From Acidihalobacter yilgarnensis (GTDB lineage: Bacteria; Pseudomonadota; Gammaproteobacteria; DSM-5130; Acidihalobacteraceae): a DNA stretch of 64,000 nucleotides. Position numbers and translations under genes: made by a program. Shown here piece by piece: positions 1 through 64,000 of the stretch; position 1 is the first letter of the stretch; each line of letters opens with the position of its first letter. Location: positions 2,970,040-3,034,039 of the forward strand of contig NZ_CP017415.1 in NCBI RefSeq assembly GCF_001753245.1, given 5' to 3'. The notes beneath the pieces were generated by a model. It was not told the origin of the DNA, did not search any database, and was given only the letters and a program-made list of their open reading frames with translations.

Positions 1-1619
1 CAACGGATCGCTCGCCCGTATCCAGAGGTGATCGGATAACGTCGATCCTTGCCGAAGGCGCGCGGGGAGATACGCACGCCCGGTGGCGCCTGCCGCCGTT
101 TGTATTCATTATGTAACACCAGTCCAACCACGCGCTCGACCACCTCGCGGTCGTATCCGGCCGTCACGATCTCGCTGATCGACCAATCGCGCTCGACGAA
201 ATATTCAAGAATCGGATCCAGCACCTCATAGGGCGGCAACGAATCCGAATCCTTCTGATCTGGCGCAAGTTCTGCCGAGGGGGGGCGGGTCAACACACGC
301 TCCGGGATCACCGATTGCTCGCGATTACGCCAGTGCGCCAATCGATAAACCAGGGTCTTGGGTACATCCTTGAGCGGTGCGAATCCCCCGGCCATATCGC
401 CATACAAGGTTGCATAACCAACCGCCATTTCACTCTTGTTGCCAGTGGTCAATACCATACGCCCGGTCTTGTTGGAAATCGCCATCAAAATCACGCCTCG
501 ACAGCGTGCCTGGATGTTTTCCTCGGTGGCATCTGGTGGGCGTCCGGCGAGCAAGGGCTCCAACACGCCGAGAAAGGCCTGAAAGGGCCGCTCAATCGGT
601 ATTTCAAGCGCCTGAACACCCAGGTTGGCGCATTGAATACGTGCATCTTCCAGACTCATCGGCGCCGTATAACGCGATGGCATCATCACGGCGAGTACGT
701 CCTCTGCGCCCAGGGCATCGACGGCAATGGCCAGCGTCAGCGCTGAATCGATACCACCGGACAGGCCGATCACCGCACCAGGGAAGCCGTTTTTGCGGAC
801 ATAATCGCGCACCCCCAGCACCAGCGCCCGATACGCATCCGCCTCCCGATCCTCCAGCGACGCCAGTTCGGTCACTTCGCCTCCTCCTGCATGCGGCACG
901 AGGTACAACCCAGTTTCAAAGGAAGGCGCGCGCAAGATCAGCGCACCCGAACCGTCGAGGGCGAGCGATTGACCGTCAAATAGTAATTCGTCCTGCCCGC
1001 CCACCTGGTTCACGTAAATCAACGGCAAGCCGGTTTCCGCCACGCGCATGCGCAAGGTTTCGAGCCGCTCTGAGTACTTGCTCGCGTGAAAGGGAGAGGC
1101 ATTGATGTTGACCAATAATTCGGCGCCCGCGTCACACGTCGAACGTGCAGGCTCTGGGTACCAGATATCCTCGCAGACGGTCAGACCCACCGATATCCCA
1201 GCGACGGAGACGACACAGGGTTGCGTACCTTCGACGAAATACCGTTTCTCATCGAATACGCTGTAATTGGGCAGGCAACGCTTCGCGTAACGTGCGATCT
1301 CCCGACCGTTACCCAGCACCACCGCGCCATTGCGCAATCCGACGTCGTCCCGGTAGGGCGCGCCGATCACGATATGACAATCATCGATCAGCGGGGCTAT
1401 CGCCGCCAGCGCCGCCTCGACCTGCCCCAGCAACGAGGCGCGCAGCAGCAGATCCTCGGGTGGATAACCCGTCAGCGCCAGCTCTGGAAAGAGAATCAGC
1501 TGGGCATCCATGCGCTCACGCGCCAGGCGGACCTGTTCGAGGATCATGCGCGCATTACCCTCCACATCCCCGACCAGCGGATTACACTGGGCGAGCACAA
1601 TCCGCAGTGCTGTGCTCAT
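1..1619 (-). CDS. nadE: Glutamine-dependent NAD+ synthase (3' end just outside window)
   Basis: Last step of NAD biosynthesis: an N-terminal nitrilase-fold domain releases ammonia from glutamine, and the C-terminal synthetase uses ATP to amidate nicotinic acid adenine dinucleotide. The frame is open from the ATG at 1619 to the window edge. The start reads [18 protein letters not shown], followed by the nitrilase Glu region [15 protein letters not shown]. The ATP-pyrophosphatase loop SGGIDSALT lies near 737-761. The last readable codons give RRYPITSG, the usual end signature of this family, so only a few residues are missing. The start overlaps the sucD stop by 4 bp (ATGA), which suggests translational coupling in a sucC-sucD-nadE operon. 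Family assignment is firm. Confidence 0.95.
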
Positions 1620-2497
1620 GTCCGGTCGACTAGCAGTTCGTGCATCCGCCTGCCCATGGCATCGGGGGAATGCACGATGGCGACGCCAGCGGCCTCGAGT
1701 ACGGAAAATTTCTGAGCAGCGGTGCCGCGCCCACCGGAAATGATCGCGCCCGCATGCCCCATGCGCTTCCCGGGAGGGGCCGTGACACCAGCAATATAGG
1801 CCACGACCGGCTTGCTGACCTGGGCCTGGATGTAAGCCGCAGCCTCCTCCTCGGCCTGGCCGCCGATTTCGCCGACCAGGATCACCCCCTCAGTCTGGGA
1901 GTCTTCATTGAATAGCTTAAGGCAGTCGACGAAATCCAGACCCTGAATGGGATCTCCGCCAATGCCAATGCAGGTGGATTGCCCCAGTCCCACGCGCGTA
2001 GTCTGGTGCACCGCTTCGTAGGTCAGAGTCCCGGAACGAGACACAATGCCGACGCGGCCCGGCATGTGGATGCTTCCCGGCATAATGCCGATTTTGCAGC
2101 CACCCGGAGTGATGATGCCAGGACAGTTAGGCCCGATCAGGCGGGCTTCCGGGTAATCGACGAGTGCGGCGCGCACACGCAACATGTCGATCACCGGGAT
2201 GCCTTCCGTGATGCACACGATGACCCGGACGCCCGCATCGGCTGCCTCTAGGATGGCATCTGCCGCATAAGCCGCCGGGACGTAGATCATGCTGGCCCCT
2301 GCCCCGGTTTGTCTCACGGCATCGTGAACGGTATTGAATACGGGAAGGCCGAGATGCGTCTGCCCGCCCTTGCCCGGCGTCACCCCGCCGACCAACTGCG
2401 TTCCATAGGCCAAGGCCTGCTCGGAATGAAAAGTACCTTGTTTGCCGGTAAATCCCTGGCAGATGACGCGCGTAGATGCATCGACGAGTACGCTCAT
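1616..2497 (-). CDS. sucD: Succinyl-CoA synthetase alpha subunit
   Basis: Alpha subunit of the TCA-cycle enzyme that interconverts succinyl-CoA and succinate with nucleotide phosphorylation. At 293 aa it has normal length. The N-terminal CoA-binding Rossmann region contains the [10 protein letters not shown] motif and [10 protein letters not shown]. The C-terminal ligase half carries GHAGAI, which contains the histidine that is phosphorylated during catalysis. It forms a heterodimer or heterotetramer with the SucC subunit encoded just upstream. The start overlaps sucC by 4 bp and the stop overlaps nadE by 4 bp. Confidence 0.97.
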
Positions 2498-3663
2498 GTC
2501 TCATCTCCCGCGGCCGAAACCACTTGGGTGGCCGCCTCGGCCAAGTCTGCCGCGGGCAGCACATTCAATCCGGATTCGGCCAGTATTGCGCGTCCACGCT
2601 CGGCATTCGTCCCCTCGAGTCGCACCACCACCGGTACGTCGACGGCCACCTCGCGGATGGCTTGCACGATGCCTTCCGCAATCAGATCGCAACGCACGAT
2701 CCCACCGAAAATATTGACCAGCACGGCGCGGATATGCTCGCCGGACAGGATCAGCTTGAAAGCCTCAGCCACCCGTTCGGCCGTGGCCGCACCGCCGACA
2801 TCCAGAAAATTCGCCGGCCGGCCGCCGCTGAGTTTGATGAGATCCATGGTCGCCATGGCCAGTCCGGCGCCGTTGACCATGCAGCCGATATCTCCGTCGA
2901 GGCGGATATAATTCAGCCCATGTCCACGAGCGAACGTCTCGGCGGGGTCCGTCTGTGTCTCATCGTCCAGCGCCGCCAGACGCTGCTGGCGATAGAGGGC
3001 GTTATCGTCCAGATTGATCTTGGCATCCAGGGTCAGCAGATCGCCTCCGCCGGTCACGACCAGCGGATTAATCTCGATCAGCGAGGCGTCCGTATCCATG
3101 AAGAGACGATAAAGGCGTGTCAGCAGAGCGCTGAACTGGCCAACCTGAGGTGCCGTCAGCCCCAATGAGAAGCCGAGCCGACGCCCCTGCCAGGGCTGCA
3201 GACCCACGACCGGATGCGCATGGGTAGTCAATATCAGGTCAGGGGTTTCAACGGCGACGCGTTCGATGTCCATCCCGCCTGCGGTCGATGCCACCACGGC
3301 CACGCGGTGATGGCATCGATCCACGAGCAGGCTGAGATATAGCTCACGCTGAATATCGGTCAGCGCCTCGATCAGCACCGATGAAACCGGCAGGCCATCC
3401 GGCCCGGTCTGCCCGGTGATGAGGCGCCTGCCGAGCATGGAACCGACCGTCTCGCGCAAAGACTTCTGCCCCACGACCCGCTGCACGCCACCAGCCTTCC
3501 CCCTGCCGCCCGCATGCACCTGAGCCTTGGCGACCCAGGCGCCGCCTCCCAGGGTTTCGACCGCCTCGGCGACCGCCCCAACACTCTCGACCCGGAAGCC
3601 CCGCGGTACAGGGATCCCATAATGGGCGAAGAGCTCCTTGGCCTGATATTCGTGCAGGTGCAT
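2494..3663 (-). CDS. sucC: Succinyl-CoA synthetase beta subunit (ADP-forming)
   Basis: Beta subunit of succinyl-CoA synthetase, 389 aa, normal length. It starts [20 protein letters not shown], a hallmark of the family, and has an N-terminal ATP-grasp domain. The C-terminal CoA-ligase domain includes [15 protein letters not shown]. It is the first gene of the minus-strand sucC-sucD-nadE set and diverges from the pilus regulatory genes across a 146-bp intergenic region (3664-3809). Confidence 0.97.
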
Positions 3664-3809
3664 GGGCGAGTGATTTATCCTTAAGACCAGTTAGGCTGGC
3701 CGCATCTACGACCGGGCTCGCGGCGCGAGCAGGCGGCCGTTCACGACCGTGCTTTATTGTGCGGGAAAAACGCGGGGGAGCAAAGCCACCCCGGATGACA
3801 GAGGGCATC
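3664..3809. other. Divergent intergenic region with GC-rich inverted repeat
   Basis: This 146-bp spacer separates sucC (minus) from the PP0621-type gene (plus) and should hold promoters for both. It contains a perfect palindrome at 3716-3730 (GCTCGCG-G-CGCGAGC), flanked by GGCCGC and GCGGCC, so a longer stem can form. I cannot assign a clear sigma-70 promoter by eye. Confidence 0.4.
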
Positions 3810-4040
3810 ATGTCTCGATTGCTGTTCCTGCTCGCACTGGCCGCCGTCGCCTACTATTTTTACCGCAGCTTCGTGAAGCGCTTGCCGAAACAGCCCACGC
3901 GCCCCCCCATGCGCAAGCTGGACACGGTGCGTTGCGAACGCTGTGGCGTCCATCTGCCCGCCGACGAAGCGGTCGCATACCACGATCGTCACTACTGCTC
4001 TGTCGAGCACCTCGAGGACGATCGGTCGGGAAATCGTTGA
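3810..4040 (+). CDS. PP0621-family small membrane protein with a Cys pair
   Basis: A 76-aa protein. A single N-terminal membrane segment (MSRLLFLLALAAVAYYFYRSF) is followed by a basic linker and a small C-terminal motif, CERCGVHLP...HYCSVEH, whose Cys/His pattern suggests metal binding. Similar small proteins (PP0621 family) commonly precede pilS in gammaproteobacteria; their biochemical role is unknown to me. I chose the ATG at 3810 because GAGGG lies about 6 nt upstream. An in-frame start at 3759 would put 17 extra charged residues before the membrane segment. The stop is 3 bp before pilS, so the two are probably co-transcribed. Confidence 0.8.
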   Translation: MSRLLFLLALAAVAYYFYRSFVKRLPKQPTRPPMRKLDTVRCERCGVHLPADEAVAYHDRHYCSVEHLEDDRSGNR

Positions 4041-4043
4041 AGC

Positions 4044-5471
4044 ATGCCCAAAATTGAGCGTACCGGCGAGGAACGCCAGAGCTGGCAGCCCCTGCGGCTT
4101 TTCAATCTCTACCGCTTGTTCGTCGCCGCCCTATTTCTAGCCTTATGGCGCTTCGGGCTCGCGCCACAGTCACTAGGGCATCTATCACCTGGGCTGTTTT
4201 TCATCACGCTGCTCGTCTACCTCGGCCTGGGCCTAATCGCACTGGTCACGGCACGCCTACGCTGGCCCTCGTTCCAATTGCAGGCCAACCTGCTGGCCAC
4301 TGGCGATGTACTCGCGGTCACACTGCTCGCCCATAGCAGCGGAGGGGTTACCAGTGGCGTCGAGGTATTGTTGATACCGGCCATCGGCGCCGCCGGACTC
4401 CTGCTCTCCGAACTGAGCGCGCTGTTCGCTGCCGCCGCCGCTTCCCTGCTCCTGCTGTTCGATCAAATCTATCTGCACCTGAGCGGCCTGCAGGAGCAAA
4501 CCGCCTATACCCAAATCCGCCTCATCAACGACGCAGCCTGGCAGCTCATGGGGCATGTCAGCGGCGCTCACCTCGACGCGCTGGAACGCCTCTCGCCCGC
4601 CCTCTTTACCCTGTTCCGGCAATGGCAAAGCAACCCCGACGCACTGCATCGCACGCTTGCCCTACCGGGACAAGGGTTGGAGCTGCGCATCCGATTCACC
4701 CCGCTCGGCCTCGACCGGCAAGCCACCCTGATCATGCTTGAGGATCAGGCCGAACTCGCCGCGCAGGTACAATCGGCCAAACTGGCATCCTTGGGACGCC
4801 TGGCCGCCAGCATCGCCCACGAGATACGCAATCCCTTATCCGCCATCAGCCATGCCGCGCAATTATTGCGTGAATCACCGTCACTCAACGCCCAGGACAC
4901 CCGCCTGGTAGAAATCATCCGCACCCAGGGCGCACGCATGGATGCCATCGTGGACGACGTACTACGGCTGTCGCGCAAGGACCCGCCGCGCACACGCCCC
5001 CTCGACCTGAAAATATGGCTGCAGACACAGGCCAGCGAGGTTCGCACCCGCCTAGGTGAAGACGGTGCCGAGCTTCGTCTGCACCTTGACGACACCAATC
5101 TTGTGGCGATCTGCGACGAGGGACACTTGGCGCAAATTTTCTGGAGTTTGTGTGAGAACGCCAGCCGCTATGGCCGCCGCAAGAGCGACGGCAGACTGCT
5201 ATTGACCTTCGCGGCCCACCGTCCACCGGGCGCCCAACAGATACGCATGGACGTCATCGACCAAGGTAGTGGCGTGCCGCCCGAAGTGATTGCCCACCTC
5301 TTCGAGCCTTTTTTCACGACCTCTGCCTCCGGAACCGGGCTCGGCCTGTATATCGCGAGCGAGCTATGTGCCCTGAATGGCGGCCACCTCGAGTACATTC
5401 CCGTGCCCAGTGGCGGCAGTTGCTTCCGCTGCTTCCTGCCAGCAGTGCGACGCTCGGCGGCAAGTGCATGA
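4044..5471 (+). CDS. pilS: PilS-type sensor histidine kinase of type IV pilus system
   Basis: Membrane histidine kinase that, with PilR, controls pilin transcription. The N-terminal ~150 residues hold about five hydrophobic segments. A PAS-like stretch follows (IRLINDAAWQLMG), then the HisKA box SIAHEIRNPLSA with phospho-acceptor His259, and an HATPase domain with DQGSGVPPEV and GTGLGLYIA. It is 475 aa, shorter than the ~530 aa of Pseudomonas PilS. The sixth membrane helix and the linker that normally precede the PAS core seem to be absent after YLHLSGLQEQTAYTQ (about residue 154). The gene follows the PP0621-type gene closely and precedes pilR. Confidence 0.93.
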   Translation: MPKIERTGEERQSWQPLRLFNLYRLFVAALFLALWRFGLAPQSLGHLSPGLFFITLLVYLGLGLIALVTARLRWPSFQLQANLLATGDVLAVTLLAHSSGGVTSGVEVLLIPAIGAAGLLLSELSALFAAAAASLLLLFDQIYLHLSGLQEQTAYTQIRLINDAAWQLMGHVSGAHLDALERLSPALFTLFRQWQSNPDALHRTLALPGQGLELRIRFTPLGLDRQATLIMLEDQAELAAQVQSAKLASLGRLAASIAHEIRNPLSAISHAAQLLRESPSLNAQDTRLVEIIRTQGARMDAIVDDVLRLSRKDPPRTRPLDLKIWLQTQASEVRTRLGEDGAELRLHLDDTNLVAICDEGHLAQIFWSLCENASRYGRRKSDGRLLLTFAAHRPPGAQQIRMDVIDQGSGVPPEVIAHLFEPFFTTSASGTGLGLYIASELCALNGGHLEYIPVPSGGSCFRCFLPAVRRSAASA

Positions 5472-5572
5472 CGGCGCGCCAGCCTCCATCGGGATGCGGC
5501 ATTACGACATGCACGTTATATTGATGTCATGATGAAGTACGTACCCTGCAACCCACAGATGCGCCGCTGGAC

Positions 5573-6928
5573 ATGAGCACCCAGCACGTTCTAATCGTCG
5601 ACGACGAACCGGATATCCGTGAGCTTCTGGAAATCACCCTGGGGCGCATGGGTCTTGAAACCCACGCCGCCGGCGACCTCCGCGAAGCCGGCAATCTACT
5701 CCGCGACGCGCGCTTTGATCTTTGCCTCACCGACCTGCGACTGCCCGATGGCTCTGGCATACAGCTCGTCGATTATATCCAGCAACATCACCCCGAACTG
5801 CCCGTTGCCGTCATCAGTGCGCACGGCACCATGGAAACGGCCATCGCGGCACTCAAGGCGGGGGCCTTCGATTTTGTAGCCAAGCCTGTCGATCTCGAAC
5901 GACTACGCGCGCTGGTCGGCAGCGCGCTCAAGCTCAACCAGGAAAATTCGCCACAACAACCCGACCGGCGGCGACAACCCTTGCTCGGCAATTCACCGGC
6001 CATGCAGGGCATCCGCGACACGGTCGCCAAGCTGGCGCGCAGTCAGGCTCCGATCTACATCCATGGCGAATCCGGCACCGGCAAGGAACTCATCGCCCGT
6101 CAGATACACGACCAGGGACCGCGACGCACCGCGCCCTTCGTGCCCGTCAACTGTGGCGCCATCCCGCCAGAACTGATGGAGAGCGAATTCTTCGGTCATA
6201 TCAAGGGCAGCTTCACCGGGGCAACCGTCGATAGACCCGGTCTGTTCCAGACGGCCCATGGCGGCACGCTGTTTCTTGATGAGGTCGCGGACCTCCCGCT
6301 GGCCATGCAGGTGAAGCTGTTGCGCGCAATCCAGGAACGGCGGATCAGGCCCGTCGGCGCCAACCAGGAAACACCGGTGGATGTGCGCATCCTCAGCGCC
6401 ACCCATAAAAACCTCGCCGACGAGGTTGCCGCAAACCGATTCCGGCAAGACCTGTATTTCCGCCTCAACGTGATCGAACTGCAAGCACCGCCTCTGCGCG
6501 AACGCATCGAGGACCTCCCCTTACTGGCGACCCACCTCCTGGAACGTATCGCCTCGCGCTGGGGGCACCCCTCTCTCCGGCTTGCCGATGGTGCCCTGCA
6601 CGCACTCGAGCAATATCCCTTTCCGGGCAATGTCCGCGAACTCGAGAACATACTCGAACGCGCAGCCACGCTATGCGAAGGCCAGACACTCTATGCCCGC
6701 GATCTGCGACTCTCCCCGCCCAACCCGGCAGGCAATGCCTCAACGACGTCGCCCCCGCCTCTCGCCGTTGGCGAAGCCGCACTGGATACCCAGCTCGCCA
6801 ACCAACAGCGGGAAGTCATCCGCCGCGCGCTTGAACAGACCCGCTGGAACAAGACGCAGGCGGCTGAAGTGCTCGGGATCAGCTTCCGCCAGCTCCGCTA
6901 CCGCCTGAAGAAACTGGGCATCGAGTGA
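5573..6928 (+). CDS. pilR: PilR, sigma-54-dependent response regulator
   Basis: NtrC-family activator of pilin transcription. The receiver domain (1-120) has the acidic pocket VDDEP and phospho-acceptor Asp54 (LCLTDLRLP). The AAA+ domain has Walker A GESGTGKE near residue 164 and the sigma-54 contact loop as GSFTGA, the variant I associate with PilR. The C-terminal Fis-type helix-turn-helix contains RWNKTQAAEVLGIS. At 451 aa it has normal length. It lies 101 bp downstream of pilS and directly upstream of two pilin genes that each carry a -24/-12 element, so they are the evident targets. Confidence 0.96.
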   Translation: MSTQHVLIVDDEPDIRELLEITLGRMGLETHAAGDLREAGNLLRDARFDLCLTDLRLPDGSGIQLVDYIQQHHPELPVAVISAHGTMETAIAALKAGAFDFVAKPVDLERLRALVGSALKLNQENSPQQPDRRRQPLLGNSPAMQGIRDTVAKLARSQAPIYIHGESGTGKELIARQIHDQGPRRTAPFVPVNCGAIPPELMESEFFGHIKGSFTGATVDRPGLFQTAHGGTLFLDEVADLPLAMQVKLLRAIQERRIRPVGANQETPVDVRILSATHKNLADEVAANRFRQDLYFRLNVIELQAPPLRERIEDLPLLATHLLERIASRWGHPSLRLADGALHALEQYPFPGNVRELENILERAATLCEGQTLYARDLRLSPPNPAGNASTTSPPPLAVGEAALDTQLANQQREVIRRALEQTRWNKTQAAEVLGISFRQLRYRLKKLGIE

Positions 6929-6930
6929 CG

Positions 6931-6950
6931 TTTTTTGTCACCTGATGACA
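6931..6950. promoter_or_regulatory. Candidate PilR upstream activating site
   Basis: Just after the pilR stop lies TTTTTTGTCACCTGATGACA, in which TGTCA and TGACA form a 5-bp inverted repeat around CCTGA (6936-6950). Pseudomonas PilR sites are built on T-tract plus TGTC motifs. The site is about 75 bp upstream of the -24 element of pilA1, a usual distance for an enhancer-type activator. Assignment is inference. Confidence 0.45.
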
Positions 6951-7023
6951 CAAATCGTCCGAAAATGACGCGACACACCCGCGATTTCGGCTGGTCGCGC
7001 CAGCATCACCAGCGCCGGGGCAC

Positions 7024-7039
7024 TGGCACGATATCTGTA
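7024..7039 (+). promoter_or_regulatory. Sigma-54 promoter for first pilin
   Basis: TGGCACGATATCTGTA: a perfect -24 half (TGGCACG) with correct spacing, but a -12 half of CTGTA instead of TTGCA. It lies 75 bp before the pilin ATG at 7114. The SD sequence GGAG is at 7102-7105. Confidence 0.7.
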
Positions 7040-7113
7040 TATACTCATCCAGGGCATCGATGTGGCCCATCCTCGCGGACCCCGCAGAACACAAGCCATC
7101 TGGAGATTTCAAA

Positions 7114-7610
7114 ATGAAGAAGGTTCAACAGGGCTTCACACTGATCGAACTGATGATCGTGGTGGCCATCATCGGCATCCTGGCCGCCATCGCCATCCCG
7201 GCCTACCAGGACTACACCATTCGCGCCAAGGTCACCGACGGCATCAATCTGGCCGCTGCGGCCAAGACTGCGGTTTCCGCCACGTATGCCTCCAATGGGA
7301 CATTCGGGGAGCCAATACCACTAATTTGTATTTTGGCCTTGCTCCTGCCGCCTCGATTTCAAGTAAATACACTCAGTCAGTATCAGTATTAAGCAACGCG
7401 ATCACGATCACCTATAACGAACTCGGCAACTCTACCACGGGTGATCAGCTACAGCTTGTCGCGGTACCTGCGGGTGGCAGCATCAACTGGGTATGTATTT
7501 CTGGTGCCAATCCCACTGTAACAACTTCACAAGGAAGCATTACCAGCACTCTGACTAAGGCCTTGCCAGGCAAATATGCGCCTGCCAACTGCCGATTAGC
7601 GACCCAGTAA
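7114..7610 (+). pseudogene. pilA: Type IV major pilin, frameshifted copy (pilA1)
   Basis: Type IVa prepilin. After the short leader MKKVQQG come the PilD cleavage site and the N-methylated helix [18 protein letters not shown] with Glu5. The reading frame breaks after NGTFG at a run of four G (7306-7309). Read as is, it ends at 7392 with an unrelated tail. Adding one G restores a full pilin of ~165 aa continuing [10 protein letters not shown] and ending with a Cys-bounded loop (INWVC ... APANC), just like the neighbouring pilin. The downstream frame is clean for 300 nt to 7610, so the break is recent or a sequencing error. SD GGAG is at 7102-7105; a sigma-54 element lies upstream. Confidence 0.88.
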
Positions 7611-7710
7611 AACAAAAAAACAACAGGCAACGCTTGCGACCCACAAATCACTAAGGACAAACTAATGCAAGCTAAGCATAACTAAGCAAGCTTTTTATGC
7701 CTGAGTTGGC

Positions 7711-7738
7711 GCCCCGCCTTGTGCGGGGCATTTTTTTG
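7711..7738 (+). terminator. Rho-independent terminator after first pilin
   Basis: Stem GCCCCGC / GCGGGGC (7711-7717 with 7723-7729), 5-nt loop CTTGT, followed by seven T (7731-7737). It ends the pilA1 transcript and isolates pilA2, which has its own promoter. Confidence 0.9.
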
Positions 7739-7778
7739 CCTAGATTTCAATCATCCACATACAATTGCGGCCGCATGA

Positions 7779-7794
7779 TGGCTCGGGATTTGCT
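7779..7794 (+). promoter_or_regulatory. Sigma-54 promoter for second pilin
   Basis: TGGCTCGGGATTTGCT has GG and GC exactly 10 bp apart. The -12 half TTTGCT is a strong match and the -24 half differs from TGGCACG by one base. The expected start of transcription is about 25 bp before the ATG at 7831. The -12 half matches better than that of the first pilin. Confidence 0.75.
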
Positions 7795-7830
7795 TAACTA
7801 AGCGAGAACCCCCAGCGCCGACGAATACAC

Positions 7831-8301
7831 ATGAGCGAACAACGACAAAAAGGCTTCACCCTCATCGAACTGATGATCGTAGTGGCCATCATCGGCATTC
7901 TGGCCGCCATCGCCATTCCTGCTTACCAGGACTACACCATCCGCGCCAAGGTGACGGAGGGCCTCAATCTCGCCGGCGCGGCCAAATCGGCCATCTGGGA
8001 CACCTACGGCAACCTCGGCACTTTCCCCACAGTCGGCGGCAACGCAAGCTATGGGCTCCCCGCGACGATTGCCGGCACCAACACCAGTAACGTCACCATC
8101 GGCTCGCAAGGCCTGATCACCATCACCTACAAAAACAATCTTGGCGGCGCAGCCAATGGCAAAACCCTGCTGTTGCAGCCTTGGACGCACGGCGGCGTGA
8201 TCGAATGGATCTGCTACGCGGCAAACAAGCCCGCGCAAACACCCTTGAGCACCAACACAGCCACCCTGCCCGGAAAATACGCGCCTGCGATCTGCCGCTA
8301 G
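7831..8301 (+). CDS. pilA: Type IV major pilin, intact copy (pilA2)
   Basis: Intact 156-aa type IVa prepilin. It has a 10-residue leader ending in Gly (MSEQRQKG), then [18 protein letters not shown] with Glu5, which is processed by PilD. The C-terminal region has the two-Cys D-loop ([11 protein letters not shown] ... APAIC), rich in Ser/Thr between the cysteines. The first 45 mature residues are almost identical to pilA1, while the globular domains differ, so the two are tandem paralogues. No strong SD is visible before the ATG. The GT-C gene follows 70 bp downstream beyond a hairpin. Confidence 0.95.
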
Positions 8302-8313
8302 GCGTACATCCAC

Positions 8314-8335
8314 GGACTCGCGCCCGCGCGAGTCC
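8314..8335 (+). terminator. Hairpin between pilA2 and glycan operon
   Basis: A 9-bp perfect stem GGACTCGCG / CGCGAGTCC with a 4-nt loop lies 13 bp after the pilin stop. The following sequence (GTTACAATTCCCTCTT) is only moderately T-rich, so this may be a partial terminator that lets some transcription run into the glycan genes. Confidence 0.55.
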
Positions 8336-8371
8336 GTTACAATTCCCTCTTAACTCCTGCCCGAGGCACGC

Positions 8372-10360
8372 ATGTCTGCGCGAACCCGCCTGCTCGTCTG
8401 GATCACCCTCATTCTCACCGCACTACTGACCGCCTTCATTTACTGGCCCGGTGTGCATGGCGGCTTCGTGCTGGATGACTACGGCAATATCGTCGACAAC
8501 GCCTGGTTACACATCCATAACTTGCACCCGAACACGCTGCTTGCCGCCGCCTTTTCCTCGCACTCAGGCCCCCTCGACCGGCCGATCAGCATGCTGAGCT
8601 TCGCGCTGGACGAGTACTTCTGGGGGCCCGGACCTTATGCGATGAAGGCGACGAACATCGTCATCCACGCCCTCAATGGCTTCTTCTTGTTTGCCGTCGC
8701 CTCATTGATCCTCAAAGCCTATCGTCGCCGTTTCCGCCCCGATCTCGAGCCCGCACTGCTCGCGTGGACCGCCCTCGCCATCACCGCCGCCTGGCTGCTA
8801 CTGCCGATCAATCTGACGGCGGTGCTCTACATCGTGCAACGCATGACTAGCTTGTCCGGCGGCTTCGTCATGATCGGCGTAGCACTATATCTGCACGGAC
8901 GACTGCGCATGCTCGAAGGGCGGAAGGGCTTCTGGCTGATCCTCCTAGGAATGCTGGTGTTCGGCCCGCTCGCCGTATTGGCCAAGGAATCTGGTGCCAA
9001 TTTGCCCATCTACACGTTGGCCCTGGAGTGGACGCTGTTCGGCTTCGCGCGCGCCAACGGCAAGCGCGATGCTCGCCTGTACGCGTTTTATCTGCTGGTG
9101 CTCGTACTGCCGGGCATATTCGGCATGCTCTGGTTGTGGCCCGGTATCCACGCGAGCTTCGAACACTCAGAACGCTTGTTCACGATGGACCAGCGCCTGC
9201 TCACCGAACCGCGCGTGGTACTGCTCTACATCGCCTGGTCGCTGGCGCCCAATCTCGGGGTACTCAGCCTCTACCATGACGACTTTCCCTTCTCCACCGG
9301 CCTGCTCTCGCCACCCACCACACTGCTCTCGATCATCGCGCTTGCGCTCATCCTCGCCCTCGCACTCTGGCAGCGACGCACGCGTCCGTTACTGAGTCTC
9401 GGCATCCTCTGGTTCCTGGGCGGCCAGTTGATGACCGCCACTATCTTCAACCTGGAACTCGTCTTCGAGCAGCGCAACTATCTACCCGACATCGGCCTGC
9501 TGCTAGCGCTATTCTCGATGACGCTGCTGGAACCGCCGGTTCAACGACTGGCGCTGCCGCGCCGAGTGCTGATCGTGGGTCTGATCGCGCTCTATGCCGG
9601 CATCACCGCGCTACGTGTGCACGAATGGGCCAACCCCATACGCTTCGCCGTGATTTCCGCAGCGGCGCACCCGAATTCACCGCGCGCGACCTATGGGCTT
9701 GGACGCACCTACGCCAATCTGGTCACCAATGCCCAATCGCCGATGCTGCCACTGGCCACACAGGCACTGGAGCGGGCCGCCGCCGTGCCGCATGCCAGCA
9801 TTCTGCCGGCCTCAGCGCTGCTGATCCTGCATGCAAAACTCAAGCTCCCGCTCAAGCCTGCCTGGTGGCTGGATATCGAAGACACCCTCGCCCGCCGATC
9901 TGCCTCGGCACAGGACATCAACGGACTGACCGCCATGGTCAATTGCGCCATGGACGAAAGCTGCCAATTTCCGCGCACACAAATGATCCGCGTATTTCAG
10001 GCCGCCTTCGAAAAAAGCCCGAACAGCGCCAACATCATCACCATCTACAGCAACTATGCGCTCAATGTGTTGCACGACTATCCTCTAGCACTGAGCCTCA
10101 TGCAGGTGGCCGTGAAGCTCGCACCGACGGTTTCCCAGTACTGGATCAACCTCGGACGACTCGACATCTACCTTGGCAATTTCAAGGCCGCAGAGGACGG
10201 CATCGTGCATCTGCAGTCTCTCAATCGACTCCATCATCTTGACGACGCCCTGAAGGATTTGCGCAATCGCCTTGCCGAGGCGCGCAAAATAGATGCCCGC
10301 GCCGCCGCCAAGGCCCGAACGCCAGCGACCAAAACGAACGAGACGACACCGCATGACTGA
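8372..10360 (+). CDS. GT-C fold membrane glycosyltransferase with TPR-like C-terminus (TMTC/PMT-like)
   Basis: A 662-aa polytopic membrane protein. A first membrane helix is followed by a periplasmic loop with a paired acidic motif (FVLDDYGNIVDN, Asp35-Asp36), the position of the catalytic acid in GT-C transferases that use polyprenyl-phosphate sugars. The next segment (RPISMLSFALDEYFWG ... KATNIVIHALNG) resembles the DUF1736 region of TMTC O-mannosyltransferases. About 10-12 hydrophobic helices reach residue ~420; the last ~230 residues look like helical TPR repeats. It lies directly after the pilins, and its end overlaps the start of a GT2 (ATGACTGA). A role in pilin glycosylation is inference; the acceptor and sugar are unknown. 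Confidence 0.75.
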   Translation: MSARTRLLVWITLILTALLTAFIYWPGVHGGFVLDDYGNIVDNAWLHIHNLHPNTLLAAAFSSHSGPLDRPISMLSFALDEYFWGPGPYAMKATNIVIHALNGFFLFAVASLILKAYRRRFRPDLEPALLAWTALAITAAWLLLPINLTAVLYIVQRMTSLSGGFVMIGVALYLHGRLRMLEGRKGFWLILLGMLVFGPLAVLAKESGANLPIYTLALEWTLFGFARANGKRDARLYAFYLLVLVLPGIFGMLWLWPGIHASFEHSERLFTMDQRLLTEPRVVLLYIAWSLAPNLGVLSLYHDDFPFSTGLLSPPTTLLSIIALALILALALWQRRTRPLLSLGILWFLGGQLMTATIFNLELVFEQRNYLPDIGLLLALFSMTLLEPPVQRLALPRRVLIVGLIALYAGITALRVHEWANPIRFAVISAAAHPNSPRATYGLGRTYANLVTNAQSPMLPLATQALERAAAVPHASILPASALLILHAKLKLPLKPAWWLDIEDTLARRSASAQDINGLTAMVNCAMDESCQFPRTQMIRVFQAAFEKSPNSANIITIYSNYALNVLHDYPLALSLMQVAVKLAPTVSQYWINLGRLDIYLGNFKAAEDGIVHLQSLNRLHHLDDALKDLRNRLAEARKIDARAAAKARTPATKTNETTPHD

Positions 10361-11228
10361 GCCCGCCATCAGCATCGTCCTACCTGCGCGCAACGAAGCA
10401 GACAATCTCAATGTATTATTGCCCGAGCTACGGCGCCTGCATCCGAACGCCGAAATTATCGTTGTTGACGACGGGTCGGCCGATGAAACCGCCGCGGTAG
10501 CCTCGACGCAGGGCGCTGATCGCGTCGTAAGACACCCCTATGCCATGGGCAACGGCGCGGCCATCAAGAGCGGCGCACGCGCAGCCACCGGCCACATCAT
10601 CGTATTCATGGACGCAGACGGCCAACATCAGCCCAAGGACGTCTCGCAGCTACTCACACGCATCGGCCAGGGTTACGACATGGTGGTCGGTGCCCGCGAA
10701 GCCCGTTCGCAAGCCTCATTGGGACGATTGGCCGCCAATACGCTCTACAATCAGCTGGCGAGCTGGGTAACTGGACACGCTGTACGCGACCTCACTTCCG
10801 GTTTCCGGGCAATCCGTGCGGCGCGCTTTCGGCGTTTTCTCTACCTGCTGCCCAACGGCTTTTCCTATCCGACAACCATTACCATGGCCTTTTTCCGAGC
10901 CGGCTACGCAGTCGACTATCTCCCGATCGAGGCACTCAAACGCGGCGGCAAGAGCCACGTCCGCCCCCTGCGTGACGGCCTGCGCTTCCTGCTGATCATC
11001 TTCAAGATCGGCACGCTGTACTCCCCGCTCAAGGTTTTTGTGCCCGCCAGCGCGGTCTTCTTTGCACTCGGTCTGCTACGTTACGTGTTCACTTTCTGGC
11101 ATAACGGCACCTTTACCAACATGAGTGTGCTCCTGTTCATCACTGGCACCCTGGTGTTCCTGCTCGGCCTGATTTCCGAACAAATCGCGAACCTGATGTA
11201 CGCCCAAACCGACGACGAAGCACCTTGA
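10353..11228 (+). CDS. GT2 glycosyltransferase, polyprenyl-phosphate sugar synthase type
   Basis: A 291-aa family 2 glycosyltransferase with a GT-A fold: ISIVLPARNEADN, then VVDDGSADET (nucleotide-sugar binding) and FMDADGQHQP (DXD metal site, near residue 85). Two C-terminal hydrophobic segments (from about residue 228 and 251) anchor it in the membrane. This arrangement matches dolichyl/polyprenyl-phosphate mannose or glucose synthases, which supply lipid-linked sugar to GT-C enzymes. I chose the ATG at 10353 because it overlaps the previous stop; an upstream in-frame ATG at 10293 would add 20 Arg/Pro-rich residues read from the preceding gene. Donor sugar cannot be read from sequence. Confidence 0.85.
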   Translation: MTEPAISIVLPARNEADNLNVLLPELRRLHPNAEIIVVDDGSADETAAVASTQGADRVVRHPYAMGNGAAIKSGARAATGHIIVFMDADGQHQPKDVSQLLTRIGQGYDMVVGAREARSQASLGRLAANTLYNQLASWVTGHAVRDLTSGFRAIRAARFRRFLYLLPNGFSYPTTITMAFFRAGYAVDYLPIEALKRGGKSHVRPLRDGLRFLLIIFKIGTLYSPLKVFVPASAVFFALGLLRYVFTFWHNGTFTNMSVLLFITGTLVFLLGLISEQIANLMYAQTDDEAP

Positions 11229-12379
11229 GCCTGCCGGTCGCACTCGTCATCACACGCAATCTGCCGCCACTGATCGGCGGCATGGAACGGCTCGTGTGGC
11301 ATATCGTGGACGAGCTGCGCACGGAATATGCGGTTTGCGTCGTAGGTCCGGAGGGCTGTAGCGAGCAACTGCCAAGCGGTGTCGAGGCTCACGAGGTTCC
11401 GCTGCGTCCGCTTTGGCGTTTTTTGTTGGGGGCCGCATGGCACAGCCTGGACGAAGCGCGTCGCCGACGCCCACGGTTGATTCTCGCCGGTAGCGGCCTC
11501 ACCGCGCCCCTCGCTTGGCTAGCCGCGCGTCTGACCGGCGCGCGCTGCGTCGTCTACCTTCATGGCCTTGACGTCGAGGCGCGCCACCCGCTCTATCGCC
11601 TTTTCTGGCGCCGCAGCTTCCGTCATTTCGACCAGGTACTGGTCAACAGTCTATTCACCCGGAATCTCGCCCTGGCGGCCGGCGTCCTTCCGGAGCGGAT
11701 GACCCTACTTCACCCCGGCGTCGCCTTGCCCGACATGGCATTGGCCGCAAGCCGGCGCACAGCCTTTCGTGAACGACACGGGCTAGACGATGCCCCTGTC
11801 ATGCTCTACCTCGGCCGAATTACCGCGCGCAAGGGGCTCGCGCCCTTTATCCGCGACATACTGCCCATGATCGTGACCGCACAGCCCCGAGCAAAACTGG
11901 TTGTCATCGGCGAAGAGCCCACACAGGCGCTGAACCGCCATACGGGTGAGCGTCAGCTGATTGAGCACAGCCTTGACGCCAACGGCCTAAACCACTCCGT
12001 GCGCCTTCTGGGCGAATTCGACCAGGACAACCCCGAAATCGAGGCCGCCTATTTTGCCGCCGACGTCCTCGTCTTCCCCGTACAAGCACGCGCGCACGAT
12101 AACGAGGGCTTCGGCATGGTCGCCATCGAAGCTGCTGCCCATGGCCTGCCGACCGTGGCCTTCTCCGTGGGCGGAGTAACCGATGCCATTAGCGACCCCC
12201 GCAGCGGCCACTTGATCCCTCCTGACGCCAACGAGGCATTCGCAAAGGCGGTACTGGCTTGCCTGATACCGACTCCGGGACGCGCCACCAACTGTCGCGC
12301 CTTCGCGTCCAAGTTCGCCTGGACGACCTTCGGCCAACACCTGCGCGAGACATTTCGGTCCCAGACCACCCCACGATGA
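11225..12379 (+). CDS. GT4 family glycosyltransferase
   Basis: A 384-aa GT-B glycosyltransferase of family 4 type. The N-terminal acceptor domain has the glycine-rich loop LPPLIGGMER. The C-terminal domain has LYLGRITARKGL and the E-x7-E donor motif EGFGMVAIEAAAHGLP. It probably acts on the cytoplasmic face of the membrane. The start is TTG at 11225, overlapping the previous stop (TTGA); the next in-frame ATG (11282) would cut into the glycine loop. The next gene overlaps again at 12376. Substrate unknown. Confidence 0.85.
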   Translation: MSLPVALVITRNLPPLIGGMERLVWHIVDELRTEYAVCVVGPEGCSEQLPSGVEAHEVPLRPLWRFLLGAAWHSLDEARRRRPRLILAGSGLTAPLAWLAARLTGARCVVYLHGLDVEARHPLYRLFWRRSFRHFDQVLVNSLFTRNLALAAGVLPERMTLLHPGVALPDMALAASRRTAFRERHGLDDAPVMLYLGRITARKGLAPFIRDILPMIVTAQPRAKLVVIGEEPTQALNRHTGERQLIEHSLDANGLNHSVRLLGEFDQDNPEIEAAYFAADVLVFPVQARAHDNEGFGMVAIEAAAHGLPTVAFSVGGVTDAISDPRSGHLIPPDANEAFAKAVLACLIPTPGRATNCRAFASKFAWTTFGQHLRETFRSQTTPR

Positions 12380-13116
12380 CTGCCCCCTCCCATCTACCGC
12401 ACGCCACGCTGGACCTGCGTAGCCGTATGGCCAAGGGGGCCAAGATTGAACGATTACTGGAGCTCGCGCGAGGGGACAGCGTATTGCGCCTGCTCGAAAT
12501 CGGCACCGGCGCGGGTGGCATCGCTCATTATTTTGCCACCCACCCCTCCGGGAGATTCGCGGTTAGCGCGGTCGACACCTGCGATCAACGCCAGATACGA
12601 GACGGCTACGACTTCCGAAAAGTCACCGATACCTGCCTGCCGTTTCCTGGTGCCACCTTCGACATTGTCATCACCAATCATGTGATCGAGCACGTAGGCG
12701 ATCTGTCCGCACAAAAACAGCATTTGACGGAGATCCACCGCGTGCTGCGGCCGGAGGGATGTGCCTACTTCGCCATGCCGAACCGATGGATGTTGGTGGA
12801 ACCGCACTATGGTTTACCCTTCCTGAGCTGGCTCCCGCCCACGCTGCGCAGCCCATATCTGCGGCTCATGCGACGCGGTAAGGTTTACGATTGCAAGCCA
12901 TTGTCCAAGCGGCACATCGAGTCGCTGTTCATGGAAGCCGGCTTCGAATATCGCAATCTTGGAACCCGAGCACTGCGCGAAATCATCGCGCTAGAAAACA
13001 TCCAAAACAGGTTTGCACACCTCGTTTCAAACCTCCCAGACCCCGTGCTTGAGCGCTTGGCCCCGCTCATGCCGACACTTATTTATCGCCTGACGCCCAT
13101 CGCCGCATCCATATGA
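12376..13116 (+). CDS. SAM-dependent class I methyltransferase
   Basis: A 246-aa class I methyltransferase with SAM motif I LLEIGTGAGGIAHYF and the post-II/III region FDIVITNHVIEHV typical of Methyltransf_11 proteins. In a glycan cluster it could cap or modify a sugar, but small-molecule specificity cannot be read. The ATG at 12376 overlaps the previous stop (ATGA); an upstream in-frame start at 12259 lies inside the preceding gene and is less likely. The stop overlaps the next gene by 4 bp. Confidence 0.85.
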   Translation: MTAPSHLPHATLDLRSRMAKGAKIERLLELARGDSVLRLLEIGTGAGGIAHYFATHPSGRFAVSAVDTCDQRQIRDGYDFRKVTDTCLPFPGATFDIVITNHVIEHVGDLSAQKQHLTEIHRVLRPEGCAYFAMPNRWMLVEPHYGLPFLSWLPPTLRSPYLRLMRRGKVYDCKPLSKRHIESLFMEAGFEYRNLGTRALREIIALENIQNRFAHLVSNLPDPVLERLAPLMPTLIYRLTPIAASI

Positions 13117-14147
13117 GAAAGCCAGATAGACCTGCGCCCGCAGTCTGGTTCCCCGCCATCCGCGCAGGCAGCGGTGCGGACGTATTCACTGAACGCCTCG
13201 TCGATGGGTTGCTCGCCCGCGGACTACGGGCCGAGATCACCTGGCTGCCGCATCGCGCCGAATACATGCCCTGGAGCGTGCCGTCTCCGCCCGCCCCACC
13301 ATGGGCCAACATCGTTCACGTCAACAGCTGGCTGCACCCGCGTTTTATCCCCACCCGCCTGCCGATGGTCGCCAGCATGTTGCACAGCGTGCATGATCCT
13401 GCGCTGATGCCTTACAAAACGTTGCCGCAACGGCTTTACCATCGCCTTTGGGTGAAGCCGGTCGAACGGGCCATATTGCGGCAGGCAGACCGCGTGATTG
13501 CCATCAGCCGTTACACCGCGGCGCGTACGCACGATGTCTTTGGTATCGACGATATTGACGTAATTCCCATTGGCATTGACCTCAATGGCCCGTTTCAGCC
13601 CATCCCGTCGCCAGTCATGCGCCACCGACCGTTTCGACTGCTCTATATCGGCAACTGGTCGGCACGCAAAGGCGCTGACCTACTCGCACCGATCATGAGG
13701 AACCTCGGAGAGGAGTACGAACTTTGGCTGAGAACCGGCCTTAGAGACAGAGAGTTCGCATCATTGCCGCCAAACATGAAGCAGATACCGCATTGTGAGG
13801 GCGACGAAGCGCTCGCCCAGCTCTATCACCAATGCGACGCGCTGTTATTCCCGTCACGGCTTGAGGGCTTCGGCATGGTCGCGCTGGAAGCCCAGGCCTG
13901 CGGTCTTCCGGTCATCGCCACGAACGGATCTGCCCTGCCCGAGGTGGTCGAGGACGGCGTCACGGGTCTCCTCTGTACCTTCGGGGCTATTGAGGAATTC
14001 GCTCATGCGGCACGCCGTCTGGCGGCGGACGGGGAGCTTTTCCTCGCTCTCCGAAATGCCGCAGGCAAGCATGCGGCCAAGCATCTCGATCTGCCGCGCA
14101 TGATCGACCGCTACATTGCCGTATATGAATCCATACTAGCGCGTTGA
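13113..14147 (+). CDS. GT4 family glycosyltransferase
   Basis: A 344-aa GT-B glycosyltransferase. The N-terminal region contains RAGSGADVFTERLVDGL, the C-terminal half has LLYIGNWSARKGADL and the E-x7-E motif LEGFGMVALEAQACGLP. It is the last gene of the overlapping operon beginning at 8372. Its 3' end overlaps by 12 bp the end of the convergent GT4 on the other strand. Sugar specificity unknown. Confidence 0.85.
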   Translation: MRKPDRPAPAVWFPAIRAGSGADVFTERLVDGLLARGLRAEITWLPHRAEYMPWSVPSPPAPPWANIVHVNSWLHPRFIPTRLPMVASMLHSVHDPALMPYKTLPQRLYHRLWVKPVERAILRQADRVIAISRYTAARTHDVFGIDDIDVIPIGIDLNGPFQPIPSPVMRHRPFRLLYIGNWSARKGADLLAPIMRNLGEEYELWLRTGLRDREFASLPPNMKQIPHCEGDEALAQLYHQCDALLFPSRLEGFGMVALEAQACGLPVIATNGSALPEVVEDGVTGLLCTFGAIEEFAHAARRLAADGELFLALRNAAGKHAAKHLDLPRMIDRYIAVYESILAR

Positions 14148-15224
14148 CACAGCCAGCCGGCGTAACTCCGTCGCCATCACCATCGCCGCCTCTCGCCAGC
14201 CGCAAGCAGGAAGCGCCACCGGCCGCGGCCGAGCCAGGATGGCATCAAAACCCCGCTCGAAACCTGCCACCGTAGGCGGCACGTACACGGCATCCGGTCC
14301 CCCAGCTTCCCGGATTTCGGGTATGTCAGAGGCAAGTATCCGGGTGCCGCAGGTTCTGGCTTCCAACGCGGGGATCCCGAAACCTTCGTAATGTGAAGGG
14401 AACACAAAAGCCTCCGCGCCAGCGTATATCTGGGCCAGTTGCTCATCGCTAACGTAACCCAGCCAGCGAACGCCCAGCGCCTTCACTTCGTCCAACAGGG
14501 CTTTCAAGCGCCGGTTTTGCCAACCGGACGCACCCACAATGTACAGTCTGTATTCTTCAAAATCCCCACGTTGTTTCCTACGCACGAATGCCTGCAATAA
14601 GGTTTCCAAATTCTTGCGCGGCTCAAGCGTCCCGACGGCCAGGAAATAAGGCTTTTCCACACCCATGCCACGCAGGCTTGCAGCCACGTCGTTCATGTTT
14701 TGAAGGCCAAACGGTACGGTAACGCCCGGCCGCGCGATCGCGTCGGCAGAAACACCCAGTTCGTTAAGTAGTCTGTCGGCCGTCCCTGATGAAATCGCAA
14801 CCCTCGCATCCGCCGACCTCACGTCCGCCGCATACCACAAGCGATGCGCCAGGCGCGTTACCGTAGGCATTGACTCAGGAAACAGCCGATAATTCAGGTC
14901 GTAAATCGTGCTCAATATTTTAATTCTTTTGTTTCCAACCATGCGCGGCGACAGCGTTCTCGACGCCCAGAAAATATCTATTCCGTCCTTCTCGCAGTAA
15001 TTACCCACATAACGTTTCAGCCAAAAATACGAGGAAGGGAAACGCCGCCCTCCCATGCGGGAAATCCAGCGGTCAGGTAATTGCATCGTCAAAGGCGCGT
15101 GGGTATACAGGAAAAATTCCGCTTCCGGCAGCAACCCTTCTAATTCCTGAATGATCTGCAAAACATACCGGCCGATACCCGTGATTCTGCCGGATAACGG
15201 CGTTGCGTCGATCCCGATTCTCAT
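14136..15224 (-). CDS. GT4 family glycosyltransferase (minus strand)
   Basis: A 362-aa GT-B enzyme. It starts MRIGIDATPLSGRITGIGRY, the glycine-rich acceptor loop common in mannosyl/rhamnosyl GT4 enzymes. The C-terminal domain has FLAVGTLEPRKNLETLLQAF and the E-x7-E motif HYEGFGIPALEARTCG. It is downstream of the flippase gene on the same strand with a 67-bp gap, so the two may share a transcript running against the GT-C operon. Confidence 0.87.
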   Translation of the reverse strand: MRIGIDATPLSGRITGIGRYVLQIIQELEGLLPEAEFFLYTHAPLTMQLPDRWISRMGGRRFPSSYFWLKRYVGNYCEKDGIDIFWASRTLSPRMVGNKRIKILSTIYDLNYRLFPESMPTVTRLAHRLWYAADVRSADARVAISSGTADRLLNELGVSADAIARPGVTVPFGLQNMNDVAASLRGMGVEKPYFLAVGTLEPRKNLETLLQAFVRRKQRGDFEEYRLYIVGASGWQNRRLKALLDEVKALGVRWLGYVSDEQLAQIYAGAEAFVFPSHYEGFGIPALEARTCGTRILASDIPEIREAGGPDAVYVPPTVAGFERGFDAILARPRPVALPACGWREAAMVMATELRRLAVSTR

Positions 15225-15291
15225 TCCTGGTACCCGTCCAGATCAAGCGAATTCCAAGCGAATTCCATCCCCATCGGTCGGCATGTCTTGT

Positions 15292-16599
15292 TTATGCCAT
15301 ACCGGATTTTCGCCTTCCAGACGGAATCATAAGCCCCAACAGCAACACGGTCATGCCGATTTCCGATGCATAAGTGGCTAGTACCGCGCCCTTCCAATTC
15401 CACAATGGGATAAACCACAGATTCAACAATATGTTTACGGCCGCACCGGCCACCAGAACCGCCACTGCCGCCCGCTCCCGATCTGCTCCAATCAACAGAT
15501 TCTGCGTCAGTAAGCGCGGCAGGCTAACCAGCGGCAACCAGCACAACCACTTCAGCGCATCAACCGCAGCCTGGTACTGGTTACCCATGATCACGGGTAA
15601 CCAGCCTGCAAGCCAGAACAAGGTAACACCAGCTAAAACCGCATACAGCAGAGGCACGGGTAACAGCCTCAAGCCATATTTCAACATAGACGCTTTCCCT
15701 GCGGCACCCATCTTGAAGAATCGCGGCAGGCCGGCCATCAAGAGCGCATGAAGCGGAATGACAACCAGATCGACCACGCGGTACCCAGCTGAATAGGCCC
15801 CGGCCGCCGCGAGGTCTGCCAGTCGCGCCAGCATGATCTTGTCCGCATCGGCATACAGTTTGAGTGAACTTCCGCCCACGGCGTAGGCGGCGCCTCGCCG
15901 CATGACCGACACAACCATCCGGAGTGAAGGCAGGATTGGCCTATCTAAATCTCGCCGCACCAGAAACGACAAGTAAATCGCTGCGGTAAGACTTGCGGCG
16001 AAGTACAACACCGCCCAGAGTCCCAATAGATTCGGGGGTGACACCCATATAGTGAAAACCAGCAGGCACAGCACGCCTATCACACGCGGCGCGATCGGCA
16101 GCAACAGCAGCTTGGCTGCGCGACCAATTCTCTCGTGCCCCTGATATGCATTCATGCATGCCAGGGTGAATGGCATGCAAACGATCTCTGCAAGCCCGAT
16201 GAAAATGATCGCTAACCACGTGATCCCAACAGGCAGAACGGCCCATGCGAACATTCCGTATAGCGCCAACAGCATGGGGGCCGTCACAGCCAGAGACGCC
16301 ACCGTATTACCCCACGCGACGCCAAATGTGGAAGGATCACGAGCCACATCCCGTACCATCAGTGTCGATGAACCCATCCCTGCGAAGGTGCCCATCGTTG
16401 CCGCCAAGGCCAGCACCGCCGCATATGCGCCGTATCCGCTTGTGCCTAGAACTCGCGCGACGATCAAAAACACCAGCCCTTGCCCGATGGTTCTCGCCCC
16501 CATCGCCAGACTCATCAGCAACGTGCCGGCAGCCAGCCTACCCGGACGCCAACACAGCAACCGCCAACGGCGGCCTCCAGCGTTAGAGTTCGGCTTCAT
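15292..16599 (-). CDS. Wzx-type polysaccharide flippase / MATE-like membrane protein
   Basis: A 435-aa polytopic protein with roughly 12 hydrophobic segments. The N-terminal part (LAAGTLLMSLAMGARTIGQGL, then VARVLGTSGYGAYAAVLA) is the usual signature of polysaccharide-biosynthesis (Wzx/RfbX) flippases. These move undecaprenyl-linked glycans across the inner membrane. With three GT4s nearby it suggests assembly of a lipid-linked oligosaccharide. It diverges from pilB across 140 bp that holds a promoter and an inverted repeat. Confidence 0.82.
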   Translation of the reverse strand: MKPNSNAGGRRWRLLCWRPGRLAAGTLLMSLAMGARTIGQGLVFLIVARVLGTSGYGAYAAVLALAATMGTFAGMGSSTLMVRDVARDPSTFGVAWGNTVASLAVTAPMLLALYGMFAWAVLPVGITWLAIIFIGLAEIVCMPFTLACMNAYQGHERIGRAAKLLLLPIAPRVIGVLCLLVFTIWVSPPNLLGLWAVLYFAASLTAAIYLSFLVRRDLDRPILPSLRMVVSVMRRGAAYAVGGSSLKLYADADKIMLARLADLAAAGAYSAGYRVVDLVVIPLHALLMAGLPRFFKMGAAGKASMLKYGLRLLPVPLLYAVLAGVTLFWLAGWLPVIMGNQYQAAVDALKWLCWLPLVSLPRLLTQNLLIGADRERAAVAVLVAGAAVNILLNLWFIPLWNWKGAVLATYASEIGMTVLLLGLMIPSGRRKSGMA

Positions 16600-16665
16600 T
16601 CAAGTTCACCCTGCCCTCTGGTGGAAGGAATAGTCTATGCACGGCGCATATCTGCGAAACCCACG

Positions 16666-16693
16666 TTGACATTGTATGTGTACGCGCTAACAT
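16666..16693 (+). promoter_or_regulatory. Sigma-70 promoter for pilBCD
   Basis: TTGACA (16666-16671), 16-bp spacer, TAACAT (16688-16693). The pilB ATG is at 16740 with GGGAG at 16729-16733. This separates pilB expression from the sigma-54 pilin promoters. Confidence 0.65.
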
Positions 16694-16695
16694 AC
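16674..16695. promoter_or_regulatory. Inverted repeat overlapping pilB promoter
   Basis: GTATGT and ACATAC form a perfect 6-bp inverted repeat with a 10-bp centre, covering the spacer and the -10 hexamer. The position fits a repressor operator, but no regulator can be named. Confidence 0.35.
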
Positions 16696-16739
16696 TGACA
16701 TTATTAAGCTAAAAATACAGAGCACCTGGGAGCTAACAC

Positions 16740-18467
16740 ATGTCAACACCTGCGACGCAGCTGAGGCTTAGTGGCCTCGCGCGTCATCTGGTTCGTAGTG
16801 GCCTGCTCAAGGAGGAGGAGGCCTACGGGCTGCAAGAACAGTCGCAGCAAAAGCGCATTCCGCTGGTCAGCCTGCTCATCAAGCAGAGTCATCTGACCCC
16901 TCCTCAGGTTGCGCTCGCTGCTGCCGAAGAATTCGGCATCCCCCTGTTCGACCTGTCGGTGTTCGACCTCGAATATCTACCCAAAGCGCTCATCAACGAA
17001 AAGTTGGTTCGACAAAACCGGGCCCTGCCGCTGTTTCAGCGTGGGAACCGACTCTTCGTCGCCATTTCAGACCCCATGAATCTTGGCTCGGTCGATGAGC
17101 TGAAGTTCAATACCGGCATCCAGACCGAACCGCTCATGGTCGAGGACGACAAACTCGACCGCTCAATCGAGGAAGTCCTGAGCGCCATGGATTCGTCCAT
17201 GAGCGAATTGATGGGCGACTCGGACCTCGAAGGACTCGATCGACTGGAAGTCGCAGAGGCGCCGGAGGATAACAACGCCGCCTCCACACCGGATCAGGAT
17301 GACGCGCCCGTGGTGCGCTACGTCAACAAGGTGCTGCTCGATGCCATCAAGCGCGGCGCCTCGGACATCCACTTCGAACCCTACGAAAAATACTTCCGCC
17401 TGCGTCTACGCATAGACGGCATGCTCCACGAAGTTGCCCGCCCACCGGTCGCCATGGCGGCCCGGATATCCTCCCGCATCAAGGTCATGTCGCGTATGGA
17501 TGTGGTAGAGCGACGCAAACCGCAGGACGGGCGCATCAAGCTCCAAATCAGCAAGAATCGTGCGATCGATTTCCGTGTAAACAGCTTGCCAACATTGTTC
17601 GGCGAGAAGATCGTACTGCGTATACTCGACCCAACCAGCGCCCAGCTCGGTGTTGAAGCCCTCGGCTTCGAGGAGGAGCAACGCAGACTTTACCTGAGCG
17701 CGCTGAAAAAACCATACGGCATGATTTTGGTCACCGGCCCCACCGGCAGCGGCAAGACCGTGACACTCTACACTGGCCTCGGCATCCTCAATACCGAGGA
17801 TCGAAATATCTCGACTGCCGAGGACCCGGCCGAAATCAACATGCCTGGCATCAACCAGGTCAACGTCAATCCCAAGGTCGGCTTGACCTTCGCCGAGGCT
17901 CTGCGAGCCTTTTTGCGCCAGGATCCCGACATCGTAATGGTCGGTGAGATACGCGATCTCGAAACGGCGGAGATCTCGATCAAGGCCGCACAGACGGGGC
18001 ATCTGGTGCTCTCGACGCTGCATACCAACGATGCACCGCAGACGCTGACCCGCCTCATGAACATGGGCGTACCGGCGTACAACATCGCCAATTCGGTTTC
18101 GCTCATCATCGCCCAACGCCTAGCAAGACGGCTCTGCCCCCACTGCAAGCAGGTACACGACGTGCCGAATGAAGCCTTGCTTGATGAAGGCTTTGATACC
18201 GCCGACGTCGGCACCTTCAAGCTCTACAAGCCCAACATACAGGGCTGCAACAAGTGCAGCGGGGGTTACAAGGGTCGCTTGGGCATTTACCAAGTCATGC
18301 CCGTATCCGACGAAATGGGACGCATGATCATGGCGGGTAGCAATGCCATGGATATCGCCGCGCAGGCCAAAAAAGAAGGGGTCGACGATCTCCGCGCCTC
18401 CGGCCTCAGAAAAGTGAAAGACGGCGTGACCAGCCTGGATGAACTCAACCGCGTCACCAAGGACTAG
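16740..18467 (+). CDS. pilB: Type IV pilus assembly ATPase PilB
   Basis: Hexameric motor ATPase that powers pilus extension, 575 aa. An N-terminal MshEN/T2SSE_N region is followed by the ATPase core with Walker A GPTGSGKTVTLY, the Asp box, Walker B DIVMVGEIRDLETAE and the His box STLHTNDA. A zinc-binding tetracysteine is present (CPHC ... CNKC). All catalytic elements are intact. It is first in a pilB-pilC-pilD-coaE order with its own promoter. Confidence 0.97.
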   Translation: MSTPATQLRLSGLARHLVRSGLLKEEEAYGLQEQSQQKRIPLVSLLIKQSHLTPPQVALAAAEEFGIPLFDLSVFDLEYLPKALINEKLVRQNRALPLFQRGNRLFVAISDPMNLGSVDELKFNTGIQTEPLMVEDDKLDRSIEEVLSAMDSSMSELMGDSDLEGLDRLEVAEAPEDNNAASTPDQDDAPVVRYVNKVLLDAIKRGASDIHFEPYEKYFRLRLRIDGMLHEVARPPVAMAARISSRIKVMSRMDVVERRKPQDGRIKLQISKNRAIDFRVNSLPTLFGEKIVLRILDPTSAQLGVEALGFEEEQRRLYLSALKKPYGMILVTGPTGSGKTVTLYTGLGILNTEDRNISTAEDPAEINMPGINQVNVNPKVGLTFAEALRAFLRQDPDIVMVGEIRDLETAEISIKAAQTGHLVLSTLHTNDAPQTLTRLMNMGVPAYNIANSVSLIIAQRLARRLCPHCKQVHDVPNEALLDEGFDTADVGTFKLYKPNIQGCNKCSGGYKGRLGIYQVMPVSDEMGRMIMAGSNAMDIAAQAKKEGVDDLRASGLRKVKDGVTSLDELNRVTKD

Positions 18468-18503
18468 CACACTGACGCCACACTGCATGGGTAGAGACGA
18501 GCT

Positions 18504-19724
18504 ATGGCACAAAAGGCACTGAGCAAATCCATCTTCGTCTGGGAAGGCGTTGACCGAAAAGGCATCCGCATCAAGGGCGAAAACGAAGCTCAGAGCGAGG
18601 CCTTGCTCAAGTCGCAACTCAGGCGGGACGGCATCAATCCGACCAAAATCCGGAAAAAAGCGAAATCGTTGTTCGGTGGGGGCAAAAAGATCGACGGCAA
18701 GGACATCGCCGTGCTCGCGCGCCAGCTCGCCACCATGATGAGTGCCGGCGTACCGCTGGTTCAGTCACTGGACATCATCGCGCAAGGGCACGACAAACCC
18801 GCCATGCAGAAAATGGTCTTCGGGCTCAAGGGTAACGTCGAGGGCGGTAACACACTCGCAGATGCCCTGACCCATTATCCAGACCTGTTCGACGACTTGT
18901 TCGTCAATCTCGTCCGCGCCGGTGAGCAATCCGGTTCCCTGGAAAATCTTCTAGATAAAATTGCCACCTACAAGGAAAAAACCGAAGCGATCAAGGCCAA
19001 GATCAAGAAGGCGATGATGTATCCGGCCGCGGTCGTCACGGTCGCCTTCATTGTCACAGCCATCCTCCTCATCTTCGTGGTCCCTCAGTTCCAGACGCTG
19101 TTCAATGGTTTTGGCGCCTCCCTACCCGCCTTTACACTCTTCGTAATCCACTTGTCCAAGCTCTTTCAAGCATGGTGGTGGGCGATTTTCGCCGCTATCG
19201 GCGGTGGTATCTGGTTGTTCGCGCGTGCCTACAAACGCTCGCACGCATTTCATCGCATGATCGACGGCTGGATGCTACACGTGCCGATTTTCGGCGCGCT
19301 TGCCAGGAAATCGGCCATCGCTCGCTTTGCGCGGACGCTGTCCACCATGTTCGCAGCCGGCGTGCCGCTGGTCGAAGCGCTCGAATCGGTAGCGGGCGCG
19401 ACCGGCAACGTGCATTACGCCGAGGCCACGATGAAAATGCGCGACGATACTTCCTCCGGCACCCAGTTGCGTCAATCGATGCGCCAGTTCACGCATTTGT
19501 TCCCCAACATGAGCCTGCAGATGGTAGCCATCGGCGAGGAATCGGGAGCACTGGATAATATGCTCGCCAAGGTCGCCGACTTCTACGAAGAGGAGGTCGA
19601 CGTCATGGTCGACGGTCTCTCCACTCTCCTCGAACCGCTGATCATGGTCATACTCGGCGTCATCGTCGGCGGACTGGTTATCGCCATGTACCTGCCAATC
19701 TTCAATCTCGGCAAGGTCGTCTGA
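18504..19724 (+). CDS. pilC: Type IV pilus inner-membrane platform protein PilC
   Basis: A 406-aa polytopic platform protein with two T2SSF domains. The first begins near LARQLATMMSAGVPLVQSLD and the second near FARTLSTMFAAGVPLVEALE. Membrane helices follow each repeat and close the protein (LIMVILGVIVGGLVIAMYLP). It couples PilB to pilin insertion. It starts 36 bp after pilB. Confidence 0.97.
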   Translation: MAQKALSKSIFVWEGVDRKGIRIKGENEAQSEALLKSQLRRDGINPTKIRKKAKSLFGGGKKIDGKDIAVLARQLATMMSAGVPLVQSLDIIAQGHDKPAMQKMVFGLKGNVEGGNTLADALTHYPDLFDDLFVNLVRAGEQSGSLENLLDKIATYKEKTEAIKAKIKKAMMYPAAVVTVAFIVTAILLIFVVPQFQTLFNGFGASLPAFTLFVIHLSKLFQAWWWAIFAAIGGGIWLFARAYKRSHAFHRMIDGWMLHVPIFGALARKSAIARFARTLSTMFAAGVPLVEALESVAGATGNVHYAEATMKMRDDTSSGTQLRQSMRQFTHLFPNMSLQMVAIGEESGALDNMLAKVADFYEEEVDVMVDGLSTLLEPLIMVILGVIVGGLVIAMYLPIFNLGKVV

Positions 19725-19765
19725 ACTACCCCTAGCACGGGGAACGCGCACCGCGTCCCCGCCGA

Positions 19766-20683
19766 ATGAAGCCATGCTGCGAACCCAGCCCGATGACCCT
19801 GCCGATACCCATCCCCTACCTCGTTCTGTTAATCCTAACCGGCTTGGTGATCGGAAGCTTCGTGAACGTGGTCATTCACCGCCTTCCACGTATGATGGCG
19901 CTACAGTGGCGGCGCGAATGCGCCGAGCTGGGCGCCTCCGAAGCGCACACGCCCACAGAGGACGACGACGCGCATCCTCAAAAAAACGAAACTTACAACT
20001 TGGTTGTGCCTCGCTCATCTTGCCCGCATTGCGGGCACATGATTGCAGCGACCGAGAACATCCCGATCCTCAGTTATCTTTGGCAACGCGGGCGCTGCGC
20101 TGCCTGCCGTGCCCCGATTTCGCCACGCTACCCGATCATAGAGCTACTGGGCGCCCTGCTTGCCGCAATGGCAGGATTGCGTTTCGGCCTCAGCTGGGAA
20201 ACGCTGGCGGCGGCCGTGCTCGGCTGGAGTCTGCTCGCCGCTGCTGCCATCGATCTCGAAACTCAGCTACTGCCCGACAGCATCACCCTACCGCTGCTAT
20301 GGCTCGGCTTGCTGCTGAATATCGACGGGCTATTCGTACCGTTGCGCGACGCCGTCATCGGGGCGATGGCGGGTTATTTGAGCCTGTGGCTGATCTATCA
20401 CCTGTTCCGCCTACTGACCGGTAAAGAGGGCATGGGCTACGGCGATTTCAAACTGCTCGCCTTGCTCGGCGCGTGGTTCGGCTGGCAGCTACTGCCACTG
20501 ACCATACTGTTGTCCTCCTTGGTTGGCGCCCTCGCGGGGCTGTCCCTGATGGCCTTTCGGCGTCACCACCACGAGATTCCCATACCCTTCGGCCCCTATC
20601 TCGCGGCGGCTGGTTGGATCGCCCTGCTGTGGGGACACGCGCTGACCGGCGCGTATCTGCGCTTCGCGCATATTGGCGGATGA
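19766..20683 (+). CDS. pilD: Prepilin peptidase / N-methyltransferase PilD
   Basis: Bifunctional membrane aspartyl protease that cleaves prepilin leaders and N-methylates the new Phe1, 305 aa. The N-terminal helix contains GSFVNVVIHRLP. The cytoplasmic domain has two CxxC pairs (CPHC, CAAC) that bind zinc. The protease aspartates lie in DLETQLLPD and GYGDFK. The start could be ATG 19766 or ATG 19793 (MTLPIPIPYL); neither has a clear SD. The stop overlaps coaE. It would process both pilins in this locus. Confidence 0.95.
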   Translation: MKPCCEPSPMTLPIPIPYLVLLILTGLVIGSFVNVVIHRLPRMMALQWRRECAELGASEAHTPTEDDDAHPQKNETYNLVVPRSSCPHCGHMIAATENIPILSYLWQRGRCAACRAPISPRYPIIELLGALLAAMAGLRFGLSWETLAAAVLGWSLLAAAAIDLETQLLPDSITLPLLWLGLLLNIDGLFVPLRDAVIGAMAGYLSLWLIYHLFRLLTGKEGMGYGDFKLLALLGAWFGWQLLPLTILLSSLVGALAGLSLMAFRRHHHEIPIPFGPYLAAAGWIALLWGHALTGAYLRFAHIGG

Positions 20684-21291
20684 GCTACCGGATCGGCCTG
20701 ACGGGAGGCATCGGCTGCGGCAAGTCCACCGTGGCCGCACGTTTCGCGGCGCACGGCATACCGATCATCGACAGCGACCGCATCGCCCGCGAGCTGGTCG
20801 AGCCGGGACAGCCGGCACTCGCAGCAATCACACAGGCCTTCGGCGCCGACCTGCTACACGCGGACGGGCGACTTGACCGACGCGCGTTACGTCTACGCAT
20901 TTTCGGCGACGCCGGTGCCAGAAGCCGCCTGGAGGCCATACTTCACCCGCGCATCCGCGCGACGATGCAGGCGGCAAGCGCCCAGACTGAAGCCCCCTAT
21001 ATCATGCTGATGATCCCCTTGCTGATCGAAAGTGGTTGGCAGGACATGGTTGATCGAATCCTCGTCATCGACTGCGCACCGGAAACTCAGATTCGCCGAG
21101 TTATGGCGCGCGATAAAGCCTCGGAGCCAGAGGTCCGCGCGATACTCGCTGCGCAAGCATCGCGCGAGGGGCGGCTCTCGGCCGCGCACGATATCCTTCG
21201 CAACGAAGATGCCGACACCGACACCCTCGACGCGCGTATCGCCGAGCTCGACATGCGCTACCGCGAAGCGGCGCGCGCCGATCGGACCTGA
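20680..21291 (+). CDS. coaE: Dephospho-CoA kinase
   Basis: Final step of CoA synthesis: phosphorylates the 3'-hydroxyl of dephospho-CoA with ATP. At 203 aa it has normal length. P-loop GLTGGIGCGKST is at residues 6-17, followed by the conserved DSDRIARELV. I chose the ATG at 20680, which overlaps the pilD stop (ATGA) and starts exactly at the family N-terminus; the upstream in-frame start at 20473 lies inside pilD. The pilD-coaE pairing is typical of gammaproteobacteria. Confidence 0.96.
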   Translation: MSYRIGLTGGIGCGKSTVAARFAAHGIPIIDSDRIARELVEPGQPALAAITQAFGADLLHADGRLDRRALRLRIFGDAGARSRLEAILHPRIRATMQAASAQTEAPYIMLMIPLLIESGWQDMVDRILVIDCAPETQIRRVMARDKASEPEVRAILAAQASREGRLSAAHDILRNEDADTDTLDARIAELDMRYREAARADRT

Positions 21292-21644
21292 AACCGCGTC
21301 GCCATCAGGCCCCGGGATTGTCCAGGCCGAGTATCCATGGCCTGGTGTTCCACAACGCGTTTTGCTTTTTTAAATCGATGTTCTTCGTATGCTCGGAGAT
21401 TAAGTCCGCAACCGTCACAAGCCCGTCATTCCCATGGATGCCCTGACGGTCAGGCGCTGCGAAATCCTCCGGCGATAAGAATCGGCCGACATGGTGAAGC
21501 GAGCGGATCATCGCAAACACGAGGAACCTGTTCACAGACCGCGCGGACCTTAACCTGATACACTTTCTGGAAAGCATAAAAAAAGCCCCGTCACGCGCCC
21601 GTCAGCGGTGATCGGGTGGGCTGATTCATTGGGTTGCCGACACG
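21292..21644. other. Intergenic region of 353 bp with two hairpins
   Basis: No convincing gene. A perfect 7-bp inverted repeat CCAGGCC/GGCCTGG (21322-21345) with a T6 run about 20 nt later may terminate pilBCD-coaE. Near 21580-21612 a GC-rich dyad next to a seven-A run looks like a terminator for the minus strand, though no minus-strand gene lies upstream of it. A 90-codon minus-strand frame at 21305-21577 has no recognisable motif or SD. Confidence 0.5.
21322..21371 (+). terminator. Possible terminator of pilBCD-coaE
   Basis: Stem CCAGGCC/GGCCTGG with a 10-nt loop; the T-run (21366-21371) is 20 nt beyond the stem, so spacing is not classical. Confidence 0.35.
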
Positions 21645-24600
21645 ATGCACGCTCTCAAACTTTCCCTACTCGGCCCGATCGAAATCGAATTTCAGAACAG
21701 ACCGTTTTCGGGCGCGCCGCACGACAAGGGATTCATGCTACTGGCCTATCTGGCAGTGGAGGGCGCTCGTCCGCACAGCCGAGAGGCTCTGGCCGAAATG
21801 CTCTGGCCGGACCTGCCAGCCGAACGAGGACGTCACAACCTGCGCCAGACACTGTTCCGCCTACGCAACCTCTTGGGGAACAGCAAGGTAGGCAATTTCT
21901 TCGAAACCGATCGCCACCGCATCTGGTTCAATCGGCAAAGCGACTATCTGCTCGACCTCGATCAATTCACCCATGCACGTGACGTCGACACGGCGTCACT
22001 GCTCCGACGACTCAATCTCTATCGCGGCATGTTCATGGAAGATCTGCGCAGCGAGACGAGTGAGGAATTCGCACTCTGGATCGAAGGACGGCGGACGCAG
22101 ACGCATCGCCTCATGCTGGCCCTGCTTGAGGAAGCCTGCACGCGCTTTGAGTCACAAAACGAAACGGTGGCCGCCCTGCGCTGGGCAGAACGTTACGTCG
22201 ATCTCGCCCCTTGGAATGAGGACGGCCATCGACGCCTGATACAGCTGCTGGCCAAAAACGGCCAGCGGAGTGCCGCTATTGCCCACTACCATGCGATGGT
22301 CGAATCGCTCGATCACGAACTGGGTGTCACCCCCTCTGCCGAAAGCAGACGCCTGTTCGAGCGCCTTGAGCAAACCGCTACCGCGCCCCCAAACGAGCAG
22401 GCAGACAAGCATATCTGGCACGGCGGTAACAACCCCGGGCTCGGGCACGAATATCGGCAGATCACGGTACTACGCTGCGGCTTCGGCTATCAGGACATAG
22501 ATGACCCAGAAGCCTTCGCCGACGCAGTTGCCGAACCCATCGCCCTCGCTGCCCGTACCATAGAGGAGCACAACGGTTGGATCGCGGTGGCACGCAGCAC
22601 CGGCATTCTAGCCTACTTCGGCTGGCCAACTGCGGACGAACGGGCTACCACGCACGCCGTGCGCGCTGCTATCGCTGTCGCCAGTCGAATATCGGAAAAA
22701 ACGGCTCGCAGCCTTTCCATTGGCATACACACCGGGCCGATCATTCTGACTAACGAGACGAATCGGCCGGACACTATCGGGCTGACCACCGACATCGTGC
22801 TCCGCCTGCAGATTTCAACACCGCCAGGCATCATCGCGATTAGCGAGGCTACGCGGCGCTGTATTCGCGGGCACTTCGAACTATCCGCCCTCCCTCCCCT
22901 GACGATGACCGAGCAAAGCCGCCCCTTAGGCGTCTGGCGTGTCCACCGAGACAACCAAGGCGTACTGATGGACGGTCAAGCCCAAAAACCGCCCCTGGTC
23001 GGGCGCGACGTCGAACTTGAGTCCCTGCTCGACGACTGGACCCAAGTCCAGAGCGGACGTTGCGTGGTCACCGTACTCGTCGGCGAAGCAGGTATCGGCA
23101 AAACTCGGCTACTACAGGCGCTACACGATAAAATCGATCGGCCGCTACTGCGCGAGACGCACTGTGATCCCCTGATGAAGCAGACGCCTTATCACCCGGT
23201 CATGCATTTTTTTAGGCGCCATCTCGACTTGCCGCGCAATTACCCAGATACCCTCGTGACCCATAAGCTGGAGGCACACTACACCAGCTTCCCCAGCCGA
23301 GACGGCGGCGGCATCATCAAGCCATTGCAATGGCTACTGGCACGTCCAAGCGATGAGGGTTTATCTGAACATTCCGCGAGCACACACAGTGGTGATGGCG
23401 AACGTCACCAGCTCGCCGAGGCCGTCGCCAGCCTGCTGGAAACCAGCGCACAGACAACACCGCTCCTGCTCGTGATCGAGGATTTGCACTGGGCAGACCC
23501 CTCCACCTTGGCATTGTTAGGTTATCTGACCACGAGGCTCGCACAGTCACGCATACACATGTGCCTGACCATGCGCAGCACCGCCTGCCTCCCGAACAAT
23601 CTGCTCGAGCGCGCCCGTATCCTTCAGCTCAAGCCACTCGATCTGTCCGCTTCGTTGCAGCTGACCCAACGCATTGCCCCCCCTGACAAGACCAGTAGCG
23701 ATTTCGCCCTGGTGATTGCCAAGCAGTCCGAAGGCAATCCCATGTTCATCGTAGAGCTGACGCACATGCTCCACGACGACGCGCTGGACGACACGCTGCC
23801 GGGCAAGCTGCAGGAACTCATCAGCACGCGTATCGAGCAAGCCTGCGAAGACAAACCTCTGTTACGCGCTGCGGCCGTCATCGGACGCGAATTCTGCACC
23901 GCGCACTTGGCGCGCCTGCTTGAACTGCCGGAGGCAACGGTGGATGAAGGGCTCCGACGCCTGAGTCAGCGCCACCTGATCGAGCGCTCATCCGATGACG
24001 GCCCGACCTACCGATTCGCACATGCGCTTGTTCATCAAATCACCTATCAATCTACCACCCGCAGCCAGCGTCGGGTGATGCACCGCCAATTCGCCACACT
24101 GCTGCAAAACGCCAACGACATCGATGCCGGTGCGATCGCTTGGCATCTCACGGAAACCGGCGCGTACGCCGAGGCCATCGGCTGGTGGCTCAAGAGCGGG
24201 CGCAACGCAGCGTCACTGGCCGCCTATACCGAGGCCGTCAGCCATTTCGAGCGCGGCCTGCAGCTCCTTGAACACATCCCTGATCGCGAGGCGTTCTGGG
24301 AAACCGAGCTCGATCTACTCATCCAGCTGGCATACCCGCTCGCCATCACCAAAGGATATTACGATTCCAAATCCGAACGCCTCTACCGCCGCGCACTGGA
24401 AATCAGCAAACGACACGCCGTCGAACCCCGCCACGGGCTGGCGCTGCTGCGCAGCTATTGGTTCGGCGCGAGCAGTCGCAATTCCTTCAGCGAAAGTCGC
24501 CTCATCGCGGGACGCATGATCGAGCTGGCCGAGTCGGTCCACGCAAATGTCTTCGCCGCGCTCGGGCACTATCTGTATGGCAACGCATCGTTATGGCTTG

Positions 24601-25457
24601 GCGACTTTCATCGAGCATGCGATCACCTGCAAGAAACCCTGTCTCGTTTAGACCATAAGGATCAGGAAACCGATCATTTCCTACGCAATGATCAGCACTT
24701 TGACATCACGGCTACCGGCTACCTCGGCTGGAATATGTGGTTTCTCGGCCGCATCGATCAGGCGCTACGACTTACCCAACGTGCCGTGCAAATGGCGGAA
24801 ACTCGTCACCACCCGGCGACCCTCATGGCCGCCCTTGCTACCTATATCGGCACACGCATCTGGTGTCGACGGTCCGACGAGGTTGCCACTGCAGCCCAAC
24901 GCCTTGGCGCGCTGTGCCAGGAACATGGTTTTCGCATGTGGGGCGATGTCGGCACGCTTGCCAGCGTATGGGCAACCGCCGCCAATCGAAAATCACGCGA
25001 GGGGCTGGATGATGCTGAAGCCGCAATGAATCGCGCGACGGCGCTCTGGCCTGGCGGCGCCACGGGTTTTCAGTTCATTCTCGTCGATGCTTGCATCATG
25101 GCCGGCGATAGCGTGCGCGGCTGGCGGATTCTCTCGCAGGCTTGGAAAACCATGCAAGCCACCGGTTCACGCGCCTTCTTCGCCGGCTGCAAGCTGGCCG
25201 AAGCGCGTTTGCTCGCGCTAGATGGACAAAACCACGAACATTGCTTAAGGGAATCCATTGAAGTAGCGCAACAGCAAGAGGCCCACAGCCTGGAAATTCT
25301 AGCCTGGGGCGATCTTCATGAAACCTACCATGCACGTGGCACAGTGTTGCCGGAAACACATCGGCAGCGCATGCGCGATACACTGAGCCGCTGCTCGGGC
25401 ACAGAACTTGCGCCTGAACTCGCGTATATCAACCGCCAGCTGCATGGCATCGCCTGA
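21645..25457 (+). CDS. SARP/BTAD-type regulator with degenerate cyclase and AAA ATPase domains
   Basis: A 1270-aa multidomain protein. Residues ~1-75: winged-helix DNA-binding domain (LLAYLAVEG ... LAEMLWPDLPAE). ~100-245: bacterial transcriptional activation domain, helical. ~268-400: class III nucleotidyl-cyclase fold in which both metal aspartates look lost (RCGFGYQD and RSTGILAYFG where active enzymes have an Asp). ~448-700: AAA/STAND ATPase with LVGRDVELESLL, Walker A GEAGIGKT near residue 482 and Walker B LLLVIEDLHWADP. The remainder is TPR-like. It is probably a cytosolic signal-integrating transcription factor; target and ligand unknown. It interrupts the usual coaE-zapD neighbourhood. 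Confidence 0.85.
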   Translation: MHALKLSLLGPIEIEFQNRPFSGAPHDKGFMLLAYLAVEGARPHSREALAEMLWPDLPAERGRHNLRQTLFRLRNLLGNSKVGNFFETDRHRIWFNRQSDYLLDLDQFTHARDVDTASLLRRLNLYRGMFMEDLRSETSEEFALWIEGRRTQTHRLMLALLEEACTRFESQNETVAALRWAERYVDLAPWNEDGHRRLIQLLAKNGQRSAAIAHYHAMVESLDHELGVTPSAESRRLFERLEQTATAPPNEQADKHIWHGGNNPGLGHEYRQITVLRCGFGYQDIDDPEAFADAVAEPIALAARTIEEHNGWIAVARSTGILAYFGWPTADERATTHAVRAAIAVASRISEKTARSLSIGIHTGPIILTNETNRPDTIGLTTDIVLRLQISTPPGIIAISEATRRCIRGHFELSALPPLTMTEQSRPLGVWRVHRDNQGVLMDGQAQKPPLVGRDVELESLLDDWTQVQSGRCVVTVLVGEAGIGKTRLLQALHDKIDRPLLRETHCDPLMKQTPYHPVMHFFRRHLDLPRNYPDTLVTHKLEAHYTSFPSRDGGGIIKPLQWLLARPSDEGLSEHSASTHSGDGERHQLAEAVASLLETSAQTTPLLLVIEDLHWADPSTLALLGYLTTRLAQSRIHMCLTMRSTACLPNNLLERARILQLKPLDLSASLQLTQRIAPPDKTSSDFALVIAKQSEGNPMFIVELTHMLHDDALDDTLPGKLQELISTRIEQACEDKPLLRAAAVIGREFCTAHLARLLELPEATVDEGLRRLSQRHLIERSSDDGPTYRFAHALVHQITYQSTTRSQRRVMHRQFATLLQNANDIDAGAIAWHLTETGAYAEAIGWWLKSGRNAASLAAYTEAVSHFERGLQLLEHIPDREAFWETELDLLIQLAYPLAITKGYYDSKSERLYRRALEISKRHAVEPRHGLALLRSYWFGASSRNSFSESRLIAGRMIELAESVHANVFAALGHYLYGNASLWLGDFHRACDHLQETLSRLDHKDQETDHFLRNDQHFDITATGYLGWNMWFLGRIDQALRLTQRAVQMAETRHHPATLMAALATYIGTRIWCRRSDEVATAAQRLGALCQEHGFRMWGDVGTLASVWATAANRKSREGLDDAEAAMNRATALWPGGATGFQFILVDACIMAGDSVRGWRILSQAWKTMQATGSRAFFAGCKLAEARLLALDGQNHEHCLRESIEVAQQQEAHSLEILAWGDLHETYHARGTVLPETHRQRMRDTLSRCSGTELAPELAYINRQLHGIA

Positions 25458-25548
25458 ACCGGAATTTATCCGCCCTCGAAAATGGCAATGCGCAGACAAA
25501 TATGCAGAATAGGCAAATAGGCGGAACAACATTGACCCGGAAGGCCGC

Positions 25549-26319
25549 GTGAACGACTTTGTTACCTACGAACAGCCCCTCAACGAACGCATGCGTACCT
25601 TTTTGCGCCTCGAAGTACTTATGGAACGCCTACGTTCCGCCATGGAGGGAGAAGAAACCTGGCGCGCACACTGCGCACTCAATTCGCTGTTGGAAATCGT
25701 CAGCCTAGTCAATCGAGTCGATGTCAAAAACGACCTCATGCTAGAACTCGATCGGCAGGCCGCCAATATCGGCCGGCTCAGTGCTGACAACGGAGTAGAT
25801 CAACAGCGTCTGCAGGAAATCGTCGAGCGCTTACGCCACCTCAGTCGTAAGCTCCACGAGATGTCCGGGCAACTTGCTCAGCATCTGGTACGCAACGAAC
25901 TGCTTGCCAGCATCAAGCAGCGCATGAGCATCCCCGGCGGTACCTGCGACTTTGACCTTCCGGCATATCACTACTGGCTATCACGCAAACCGGAACTCCG
26001 GCGCGCTGTGCTTAAGACCTGGACGGAACCCTTTGATCAAGTCATGGAAGCTACGGGACTCGTCCTCGGGCTGGTCCGAGACAGTGCGGTTCCCACCAGT
26101 CAACACGCTACCCAGGGGTTTTTCCAGCAGACGCTGAATCTTGAAACGCCCACACAAATCCTGCGCGTTCGGGTCGACGCAGCATCGCCTGTCTACCCCG
26201 AAATCAGCGCTGGCAAACACCGCTTCAGCATCCGTTTCCTGCGCCAACCCGACATTGCCACACGCGCCACCCAAACCGACGAAGACATCAGTTTCGAACT
26301 GGCAACCTGCGCACTCTAG
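25549..26319 (+). CDS. zapD: Cell division protein ZapD
   Basis: A 256-aa ZapD (DUF1342) protein that bundles FtsZ filaments at the Z ring. The N-terminus YEQPLNERMRTFLRLE is the family hallmark and SIPGGTCDFDLPAYHYWL is the conserved middle. I chose the GTG start at 25549 because it begins right before the hallmark and has GGAAGG about 5 nt upstream. Normally coaE is immediately upstream and yacG downstream; here the large regulator precedes it and no yacG is seen after it. Confidence 0.95.
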   Translation: MNDFVTYEQPLNERMRTFLRLEVLMERLRSAMEGEETWRAHCALNSLLEIVSLVNRVDVKNDLMLELDRQAANIGRLSADNGVDQQRLQEIVERLRHLSRKLHEMSGQLAQHLVRNELLASIKQRMSIPGGTCDFDLPAYHYWLSRKPELRRAVLKTWTEPFDQVMEATGLVLGLVRDSAVPTSQHATQGFFQQTLNLETPTQILRVRVDAASPVYPEISAGKHRFSIRFLRQPDIATRATQTDEDISFELATCAL

Positions 26320-26328
26320 CGTGTCCCC

Positions 26329-26784
26329 TCAGGGTGTCGTAAACGGCACCCGCATTTCTACCTGTCGCTTTGGATACGCCAGAATCACAACCGCTATCCA
26401 GTCGGCCCGACCCGAGGCGCAGGCCGGAATCATTGCGCGGGCTACCCAAACTTTGGCCGCGCCGTACCCCTCGCTACGAAAAGCAAATCGGTTGTCGCCC
26501 ATATTCATGCCCTTCATGATGAATTGCACCTCGGCATGTATAGGCGCCGGATCCGACTTCAGCGAAAGCACCAAGGGCGTGAGCGTTCGTGGGGACGAAC
26601 CAAACTTGAGTGTCGCCCGATAACCCGCGCCCATGACCGTACATCCGGTTACCGCCGACGGGTTGCAACCCGTCGGCGGCGTCAGCACCAAGGTTGCAGC
26701 CTCCGCAGCCTGTACACATCCCGCCGCCAGCAACACATACAGCAGCAAACCCGTCACAAGCACGCTGTTTCTTCCGCCGTCCAT
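26329..26784 (-). CDS. Exported small protein, possible lipoprotein, YtkA/FixH-like domain
   Basis: A 151-aa protein. The N-terminus has a hydrophobic stretch ending LLAAGCVQAAEA, readable either as a lipobox-like site (Cys) or as a signal peptidase I site (AEA). The mature part has one Cys pair (GCNPSAVTGC) and a segment MKGMNMGDNRFAF ... MIPACASGRADW that resembles YtkA/FixH-type domains of metal or redox-related proteins. The ATG at 26784 has an SD (GGAGGG) and overlaps the stop of the upstream Nudix gene by 1 bp. Function unknown. It occupies the place where yacG is often found. Confidence 0.7.
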   Translation of the reverse strand: MDGGRNSVLVTGLLLYVLLAAGCVQAAEAATLVLTPPTGCNPSAVTGCTVMGAGYRATLKFGSSPRTLTPLVLSLKSDPAPIHAEVQFIMKGMNMGDNRFAFRSEGYGAAKVWVARAMIPACASGRADWIAVVILAYPKRQVEMRVPFTTP

Positions 26785-27796
26785 TACGCCCTCCCAGAAC
26801 CGCAATCCCATAACCCTCGAATTGCGGCAATTCCCTGTCCGCCCCATTTGCGTGCCTGATCCACGTCCGATGAATGCAGACCGCCCAAGGCATAGACTGG
26901 GAATGCCGCCTGGGCGCATAGCTCGGCAAACCCCACCCACCCGATCACGGGTGCAGTCGGGTGGCTCAGGGTTGCGCGCACAGGCGAACAGACCGCGAAT
27001 TCAATCTGTAAGGCAGCGGCCTGCGCCAGCTCGGTAGCATCATGACAGGATGCACCCAACCAGAGATCGGTGGGTCGATCACCCAGGCGCAGACTCGCAA
27101 GTGCCGCCGAAGACAAATGCACGCCATCGGCACCGATATCCCGAGCCAAGGCAAACGTGCCATTAAGCATCAGGCGTGCACCATAACGTTGGCAGATCAT
27201 CACGGCAGCTTCCGCCAAGCGCCGCAGCGGGTCATTGCTCAAGGTCTTCGCGCGTAACTGAACGAGGCGGATACCGCCCTTAACGGCTTGTTCAAGCCGG
27301 TCGAGAAAGACCGCGTGGTCTGCTTCTGGTTCGGGCGTAATGAGGTAGCGATCCGGCAGACGCAATGCCGTCACGATGCCCCGATTGGCGTCAGGCAGGC
27401 TGAGCGAGCCAAGCGCCTCGGGCGTGAACCACCTCAATGGCTGACCCTCGCGACCTGACGGTGTGCCCACAAACCTATCAACGTGATAGACATGCAGGCG
27501 CACCGAGCGCTCTGGATAACGAAATGGGATAGTGATCAATGGATGGTAACTGATCGGGTCTATACCCAGCTCTTCGCTCAGTTCGCGGCTTAAGGCCTGT
27601 TCCGGGGTCTCTCCCCGCTCCAGTTTGCCGCCAGGAAATTCCCAGCGCCCCCCTGATGTACATCTGGGCGGCGCTGTGAGAGCAGCACACACCCGTCCTC
27701 ACGGCCAATCACGCCAACCGCTACCGCCAGCGACCGGTCATCGGGGCAAGCCTGCTCGTCAACTGCGGTAATCGGCGTTGATGCGCACATAGTCAT
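26784..27796 (-). pseudogene. mutT: Nudix hydrolase / ThiE-like fusion (MutT type), frameshifted
   Basis: Two-domain protein found between argJ/secA and cell-envelope genes in many gammaproteobacteria: an N-terminal Nudix domain (8-oxo-dGTP cleaning) and a C-terminal thiamine-phosphate-synthase-like domain. The N-terminal frame starts at 27796 and reads LAVAVGVIGREDGCVLLSQR. The rest, WEFPGGKLERGETPEQAL (Nudix box continuing RELSEELG) and RLVQLRAKTL ... GADGVHLSS, is in another frame. The break is at a six-base C run on the plus strand (27648-27653); one added base joins RPDVHQGG to RWEFPGG and gives a 337-aa protein. Likely a sequence error. It overlaps argJ at its start. Confidence 0.88.
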
Positions 27797-28976
27797 AACT
27801 CAGGTCGGTCGTCCAGATCTGAGTGGAAGCCTCACCACGCGACAGCGCAATACGAATCAGGAGTGCCTCCTGTGCCAGTGCCGCCTGCCCCTGTGCTTCA
27901 GTGTATGCCGGGTCCCGACCACCTCCGGTCACGATGCGCACACCATTGATATCGAGATCGACATGGTGCGTATCCAGATCACGGATACCCGAGCGTCCGA
28001 CCGCTGCAAGGATGCGCCCCCAGTTGGGGTCACTTGCGAACAGAGCGGTCTTGACCAGTGGCGAATTCGCCACCGTGAACGCGACCTGTCGAGCCTCCTC
28101 AACGCTGTATGCGCCACTAACTTCGATGGTAACGAACTTGGTCGCGCCCTCCCCATCGCGAATCACTGCCTGCGCCAGCTCACGACACAGATCGGCCAGT
28201 GCATCGGCAAATCGGCGATAAGCCGGCATGGCCGCATCGTCGATCTCGACACCGGATGCCCCTGTCGCCAACAGCGTACAGGCGTCGTTGGTGGAGGTGT
28301 CGCCATCGACGGTGATGCTATTGAAAGAACCGGCCATGGCAGCGTTCAGCGCCTGTCTCAACACGGGTCCCGGCACACTGGCATCCGTGCCGATAAATAC
28401 CAGCAAGGTCGCCATGTCCGGGTGGATCATGCCGGAGCCCTTGACGATCCCGGTCAAGGTGACCGTACGACCATCGATCACGAATTGCCTGGATGCCCCT
28501 TTGGGCAGGGTATCCGTGGTCATGATGGTCTGCGCTGCCTCTAGCCAACCATCCTCATGAAGACCTTGCAGGGCAGATGCGATACCCGCAGGAAAGCGCG
28601 CTACCGGCAAAGGCTCACCGATCACCCCGGTCGAGAACGGCAGCACAGCCTCGACCTCACACCCGCCTCGTTCAGCGAGCAACCGGCAAGTTTCATGTGC
28701 TGCGGCAAGTCCGGGCTCACCGGTACCTGCGTTGGCATTACCCGCATTGACCAGCAGGAAGCGTGGTGCCATTTCTGCGAGGTGGTCACGCGCCAACTGC
28801 ACCGGAGCGGCGCAAAAGGCGTTGCGCGTAAAGACCGCGGCACCCTGCGTACCCACATCTGCCGCAATCACCAGTAGGTCGTTACGTCCACGGTAACGAA
28901 TGCCTGCGGCGGCTACGCCCAATTGTATCCCTTTGATGGGCAGTAATGGCCCAGGCATCTGCAAACCGACCGCCAT
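27759..28976 (-). CDS. argJ: Bifunctional glutamate N-acetyltransferase / N-acetylglutamate synthase
   Basis: Arginine biosynthesis: ArgJ transfers the acetyl group from N-acetylornithine to glutamate. At 405 aa it has normal length. The precursor self-cleaves before the nucleophile Thr in KGSGMIHPDMATLL, splitting it into alpha and beta chains; this motif is intact. NAGNANAGTG in the alpha part and SFNSITVDGDTSTND in the beta part are family signatures. It lies 12 bp downstream of secA on the same strand. Confidence 0.96.
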   Translation of the reverse strand: MAVGLQMPGPLLPIKGIQLGVAAAGIRYRGRNDLLVIAADVGTQGAAVFTRNAFCAAPVQLARDHLAEMAPRFLLVNAGNANAGTGEPGLAAAHETCRLLAERGGCEVEAVLPFSTGVIGEPLPVARFPAGIASALQGLHEDGWLEAAQTIMTTDTLPKGASRQFVIDGRTVTLTGIVKGSGMIHPDMATLLVFIGTDASVPGPVLRQALNAAMAGSFNSITVDGDTSTNDACTLLATGASGVEIDDAAMPAYRRFADALADLCRELAQAVIRDGEGATKFVTIEVSGAYSVEEARQVAFTVANSPLVKTALFASDPNWGRILAAVGRSGIRDLDTHHVDLDINGVRIVTGGGRDPAYTEAQGQAALAQEALLIRIALSRGEASTQIWTTDLSYDYVRINADYRS

Positions 28977-28988
28977 GGATCTCGTCTC

Positions 28989-31712
28989 TTAGTTCAGCTG
29001 GCCGTGACAATGTTTGAATTTCTTGCCCGAGCCGCACCAGCAGGGATCGTTACGGCCAACCTTGGGATGATCCCGCCGATAGGGCTCGGCCCCACCCGCT
29101 TCGGGTAGTTGCGGCCCAGCCTCTTCATCGCCATTCGCCATGAGCGCACTTTGTGCCTCGGGGTGCGAAAACTGCATCGGTGTGGCGCTTCGTTGCATCG
29201 CCTCGGCTCGATCAAGCTCTTCCGGCGAAGCCATCTGGATACGCATCAATACCGACACGACCTCGTGCTTCATGGCCTCAAGCATGGATTCGAACATCGT
29301 GAAGGCCTCGCGCTTGTATTCCTGCTTGGGGTCCTTCTGTGCGTAGCCACGCAGGCCGATTCCCTGGCGCAGGTAGTCCATGGCCGCCAGATGTTCCTTC
29401 CATTGGCTATCCAGCACCTGCAACATGATGTCCTTCTCGATGCGGTACATCAGCTCCTCGCCGAAGTCCGCAGCCTTTTTGGCCATCAGTTCGTCAGCCG
29501 CCTCGCGGATGCGATGACGCAGGCCCTGCTCGTCCAGGTGGTCGTCCTCGTCCAGCCATTGCTGTAAAGGCAGCACCAACCCAAAATCTCGCGTCAGTGC
29601 ATCGGTCAGCTCGGCGATATCCCACTGTTCATCAAGACTGTCGCGTGGAACGCATGCATCGATAGCGGAGGTGATTACGTCCTCGCGTATGGATTCGACG
29701 GTCTCGTGTACGTTCTCGGCCGTCAACAGCTCCCAGCGTTGTTCGTAGATGACCTTGCGTTGGTCGTTGGCGACGTCGTCGTATTCAAGCAAATTCTTGC
29801 GGATGTCGAAATTGTGGCCTTCAACTTTGCGCTGAGCATTTTCGATCGCGCGCGTAACCCAGGCATTCTCGATCGCCTCGCCCTGCTGCATACCCAATCG
29901 CTGCATCAGACCCTTCACACGATCCGAGGCGAAGATGCGCATCAGGTTGTCTTCGAGCGACAGATAGAAGCGTGTCGAACCCGGATCGCCCTGACGGCCG
30001 GCGCGACCACGTAGCTGATTATCGATGCGGCGTGACTCGTGACGCTCAGTACCCACGATGTGCAAACCGCCGGCGGTAACCACCGCGTCGTGACGCGCTT
30101 GCCAAGCTTCGCGCAACTGGGCACGCGTAGCCTCGTCCAGGTCATCGCCATGCTTGGCGTATTCCGCCTCCAGACTACCGCCCAACACGATGTCCGTACC
30201 GCGGCCAGCCATATTGGTCGCGATGGTCACCGCACCAGGCAAGCCGGCTTCGGCGACGATCTGGGCCTCACGTTGATGCTGCTTGGCATTGAGCACTTCG
30301 TGACGAATATCGAGCTTCTTGAGCTTGGCGGCAAGGTACTCGGAGGTTTCGATCGAAGCCGTACCGACCAGCACGGGACGCTGAGACTCCACACATTCCC
30401 GGATATCCTCGATGATCGCCTCAAATTTTTCCTCGGCGGTGAGATAGATCAGGTCGTGAAAATCCTTACGCGCCAGCGGCCGGTTGGTTGGGATAACCAC
30501 CACCTCAAGCCCATAGATCTGCTGAAATTCGTACGCCTCGGTATCCGCCGTACCCGTCATGCCGGACAGTCGTTCGTAAAGCCTGAAGTAATTCTGGAAG
30601 GTGATTGAAGCGAGCGTCTGGTTCTCGTTCTGTATGGGCACCCCTTCCTTCGCCTCGACCGCCTGATGCAGCCCCTCCGACCAACGCCGCCCCGGCATCG
30701 TACGCCCGGTGAATTCATCGACGATGATGACCTCGCCGTCCTTGACGATATAGTCCACATTGCGCTGATAAAGCGCATTCGCACGCAGGGCCGCGTTGAG
30801 GTGGTGCATCAGACCGATGTTGGCCACGTCGTATAGACTGGTGCCCTGCTCTAGCAGTTCTGCCTCATCCAGCAGCGCCTCGACATGCAGATGGCCCGCC
30901 TCAGACAGCAATACCTGCTTGAGCTTTTCATCAACCAGATAATCACCCTCAGCCTCCTCGTCCGCCTGTGGACTGAGCTTGGGTATCAACGCGTTGATCT
31001 TAAGGTAAAGCTCTGAATTCTCGTTGGTCGGACCGGAAATGATGAGGGGTGTGCGCGCCTCATCGATCAGGATCGAGTCCACTTCATCGACCACCGCGTA
31101 GTAGAGCGGCCGCTGGACACGCTCCTCGACACTGAAGGCCATATTGTCACGCAGGTAGTCGAAACCGAATTCGTTATTCGTCCCGTAGGTCACGTCTGCG
31201 CTGTAGGCCTCTCGACGTTGTTCTGCGTCCAGCCCGCCCACGATTACTCCAGTGCTCAGCCCTAGAAAGCCATACAAACGACTCATCCAGGCAGCGTCAC
31301 GGCTGGCGAGATAATCATTCACGGTAATGACATGCACACCGCGGCCGGTCAGGCCATTAAGGTAGGTGGGCAAAGTCGCGACGAGTGTCTTACCTTCGCC
31401 GGTCTTCATTTCGGCGATTTTGCCCTCGTGCAACACCATGCCACCGATCAGCTGCACGTCATAGTGACGCATCCCCAATACGCGGCGGCTCGCCTCACGC
31501 ACGGTGGCGAATGCCTCCGGCATCAGATCGTCTAACGCCTCGCCTTGCGCGAGCCGCTGCTTGAATTCATCGGTCTTGCCTTTGAGCGAAGCATCGTCCA
31601 ACGATTCGAACGAAGGCTCTAGTGCATTGATTCGGGCAACTAGGCGCCCATACCGCTTGACCTGACGTTCGTTGCGACTACCGAATACCTTTGTTAAGAC
31701 CTTGCCGAGCAT
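28989..31712 (-). CDS. secA: Preprotein translocase ATPase SecA
   Basis: Motor ATPase that drives Sec-dependent export. At 907 aa it has full length. Walker A is [14 protein letters not shown] near residue 102, the DEAD-box-like Walker B is [13 protein letters not shown], and the second nucleotide-binding fold has [15 protein letters not shown]. The C-terminal zinc motif is [14 protein letters not shown], used for SecB and ribosome binding. It lies between the M23 peptidase gene and argJ. Confidence 0.98.
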
Positions 31713-31805
31713 GCGCAGCCATCCGCCTTATGTGTTTTAGGGAGGGGCAATGAATGCGGAATGGTAGCAGAAACCAGCAGGCTGGGTCGCGGGCGCGGGG
31801 CGCCA

Positions 31806-32801
31806 TCAACCTCGCCGCTTGCGAATAAAACGCAGCGGATTGATCGGATGCCCCTGATAGCGCACTTCAAGATGTACGTGCGGCCCGGTGGAGCGCCCGG
31901 TGGAACCCAGCTGTGCGATGACCTGACCCTGCCGGATTACTTGGCCTATTTTTACGTCCACCCGCTCATTGTGGCCATATATGGTCGAATAGCCGTCGCC
32001 ACTCGCGATTTCGACCATATTGCCATAGCCACCATCGGGACCCGCGTGGATCACAATGCCGCTGGCCACCGCCTGCACCGCCTCGCCTTCACGTCCGGCA
32101 AAGTCGATGCCCGGGTGAAATTCCGGCCGACCGGTAAAGGGGTCGGTTCTCATGCCGTAATAAGAAGAAATCCAGCCCTTTTCGATGGGCCAGCCCTTGG
32201 GGGTGGTCTCCGCGCGCAAATGCCGCCGCGCAAGCACCTGCCCGAGCACCTCAAGTTGCGCCTGCCGTTCATTGAGTTGTTGCGACAGAGCATCGAGTTG
32301 CTGCTGTATATCCGGTGCACTGAAGTGCCCCTCTTCTCCCTTCGGGTCGGGGCCGCCCTGCCCGGGCGGATGACCGAAATCGAATTCACGAGGATCGAGA
32401 TTGGCCATTTTCACGAGTTTGCCGCCTAGCGCGTCCAGGCGCATCACATCGGCCTGCAATTCACCAAGACGTCGCGTGAGGGCATCAATCCGCGCATCAG
32501 CAGTTTGACGCGTCACCCTCACCTCGCGCTGCGACTGCGTAATGGTCTGCTGCCAATGATTGACGAGGTTGCGGACACCGTATTCCTGCCCAACCAGATA
32601 CCCCCCGTACAACAGGCTCGCAACCAGCAACAATACCCCTGTTGCCAACAGCGTCCAATGGTGCCACCGACCCAGCGCGAGGTGGCGACTGCCGCCACCC
32701 TTACCCCCAAAACGATGATATCCATGGCCATGAGCTAATATCCCATAAACTGCGTTATCGACTCGCTGCCCGCGATAGCCGCCAGTCGTGTCGGCGCACA
32801 C
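31806..32801 (-). CDS. M23 family metallopeptidase (LytM domain), membrane anchored
   Basis: A 331-aa periplasmic peptidoglycan endopeptidase-like protein. One N-terminal membrane helix (WTLLATGVLLLVASLLYGG) is followed by a coiled-coil region to ~residue 200 and a C-terminal LytM/M23 domain. Zinc ligands are present (HPGIDFAG and the HVHLEVR end motif). The start is uncertain: the frame has no ATG close to the expected N-terminus, so I placed it at the GTG 32801. An ATG at 32746 would give the expected MGILAHGHG start only if one more G were present. It is divergent from dciA. Confidence 0.82.
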   Translation of the reverse strand: MCADTTGGYRGQRVDNAVYGILAHGHGYHRFGGKGGGSRHLALGRWHHWTLLATGVLLLVASLLYGGYLVGQEYGVRNLVNHWQQTITQSQREVRVTRQTADARIDALTRRLGELQADVMRLDALGGKLVKMANLDPREFDFGHPPGQGGPDPKGEEGHFSAPDIQQQLDALSQQLNERQAQLEVLGQVLARRHLRAETTPKGWPIEKGWISSYYGMRTDPFTGRPEFHPGIDFAGREGEAVQAVASGIVIHAGPDGGYGNMVEIASGDGYSTIYGHNERVDVKIGQVIRQGQVIAQLGSTGRSTGPHVHLEVRYQGHPINPLRFIRKRRG

Positions 32802-32844
32802 GCCTTCATTCTGAATATTGATTACACTAACGAATTGACAGCGC

Positions 32845-33201
32845 GTGCCAATACCCGCTTCTGACGAGCGGCCGCTTAAGCCCGATGAGACCGATCCGAC
32901 ACCTATTATGCAACACGCCAGCCAATTCCTACCTGCAGCCCTGCTAGAACGCGCCAAGCGTATGGCTCGAATTTCGTCGATGCTAAAGTCGGCTCTGACA
33001 CCGGAATTATCAGCGCATGTTTGGTTTGCCGGGATCGAAGGAGACACAGCCCAATTGCTCACAGACAGTGGCAGCTGGGTCGCACCGCTGCGTTTCCAGC
33101 AACAATTGTTGCTGGAACGGCTCAACGGGGTTATGAATGGTCCTACCTGTACCCGAATCAGCATCCGGGTCGTACCAGAGGGGCTACCGGCCAATAGCTA
33201 A
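32845..33201 (+). CDS. dciA: DciA-like (DUF721) replication helicase loader
   Basis: A 118-aa DUF721 protein. DciA loads the replicative helicase in bacteria that lack DnaC. The KH-like core reads LLERAKRMARISSMLKSALT ... HVWFAGIEGDTAQLLTDSGSW, which matches the family. The annotated start is GTG; the internal ATG giving MQHASQFLPAALLE is an alternative, 21 residues shorter. Small DUF721 genes near lpxC and secA are common in gammaproteobacteria. It is convergent with lpxC. Confidence 0.85.
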   Translation: MPIPASDERPLKPDETDPTPIMQHASQFLPAALLERAKRMARISSMLKSALTPELSAHVWFAGIEGDTAQLLTDSGSWVAPLRFQQQLLLERLNGVMNGPTCTRISIRVVPEGLPANS

Positions 33202-33231
33202 AGAACCCCGGCAACCCAAAGTAGCCACCCT

Positions 33232-34146
33232 CTAACCCAGCGCAACCACCGGCTGGGAATACGAGATCGGTGCAAGTCGCTCGTCGTCGAAGGTCACCTC
33301 CTCCCAAGCCCCTTCCTGCGCTATCAACGCTCGCAGCAATCGATTATTCAGAGCATGACCGGATTTGTAGCCGGTAAAGGCCCCAATCAGGCTGTGGCCG
33401 AGCAAATAGAGATCGCCAATGGCATCCAACACCTTGTGCTTGACGAACTCATCCTCGTAGCGCAGACCATCCTCGTTCAGCACCCGGTAGTCATCCAACA
33501 CCACCGCATTTTCCAAGCTGCCGCCCAACGCCAAATTACGCGCGCGCAAAGTCTCAATGTCGCGCATAAAACCGAAAGTGCGGGCACGACTGACCTCCTT
33601 CACGAAGGAAGTGCTGGAGAAATCCAGTTCGGTGAACTGCACTCCGTTCTTGAACATCGGGTGATCGAAGTCGATGCCGAAACCAACCTTGAAACCGTCA
33701 AACGGTTCGAATCTGGCCCATTTATCGCCATCCTCGACCGTGACGCGCTGCTTAATCCTGATATAGCGTTTAGGCGCATGCTGCTCAACGATACCTGCCG
33801 ACTGAATCAGGAACACGAAGGGGCCGGCGCTGCCGTCCATGATCGGTACCTCTGGTGCGCTCACATCAACGGTCAGGTTGTCGATCCCGAGGCCTGCCAC
33901 GGCCGAAAGCAGATGCTCGACCGTTGAGATGGAAGTACCACCTTGCACCAATGTGGTCGACAGCCGCGTGTCTCCGACATTCTGCGGCGTCGCTTTGATC
34001 GAAACGACAGGGTCCAAATCTACCCGGCGGAAGACCACGCCGGCATCGACCGGCGCAGGATGCAGGGTGAGCAAGACCTTCTCTCCCGTATGAAGACCCA
34101 CCCCTGTCGCGCGAATCGCGTTCTTAAGCGTGCGCTGCCTGATCAA
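33232..34146 (-). CDS. lpxC: UDP-3-O-acyl-N-acetylglucosamine deacetylase
   Basis: Committed step of lipid A synthesis, zinc dependent. At 304 aa it has normal length. It starts [21 protein letters not shown]. The zinc-binding [12 protein letters not shown] and [14 protein letters not shown] motifs and the C-terminal [13 protein letters not shown] are all present. It closes the dcw cluster and is separated from ftsZ by 201 bp that holds no convincing gene. Confidence 0.98.
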
Positions 34147-34347
34147 TGCCTGTATCCCCTATGATTTCGTCCATGACGACGCGGAGCATCCGTCGAAACC
34201 GATCCGCATACATCAGCAAGAGCAATATCCGCGCCAGCCAGCAGGCCAAAAACGCCCGCTCAGAGGCCTTATAAACGACCCATGTTAGCGCAGACTGCAA
34301 GTTCACGCACTATTTTTGCGCGTAATCCGCCCAAACTCTCGACTGGC

Positions 34348-35499
34348 TCAATCCGCCTGTTTACGCAGAAACGCGGGGATGTCCAAGTAGTCCGTACCCG
34401 TCATCTGACGTGCAGGCGGCTCATCATGGCGGTGTGGCTTACGGATGACCGTCGGACGGTCGTACTCCTTGTAATTACCTCGACCAAGACGCTCATGCTC
34501 GGCTTTGGGAAATGGTGACGGAGGAACCTCGGTTTCAGTCACGCGGCTACCCAGGCCAGTCGCCACCAAGGTAACGCGCACCTCGTCTTGCATATCCGGG
34601 TCGATCACGGTGCCGATCACCACCGTCGCGTCGTTCTGGGCCAAAGCCTCGATTTCCGAACCCACAGACTCGAACTCATCCATGGCGAAATCCAGACCAG
34701 CGGTAATATTCACCAGAATGCCCTTGGCACCAGCGATATTCACGTCCTCCAGCAACGGACTTGAGATCGCCGCCTGCGCCGCACTACGCGCACGACCTTC
34801 GCCAGAACCGGTGCCGGTGCCCATCATCGCCATACCCATTTCAGACATCACGGTACGCACGTCGGCAAAGTCAACGTTGATCAAACCTGGCCGCGTGATC
34901 AATTCTGCGATGCCCTGAACCGCACCATAAAGTACGTTATTGGCTGCCTTGAACGCATCCAGCAAAGTCACACCCTTACCGAGTACGGACAACAACTTTT
35001 CATTCGGGATAGTGATTAACGAGTCGACGTGCTTGCCGAGCTCTTCGATGCCCGCTGTGGCCGACGCCATTCGTCTACGTCCCTCGAATGGAAAGGGCTT
35101 AGTGATCACTGCGACGGTCAGAATGCCCATTTCGCGAGCGATCTGCGCCACCACCGGGGCCGCACCGGTCCCTGTGCCACCACCCATACCAGCCGTGATG
35201 AACAGCATATCGGCGCCTTCGATGACCTCGCGAATCCGATCACGATCCTCCATCGCAGCCTGGCGACCAAGCTCTGGATTGGCGCCGGCTCCCAAACCCT
35301 TGGTGATATTGGTGCCCAGTTGCAGCACCGTCTTCGCGCTGTGATTCTTAAGTGCCTGGGCATCCGTGTTGGCGCAAATGAAATCTACACCCTCGATGCT
35401 GGCATTGACCATGTGCTGCACAGCATTGCCGCCGCCGCCGCCCACGCCGATGACCTTGATAACCGCATCCTGTGCAAATGAATCTACGAGTTCGAACAT
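34348..35499 (-). CDS. ftsZ: Cell division GTPase FtsZ
   Basis: Tubulin-like GTPase that forms the Z ring, 383 aa. The GTP-binding signature [13 protein letters not shown], the T7 region [15 protein letters not shown] and the conserved C-terminal peptide [11 protein letters not shown] that binds FtsA/ZipA are intact. It lies 42 bp downstream of ftsA. Confidence 0.98.
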
Positions 35500-35541
35500 A
35501 GCAACCTCCCAAATCCGTTATGGATTCAATAATTCAAAAAT

Positions 35542-36780
35542 TCAAAAATTCCCCTGGAACCAACTTTTCATACGGTGCCAAACGCCGTCCGATGAGGTCG
35601 GCATACGATGTCGCTCCAAACGTCCTGCGCCCCGTCCGCGGCTGCCGTAAAGCACAAGGCCGACACCCGTCGCGTGAATCGGATTGCGCACCACATCCGC
35701 AAGCCCGAACACGTGCTGCGGGACACCCAGTCGTACAGGCATGTGGAAAACCTCCTCGGCAAGATCAAGCGCGCCTTCCATTTTTGAAGAACCGCCGGTG
35801 AGCACGATGCCCGCGGCGATCAAATCTTCGTATCCGCTGCGCCTGAGCTCCGCTTGCACCAAGCTGAGTAATTCCTCGTAGCGCGGCTCGACCACCTCGG
35901 CCAAGGTCTGACGTGATAGCCGCCGGGATGGACGATCACCGACACTGGGTACCTCGATGGTCTCCTCCGGATTCGCCAACTGGCGAAGTGCACAGGCGTA
36001 TTTGATCTTGATTTCCTCGGCATACTGCGTCGGTGTACGCAACGCGACCGCGATGTCGTTGGTCACCTGATCCCCCGCAATGGGAATGACCGACGTGTGC
36101 CGGATTGCACCGTCTGTAAACACGGCCAGATCGGTCGTGCCGCCGCCGATGTCGACTAGGCAAACGCCCAATTCTTTCTCATCTTCGGTCAGCACCGCGT
36201 AACTCGATGCGAGCTGTTCCAGGATGATGTCCTCAACCTCGAGCCCACAGCGACGGACACACTTAATGATGTTTTGTGCCGCACTGACCGCGCCGGTAAC
36301 CAGATGCACCTTGGCCTCCAGGCGCACACCGGACATGCCCACCGGCTCGTGGATACCTTCCTGGTCGTCGATAATGAATTCCTGCGGCAGGATATGAAGT
36401 ACCTGCTGGTCGGCCGGGATCGCCACGGCTCTTGCCGCATCGATGACCCGATCAACATCGCTCTGGGTGACTTCCTTATCCTTGATCGCAACAATGCCGT
36501 GGGAATTGAGGCTGCGGATATGACTACCCGCGATCCCGGCATAGACGGAGTGAATCTGCACCCCCGCCATCAGCTCGGCCTCTTCCACCGCCCGCTGCAT
36601 TGATTGCACCGTGGATTCGATATTGACCACGACGCCCTTTTTAAGACCACGCGAGGGATGCGAGCCTATCCCGACGATGTCAATCGTGCCCTCGGCATTG
36701 ATCTCGCCAACAATGGCGACAACCTTCGAGGTACCAATATCCAGGCCTACGATCATGCCCCGGTCCGCTCGCTTGGACAT
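35542..36780 (-). CDS. ftsA: Cell division protein FtsA
   Basis: Actin-like ATPase that anchors FtsZ to the membrane, 412 aa. The phosphate-1 motif is VGLDIGTSKVVAIVGE, and DIGGGTTDLAVF and LTGGSSKMEG form the nucleotide pocket. The C-terminus VWHRMKSWFQGNF is the membrane-targeting amphipathic helix. It is 6 bp downstream of ftsQ. Confidence 0.98.
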   Translation of the reverse strand: MSKRADRGMIVGLDIGTSKVVAIVGEINAEGTIDIVGIGSHPSRGLKKGVVVNIESTVQSMQRAVEEAELMAGVQIHSVYAGIAGSHIRSLNSHGIVAIKDKEVTQSDVDRVIDAARAVAIPADQQVLHILPQEFIIDDQEGIHEPVGMSGVRLEAKVHLVTGAVSAAQNIIKCVRRCGLEVEDIILEQLASSYAVLTEDEKELGVCLVDIGGGTTDLAVFTDGAIRHTSVIPIAGDQVTNDIAVALRTPTQYAEEIKIKYACALRQLANPEETIEVPSVGDRPSRRLSRQTLAEVVEPRYEELLSLVQAELRRSGYEDLIAAGIVLTGGSSKMEGALDLAEEVFHMPVRLGVPQHVFGLADVVRNPIHATGVGLVLYGSRGRGAGRLERHRMPTSSDGVWHRMKSWFQGNF

Positions 36781-36786
36781 GCTTTG

Positions 36787-37608
36787 CTACTCCTTGGCGG
36801 GGGCCGTAGCCCCATCGGTGTTTGAATGTTTCCAGGCCACGGCAAAGCCGTTGGGATAACGCAAATCAATCCTGTTGATGTCATCGGCCTTCGGTGCCAA
36901 TACACGGGCGTAGGCTGCGGCCAGCCGCGCCATACGTCGCACATTCCAATCCCGCCCGATGACGAGTTCGATGCCATTGGCAAACCACAAGCGGTATGCG
37001 CGGCGCGCATCCTCGCGCAACGCGACCACGTGTAGACCTTCGGTAGCAAAGAGTGCCTGAGTGGCCTGGTAACGCTGCATCAGCTCATGCTCCTTGCCAT
37101 CTGGGCCACTCAGGGCCGGCAGCCCCTTGGGAAAGGTCGACACGGGCGGCGTGAAAATATCGCCCTGCGTGTTCAACAAGGCCTTGCGACCCCAATACGC
37201 GAACGGCCGCTGCGGCTGTAAGCGAATGAGCAATGTGCCCGGCCACCGTCGCTGCACGTTCGCGCGATAGACCCATGGGATGGCAGTCAGTGCGTGAGCC
37301 ACCGCATTGAGGTCGATGCCAAAAAATCCACCGCTGAGATTCGATGCCACGACCTGTTGCACTTGTTGCGATGAGATGTGTTCGCCCGCGCCCTTCACCT
37401 TCACGATACGAATCGGCAAGGTATCCGGCGAGAGCAGCCAGCCACGCAGCCTGTCCGCACCCACGATCAGCGCCGCGCACACAAGTATCGTCGCGGAGAG
37501 CCTCACCCAACGCCCGATACCCAACCCTTGACCGGGTGTCCGCGCGGCGGCGACTCTCGGTCGTCGTCGCGAGGTCATTGCAGGCATTTTTTTGCGTCCT
37601 TTGTTCAT
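36787..37608 (-). CDS. ftsQ: Cell division protein FtsQ
   Basis: A 273-aa bitopic divisome protein. A basic cytoplasmic N-terminus is followed by one membrane helix (LSATILVCAALIVGADRL), then a POTRA domain (IRIVKVKGAGEHISSQQV) and the FtsQ beta domain (VYRANVQRRWPGTLLIRLQ). It recruits FtsL/FtsB. It sits between ddl and ftsA as in other dcw clusters. Confidence 0.95.
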   Translation of the reverse strand: MNKGRKKMPAMTSRRRPRVAAARTPGQGLGIGRWVRLSATILVCAALIVGADRLRGWLLSPDTLPIRIVKVKGAGEHISSQQVQQVVASNLSGGFFGIDLNAVAHALTAIPWVYRANVQRRWPGTLLIRLQPQRPFAYWGRKALLNTQGDIFTPPVSTFPKGLPALSGPDGKEHELMQRYQATQALFATEGLHVVALREDARRAYRLWFANGIELVIGRDWNVRRMARLAAAYARVLAPKADDINRIDLRYPNGFAVAWKHSNTDGATAPAKE

Positions 37609-37611
37609 GTC

Positions 37612-38550
37612 TCATACCGGCTCGTCCATCGGCAGCGTGTCCTCTAGGATGCGTAACACCAACTGCGACATGTCCATACCCATCGCCCGAGCAGCCATCG
37701 GTACCAGACTGTGATCGGTCATCCCTGGCACGGTGTTGACCTCAGCCAGGTGTGCCTTGCCAGCTGCGTCCAGTAGAAAATCCACTCGCCCCCAACCCTG
37801 GCCACCCACGCTCGCGAAGGCATCTATGGCCATTGCGCGCATGGCCTGCTCGACCTCTTCCGACAGGCCGCAAGGGCAGAGATAGCGAGTATCGTGACGA
37901 GTGTATTTGGCCGCGTAGTCGTAGAATTCGGTGGCCGGCACGATACGAATCGCTGGTAGCGCCTGATCGCCGAGCACCGCGACGGTGTAATCGCCACCCG
38001 CCATCGCCGGTTCGGCCAATACCACACCATGACAACCTGCCGCCGCGGCATAAGCTGCCGGCAGATCCTCGGCGCGATCGACCTTGCTGACCCCGACACT
38101 CGAACCTTCTTGCGATGGCTTGACGAACAGCGGCAATCCCAGGCGCTGTGAAATCGCCGTGAAATCGCTGGCCACGCTGAGTAGCTCGCCCGGCACCGCC
38201 GGCAAACCCAGCGACTGCCACAGTAATTTACAGCGCCACTTGTCCATGCCCAGCGCCGAACCCAACACACCGCTGCCGGTGTATGGCAAATCGAGCAGAT
38301 CCAGTACCGCCTGGAGCGTGCCATCCTCTCCGCCGGTGCCATGCATGACGATGAAGCAGCGGTCGAAGCTGCCCGCGGCCAATTGCTCGAATACGGTCTC
38401 GCGGCGCAGGTCGACCGGGACCGCGTCGACCCCGGCCGCGCGCAATGCAGCGGTGACCGCCGCGCCACTGTTGAGCGATACCTCGCGTTCCGCCGACCAG
38501 CCACCCATCAGGACCGCGACGCGGCCGAATCGCCTGGGATTCACACTCAT
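37612..38550 (-). CDS. ddl: D-alanine-D-alanine ligase
   Basis: ATP-grasp ligase making the D-Ala-D-Ala dipeptide for peptidoglycan. At 312 aa it has normal length for DdlB. The N-terminus [19 protein letters not shown], the glycine loop [14 protein letters not shown] and the C-terminal catalytic segment [13 protein letters not shown] are intact. Its start overlaps the murB stop by 4 bp. Confidence 0.97.
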
Positions 38551-39466
38551 ACCCGGATCTCCCGTTCACCCACTATGCGCACCTCAGGTATCAAGCGAAC
38601 GCCCGCATGCGCTTCAACGCGAGCCTGCACCGCCAGGATCAAATCTTCGATATCGCTTGCCGTGGCGGCGCCCGTGTTCAAAATAAAATTGGCGTGCCGT
38701 TCGGCCACCATGGCACCGCCTTGCTGCAAACGCTTGAGCCCGGCTGCTTCGATAAGCCGACCGGCAAAATCACCGGGTGGGTTACGGAATACGGAGCCGC
38801 AGGAGGCGACCCCAGTCGGCTGCGTATCGCTCCGGCGCGCCAGAAAACTTCGAATTTCCGCCTGCAGTGTCAAGGGTTCGCCGCCCGCCACGAGTGCAAG
38901 CTCCGCACACACAAACCAGCTTTCACCTGCTGTCCGCGCGCGGACGTGCCGGTAGGAAATTTCGTAATCGGTTGGCGTATGCACGGTAAGCGCACCCTCG
39001 CGATCAATGGTCGTCACGCGCGTCACCAGCGGCCAGGTCTCACCGCCAAAAGCTCCGGCATTCATCGCCAGCGCCCCCCGAACGTGCCTGGTATGCCGGC
39101 GAAGAAATTCGCGCCCTTCAGCCCTTCCCGGGCGGCTAGGCGCGCGATCTTGGCGCAAGGCACGCCGGCGCCGACAACCAACCCTGTGTCGCCGTCACGG
39201 CGCAATTCGGTTAGGCGCGCGTGGGTTGCGATCACCGTGCCGCGAACCCCCCCGTCCCGTATCAACAGATTGCTACCCAATCCCAGCCAAAGCAGCGGTT
39301 CGTCATCCGGCAGTTCACGCAGAAAATTGCGCAGATCAGCAAGATCGGCGGGACGGTACAGGCGATCGGCGTGGCCACCTGTTCGCCAGCTGGTCAAGGC
39401 AGCAAGTGGTGCATCGAGCACCAGCTCACCGCGCAGGTTGTGGCCGTGGACCGCAGACGTCATCAT
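38547..39466 (-). pseudogene. murB: UDP-N-acetylenolpyruvoylglucosamine reductase, frameshifted
   Basis: FAD enzyme that reduces enolpyruvyl-UDP-GlcNAc to UDP-MurNAc, essential in walled bacteria. The frame starting at 39466 reads SWRTGGHADRLYRPADLADL and FFAGIPGTFGG, then hits a stop at 39062. The rest (GALAMNAGAFGGETW, SCGSVFRNPPGDFAGRLIE, HANFILN) is in the next frame to 38547. The junction is a six-base C run on the plus strand (39074-39079); one added base gives GTFGGALAMNAGAF and a normal 306-aa protein. No other murB is in view, so a sequence error is the likeliest explanation. The start overlaps the murC stop (ATGA). Confidence 0.95.
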
Positions 39467-40905
39467 GCGCCCTCCCCATCCGCGAATCCCGGCGCGAGTA
39501 ATCGCACGGGTAGCCGCGCCGCAACGGCACCAATGGAACCGGCACCCAGGGTCAATACCACATCGCCGCCACGCACAAGATCAACCAACGTCTCCGGCAA
39601 GCGCTCTACCTCCTCCACGAAGACCGGCTCGACCCGCCCGCGTGCGCGAATCGCGCGCGCCAAACTGCGTCCATCGGCATTGGCGATCGGCTCTTCACCG
39701 GCGGCATACACCTCCATCAGGACCAGCGCATCGACCTCGGAAAGTACGGAGACGAAGTCCTCGAAAAGATCGCGGGTACGGCTGTAGCGATGTGGCTGGA
39801 AGGCAACCACCAGGCGACGCGTCGGCCAAGCCTTGCGGGCGGCATCGACAGTCGCTGCGATCTCGGTCGGGTGATGCCCATAGTCGTCCACCAGCAATAC
39901 CGAGCCGTGTACGGTTTCAATCTCGCCCCCCATCTGGAAGCGTCGGCCGATACCCTGGAAACCGGACAGTGCCCGCTGGATCGCCTCATCGCTCACACCC
40001 AGATCGTGGGCGACCGCAATGGCGGCCAGTGCATTGAGGACATTGTGACGCCCCGGCAGACTCAACCTCACCGGCAAAGGCGCAGCCCGACCTGGCAGAC
40101 TGACCTCGAAGCGACTGCTTGGCCCGTCATAGTGGATATCACGCGCCATCACATCGGCTGTGCAGGCGATACCATAGGTGCGCAGCGGCCGGCTCAGCTG
40201 CGGCAGGATCGCCTGTACGCCGGAATCATCTACGCAGACCACGGCCAGACCGTAGAACGGCAGATGATGAATGAACTCGACAAAGACGCGCTCAAGCTCG
40301 GCGTAATCACCCCCGTAGGTACCCAGATGATCCGCATCGATGTTCGTGACCACGGAAATCATCGGCAGCAAATGTAGAAACGAGGCGTCGCTCTCATCCG
40401 CCTCGGCCACGAGATAGTGGCTGTCGCCCAGACGCGAATGTGTCGCGGTGCTGTTGAGCCGCCCACCGATGATGAAGGTCGGATCAAGCCCACCCTCGGC
40501 CAGTAGGCTGGCGACCAGGCTCGTCGTCGTGGTCTTGCCATGCGTTCCCGCCACCGCGATGCCGTAACGGAAGCGCATCAACTCGGCAAGCATCTCGGCG
40601 CGGCGCACCACGGGAATGCGTGCAGCGCGAGCCGCGGCGAGTTCGACGTTGTCGCCCTTCACTGCCGTCGACACGACCACCACATCCACGCCGGAGACGT
40701 GTTCCGCGTTGTGGCCGCGATCAACGCGCACGCCCAAGTCGGCAAGGTGACGCGTCATCGCGTTGTCGGTCTGATCGGAGCCACTGACCTCGTAACCCAG
40801 ATTGGCCAACACCTCGGCGATGCCACCCATGCCTGCACCGCCGACACCCACGAAGTGGATTCTGCGAATGCGCCGCATCGCCATGTGTTCTCGGACCTGA
40901 CTCAT
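39463..40905 (-). CDS. murC: UDP-N-acetylmuramate-L-alanine ligase
   Basis: Cytoplasmic Mur ligase adding L-Ala to UDP-MurNAc, 480 aa. N-terminal UDP-binding motif [21 protein letters not shown]-loop [13 protein letters not shown], and [17 protein letters not shown] in the C-terminal domain. Overlaps of 4 bp with murG upstream and murB downstream. Confidence 0.98.
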
Positions 40906-42017
40906 GCCCGATCCTCCCCAGTCGGTCCGTTCACCGCGCCCATTGCAGCGAGACAGGTTTCAGCAACATCTTCGGCGGCGCGCGGACGCGCCAGCGCGCG
41001 CGCCGCCACTGCCATGGTGCGCAGGCGAGTGCGATCGGCGATCCCCGCGAACGCACCGAGCAGCTTCGCATCGTCCAATTCGGATTCCGGGATCAGCACA
41101 GCGGCGCCCGTATCGGCCAGATAGGCGCCGTTCGCGCGCTGATGGTCATCGACCGCATACGGGAACGGGACCAGAATCGAAGCCACACCTGCCGCCGCGA
41201 GCTCGGCAACGGTAAGGGCGCCGGCGCGACAAAGTACAAGGTCAGCCCAGGCGTAGGCCTCGGCCATATCGGCGACGAACGGGACGATCTCTGCATCGAC
41301 ACCTGCCTGCGCGTAGGCCTGGCGCGCATCGTCATAATGCCGTTCCCCAGCCTGGTGACGAATTTGTGGCCGCCGTGCCGGATCGAGCTGCGCCAGTGCG
41401 CCGGGCACGCGCCGATTGAGCGCGCGCGCCCCCTGACTGCCACCGAGCACTAGCAACTTCAGGGGACCCGTTCGCGCGTCGTAGCGCACTTCCGGCGTCG
41501 GCAGTGCGGCGATCTCGGCACGTACTGGATTGCCGACATAGGCCGTCTTGCCGGCGGCACCCGGCAGCGCCACTGGGAAACCGGTGAAGGCCGTGCGGCT
41601 GAAACGCGCCAGCCAGCGGTTGGTCATGCCCGGCACGGCATTTTGTTCGTGTACGAACAGGGGTATTTGCATCAAGACCGCCATCACCCCGCCGGGGCCC
41701 GACACAAAGCCGCCGAAACCGATCACGGCTCGCGGCCGCAGGCGCCTAAGTACGCCACCCGCCTGCCATAACGCGCGCACCAGTCGCATTGGTGCCAGTA
41801 GCCAAGTACGCCAGCCCTTGCCACGCAATCCACCCACGCCGATCCAGACCATTTCGATACCGGCGGCCGGCACCAACTTGGCCTCCAGACCACGCCGGGT
41901 GCCCAGCCACATCACAGATTGTCCCCGTTGTGCGAGTGCCTGTGCGACGGCCAGCCCGGGGAATACGTGTCCCCCGGTACCACCCGCCATGATCAGGATC
42001 GGGCGCGAAGCGCTCAT
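40902..42017 (-). CDS. murG: UDP-GlcNAc:lipid I N-acetylglucosaminyltransferase
   Basis: Makes lipid II on the cytoplasmic face, 371 aa. It has [20 protein letters not shown] at the N-terminus and [13 protein letters not shown] plus the donor-sugar motif [20 protein letters not shown] chose ATG 42017, which overlaps the ftsW stop (ATGA) and begins right at the family N-terminus; the same frame is open to 42521, but that part is shadow of ftsW. Confidence 0.97.
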
Positions 42018-43231
42018 GTCGCCCGCCTCCGTCGCTGCCGTGAACGCGGACGAGCCGGCGCTGTATCGCCCTCGACCGTCTCGCGGTGGATGCGTTGCAG
42101 AAAGCCCAAAGCCATGCAATTGACCAACATGCTGCTCCCGCCGTAACTCATCAACGGCAAGGTCAGTCCCTTGGTCGGCAATATGCCCATGTTCACGGCC
42201 ATATTGATGAATGCCTGCATGCCGATCCAGATGGTCAGGCCGTAAGCCAGATTGGCCGCAAAGGGGTTGCCAGCTGAGGCGGCACGCGCACCGATGCGAA
42301 ATCCCCTGAACACGAGGAAAGAAAACATCCCCACCACCAGTGCAATACCGGCGAGACCCAGTTCCTCCGCGAGTACTGCGAACAGGAAATCGTTGTGCGC
42401 CTCCGGCAGGTAGAACAGTTTTTGCACGCTCTCGCCGAGGCCGACGCCCCACCAGGAACCACCACCGATCGCGATCAGCGACTGCGTTAGCTGATAGCCA
42501 GAGCTGTAGGGGTGCGCCCACGGATTGAGGAACCCGGTCAGGCGCTCCACACGATAAGGCGAGCTGACCGCGAGCACAGCCACCGCGATCAATGTCAGCA
42601 CCAGAAACAGCGCGAATTGACTCAATCGCGCGCCCCCCAGGAACAACATACCGAGCCCCATTGCGAGCAGCGTCACTGCACTACCGTAGTCCGGCTCGAT
42701 CAGCAGCAAGGCCGCCGCGATGACCATCACCAACATCGGCTTGGCAAAACCGCGCAAGGTGTTGCAGACCTCACCCTGCCGGCGCACGAGGAAACCCGCC
42801 AGATAAATGGCCATGAACAGCTTGGTAGGCTCCGATACCTGCACATTGAATGGGCCGAAGCCGATCCAGCGAATACTGCCGTTGACCTGATGCCCGATCC
42901 CAGGCACCAGTACCACCAGCAATAAAAAGTAGGTAAACATGAGCAGCGCCATGCCCGAGCGCTCCCAGATCGCCAGTCGAGTACTGAACGCAACCAATGC
43001 ACCGCCGATGCCCAAGACCGCATACAGCGCCTGGCGATCAAAGAAGTAGAAGGCATTGCCCGTATCCCTAGCCGCGACGCTGACCGATGACGAGGCAACC
43101 ATCACTAGGCCCAAACCCAGAATGGCGAATGTCACGATCAACAGCGGCAAATCAACCGCACCACCGAACAGCGCATTGAAGCGTCCTGTAATGCTGCGCG
43201 CGCGTTCGAGATTGGGCGTTGCACTAGTCAT
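42014..43231 (-). CDS. ftsW: Lipid II polymerase / division protein FtsW
   Basis: SEDS-family glycosyltransferase that works with FtsI at the septum. 405 aa with about ten membrane helices. The family motifs NGSIRWIGFGPFNVQVSEPTK and LIEPDYGSAVTLL, and near the end LPTKGLTLPLMSYGGSS, are intact. I chose ATG 43231, overlapping the murD stop by 8 bp; upstream in-frame sequence to 43435 lies in murD. Confidence 0.97.
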   Translation of the reverse strand: MTSATPNLERARSITGRFNALFGGAVDLPLLIVTFAILGLGLVMVASSSVSVAARDTGNAFYFFDRQALYAVLGIGGALVAFSTRLAIWERSGMALLMFTYFLLLVVLVPGIGHQVNGSIRWIGFGPFNVQVSEPTKLFMAIYLAGFLVRRQGEVCNTLRGFAKPMLVMVIAAALLLIEPDYGSAVTLLAMGLGMLFLGGARLSQFALFLVLTLIAVAVLAVSSPYRVERLTGFLNPWAHPYSSGYQLTQSLIAIGGGSWWGVGLGESVQKLFYLPEAHNDFLFAVLAEELGLAGIALVVGMFSFLVFRGFRIGARAASAGNPFAANLAYGLTIWIGMQAFINMAVNMGILPTKGLTLPLMSYGGSSMLVNCMALGFLQRIHRETVEGDTAPARPRSRQRRRRAT

Positions 43232-44588
43232 GGGATAGCGCCTCGAATGCACGCACGAAGCTATCGCCCCGAGCCGCATAATTCGCGTACATATCCAGGC
43301 TCGCGCAGGCAGGCGACAGCAGCACGCGGTCGCCGGCCTGCGCGAAGTCCGCCGCCGCCCGGACTGCTGCCTCCATATCCGCTGCTTCGACCAGAGGGAC
43401 GGCGTCCGACAAGGCTTCACGCAGCCGTGCCGCATCGATTCCGATCAACACCACGCCGCGAGCCCGTTCGCTCAGCGCCGCGCGCAGTGATGTGAAATCC
43501 TGCCCCTTGGCTTGTCCGCCCGCGATCAGTACCAGCGGCCCGTCGAGGCCCTCAATGGCCGCCAGCGTGGCGCCCACGTTCGTACCCTTGGAATCGTTGT
43601 ACCAGTCGGCACCGCCATATTGCCCAACCCATTGGCATCGGTGCGGCAATCCAGGGAAATCTCGCAACGCCGCCAGCATTGCTGTCAACGGCAAACCCGC
43701 CTCGTCGCCCAGCGCCAAGGCGGCCAGTGCGTTGGCCAGATTGTGCCGCCCCGCCATGCGCAGCGTATTCGCCGCAAGCAGCGGGCGCTGTCCGCGCATC
43801 AGCCAATGAATCCCATCCACGCAGCTCAGGCCATAGTCACCGGGTAGCAGCGGCTCTCCCAAACCAAATCCCGTGGTAGCGCATTCACCCACCAGCGAAG
43901 CCGCCAGCGGGTCGTCGCGGTTGACCACGCAGTGTCCGGCACCCGCGTACACCCGAGCTTTGGCTTGCGCATAGGCGGCAATCGACTCATAACGATCCAG
44001 ATGATCCGGGCTCACGTTGAGCACGACCGCCGCGCGCGGGCGCAGACTATGGGTGGTTTCAAGCTGGAAGCTCGACAGCTCCAGCACGTAAAGATCGGGT
44101 TCCGGTTCGGCTAACAGATCCAGCGCTGGCGTACCAAGATTGCCGCCCATGACGACGTTCAAACCGGCCCTGCGGGCCATTTCGCCAACCAGGGTAGTCA
44201 CCGTACTCTTACCGTTGGAGCCGGTAATCGCGATCACCGGTGCATGGGCGCAACGAGCGAACAACTCGATATCGCCCAACACCTCCGCACCGGCAGCCTG
44301 CGCCTCCAGGATGGCGGGGCTGGAAACGGCCACGCCAGGACTGACGATCAGGCGACGTGCGCGGTGGAATAGCGAGCGATCGAAGGCACCCAGGTGAATT
44401 TCCAATGGCACGCACTCGGCCTTGAGACGCTCCAGCCCAGGCGGATCGGCTCGACTGTCGGCCACCGCGAACGACTCCCCGCGCGCAGCGAGATGGCGCG
44501 CAACCGACAAGCCAGTCGCACCCAGACCGACCACCAGGTTGTCGAGCGGTACCGCCATGTCATCGCACCTGTGCGCCATCATGCTCAT
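43224..44588 (-). CDS. murD: UDP-N-acetylmuramoylalanine-D-glutamate ligase
   Basis: Mur ligase adding D-Glu, 454 aa. N-terminal Rossmann region VVGLGATGLSVARHLAARG, P-loop AITGSNGKSTVTTLVGEM, then NVSPDHLDRY and NDSKGTNVGAT. ATG at 44588 is 1 bp past the mraY stop; Met11 is a possible alternative start closer to the usual N-terminus. Confidence 0.97.
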   Translation of the reverse strand: MSMMAHRCDDMAVPLDNLVVGLGATGLSVARHLAARGESFAVADSRADPPGLERLKAECVPLEIHLGAFDRSLFHRARRLIVSPGVAVSSPAILEAQAAGAEVLGDIELFARCAHAPVIAITGSNGKSTVTTLVGEMARRAGLNVVMGGNLGTPALDLLAEPEPDLYVLELSSFQLETTHSLRPRAAVVLNVSPDHLDRYESIAAYAQAKARVYAGAGHCVVNRDDPLAASLVGECATTGFGLGEPLLPGDYGLSCVDGIHWLMRGQRPLLAANTLRMAGRHNLANALAALALGDEAGLPLTAMLAALRDFPGLPHRCQWVGQYGGADWYNDSKGTNVGATLAAIEGLDGPLVLIAGGQAKGQDFTSLRAALSERARGVVLIGIDAARLREALSDAVPLVEAADMEAAVRAAADFAQAGDRVLLSPACASLDMYANYAARGDSFVRAFEALSHD

Positions 44589-44589
44589 C

Positions 44590-45672
44590 TCAACGGATCT
44601 TCAAACTCGCCAGACCGATCAGAACCAGAATCACGGTGATGATCCAGAAACGGACGATCACGCGTGGCTCCGGCCACCCCTTGAGCTCGAAATGGTGATG
44701 CAACGGCGCCATCTGGAATATCCGCCGTCGCGTCAGCTTGTAAGAACCCACCTGCAGGATCACCGACAGGGTCTCAATCACGAACACGCCGCCCATAATC
44801 AGCAGCACCAGCTCTTGGCGCACCATGACTGCGACCACACCCAGCGCCGCGCCGAGTGCCAGCGCGCCGACATCGCCCATGAAGACCTGCGCGGGGTAGG
44901 TGTTGAACCACAGAAAAGCGAGCCCGGCGCCGACCAGAGCACCGCAGAACACCACCAGTTCGCCCACGCCGTGGACATACGGGATACCCAGATACAACGC
45001 GAATTTGTAATTGCCGCTCAGATAAACGAATACGGCGAGTGCGCCGGCCACCATGACCGTGGGCATAATCGCCAGCCCGTCCAAACCATCGGTCAGATTG
45101 ACCGCATTGCTCGAACCGACGATGACCAACCAGGTAAAGGGAATGAACACCCATCCCATGGGAATCATCCAGTTCTTCACGAAGGGCATCAGCAGGGCGG
45201 TCTGGGCCGGTTCTGTTGCCGCAAAGAACAGATAGAACGCAGCGGCGAAACCGATGACCGACTGCCACAGGAACTTGGCGCGCGCCGGCAAACCCTTGGA
45301 ATTGCCATAGCGCAGCTTGCGATAATCGTCGACGCCACCAACCAGACCGAACATCAGGGTAACGCCGAGCGCAACCCACACGAAGTGATTGTCCAGATTG
45401 CTCCACAGGATCGTCGCGACAGCCACGCCCACGAGGATCAGTGCGCCCCCCATGGTCGGCGTGCCGGCCTTGGAGAGATGCGATTGCGGGCCGTCATTGC
45501 GCACCTGCTGGCCGATCTTGAGCGCCAGCAGGCGGCGGATCATGCTCGGGCCGATCACCAGCCCGATCAACAGCGCCGTGAGCACGCCCAGGATGGCACG
45601 CATCGTCAGATATGAAAAAACGTGAAAACCGCTGTAGTAATGGGCCAGAAACTCGAAGAGGCTATACAGCAT
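44590..45672 (-). CDS. mraY: Phospho-N-acetylmuramoyl-pentapeptide transferase
   Basis: Integral membrane enzyme making lipid I from UDP-MurNAc-pentapeptide and undecaprenyl phosphate, 360 aa with about ten helices. Family motifs [47 protein letters not shown] and the C-terminal [14 protein letters not shown] are intact. The start overlaps murF by 11 bp. Confidence 0.98.
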
Positions 45673-47029
45673 GATGCCCCCCTACGTGCGCCGCATCGCC
45701 ATCCGGCAACAGACGCGCCAACAAGCGCTCCAAACCCATCGAGCGCGAGCCCTTGATCAGAATGGTCAGCGGGCGCGCGGCGGTATCCGCCGACCGCCCT
45801 ACCGCGTTCGCCAAGGCATCAAGATTCGGGCAATGGATCGCGCCTGCACCGAAGGCCTCTGCTGCCTCATGGCTCAGGCGCCCTAGGGTAAACAAGCGCT
45901 CGACGCCCCCCGCTCGCGCCCGTTCACCGGCCGCACGGTGCAAGGCGAGGGCCGTCTCACCTAACTCCGCCATGTCGCCTAGCACCAGCCAATGTGTCCC
46001 AGGCTGTTCGCCCAAGACGTCAAGACCCGCCGAGAGCGAACCGGGGTTCGCATTATAGGTGTCGTCCAGAATCATGATGCCTTCGCTTCCCTGCAATTGC
46101 CGCAGCCGCCCGGCAACCGGTCTGACATTGGCCAGACCCGCCCGTACGGCACCTAGATCGGCACCAGCACCCAGAGCCGCCGCAGTGGCTGCGAGCGCGT
46201 TCATCGCGTTGTGATAACCAGGCAACGGCAGATCCAACTCGAATTCACCGAGCGGTGTGACGGCCTGCAGATGTCCGCCGTGGTAGTGACCGCGCACCTC
46301 TGCTGGCTGCTCAATCCCAAAGCGCAACACGCGACGCGTGCAATTAAGTGCCAACCAATCTTCCGCAAAGGCATCATCCGCGTTGATCACGGCCACGCCG
46401 TCGGGCGCTAGTCCACCGTAAATTTCGCCCTTGGCGCGCGCCACGCCTGCTAGATCACCAAAACCCTCCAGGTGCGCAGGTCCCGCGTTGTTGACCAAGG
46501 CGACATGCGGACGCGCCATCGCTGTCAGCGCGGCAATCTCGCCGGCATGGTTGGCGCCCATTTCGATCACTGCGTAATGATGCGACGGCTCGACGGTCAG
46601 CAAGCTCAAGGGCACACCGATGTGATTATTGAAATTGCCCCGGGTCGATTGTGTCGGCCCTGCCTGCGTCAGTATCGAGGCCAGCATCTCCTTGACGGTG
46701 GTCTTGCCATTACTGCCGGTGAGGCCGACCACACGGGTAGGCAAATGCTCGCGCCAGGTGCTCGCAAATCGCCCTAGGCCAGCCAGAGTGTCGTCGACGA
46801 TCACCTGAGGACGATCGTCCCGAACCGGATGAGAAACCATGACTGCCGCCGCGGACAAATCTGGGCCGATGTAGTCGTGACCGTCGAAGCGCTCGCCGCG
46901 GAGCGCCACAAATAGGGCACCCGCCGGCAGTGCACGGCTGTCCGTACCCACGCCGACAACGTTCGCATCTTCCCCATCTAGCCGCCCCTGCGACCATGCT
47001 GCGATTTGACTGAGGCGCCACTGATTCAC
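45662..47029 (-). CDS. murF: UDP-N-acetylmuramoyl-tripeptide-D-Ala-D-Ala ligase
   Basis: Adds the D-Ala-D-Ala dipeptide made by Ddl, 455 aa. [20 protein letters not shown] at the N-terminal substrate domain, P-loop [16 protein letters not shown], and [13 protein letters not shown] in the C-terminal half. I chose the GTG at 47029, which overlaps the murE stop (GTGA) and starts at the family N-terminus; an ATG at 47056 adds nine residues from within murE. Confidence 0.95.
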
Positions 47030-48537
47030 GAGGCGACCTCCAGGGCGGCAAACCATGCCGCAACCGTATCGCGGTCGCTGCAGGGCTGCGCGCCGGCTGC
47101 AGTGATCTGCATCGATTCGTGCCCCTTGCCTGCGATCAGTACGACCTCGCCCGGGCGAGCGGAATCCAGTGCATGACGCACCGCGGCGACACGGTCGTGG
47201 ATCACCACCACGCCTTGACGGTGCGGCAACCCGGAGAGAATATCCTCGACGATTGCTGCCGGATCTTCGCTGCGCGGGTTATCGTCGGTCACGATGACAC
47301 GATCGGCCAGCTGCGTGGCAACGGCACCCATCAACGAACGCTTGCCGCGATCACGGTCGCCACCGGCACCGAACACACAGCACAAGCGCTCCGCGCCATG
47401 CCGGCGCAGGCTGGTGAGCACTGCCTCCAGCGCGCCCGGTGTATGCGCATAATCCACTACCGCGACCGGAGTCCCTGGTTGGCCAAAGCGCTCCATGCGT
47501 CCGGGCACCGGGCGGACGACGCGCATACGGTCGACGGCATCGGGCAATGGAACACCCAACGCCAGCAAACTGGCCAGCACGGCCATCAAGTTGGCCGCAT
47601 TAAATCGCCCGAGCAAGGTGCTTTCGATCTGGCTCTCACCCCAAGGCGTGACCACATCCAATACGAAACCATCGCTGAGCATTTGCAAACGACGGGCCCA
47701 GACCACGTCGTCGCTCTTCGGCTTCTGAGGCGACAGTGAATAACCGATACGACGCCCAGCCGAGATCTGGCCCGCGGCCAGCTCCCGTCCGAACGCATCG
47801 TCCAGATTGAGAATCGCGTACTCCAGCCCCGGCACCTCGAATAGACGCCGCTTGGCGGCCGCATAAGCCTCCTGGCTGCCGTGATAGTCGAGGTGGTCTC
47901 GCGTCAGCTGGGTCAAGATCGCCTGGTTGAATCCCACCGCATTCAGACGCCCCTGCACTAGACCGTGGGATGAAGCCTCCATGACCGCCCAGCGCACACC
48001 GGCATCGGCCATATCGGCCAAGGCCGCCTGTACGCCGACGGCATCCGGCGTGGTGTACCCGCTGGGTTCAAGCGCATCGACCAGGCCATTGCCCAGTGTG
48101 CCGATGATGCCCGCGCGAGCGCGGTCCTGGTCCAACGCTTGGGCCAGAAAATGCGTGACCGAACTTTTACCATCGGTGCCAGTGACGCCGATCACCGTCA
48201 TGCGGCGCGCTGGTTGTCCGTAAAACCGCGCGGCAATGGCGCCCAGCTCTCCAGCGAGTCCATCAATCCAGCAGACTGCTACGCCAAGCCCGCGAACATC
48301 GCATTCACGGTTACGTGCCGCGCCATCGGCCAATACGGCCACTGCACCGCGAGCCACCGCGTCCGCCGCGTGTGTCAGGCCATGCTCGCGCAGACCCGGC
48401 AACGCGACAAAGACATCGCCCGGCCTGACACGCCGGCTGTCCTGGGTCAGCCCGGATATAGTGGCGCTCTGCGGCAATGCCTGTTCGCACCATCCGGCAA
48501 GCAGCTCACCCAAGACCCATTCGCGCGCTGCGATCAT
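47026..48537 (-). CDS. murE: UDP-MurNAc-L-Ala-D-Glu: meso-diaminopimelate ligase
   Basis: Mur ligase adding the third residue, 503 aa. P-loop GVTGTDGKSSVTHFLA. The specificity loop reads VTDDNPRSEDP; DNPR marks meso-diaminopimelate as substrate. DYAHTPGALEAVL and FGAGGDRDRGKRSLMG follow family patterns. The ftsI stop is 40 bp upstream. Confidence 0.98.
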   Translation of the reverse strand: MIAAREWVLGELLAGWCEQALPQSATISGLTQDSRRVRPGDVFVALPGLREHGLTHAADAVARGAVAVLADGAARNRECDVRGLGVAVCWIDGLAGELGAIAARFYGQPARRMTVIGVTGTDGKSSVTHFLAQALDQDRARAGIIGTLGNGLVDALEPSGYTTPDAVGVQAALADMADAGVRWAVMEASSHGLVQGRLNAVGFNQAILTQLTRDHLDYHGSQEAYAAAKRRLFEVPGLEYAILNLDDAFGRELAAGQISAGRRIGYSLSPQKPKSDDVVWARRLQMLSDGFVLDVVTPWGESQIESTLLGRFNAANLMAVLASLLALGVPLPDAVDRMRVVRPVPGRMERFGQPGTPVAVVDYAHTPGALEAVLTSLRRHGAERLCCVFGAGGDRDRGKRSLMGAVATQLADRVIVTDDNPRSEDPAAIVEDILSGLPHRQGVVVIHDRVAAVRHALDSARPGEVVLIAGKGHESMQITAAGAQPCSDRDTVAAWFAALEVAS

Positions 48538-48577
48538 GCCACCGCTCCCTGGGCTTCCGGAACAGGCCCTGCCTGCA

Positions 48578-50248
48578 TTACATCGATGTCATCGGGGGGA
48601 TATCGAGCAGGCGCAACGCACCGGACATCACCTCGCGGAAGACGGGCGCCGCCACCTGACCACCGTAATATTTGCCGCCCTGCGGGTCATCGATCATCAC
48701 CACCGCAACCAGCCGCGGTCGGGTTGCCGGAACGATACCCGCAAACACCGCCGTGTACTTATCCTCCGCATAATCGCCCTGGCTGGTCAGACGATGCGCC
48801 GTACCGGTCTTACCGGCGACGGTATAACCCGGAATATGCGCCGCATAGCCGGTCCCCATGGGGGTGACCACCGAACGCAGCATCGTGCGCATCTGATCGG
48901 CTATGTGCTGCGGCAGCACACGCTTGCCGCCGACGGGTGCCGTCGGTTGTACGAAGGTAGCCGGGGCCAGGATGCCGCCGTTGGCCAATGCGCAGTAGGC
49001 ATGCGCCAACTGCAGCGAAGTGACCGCGATGCCGTAGCCGTAAGCCATGGTGGCCTGATCGATCGGGCGCCAAGTGGTGTAGTTGTGCAAGGTGCCTGTC
49101 GATTCGCCTGGAAAACCGCTGTGGGTAATCTGTCCGAAACCGAAATCTCGATACATGGACCAGACGTAATACGGCGGCAGGCTCAGAGAAATCTTGCTCG
49201 CCGCCACATTGCTCGATACCTGCAGCACTTGCGTCAGATTGATCCGCCCGAAATCCGAATCGTCCTTGATCGTATGCCCCGCCAGCATGTACCAACCAGG
49301 GCCCGTATTGATCTCGGTATTCGGGGTATATTTCCCGCTCAACAATGCTGCCGACAAGGTAAAAGGCTTCATGGTCGAACCGGGCTCGTAGGCATCGGTT
49401 ACCGCCCGGTTGCGGTACAGGCGCGGCACATAATCCGAGCGCACGTTCGGATTGAAGGTAGGCTGATCGGCCATCGCAACGATGGCGCCGTTGCTCGGAT
49501 CCATGATCACGATGGAGCCGGACCGCGCCCCATGCGCCACCACGGCGGCCTTGAGGCTGCGGTAGGCGAGATACTGGATCCGCTGGTCGATGCTGGTCAC
49601 CAGATTGCGTCCCGGTCGCGGCGAATGGATCAAATCCACGTTCTGAACGATCTGACCGAAACCGTTCTTGATGACCCGTTTGGCGCCCGGTTTACCGGTC
49701 AACCAGGTGTTGAATTCAAGTTCCAGTCCGTCCTGACCTTGATCGTCGATATTCGTGAACCCGAGCACATGGGAACCCACCTCGCCCATCGGATAGAAGC
49801 GCTTGTACTCGCGCATCAACCCCACGCCAGGAACCTTGAGGGCAGCGATACGGCGCCCCATGGCCGGATCGATCAGGCGTTCGACCCAAATGAATTCGCG
49901 TCCGGCCTGGCGCGCGCGCTCAACCTGCCCGATCAAGGTGGCGGCATCAAGCCCGAGTAAATCCGCCATGCGAGCCAGCCCTTTGGCATCACTGTCTTGC
50001 TGGGGATCGATCCAGACAGAATCCATCGGCGTGCTGATGGCCAAAGGGCGTCCGTTGCGGTCCAGGATCATGCCTCGATGTGCCGGCATATTCACCACGC
50101 GCAAAGCGCGCGCGTCTCCCTGCTTACGCAGGAAGGCTCCACGCATAACCTCCAGATCGAAGCCGCGTCCCAAAAGCCCCACGGCACCGACGCCGAATAG
50201 CCCCAGCACCAGTTGCCTGCGTCGCTTGAAGTCTGGGCGCGCATTCAT
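48578..50248 (-). CDS. ftsI: Penicillin-binding protein 3 / septal transpeptidase FtsI
   Basis: Septum-specific transpeptidase, 556 aa. One N-terminal membrane helix (LVLGLFGVGAVGLLGRGF) is followed by the PBP dimer domain (RGMILDRNGRPLAIS) and the transpeptidase domain. Active-site motifs are complete: STMK in YEPGSTMKPFT, SSN in VSSNVAASK, and KTGT in VAGKTGTAHR. It overlaps ftsL by 4 bp. Confidence 0.98.
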   Translation of the reverse strand: MNARPDFKRRRQLVLGLFGVGAVGLLGRGFDLEVMRGAFLRKQGDARALRVVNMPAHRGMILDRNGRPLAISTPMDSVWIDPQQDSDAKGLARMADLLGLDAATLIGQVERARQAGREFIWVERLIDPAMGRRIAALKVPGVGLMREYKRFYPMGEVGSHVLGFTNIDDQGQDGLELEFNTWLTGKPGAKRVIKNGFGQIVQNVDLIHSPRPGRNLVTSIDQRIQYLAYRSLKAAVVAHGARSGSIVIMDPSNGAIVAMADQPTFNPNVRSDYVPRLYRNRAVTDAYEPGSTMKPFTLSAALLSGKYTPNTEINTGPGWYMLAGHTIKDDSDFGRINLTQVLQVSSNVAASKISLSLPPYYVWSMYRDFGFGQITHSGFPGESTGTLHNYTTWRPIDQATMAYGYGIAVTSLQLAHAYCALANGGILAPATFVQPTAPVGGKRVLPQHIADQMRTMLRSVVTPMGTGYAAHIPGYTVAGKTGTAHRLTSQGDYAEDKYTAVFAGIVPATRPRLVAVVMIDDPQGGKYYGGQVAAPVFREVMSGALRLLDIPPMTSM

Positions 50249-50514
50249 GGGCTGATGTACACCGTGTCCGAACTGTCGGGCATGACCATATCCAGCTTGC
50301 CTCGCGCGATTCGCTCGACGCGGGAATGGGCTGACCAGACGCTCTGCTCAAGCTCCAGTCTTCCCCATTCCACATTCAAGGCATCGCGCTGAGCGTCGAT
50401 ACGCTCCAGGCGGATAAACAATTGACGCGTCTCGTAAGTGCTGTACACCACACCTAACGCGGTGCCCATCAACGACAATGCAAGCCCCGCCACGACGACC
50501 GCCGTCCAGTTCAT
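50245..50514 (-). CDS. ftsL: Cell division protein FtsL
   Basis: An 89-aa bitopic protein with one N-terminal membrane helix (WTAVVVAGLALSLMGTALGVVY) followed by a periplasmic leucine-rich coiled coil (TRQLFIRLERIDAQRDALN). It joins FtsB and FtsQ and activates FtsWI. The identification rests on topology, size, and position between rsmH and ftsI with 4-bp overlaps on both sides. Confidence 0.95.
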   Translation of the reverse strand: MNWTAVVVAGLALSLMGTALGVVYSTYETRQLFIRLERIDAQRDALNVEWGRLELEQSVWSAHSRVERIARGKLDMVMPDSSDTVYISP

Positions 50515-51452
50515 GCCAGCCGCTCCGCCACGCGCAACACCGCACTGCGCGCACGCGGGTTGTGCGCGACCTCGGCCACAGAGGCGTGAATTGCCTTGCC
50601 GACAAGACTGAGCGTCCGGCCCGGTGTCGGTAAATCACGCACGGGCAAATTGCGCGGCGCCTGTTCGCCACGCGCCTGCTCACGCATGAATCGTTTGACG
50701 ATTCGGTCCTCCAGGGAATGAAAACTGATCACCGCCAGCCGCCCGCCGGGCGACAATATCGAGACGGCCTGTGTCAACGCCTCGCTCAGCTCGTCCAATT
50801 CACGATTCACATGAATACGAATGGCCTGGAAACATCGCGTGGCCGGATGCTTGCCTGGTTCGCGGCGGCCAACCACCCCGGCGATCAGATCGGCCAGTTG
50901 TGTGGTACGCGTCAATGGGGCCAGCGCGCGTTCGCGCACGATACGACTCGCGATCCTGCGCGCATGGCGCTCTTCGCCAAATGTCCAGAACACGCGGGAA
51001 AGCTCGGCCTCCGAGGCCGTATTGATCCAGTCGCCAGCAGGTTCCCCGGATGTCGTATCCATACGCATATCCAGCGGGCCGTCACGCATGAAGCCGAAGC
51101 CACGTTCCGCCTGATCCAGTTGTGGCGATGAAACACCCAGATCCATCAGGACCCCTTGTGCCTGTGCATTGCCTGCATGCGCCCGCCAACACGATTCCAA
51201 ATGTGAAAAGGGGGCGTGCTCAATAGAGAATCGACGATCAACGGCTGCAAGTTCACGCGCTGCCTCCACTGCACTTGGGTCACGATCCAGTCCCAGCAAA
51301 TGGCCTTCCGGTCCCAGCCGGGCAAGCATCGCGCGACTGTGGCCGCCACGACCGAAGGTCGCGTCGACGTACCCGCCCTCTGCCTTAATCGCCAGTCCCG
51401 CCACCGCCTCCTCCAGGAGAACAGCCAGGTGCCCCGAGGATGATTCCGTCAC
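50511..51452 (-). CDS. rsmH: 16S rRNA (cytosine1402-N4)-methyltransferase RsmH
   Basis: SAM-dependent methyltransferase of 16S rRNA C1402, 313 aa. It starts GHLAVLLEEAVAGLAIKAEG. SAM motif DATFGRGGHSRAMLA, then MDLGVSSPQLDQAERGFGF and the C-terminal LAVISFHSLEDRIVKRFM are intact. It lies 1 bp after mraZ. RsmI, its partner for the same nucleotide (2'-O methylation of C1402), is encoded just beyond rnpB. Confidence 0.98.
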   Translation of the reverse strand: MTESSSGHLAVLLEEAVAGLAIKAEGGYVDATFGRGGHSRAMLARLGPEGHLLGLDRDPSAVEAARELAAVDRRFSIEHAPFSHLESCWRAHAGNAQAQGVLMDLGVSSPQLDQAERGFGFMRDGPLDMRMDTTSGEPAGDWINTASEAELSRVFWTFGEERHARRIASRIVRERALAPLTRTTQLADLIAGVVGRREPGKHPATRCFQAIRIHVNRELDELSEALTQAVSILSPGGRLAVISFHSLEDRIVKRFMREQARGEQAPRNLPVRDLPTPGRTLSLVGKAIHASVAEVAHNPRARSAVLRVAERLA

Positions 51453-51453
51453 G

Positions 51454-51906
51454 TTAGAGCGACAACGAGGCCAGCGCCTCGCTCAATCCGCCCTCGAAGG
51501 CATCAGATTGCAGCCACTCGTCACGCTGAGCAGCCCAGATTGCCTCGTCCCAAAGCTCGAACTTGTTACCTTGCCCCACCAACACCACATGCTTATCCAG
51601 TTTTGCCTGTTCGCGTAGGGTGGGCGCGATCAGAATGCGTGCCTGCCCATCCATTTCGACGTCCGTCGCATATCCCAGGAAGAGGCGCTGCAGCTGCCGG
51701 ACTTGTGGATTCAGATTCGGGCGCGCCATCACGGAAGCCTCGATACGCTCCCATTCTGGCAATGGGTAAACCAGCAAGCAGCCATCACGATCCACCGTAA
51801 CCACCAGCTGCCCCCCGCACGAGTCGCGCAGACGATCGCGATACCGTGCCGGCATCGCCACGCGTCCCTTCGAATCGATATTGAGATTGGTGACACCGCG
51901 AAACAC
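51454..51906 (-). CDS. mraZ: Transcriptional regulator MraZ
   Basis: AbrB-fold repressor of the dcw operon, 150 aa, with two SpoVT/AbrB-like repeats containing NIDSKGRVAMPARYR and DGQARILIAPTLRE. The start is GTG (51906) preceded by a GGGGG stretch. First gene of the division operon; three matching operator boxes are in its leader. Confidence 0.97.
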   Translation of the reverse strand: MFRGVTNLNIDSKGRVAMPARYRDRLRDSCGGQLVVTVDRDGCLLVYPLPEWERIEASVMARPNLNPQVRQLQRLFLGYATDVEMDGQARILIAPTLREQAKLDKHVVLVGQGNKFELWDEAIWAAQRDEWLQSDAFEGGLSEALASLSL

Positions 51907-51943
51907 GCGAACCCCCGCCAGATGGATCGTGCCAGGATCAAAT

Positions 51944-51968
51944 ACCCACTTTTCACCACTTCACCCCA
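51944..51968 (-). promoter_or_regulatory. MraZ operator: three 10-bp-spaced boxes
   Basis: On the minus strand: TGGGG-N5-TGGTG-N5-TGGGT. In E. coli MraZ binds three TGGGN repeats separated by 5 bp. The boxes lie 38-62 bp before the mraZ start codon and just downstream of the promoter's expected start point, so MraZ probably represses its own operon here. Confidence 0.8.
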
Positions 51969-51977
51969 CACCGCGAC

Positions 51978-52006
51978 ACTATAGGTGCGGCATCAGGTGG
52001 CGTCAA
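51978..52006 (-). promoter_or_regulatory. Sigma-70 promoter of the dcw operon (Pmra)
   Basis: Minus-strand TTGACG (52006-52001), 17-bp spacer, TATAGT (51983-51978). Both hexamers are near consensus. Transcription should start near 51971, just before the MraZ boxes. Confidence 0.8.
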
Positions 52007-52153
52007 GCAAGCCGACAGGCCGTCTATCTGGAAGATTGTCTTTTATACACAATGGCTTACACGTCACGCCTAGAGCTGGACGCACACCAACCCACGACTA
52101 CCAAACGCCGTGCAATCAGGATGTTGCATACGAAAGATGATGTACAACATGAG

Positions 52154-52196
52154 AAAAATGCGGCCGCCACCCCGCCCGAGTGGTGACTCGCGGCGG
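52154..52196 (-). terminator. Possible rnpB terminator
   Basis: A hairpin downstream of rnpB pairs CCGCC-CGAGT with ACTCG-(C)-GGCGG around GGTG (52172-52196). A five-T run on the minus strand (52158-52154) follows after a GC-rich stretch, so the spacing is unusual. Confidence 0.4.
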
Positions 52197-52210
52197 TCGG
52201 GTGGAGAAAG

Positions 52211-52567
52211 GTGGGGAGTCGGCCGATAAGCCGGGTTCTGTCGGGGACAGTCATTCATCTGGGACGTACGTCACCGCACGCCTCAAGCGACCTACCCGGA
52301 CGCGATGCGGGCCACATCATAGCGTCCCTATTTGGTCTTGCTCCGGATGGGGTTTACCGTGCCGCGGTATGTTGCCACCCGCGCGGTGCGCTCTTACCGC
52401 ACCTTTTCACCCTTACCTGTATCCCCGAAGGGCTCATCGGCGGTTTATTTTCTGTGGCACTTTCCGTCGGCTCGCGCCGCCCAGGCGTTACCTGGCATCC
52501 TGCCCTACGGAGCCCGGACTTTCCTCCCCGCCGTAAAGACGGAGCGACTGCCTGGCCAACTCCCCGC
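52211..52567 (-). ncRNA. rnpB: RNase P RNA (type A)
   Basis: Catalytic RNA of RNase P, which trims tRNA 5' ends. On the minus strand the 5' end reads GGGGAGTTGGCCAGGCAGTC and the 3' end CCGGCTTATCGGCCGACTCC. Positions 52554-52565 pair with 52213-52224 to form helix P1. The near-universal GAGGAAAGTCCGGGCTCC (CR-I), the GGTAAACCCC stretch and the terminal AGAACCCGGCTTAT are present. Length about 357 nt. Ends are set by the P1 pairing and may be off by a few bases. Confidence 0.95.
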
Positions 52568-52619
52568 GGGAGAATACCACAGCCGGCATCGCCTCAAGTG
52601 CGCGATTGCCGCCGGGACA

Positions 52620-53483
52620 TTATTCGCCTTCTCTCTCCTGCTTGGCCTGTTGAGCAGCGCGGTACAACGCCTGTCGCGAACCACCCGTGATGCGGGCGGC
52701 CAGATCCGCCGCCTGACGCGTCGGCAGCGCCGCCGCCAACACCGCAATCACATGCGCCGCAGATATGCCGGATGTATCGTCGGGCACGGCATCCGTCGCA
52801 CCCTCCACCATCACCACGAACTCGCCGCGCCGATGATCCTCGTTCACCGCAATCCAGGCGACCAAATCTCCCAAAGGCGCGGAAACGACTTGCTCAAAAT
52901 GCTTGGTCAGCTCTCGTGCCACCACGGCACGGCGCGCCGTGCCGAAGGCCTGTGCCATATCCTCAAGGCAATCCGCGATGCGGTGACTCGATTCATAAAA
53001 GACAAGCGTACCGGTCTCGCGCACCAGCGCCTGCAGATAGGTTCGCCTTTTGGCACCCCGTGCGGGTAGAAACCCCTCGAATACGAAGCGATCCGTTGGC
53101 AATCCTGAAACCGATAGTGCCGCGATCACCGCGCTAGGCCCAGGAATAGGGCTAACCCGCCAGCCAGCCTCGCGCACCGCGCGTACCAGACGGAACCCCG
53201 GATCACTGATCAGCGGCGTGCCCGCGTCGGAAACCAGAGCCACTGACTGCCCCTCAGCCAGCGCCTGCAATATCACAGGGACGCGCGCGGTCTCATTATG
53301 CTCATGCAAGCTCAAATATCGCGCCTTCAAACCCAAATGGGAAAGCAGGCGCTGGGTCACACGCGTGTCCTCCGCAGCAATCAATCCCACTGCGCCCAAC
53401 ACCGCGCGGGCTCGGTCGCTGATATCCCCGAGGTTCCCCAGGGGCGTGGCCACGATGTAAAGCACACTCTCTTCAATTGACAC
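52620..53483 (-). CDS. rsmI: 16S rRNA (cytidine1402-2'-O)-methyltransferase RsmI
   Basis: Tetrapyrrole-methylase-fold enzyme that adds the 2'-O methyl to C1402 of 16S rRNA, 287 aa. Motifs: YIVATPLGNLGDISDRA, AEDTRVTQRLLSHLG, LVSDAGTPLISDPG and GPSAVIAALSVSGLPTDRF. It diverges from lpoA across about 75 bp, an arrangement common in gammaproteobacteria, with rnpB downstream. Confidence 0.97.
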   Translation of the reverse strand: MSIEESVLYIVATPLGNLGDISDRARAVLGAVGLIAAEDTRVTQRLLSHLGLKARYLSLHEHNETARVPVILQALAEGQSVALVSDAGTPLISDPGFRLVRAVREAGWRVSPIPGPSAVIAALSVSGLPTDRFVFEGFLPARGAKRRTYLQALVRETGTLVFYESSHRIADCLEDMAQAFGTARRAVVARELTKHFEQVVSAPLGDLVAWIAVNEDHRRGEFVVMVEGATDAVPDDTSGISAAHVIAVLAAALPTRQAADLAARITGGSRQALYRAAQQAKQEREGE

Positions 53484-53557
53484 GTTGCCTTCCAGTCCAG
53501 ATACTGAGCCACCCGTTCAAGCGCATAGGGCCCATGATACACGGGCGTACCCATACG

Positions 53558-55465
53558 ATGACCCGACGCGTCATCACCCGACTCAGTCTGACCTCGTGTG
53601 TCGTCCTGCTCCTGGGCGCCTGCGCGCAGACACCCACGCATCAGGTCGCCTCGTGGGAGCAACAGGCGCAGACCCAGCTGCAGGCCGGCCACCCGACCAT
53701 GGCCGCGGACACCTACCTCAAGGCGGCAGCCAGCCTCCTCCCGCCACAACGCCAGCAACTCATGCTCAAGGCCGCTTCGCTATTGCTGCAGGCCCGACTA
53801 CCGACTCGCGCGCGCGCCGTTATCGAGGCCATCAGCCCGACCGGCATGAGCCCAGACGATCTTGCAAGTAAGGCAACACTCGCCGCGCGCGTGGCGTTGT
53901 TTGAGCATCAGCCCAGTGAGGCCCTTGCTGCCTTACCCACCGACACCACAGGCCTATCCGCCCCCGTGGCCGCCGAACTGCTTGACGTTCGCGCCCAGGC
54001 CGAGCAACTCAACGGCAATCTGCTGGGCGCCATCCAGGCCAGAATCGCGCGCGCGCCAATGCTGGTGCAAGCTCAAGCCATCGACGACAATCGACACGCG
54101 CTCTGGGAAACCCTCAGCCAGGCCAGCCCCACACAGACGCGACTGTGGCTGCAGCAGGCCAGCACACCGACACTCAAGTCCTGGCTTGCGCTAGCCCTGA
54201 TCGCCAAAACCACGCCAGCCGCACCCACTGCACTGACCCAGGCCATCGCGCGCTGGCGCCAGCAATATCCACAAATATCGGATGCCGACCCTATTATCGA
54301 TGCTTTGAAGGCTCAGTGGCAGGCAATGCAGGTCTACCCGGCCCATATCGCCGTATTGCTACCGCTTTCCGGCCACTTCGAACCGGTCGCCCAAGCGATT
54401 CTCGACGGCGTATTGACCGCGTACTATCGTCACAGCCAGCAGACGGATGCCCCCGACGTCAATCTGCGTGTATATGACACCGCGGCGGTCCAACCCAGCC
54501 AGATCATGACCCTCTATGCTCGCGCGGTGCGGAATGGCGCCCAATACGTCATCGGACCACTGGATCGCGACGCCGTCACCCAGCTGGCGCAATCGGGTCA
54601 GCTCTCCGTGCCGACCCTTGCGCTGAATCGAGTGGCCAACGGCACCCCGCTCCCCGGACAGCTCTATCAATTCGGGCTCATACCCGAAAGCGAGGCCAGT
54701 CAGGTGGCCGAGCGAGCCAGCCTCGACGGACACAGCCGCGCCATCGTGCTCGTGCCGGACAGCAACTGGGGCAGCCGGGTGGCCACGGCCTTTACCGATC
54801 GTTTTCAACAGCTCGGGGGCAGGTTCTGGCCACGGGACGCTACGACCCTACCGCCTCCGACTTCACGCCCGCCATCGTCAACACCCTCAACATCGATAAC
54901 AGCAACGCAAGGCGCCGGGCGGTATCTGCCACTATCGGACGATCAGTCGACTTCGAGGCGCGGCGTCGCCAGGATGTCGACATGATTTTCATCGCAGGCG
55001 ACCCCCGCCAGGCACGCCTGCTGATGCCGCAAATCCGCTTTCATCACGGAATCGGCCTGCCCATTTATTCCATCTCCACAGCTTACAGCGGCACGCACGA
55101 CCCCAGGGCCGACCATGATCTCAACGGCCTGATTTTCGACGATGCGCCACTACTGCTCGATACCCATGGCGCAGCGGCCGACGCGCGAACCGCCATGCAC
55201 ACGAATTTCCCCGACGCCAGCCGTCGCTACCCGCGGCTGATCGCGCTAGGCGAAGATGCCTTCAACGTCCTGCCATATCTCAAGCGACTCGCCTCCGAAG
55301 ACTGGGCGCGCTTCACAGGCTTGTCCGGCAACCTAAAAATAAGCGCAGACCAGACACTGATCCGACAGCTCGAATGGGCACAATTCGACAACGGCCTACC
55401 CGTGCTGCTCGGCCAACCGAAACCCGTCGCCGGGAACCTCGCGGCCGATACGGCAACACCCGCCG

Positions 55466-55481
<16 letters not shown>
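53558..55481 (+). pseudogene. lpoA: LpoA-type outer-membrane lipoprotein activator of PBP1A, frameshifted
   Basis: Outer-membrane lipoprotein that stimulates the PBP1A synthase. The ATG at 53558 gives a signal peptide with lipobox LLLGAC. An N-terminal helical TPR-like region is followed by a LppC/periplasmic-binding-protein-like C-terminal domain (AVLLPLSGHFEPVAQAILDG). The frame breaks after RFQQLGG at a five-G run (54815-54819); adding one G restores VLATGRYDPTASDF ... RRRQDVDMIFIAGDP. The downstream frame then runs into yraN unless a second base is added to the C7 run at 55472-55478, which creates TAA at 55479-55481. Both changes give a normal ~640-aa protein; both are likely sequence errors. 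Confidence 0.9.
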
Positions 55482-57827
<2,346 letters not shown>

Positions 57828-57835
<8 letters not shown>

Positions 57836-58250
57836 CGACGCGCAAGCCTGGGCGACCACTGCTCGGCCCATTCGGCCGTGGCTCAGTAGTGCCCCCCGGC
57901 CCCCCGGATGGCGGAGACGTATCGTCATCGCCGAACATCATGCCTTGCCCATTTTCACGTGAATAAACCGCCATCACGCGCTGAACAGGCACGAAAACCT
58001 CCTGCGCCCGACCTGCAAAACGCGCACTGAAACTGACATATTCGTCACCCAAGTTAAGCGCTTGTACGGCTTGCGGCGCGACATTCAGCACAATGCGGCC
58101 ATCTTGGACAAATTGCGTCGGGACCTGAACATCCTCGCCACTCGCATCAACCAGCATATGGGGCGTGTGGTTGTTGTCCACAACCCACTGGTATATCGCA
58201 CGCAATAGATACGGACGACTCGAAGTCATTTGATTGGAAGCGGAATTCAT
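57828..58250 (-). CDS. sspB: ClpXP specificity-enhancing factor SspB
   Basis: Adaptor delivering SsrA-tagged proteins to ClpXP. The SsrA-binding domain reads SRPYLLRAIYQWVVDN and HMLVDASGEDVQVP; a flexible Gly/Pro/Ser-rich tail ends in GRPGLRVVK, the ClpX-docking tail. I chose ATG 58250 (140 aa); TTG 58265 and ATG 58229 are alternatives. It follows sspA with a short gap. Confidence 0.95.
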
Positions 58251-58257
58251 TACTGAC

Positions 58258-58887
58258 TCAGGCAATCATGTCGCGTTCAACATCACTCAGACTGGCGCGT
58301 ACGGAAGCACGAGCAAAGGTCCGTTGGGTATAGTCGGCCATAGCCTTGGCCGCAGGTGGCAACTGGATACCATGGACCGAGAGCCGCCAGAGCACTGGGA
58401 TGACGGAGCAATCCACCAAGCTGAATTCCTCGCCTAGAAGATAGGGCCTCGCCTCCATGAACAATGGCGTGGCGGACAATACACTCTCGCGCAGGATCTT
58501 GCGCAATCGAGGTTGGCTCTTCTTGTCTGCTGCCGCAAGCTCGGCCATCGGGATGTACCAGTCGCGCTCGATTCGGTACATCAACAACCGCGCCTTCGCG
58601 CGCGCGACGGGATCAACCGGCATCAAGGGTGGATGTGGAAAGCGTTCGTCAAGATACTCAATGATCACGCGCGCGTCGTAAAGAACCAAGTCCCGGTCGA
58701 CGAGCGTGGGCACGGAGTTGTATGGGTTGAGGTCGACCAGATCCTCAGGCTTGCGGCTAGGATCGATATGGATCACATCGGCCGTAACATCCTTTTCCGC
58801 AAGGACGATCCGGGTGCGATGACTGTCAGGGCAATCGGGTGCCGAAAACAAAGTCATCACTGAACGGCGGTTGGCGACCAGGCTCAT
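58258..58887 (-). CDS. sspA: Stringent starvation protein A (GST-like RNA polymerase partner)
   Basis: Glutathione-S-transferase-fold protein that binds RNA polymerase in stress, 209 aa. Thioredoxin-like part: MTLFSAPDCPDSHRTRIVL, NPYNSVPTLVDRDLVLYDA, IIEYLDERFPHPPLMPVDP. I chose ATG 58887, which has GGAG nearby and begins at the family N-terminus; the longer frame to 58968 adds 27 residues without similarity. Upstream of sspB as usual. Confidence 0.95.
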   Translation of the reverse strand: MSLVANRRSVMTLFSAPDCPDSHRTRIVLAEKDVTADVIHIDPSRKPEDLVDLNPYNSVPTLVDRDLVLYDARVIIEYLDERFPHPPLMPVDPVARAKARLLMYRIERDWYIPMAELAAADKKSQPRLRKILRESVLSATPLFMEARPYLLGEEFSLVDCSVIPVLWRLSVHGIQLPPAAKAMADYTQRTFARASVRASLSDVERDMIA

Positions 58888-58995
58888 CTCTATCACTCCG
58901 TCGTCAGGCGGTATATCGACAGAACGCTCGCCATTCTCGCGGAAATCCCACCGTTGCATCGGCACCATGGCCGAAGCGACGACGGGCGGCCACCA

Positions 58996-59739
58996 TCAAT
59001 GCCGTACGTCCTTCCAGTATTCCTTTTTCAGGAAGTATGACACCACAAAGAGCAATGCGAGGAACGCCAGCACCCATAAACCCAATCGCTGACGTTCTAG
59101 CTTGCTCGGTTCGCCAACATAAACCAGGAAAGCGACGAGGTCCTGCGCAGCGTGTTCATACTCCACTGGAGTCATTGTACCCGGCTGGACCAGATTCAGG
59201 TGATCGATCGACACATCGCTCGAATTCTGATGTGGGCCACCCGATAGGGGGATCGCCGCCTGTAAACCTTGGAGCTGCCAAATGACGTCCGGCATACCCA
59301 CCTTGGGAAAGGCCAGATTGTTGACGCCGGTAGGCCGCGTATCATCCAAATAGAAGGTCGTCAGGTAGGTATACAACCAATCAGCACCCCGCGCGCGCGC
59401 AATCACCGACAAATCCGGCGGTGGCGCGCCGAACCATCGTTTCGCATCCTCCGGGCGCATCGCCACCGCCATCGTCTCACCAATCTTGCGGTCAGTGAAA
59501 ATCAGGTTCCCGCGAATCTGCTCCGGGGTCAAGCCCAAGCGCTCGAACAGGTTGTACCGCACCGCCGACAACGAATGACAACTGAGACAGTAATTGACGA
59601 AATATTTCGCCCCACGCTGCAAGGCAGCGTTGTCGGTCATATCCACATCGACAGATCGCAGATGCAAACCTTCTTCGGCCCCTGCTGGCTGAGCGATCAA
59701 GGGCAGCGCACACAACAGGATGAGCAGTATTTTTCTCAT
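58996..59739 (-). CDS. petC: Cytochrome c1 of the bc1 complex
   Basis: Haem c subunit of ubiquinol:cytochrome c reductase, 247 aa. A cleavable signal peptide (ILLILLCALPLIAQPAGAEE) is followed by the haem site CLSCH near residue 52. The axial Met region reads ALIR-type motif equivalents including NLAFPKVGMPDVIW. One C-terminal membrane helix (GLWVLAFLALLFVVSYFL) anchors it. The start overlaps the petB stop by 1 bp. Confidence 0.96.
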   Translation of the reverse strand: MRKILLILLCALPLIAQPAGAEEGLHLRSVDVDMTDNAALQRGAKYFVNYCLSCHSLSAVRYNLFERLGLTPEQIRGNLIFTDRKIGETMAVAMRPEDAKRWFGAPPPDLSVIARARGADWLYTYLTTFYLDDTRPTGVNNLAFPKVGMPDVIWQLQGLQAAIPLSGGPHQNSSDVSIDHLNLVQPGTMTPVEYEHAAQDLVAFLVYVGEPSKLERQRLGLWVLAFLALLFVVSYFLKKEYWKDVRH

Positions 59740-61139
59740 TATCGCACCCTCTCCGGCACCGCCTTGTCAGTCGCTAGCCAAGGGAAAAATAGTGCGAGCA
59801 ACAGTAATCCGGAGACGTACCCACCAGGAATCAGCAGGCTGGTGAACACCAGGTGGCTGGTTTCGGCCGAGACGCGCACCAAGTCGTACAGCATGATCGC
59901 GCTCATCCAGACGACGTACACCGCCAATATCGTACGCGCGGGTCGCATGCGGCTGAAAAACACCAGCATCAGGAAGAAGCTGAAATAAACTTCCGACAGA
60001 CGCAATCCCATTTCGGTCAAAAAAGGTGTCGGGTGCCTTGTACCCAATATACCCAAAATCACGAAAACCACCACGAAAACCATGATGTTGGCCTTGTGCA
60101 ACACACTACGGTAGCGAATCGACTTGACCGGATTGCGATCCAACCAAGGTAGGACGAATAGCACGAAGATCGATAGACCCATGGCGACCACGCCGAGAAA
60201 TTTATCCGGTATCGAGCGCAGCACCATATAAAAGGGTGTGAAGTACCAAACTGGAGCAATGTGCGGGGGAGTCTTGAGCGAATCGGCAGGAATAAAGTTG
60301 TCGAATTCGATGAAGCGCCCCCAAAACGTAGGCTGGAAAAACACCACTGCGAAATACAATCCCAGGAAAACGACCACCCCCATGATGTCCTTGACGGTGT
60401 AATACGGGTGGAAAGGAATGCCATCGAGAGGTACGCCGCGGACATCCTTATGCGCCTTGATTTCGACGCCATCGGGATTGTTCGAACCTACCTCATGCAG
60501 CGCCAATACATGGACGACCACAAGCCCTAGCAATACCAATGGCATGGCGATGACATGCAGGGCAAAAAAACGGTTCAGTGTGGGATCGGATACGACAAAA
60601 TCACCACGAATCCACAGCGCCAATTCGTTGCCCACATAAGGAATCGCACCGAAGAGCGAGATGATGACCTGCGCCCCCCAGTAGGACATCTGCCCCCAGG
60701 GGAGCAAATAACCCATGAAGGCCTCCGCCATCAATGCGACATAGATCAACATGCCGAATATCCACAGCAATTCTCGCGGCTTCTTGAAGGAGCCGTACAT
60801 GAGCCCGCGAAACATATGCAGGTAAATCACGATAAAAAAGGCGGAGGCGCCGGTCGAATGCATGTATCGGATCAACCAGCCCCACTCCACATCACGCATA
60901 ATGAATTCGACCGACGCAAAGGCAAGCTTGGCATCGGGCTTGTAGTGCATGGTTAGGAATATCCCGGTCAATATCTGTATGACGAGAATCAGTAGCGCGA
61001 GCGAACCGAAGAAATACCAGAAGTTGAAATTTTTAGGTGCGTAGTACTTGGAGAGATGATTTTGCCAGCCCACGGAGAGTGGGAAACGCCTGTCGATCCA
61101 ACCGAGCAAGCCTGTCGTCGTTATCTCTTTTTCAGCCAT
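59739..61139 (-). CDS. petB: Cytochrome b of the bc1 complex
   Basis: Membrane core of the bc1 complex, 466 aa, eight helices, carrying both haems b. Haem-ligand helices include [15 protein letters not shown] (with YLHMFRG) and [20 protein letters not shown]. The Qo-site motif is PVWY ([15 protein letters not shown]) instead of PEWY, a variant I associate with beta/gammaproteobacteria. It accepts electrons from quinol and passes them to the Rieske protein. Overlaps petA and petC by 1 bp each. Confidence 0.97.
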
Positions 61140-61735
61140 CAGACCACCCCCTTGGGACCCACACCGATCACGATCCTCGCCTTGCCCTCATAGTGATGGG
61201 GCGGAATAACCATATTCAGCGGCGCCGGCACGTCCTTGTAGACCCGCGCGGCTAAATCGTAACGTGAGCCATGACAGGGGCAGAACCAGCCTCCGCGCCA
61301 GTCCGGGCCGAGGTCCGGCGGTGCCAACTCTGGCCTGTAGGTCGGTGAGCAACCAAGGTGAGTACAAATGCCGACAACGACTAGGTATTCCGGCTTGATC
61401 GCGCGGGATTCGTTCTTGCAGTAAGGCGGTTGAATCGATTCCAGAGACTTGGGGTCTCGCAACTTGGGATCGTTTTTGGGCAAATCGGCCAGCATCTCAG
61501 GGGTGCGCAGCACCACCCACACCGGTTTGCCTCGCCAAGCGACCCTGAGCATCTGCCCCGGCTCTATCTTGCTGATGTCGACATCGACCGGTGCCCCCGC
61601 GGCCCTCGCGCGGGCACTGGGACTCATCGACGCGATAAACGGCACCGCCGCGGCAACCGAGCCCACCGCGCCAAGCGCGGCTGTAGCGGCCACCAGAAAT
61701 CGACGGCGCGGGACATTGATGTCCTCTGCTCCCAT
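61139..61735 (-). CDS. petA: Rieske iron-sulfur subunit of the bc1 complex
   Basis: [2Fe-2S] subunit, 198 aa. The N-terminus has a Tat-like twin-Arg anchor ([15 protein letters not shown]), and the cluster is bound by [10 protein letters not shown] and CPCHGSRYD (Cys-His pairs plus disulfide cysteines). The SD AAGGGGAG precedes the ATG at 61735. First gene of petABC. Confidence 0.97.
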
Positions 61736-61979
61736 CCCTGCTCCCCTTCTTCGTTCTTTGTGATTGTAGTTCTCACGACCGCGCCTCTACGGGCGTTTTA
61801 TGGTAATCGGCCTGTCCAAAGCTTCCATCAACTACTCGGCGAGGTCAAGCCTGCCTCTACGAAGACGGCGAAAAACCAATGGCGCAGGGGGACATATGGG
61901 AGCTAACGGAAGGCGCTCGATGAACACTTTCACCACGAACAGGTGTACGGGAACGCCATCGACGATGCCACAGACATCA
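61736..61979. other. Intergenic region upstream of petA
   Basis: A 244-bp spacer between petA and the nif3-like gene, both on the minus strand. A TACAAT hexamer about 35 bp before the petA start could be the -10 of its promoter, but no good -35 is visible. One plus-strand frame ending at 61906 reads GNRPVQSFHQLLGEVKPAS and may be a decayed gene end; I see no intact gene. Confidence 0.4.
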
Positions 61980-62729
61980 TCAAACGGGATTATCGATGTC
62001 GACGAACTGATGATCCAAACCCCAGCGTGCGGCTAAATACTCGCCCAAGGCCTGAACACCGTAACGCTCGGTCGCATGATGCCCCGCCGCCAGGTAATGC
62101 ACACCGGCTTCACGAGCCGCATGCACGGTCTGTTCCGAGATTTCACCGCTCAAATAAGCCTGAGCGCCTTGTGTTGCCGCCTGCTCTAGATAGCCCTGAG
62201 CGGCACCCGTGCACCAAGCGATACGTTCGATACTCGCCGGCCCTGCTGGGATGACGAGCGGTTCACGCCCCAGCACACGCGTGATATGCGCAACCAGGTC
62301 GTGGAGCGTCAACGGCATTTCTGGATGCCCGATTGAACCGACACCCTCGGCGGTCAGCGGCGCCAGCGTCGTGAAGCCCAGGCGTTTGGCCAGTTGCGCG
62401 TTGTTACCCAGCTCTGGATGTGCATCCAACGGCAGATGGTAGGCCATCAGGCTGAGATCGTTGGCCAGCAGAGCCTTGAGACGTCGACGTCGAGAACCGG
62501 TGATTTCGGCAGGTTCACCGCGCCAGAAATAACCATGATGAACGAGTATCGCATCAGCATCGAAGTCGAGTGCGGCCTCGATCAGCGCCAATGACGCGGT
62601 TACGCCACTCACCAGCTTGCGAACCTCTTCGCGGCCCTCGACCTGTAGACCATTGGGCGCATAATCGCGAAAACGCGTTACACCAAGCAGCTCATCCGCA
62701 TAACGGCAAATTTCGCTCAGCTGCGCCAT
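61980..62729 (-). CDS. Nif3-like dinuclear metal-centre hexameric protein
   Basis: A 249-aa member of the NIF3/YbgI family. Metal-binding residues: ILVHHGYFWRGEP near residue 62-74 and the C-terminal GHHATERYGVQALGEYL. YbgI of E. coli is a toroidal hexamer; function is not settled (a GTP cyclohydrolase link has been proposed). It lies 44 bp downstream of hisD on the same strand. Confidence 0.93.
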   Translation of the reverse strand: MAQLSEICRYADELLGVTRFRDYAPNGLQVEGREEVRKLVSGVTASLALIEAALDFDADAILVHHGYFWRGEPAEITGSRRRRLKALLANDLSLMAYHLPLDAHPELGNNAQLAKRLGFTTLAPLTAEGVGSIGHPEMPLTLHDLVAHITRVLGREPLVIPAGPASIERIAWCTGAAQGYLEQAATQGAQAYLSGEISEQTVHAAREAGVHYLAAGHHATERYGVQALGEYLAARWGLDHQFVDIDNPV

Positions 62730-62773
62730 CGAGATTTTCGACTCCTACATGCGAGCATGACGATTCACGCGAT

Positions 62774-64000
62774 TCAGTCCGACGCGTCTGACACCCGGTA
62801 TTCGGCCGAGCGTGCGTGTGCGATCAGCCCTTCGCCACGCGCAAGCACCGATGCGGTTCGCCCGAGTGAGCGAGACCCTTCCGCGGAACAATGGATGATG
62901 CTGGCGCGCTTCTGAAAGTCGTAGACACCCAGCGGCGAGGAAAACCGGGCCGTACGCGAGGTTGGCAGCACGTGATTCGGGCCGGCACAATAATCACCCA
63001 GGGCTTCGGCGGTATGCCGCCCGAGAAACATGGCGCCGGCATGGTGAATGCGGGCCGCTAACACCCCCGGATCGGCGACTGACAGCTCCAGGTGTTCAGG
63101 CGCAATGTGGTTGGCAAGACTGACTGCCTCGTCCAGATCACGCACAAGGATCAATGCACCGCGTGCGCGCAGCGAGGTTCGAATGATGTCTGCACGCGGC
63201 ATATCCGTGAGCAGCGCATCCATCGCCTCAGCGACCTGATCAATATAAGCCAGATCCGGGCACAACAGTATGGCTTGCGCGTCCTCGTCGTGCTCCGCCT
63301 GCGAAAAGAGATCGGCCGCAATCCAGCGCGGATCGGTCAACCCGTCGCAGACTACCAGTATCTCGGATGGGCCGGCGATCATATCGATACCGACGGTGCC
63401 ATAGACCTGCCGCTTGGCGGCGGCCACATAGATATTGCCGGGACCAACGATCTTGTCGACTGCGGGCACGGTTTCAGTGCCATAGGCCAATGCAGCCACC
63501 GCTTGCGCACCACCGATGGTAAAGACCCGATCCACGCCGGCCACCGCCGCGGCGGCGAGCACCAGTTCGTTGAATTCACCGCCGGGCGTGGGCACCACCA
63601 TGATCAGCTCACCAACCTCCGCGACTTTTGCCGGGATCGCGTTCATGAGCACAGACGAGGGATACGCCGCCTTGCCGCCGGGGACATAGAGGCCCACACG
63701 ATCCAATGGGCTCACCTGCTGACCCAGTACGGTCCCGTCCGCTTCGGTGTACACCCACGACTCCACGCGCTGGCGCTCGGCGTACGCACGAATGCGCTCA
63801 GCCGCTGTGCGCAAGGCCTCTCGCTGCGGCGCTGGAATACGCTCCAAGGCGAGTGACAAACGCTCGGCAGGAATTTCAAGGTCGGCGCCATGCTCACGAC
63901 TCAGCCGGTCAAAACGCGCCGTGTATTCGAGCAACGCTGCGTCCTTACGTGTGCGGACACCTTCCAGAATTTCATTGACCGTAGCGATGACAGCCCCATC
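62774..64000 (-). CDS. hisD: Histidinol dehydrogenase (5' end outside window)
   Basis: Zinc enzyme for the last two steps of histidine synthesis. The frame is open to the edge; reading back from 64000 it begins [35 protein letters not shown] is the NAD site; the catalytic and zinc residues are in [21 protein letters not shown] and [20 protein letters not shown]. About 25-30 N-terminal residues are missing, judged from the usual ~430 aa. A TTG at 63934 is only an internal Leu codon. Confidence 0.97.

Follow-up and report, generated by a model that had tools for sequence, protein, structure and literature searches.

A GT-C/TPR transferase and an overlapping polyprenyl-phosphate-sugar synthase beside type IV pilin genes form a probable TfpW-like pilin glycosylation module

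Type IV pili are surface organelles that also serve as phage receptors, and glycosylation of the pilin shields Pseudomonas aeruginosa against phages specific for the pilus (PMC11841053; PMC12369383). The transferases known to carry out this modification are a few WaaL-like enzymes and TfpW. TfpO (PilO), TfpM, PglS, and PglL are of the WaaL/Wzy type, with an O-antigen-ligase domain, and the genes for TfpO, TfpM, and PglS are frequently neighbors of the gene for the substrate (PMC12645811). Alone among the established pilin transferases, TfpW is classed as a GT-C enzyme, separate from the WaaL-like types (PMC11841053; PMC12369383; PMC12645811). It adds D-arabinofuranose to the group IV pilins of P. 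aeruginosa (PA7, Pa5196), the D-Araf donor coming from a separate set of genes (PMC12369383). Among systems with other acceptors, TMTC1–4 are eukaryotic O-mannosyltransferases that use Dol-P-Man as donor and carry the motifs DD, RxD, KE, and ERxxY (PMC7801869), and three-component systems of the GtrB type classically act on O-antigen (PMC11127046).

The window analyzed here is a stretch of 64,000 nucleotides from the Acidihalobacter yilgarnensis genome. In it, a type IV pilus cluster surrounds a putative transferase and a GT2 glycosyltransferase: pilS (4044–5471) and pilR (5573–6928), both on the plus strand, are followed by two pilin genes, the pair itself, a set of candidate glycan genes, and finally pilB, pilC, and pilD (16740–20683, plus strand). 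An earlier note on this DNA had placed two pilin genes directly 5′ of the transferase. Both are indeed there, on the plus strand; the first (7114–7610), however, is frameshifted near 7300, and only the second (7831–8301; PF00114 and PF07963) encodes an intact type IV pilin, which is the likely acceptor protein. The frameshift occurs in a genome assembled as a single contig, and intact counterparts of the gene are present in two genus neighbors (L031 and L032); either genuine decay or a sequencing error may account for it.

About 70 bp 3′ of the second pilin gene begins an open reading frame of 662 codons (8372–10360, plus strand), whose product holds FVLDDYGNIVDN and is a candidate pilin glycosyltransferase of the TfpW-like type. 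The AlphaFold2 model of this protein, built on an alignment of 106 homologues (pLDDT 95.3, pTM 0.93), combines a GT-C fold (residues 1–446) with a C-terminal TPR solenoid (residues 421–640), the region to which TPR proteins match. When structures were ranked by Foldseek E-value alone, only TPR proteins were retrieved; the GT-C matches emerged from VIA-align, in which the top rows were all GT-C enzymes. The best solved match was STT3 (8agb; Z 19.7, 326 residues aligned, 4.6 Å), followed by AglB (3waj, 18.6), ALG12 (9s6t, 17.4), Pmt4 (9i5k, 17.2), and ArnT (5f15, 16.3), a group that includes both phosphate- and diphosphate-donor enzymes. Ten residues (D35, D36, R70, N95, R157, K205, R275, E366, R368, and Y370) are invariant in all 106 homologues, and the first-loop acids D35-D36 sit just after TM1, as expected of a GT-C enzyme. 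In the topology of 11 transmembrane segments assigned by hand from the model, positive charges favor the cytoplasmic loops; by the positive-inside rule, both the invariant residues and the TPR tail would accordingly be periplasmic. The GT-C-like first loop and the TPR-like tail that had been read from the sequence are thus both borne out by structure prediction.

The same cannot be said of the DUF1736/TMTC-like segment proposed for this protein. PF08409 matched neither the transferase nor any of 19 homologues, so this part of the earlier reading fails; it was also unmatched in 56 genomes of the class, in a search that gave no match in any control genome. Indeed, no Pfam or NCBIfam model matched the membrane half in these 20 proteins, the sole family-model matches being TPR models on the tail. 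The likeness to TMTC1–4 is therefore one of architecture, and membership of that family by PF08409 was rejected. As in TMTC, a GT-C domain with a first-loop DD precedes TPRs (lumenal in TMTC) and the transferase is partnered with a donor synthase, and both DD and K-E are present, but QRM stands in place of RxD and E-H/Q-R-N-Y in place of ERxxY. The contrast that had been drawn with the Wzy-like PilO/TfpO enzymes holds, as none of the 20 transferase sequences matched the Wzy_C/O-antigen-ligase models of Pfam.

The transferase gene overlaps the next one by 8 nt: its stop codon TGA (10358–10360) lies past the ATG of the GT2 gene (10353) within ATGACTGA, as had been noticed. The GT2 protein (10353–11228, plus strand; 291 aa) passes the Glycos_transf_2 cut-off and has a GT-A domain with the DXD motif FMDADGQHQP. 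Its best curated model is the archaeal AglJ, matched over its full length though under the curated cut-off (TIGR04182, E 2e-38). In the structure model (pLDDT 89.6), a juxtamembrane helix near the C terminus is followed by two long helices (226–251 and 256–287), and the best matches are DPMS (5mlz, Z 26.0), ArnC (9bhe, 24.1), and GtrB (9nyd, 22.3). By its fold, then, this protein is a polyprenyl-phosphate-sugar synthase. The DXD motif, the two C-terminal membrane helices, and the dolichyl-phosphate-mannose-synthase layout previously ascribed to it are all confirmed, but mannose as the donor sugar is not supported. A GtrB-type synthase paired with a periplasmic GT-C enzyme is also a feature of the three-component Gtr systems; these differ in having a glycan as the acceptor, whereas here it is apparently pilin, and in the TPR tail and the absence of GtrA here. 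No GtrA was found in the cluster in 15 genomes searched, and GtrA homologues are encoded elsewhere in the genome of the window organism. Also elsewhere in the genome, on the minus strand of G000:C1 at about 760279–761397, a 952-aa open frame with GT2 and GtrA domains apparently represents a fused protein of the three-component type.

The closest known relative of the transferase is TfpW, which the earlier note overlooked. In PA7 the pilin gene is followed by an ORF of 641 aa (TfpW) and then by one of 245 aa (TfpX; given as 244 aa in PMC11841053). The profile of the transferase family matches PA7 TfpW with an E-value of 1.8e-13 genome-wide, an HMM search on the membrane domain of TfpW gives 7e-14, and hhalign pairs the two with a probability of 99.5% (E 1.4e-22) over 430 columns. 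Aligned with each other are D35-D36 and D42-D43, R70-P71 and R75-P76, R157 and R154, and K205-E206 and K195-E196 (transferase and TfpW, respectively). The two proteins share a site directly 3′ of a pilin gene and a GT-C domain with a first-loop DD, then R-P, then K-E, and they are of similar length (641 aa for TfpW, 662 aa here). They differ in that identity is low (17%), that motif 3 is G-R-F-D in TfpW and Q-R-M in the window family, that motif 7 is H-E-R-F and E-H/Q-R-N-Y, respectively, and in the donor: the TfpW loci lack a GT2, while the window transferase has its own synthase of the DPMS/GtrB type. The D-Araf marker ALO gave a full-length match in PA7 and a weak match of 60 residues in the window organism's own genome.

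In the family that holds PA7, presumably the Pseudomonadaceae, all 11 strong hits to the transferase occur with a GT2, and a pilin gene is in view for 10 of them, whereas all nine of the weak hits examined lie directly 3′ of a pilin gene without a GT2; these nine are TfpW, four close kin, and four members of a third type. From the homology to TfpW, the pilin linkage, and this split, we assign the window protein to a superfamily of GT-C/TPR transferases linked to pilin genes, and within it to the branch equipped with a donor synthase of its own. The third type, seen at L240, L241, L242, and L245 in Pseudomonadaceae-like genomes, is a pilin-adjacent GT-C/TPR family of ∼540 aa with YLVQRT and YRSYLW motifs, without an adjacent GT2, and distinct from both TfpW and the window family. 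No TPR-containing pilin transferase family was found in the open literature, in a search outside of which lay the primary papers on TfpW, and an earlier description of this TfpW branch is possible.

The distribution of the pair was followed in 151 genomes, one for each gammaproteobacterial family sampled. The transferase was found in 46, the GT2 in 42, and both together in 41 (Fisher p 3e-30, uncorrected for phylogeny). Only one surveyed genome (G149, at L198) had a GT2 but no detectable transferase, and in another (G038, at L049, ∼7310–11047) both genes are decayed, with several stops, next to intact pilin genes. Linkage to pilin genes, which had been proposed as a check, is conserved: in 33 of the 46 carriers a PF00114 pilin gene ends 9–533 bp 5′ of the transferase. 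Of the other 13, six have a contig end no more than 0.5 kb away and one has it at 1.5 kb, and six are not pilin-adjacent. Genome-wide, PF00114 is present in 44 of the 46 carriers vs. 59 of the 105 non-carriers (p 3e-7). An independent scan of named genomes found 583 relatives and gave 80 loci that were kept, most of them with the order pilin(s)–transferase(s) and often with a GT2, in genera such as Dyella, Rhodanobacter, Frateuria, Luteimonas, Pseudoxanthomonas, Solimonas, Halothiobacillus, and Undibacterium, among others. Many loci carry tandem transferase pairs, the copies of which fall largely into two deep groups in the tree. Two to three tandem transferases before a single GT2, largely from deep and old paralogue groups, are seen at L169 (G137), L195 (G154), and L160 (G152).

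Taken together, these results suggest, with a probability of about 0.8, that the pair glycosylates pilin in the manner of TfpW, from a polyprenyl-phosphate-linked sugar made by its own donor synthase, as a module within the pilSR-pilA-...-pilBCD cluster. The module is conserved and probably functional in this role. As judged from its fold and family, the GT2 would act on the inner side of the membrane, where it would charge undecaprenyl phosphate with a sugar taken from a nucleotide donor. A flippase, for which the Wzx-like protein of the cluster is the probable candidate, would turn the lipid-linked sugar over. From this polyprenyl-phosphate donor, the GT-C/TPR protein would then pass the sugar, or else a short glycan, to a side-chain hydroxyl of the pilin. 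The TPR tail, which is predicted to share the periplasmic side with the active site, may serve to bind the pilin. Transfer to the adjacent pilin would be timed before or during pilus assembly. The proposal of a pilin O-glycosylation system made from this sequence stands in its fold, TPR tail, donor-synthase overlap, and pilin linkage, but not in DUF1736 or in the pilin loop named as acceptor. Of the three outcomes that the earlier note said would refute it, two were checked, absence of a GT-C fold and absence of conserved linkage to pilin genes, and both checks came out in favor of the proposal.

The genes between the pair and pilBCD bear on the size of the transferred unit, a monosaccharide or an oligosaccharide. 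A GT4 glycosyltransferase gene (11225–12379) starts before the GT2 gene has ended and is followed by those for a SAM-dependent methyltransferase (12295–13116) and a second GT4 (13113–14147), all on the plus strand; on the minus strand are a third GT4, the role of which in the system is uncertain (14136–15224), and a Wzx-type flippase (PF01943; 15292–16599), our guess for the carrier that takes the lipid-linked sugar across the membrane. The first two GT4s are candidates for extending the glycan and the methyltransferase for tailoring it, and these neighbors would set the particular glycan. In a form of the proposal to which we give somewhat less than an even chance, the GT2 primes undecaprenyl phosphate, the GT4s and the methyltransferase extend the chain, the Wzx-like protein flips it, and the GT-C/TPR protein transfers it en bloc, as AglB does. 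AglJ primes the lipid with the first sugar in Haloferax, and it is the resemblance of the GT2 to AglJ, together with the fact that the transferase matches STT3 and AglB best in structure and the adjacency of the glycan genes, kept in the genus, that speaks for such a route. The archaeal system differs in that it is N-linked and that the TPR tail here replaces the C-terminal domain of AglB. Against such a route, the GT4, methyltransferase, and flippase genes are kept in near relatives only, and across families just the transferase and the GT2 are conserved. ArnT, PMT, and ALG12 use monosaccharide donors, and as structural matches of the transferase they score nearly as well as STT3 and AglB.

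That the pair decorates some other periplasmic acceptor (LPS, exopolysaccharide, or other envelope proteins), its place beside the pilin genes being regulatory, we regard as unlikely. It would accommodate the six carriers without an adjacent pilin gene, including G019 and G103, in whose genomes PF00114 matched nothing at all, and the classical action of GtrB-type systems on O-antigen; it would not explain why a pilin gene lies so close by in 33 of 46 families or the homology to a pilin transferase, TfpW, encoded at the same genomic position, and the TPR tail would suit the binding of a protein. Although non-catalytic accessory proteins are encoded directly 3′ of pilA elsewhere (PMC11841053), it is highly improbable that the GT-C/TPR protein is itself an accessory or chaperone of pilin assembly, like TfpY or TfpX and without transferase activity, given its GT-C fold with invariant active-site residues, its near-perfect co-occurrence with a donor synthase, and the fact that TfpX of PA7 (245 aa) is a separate gene matching no family here.

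If pilin glycosylation by the pair is correct, the rare TfpW type would turn out to occur in roughly one gammaproteobacterial family in three and gain a defined donor synthase, and proteins that match only generic TPR models would gain a function. What is of note is this breadth and the absence of a family model. Pilin should then be glycosylated in Dyella, Rhodanobacter, Luteimonas, Undibacterium, Solimonas, and similar genera, and loss of either gene should abolish the pilin glycan. A bolder proposal, which we hold at just under even odds, is that these loci represent a widespread and unnamed class of pilin glycosylation, present in ∼30% of gammaproteobacterial families, with many cultured genera among them. 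In this class the GT-C/TPR transferase would work only with its own translationally coupled synthase and hand a sugar bound through a phosphate, rather than a diphosphate, straight to type IV pilins, and anciently split paralogues, often in tandem, would act sequentially or on different pilins.

As for the position of the glycan, a Ser/Thr-rich two-Cys loop at the C terminus of both pilins had been suggested as the acceptor. The two-Cys loops are real, but the pilins beside the transferase contain 22% Ser/Thr vs. 19% for those of genomes without it (p 0.015, with two false ORFs among the controls). Because this difference is only slight, Ser/Thr content does not identify the acceptor and the proposed role of the loop is unsupported; a search of the pilins for conserved Ser/Thr likewise gave no convincing site.

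Candidate regulatory elements lie in the intergenic regions around pilin 2. Between the two pilin genes lies a hairpin resembling an intrinsic terminator (7711–7729, plus strand), by consensus match, and 5′ of pilin 2 a sigma-54-like element, TGGCTCGGGATTTGCT (7779–7794, plus strand), matches the consensus with one mismatch and is suggested as a regulatory site; a scan for sigma-70 promoters gave results at chance level. The gap between pilin 2 and the transferase holds a further hairpin (8312–8337, plus strand; z −2.9), and strong hairpins also occur in this gap at L031, L044, L166, and L175, while L032 and L040 lack them. A terminator has been reported 3′ of other pilin genes (PMC11841053), with which this hairpin fits; judging from the sequence, it could be a leaky terminator that holds transferase expression under the level of the pilin. 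Shortly 3′ of pilD, at 21645–25457, is a gene for a regulator of 1270 aa with BTAD, AAA_16, and TPR domains.
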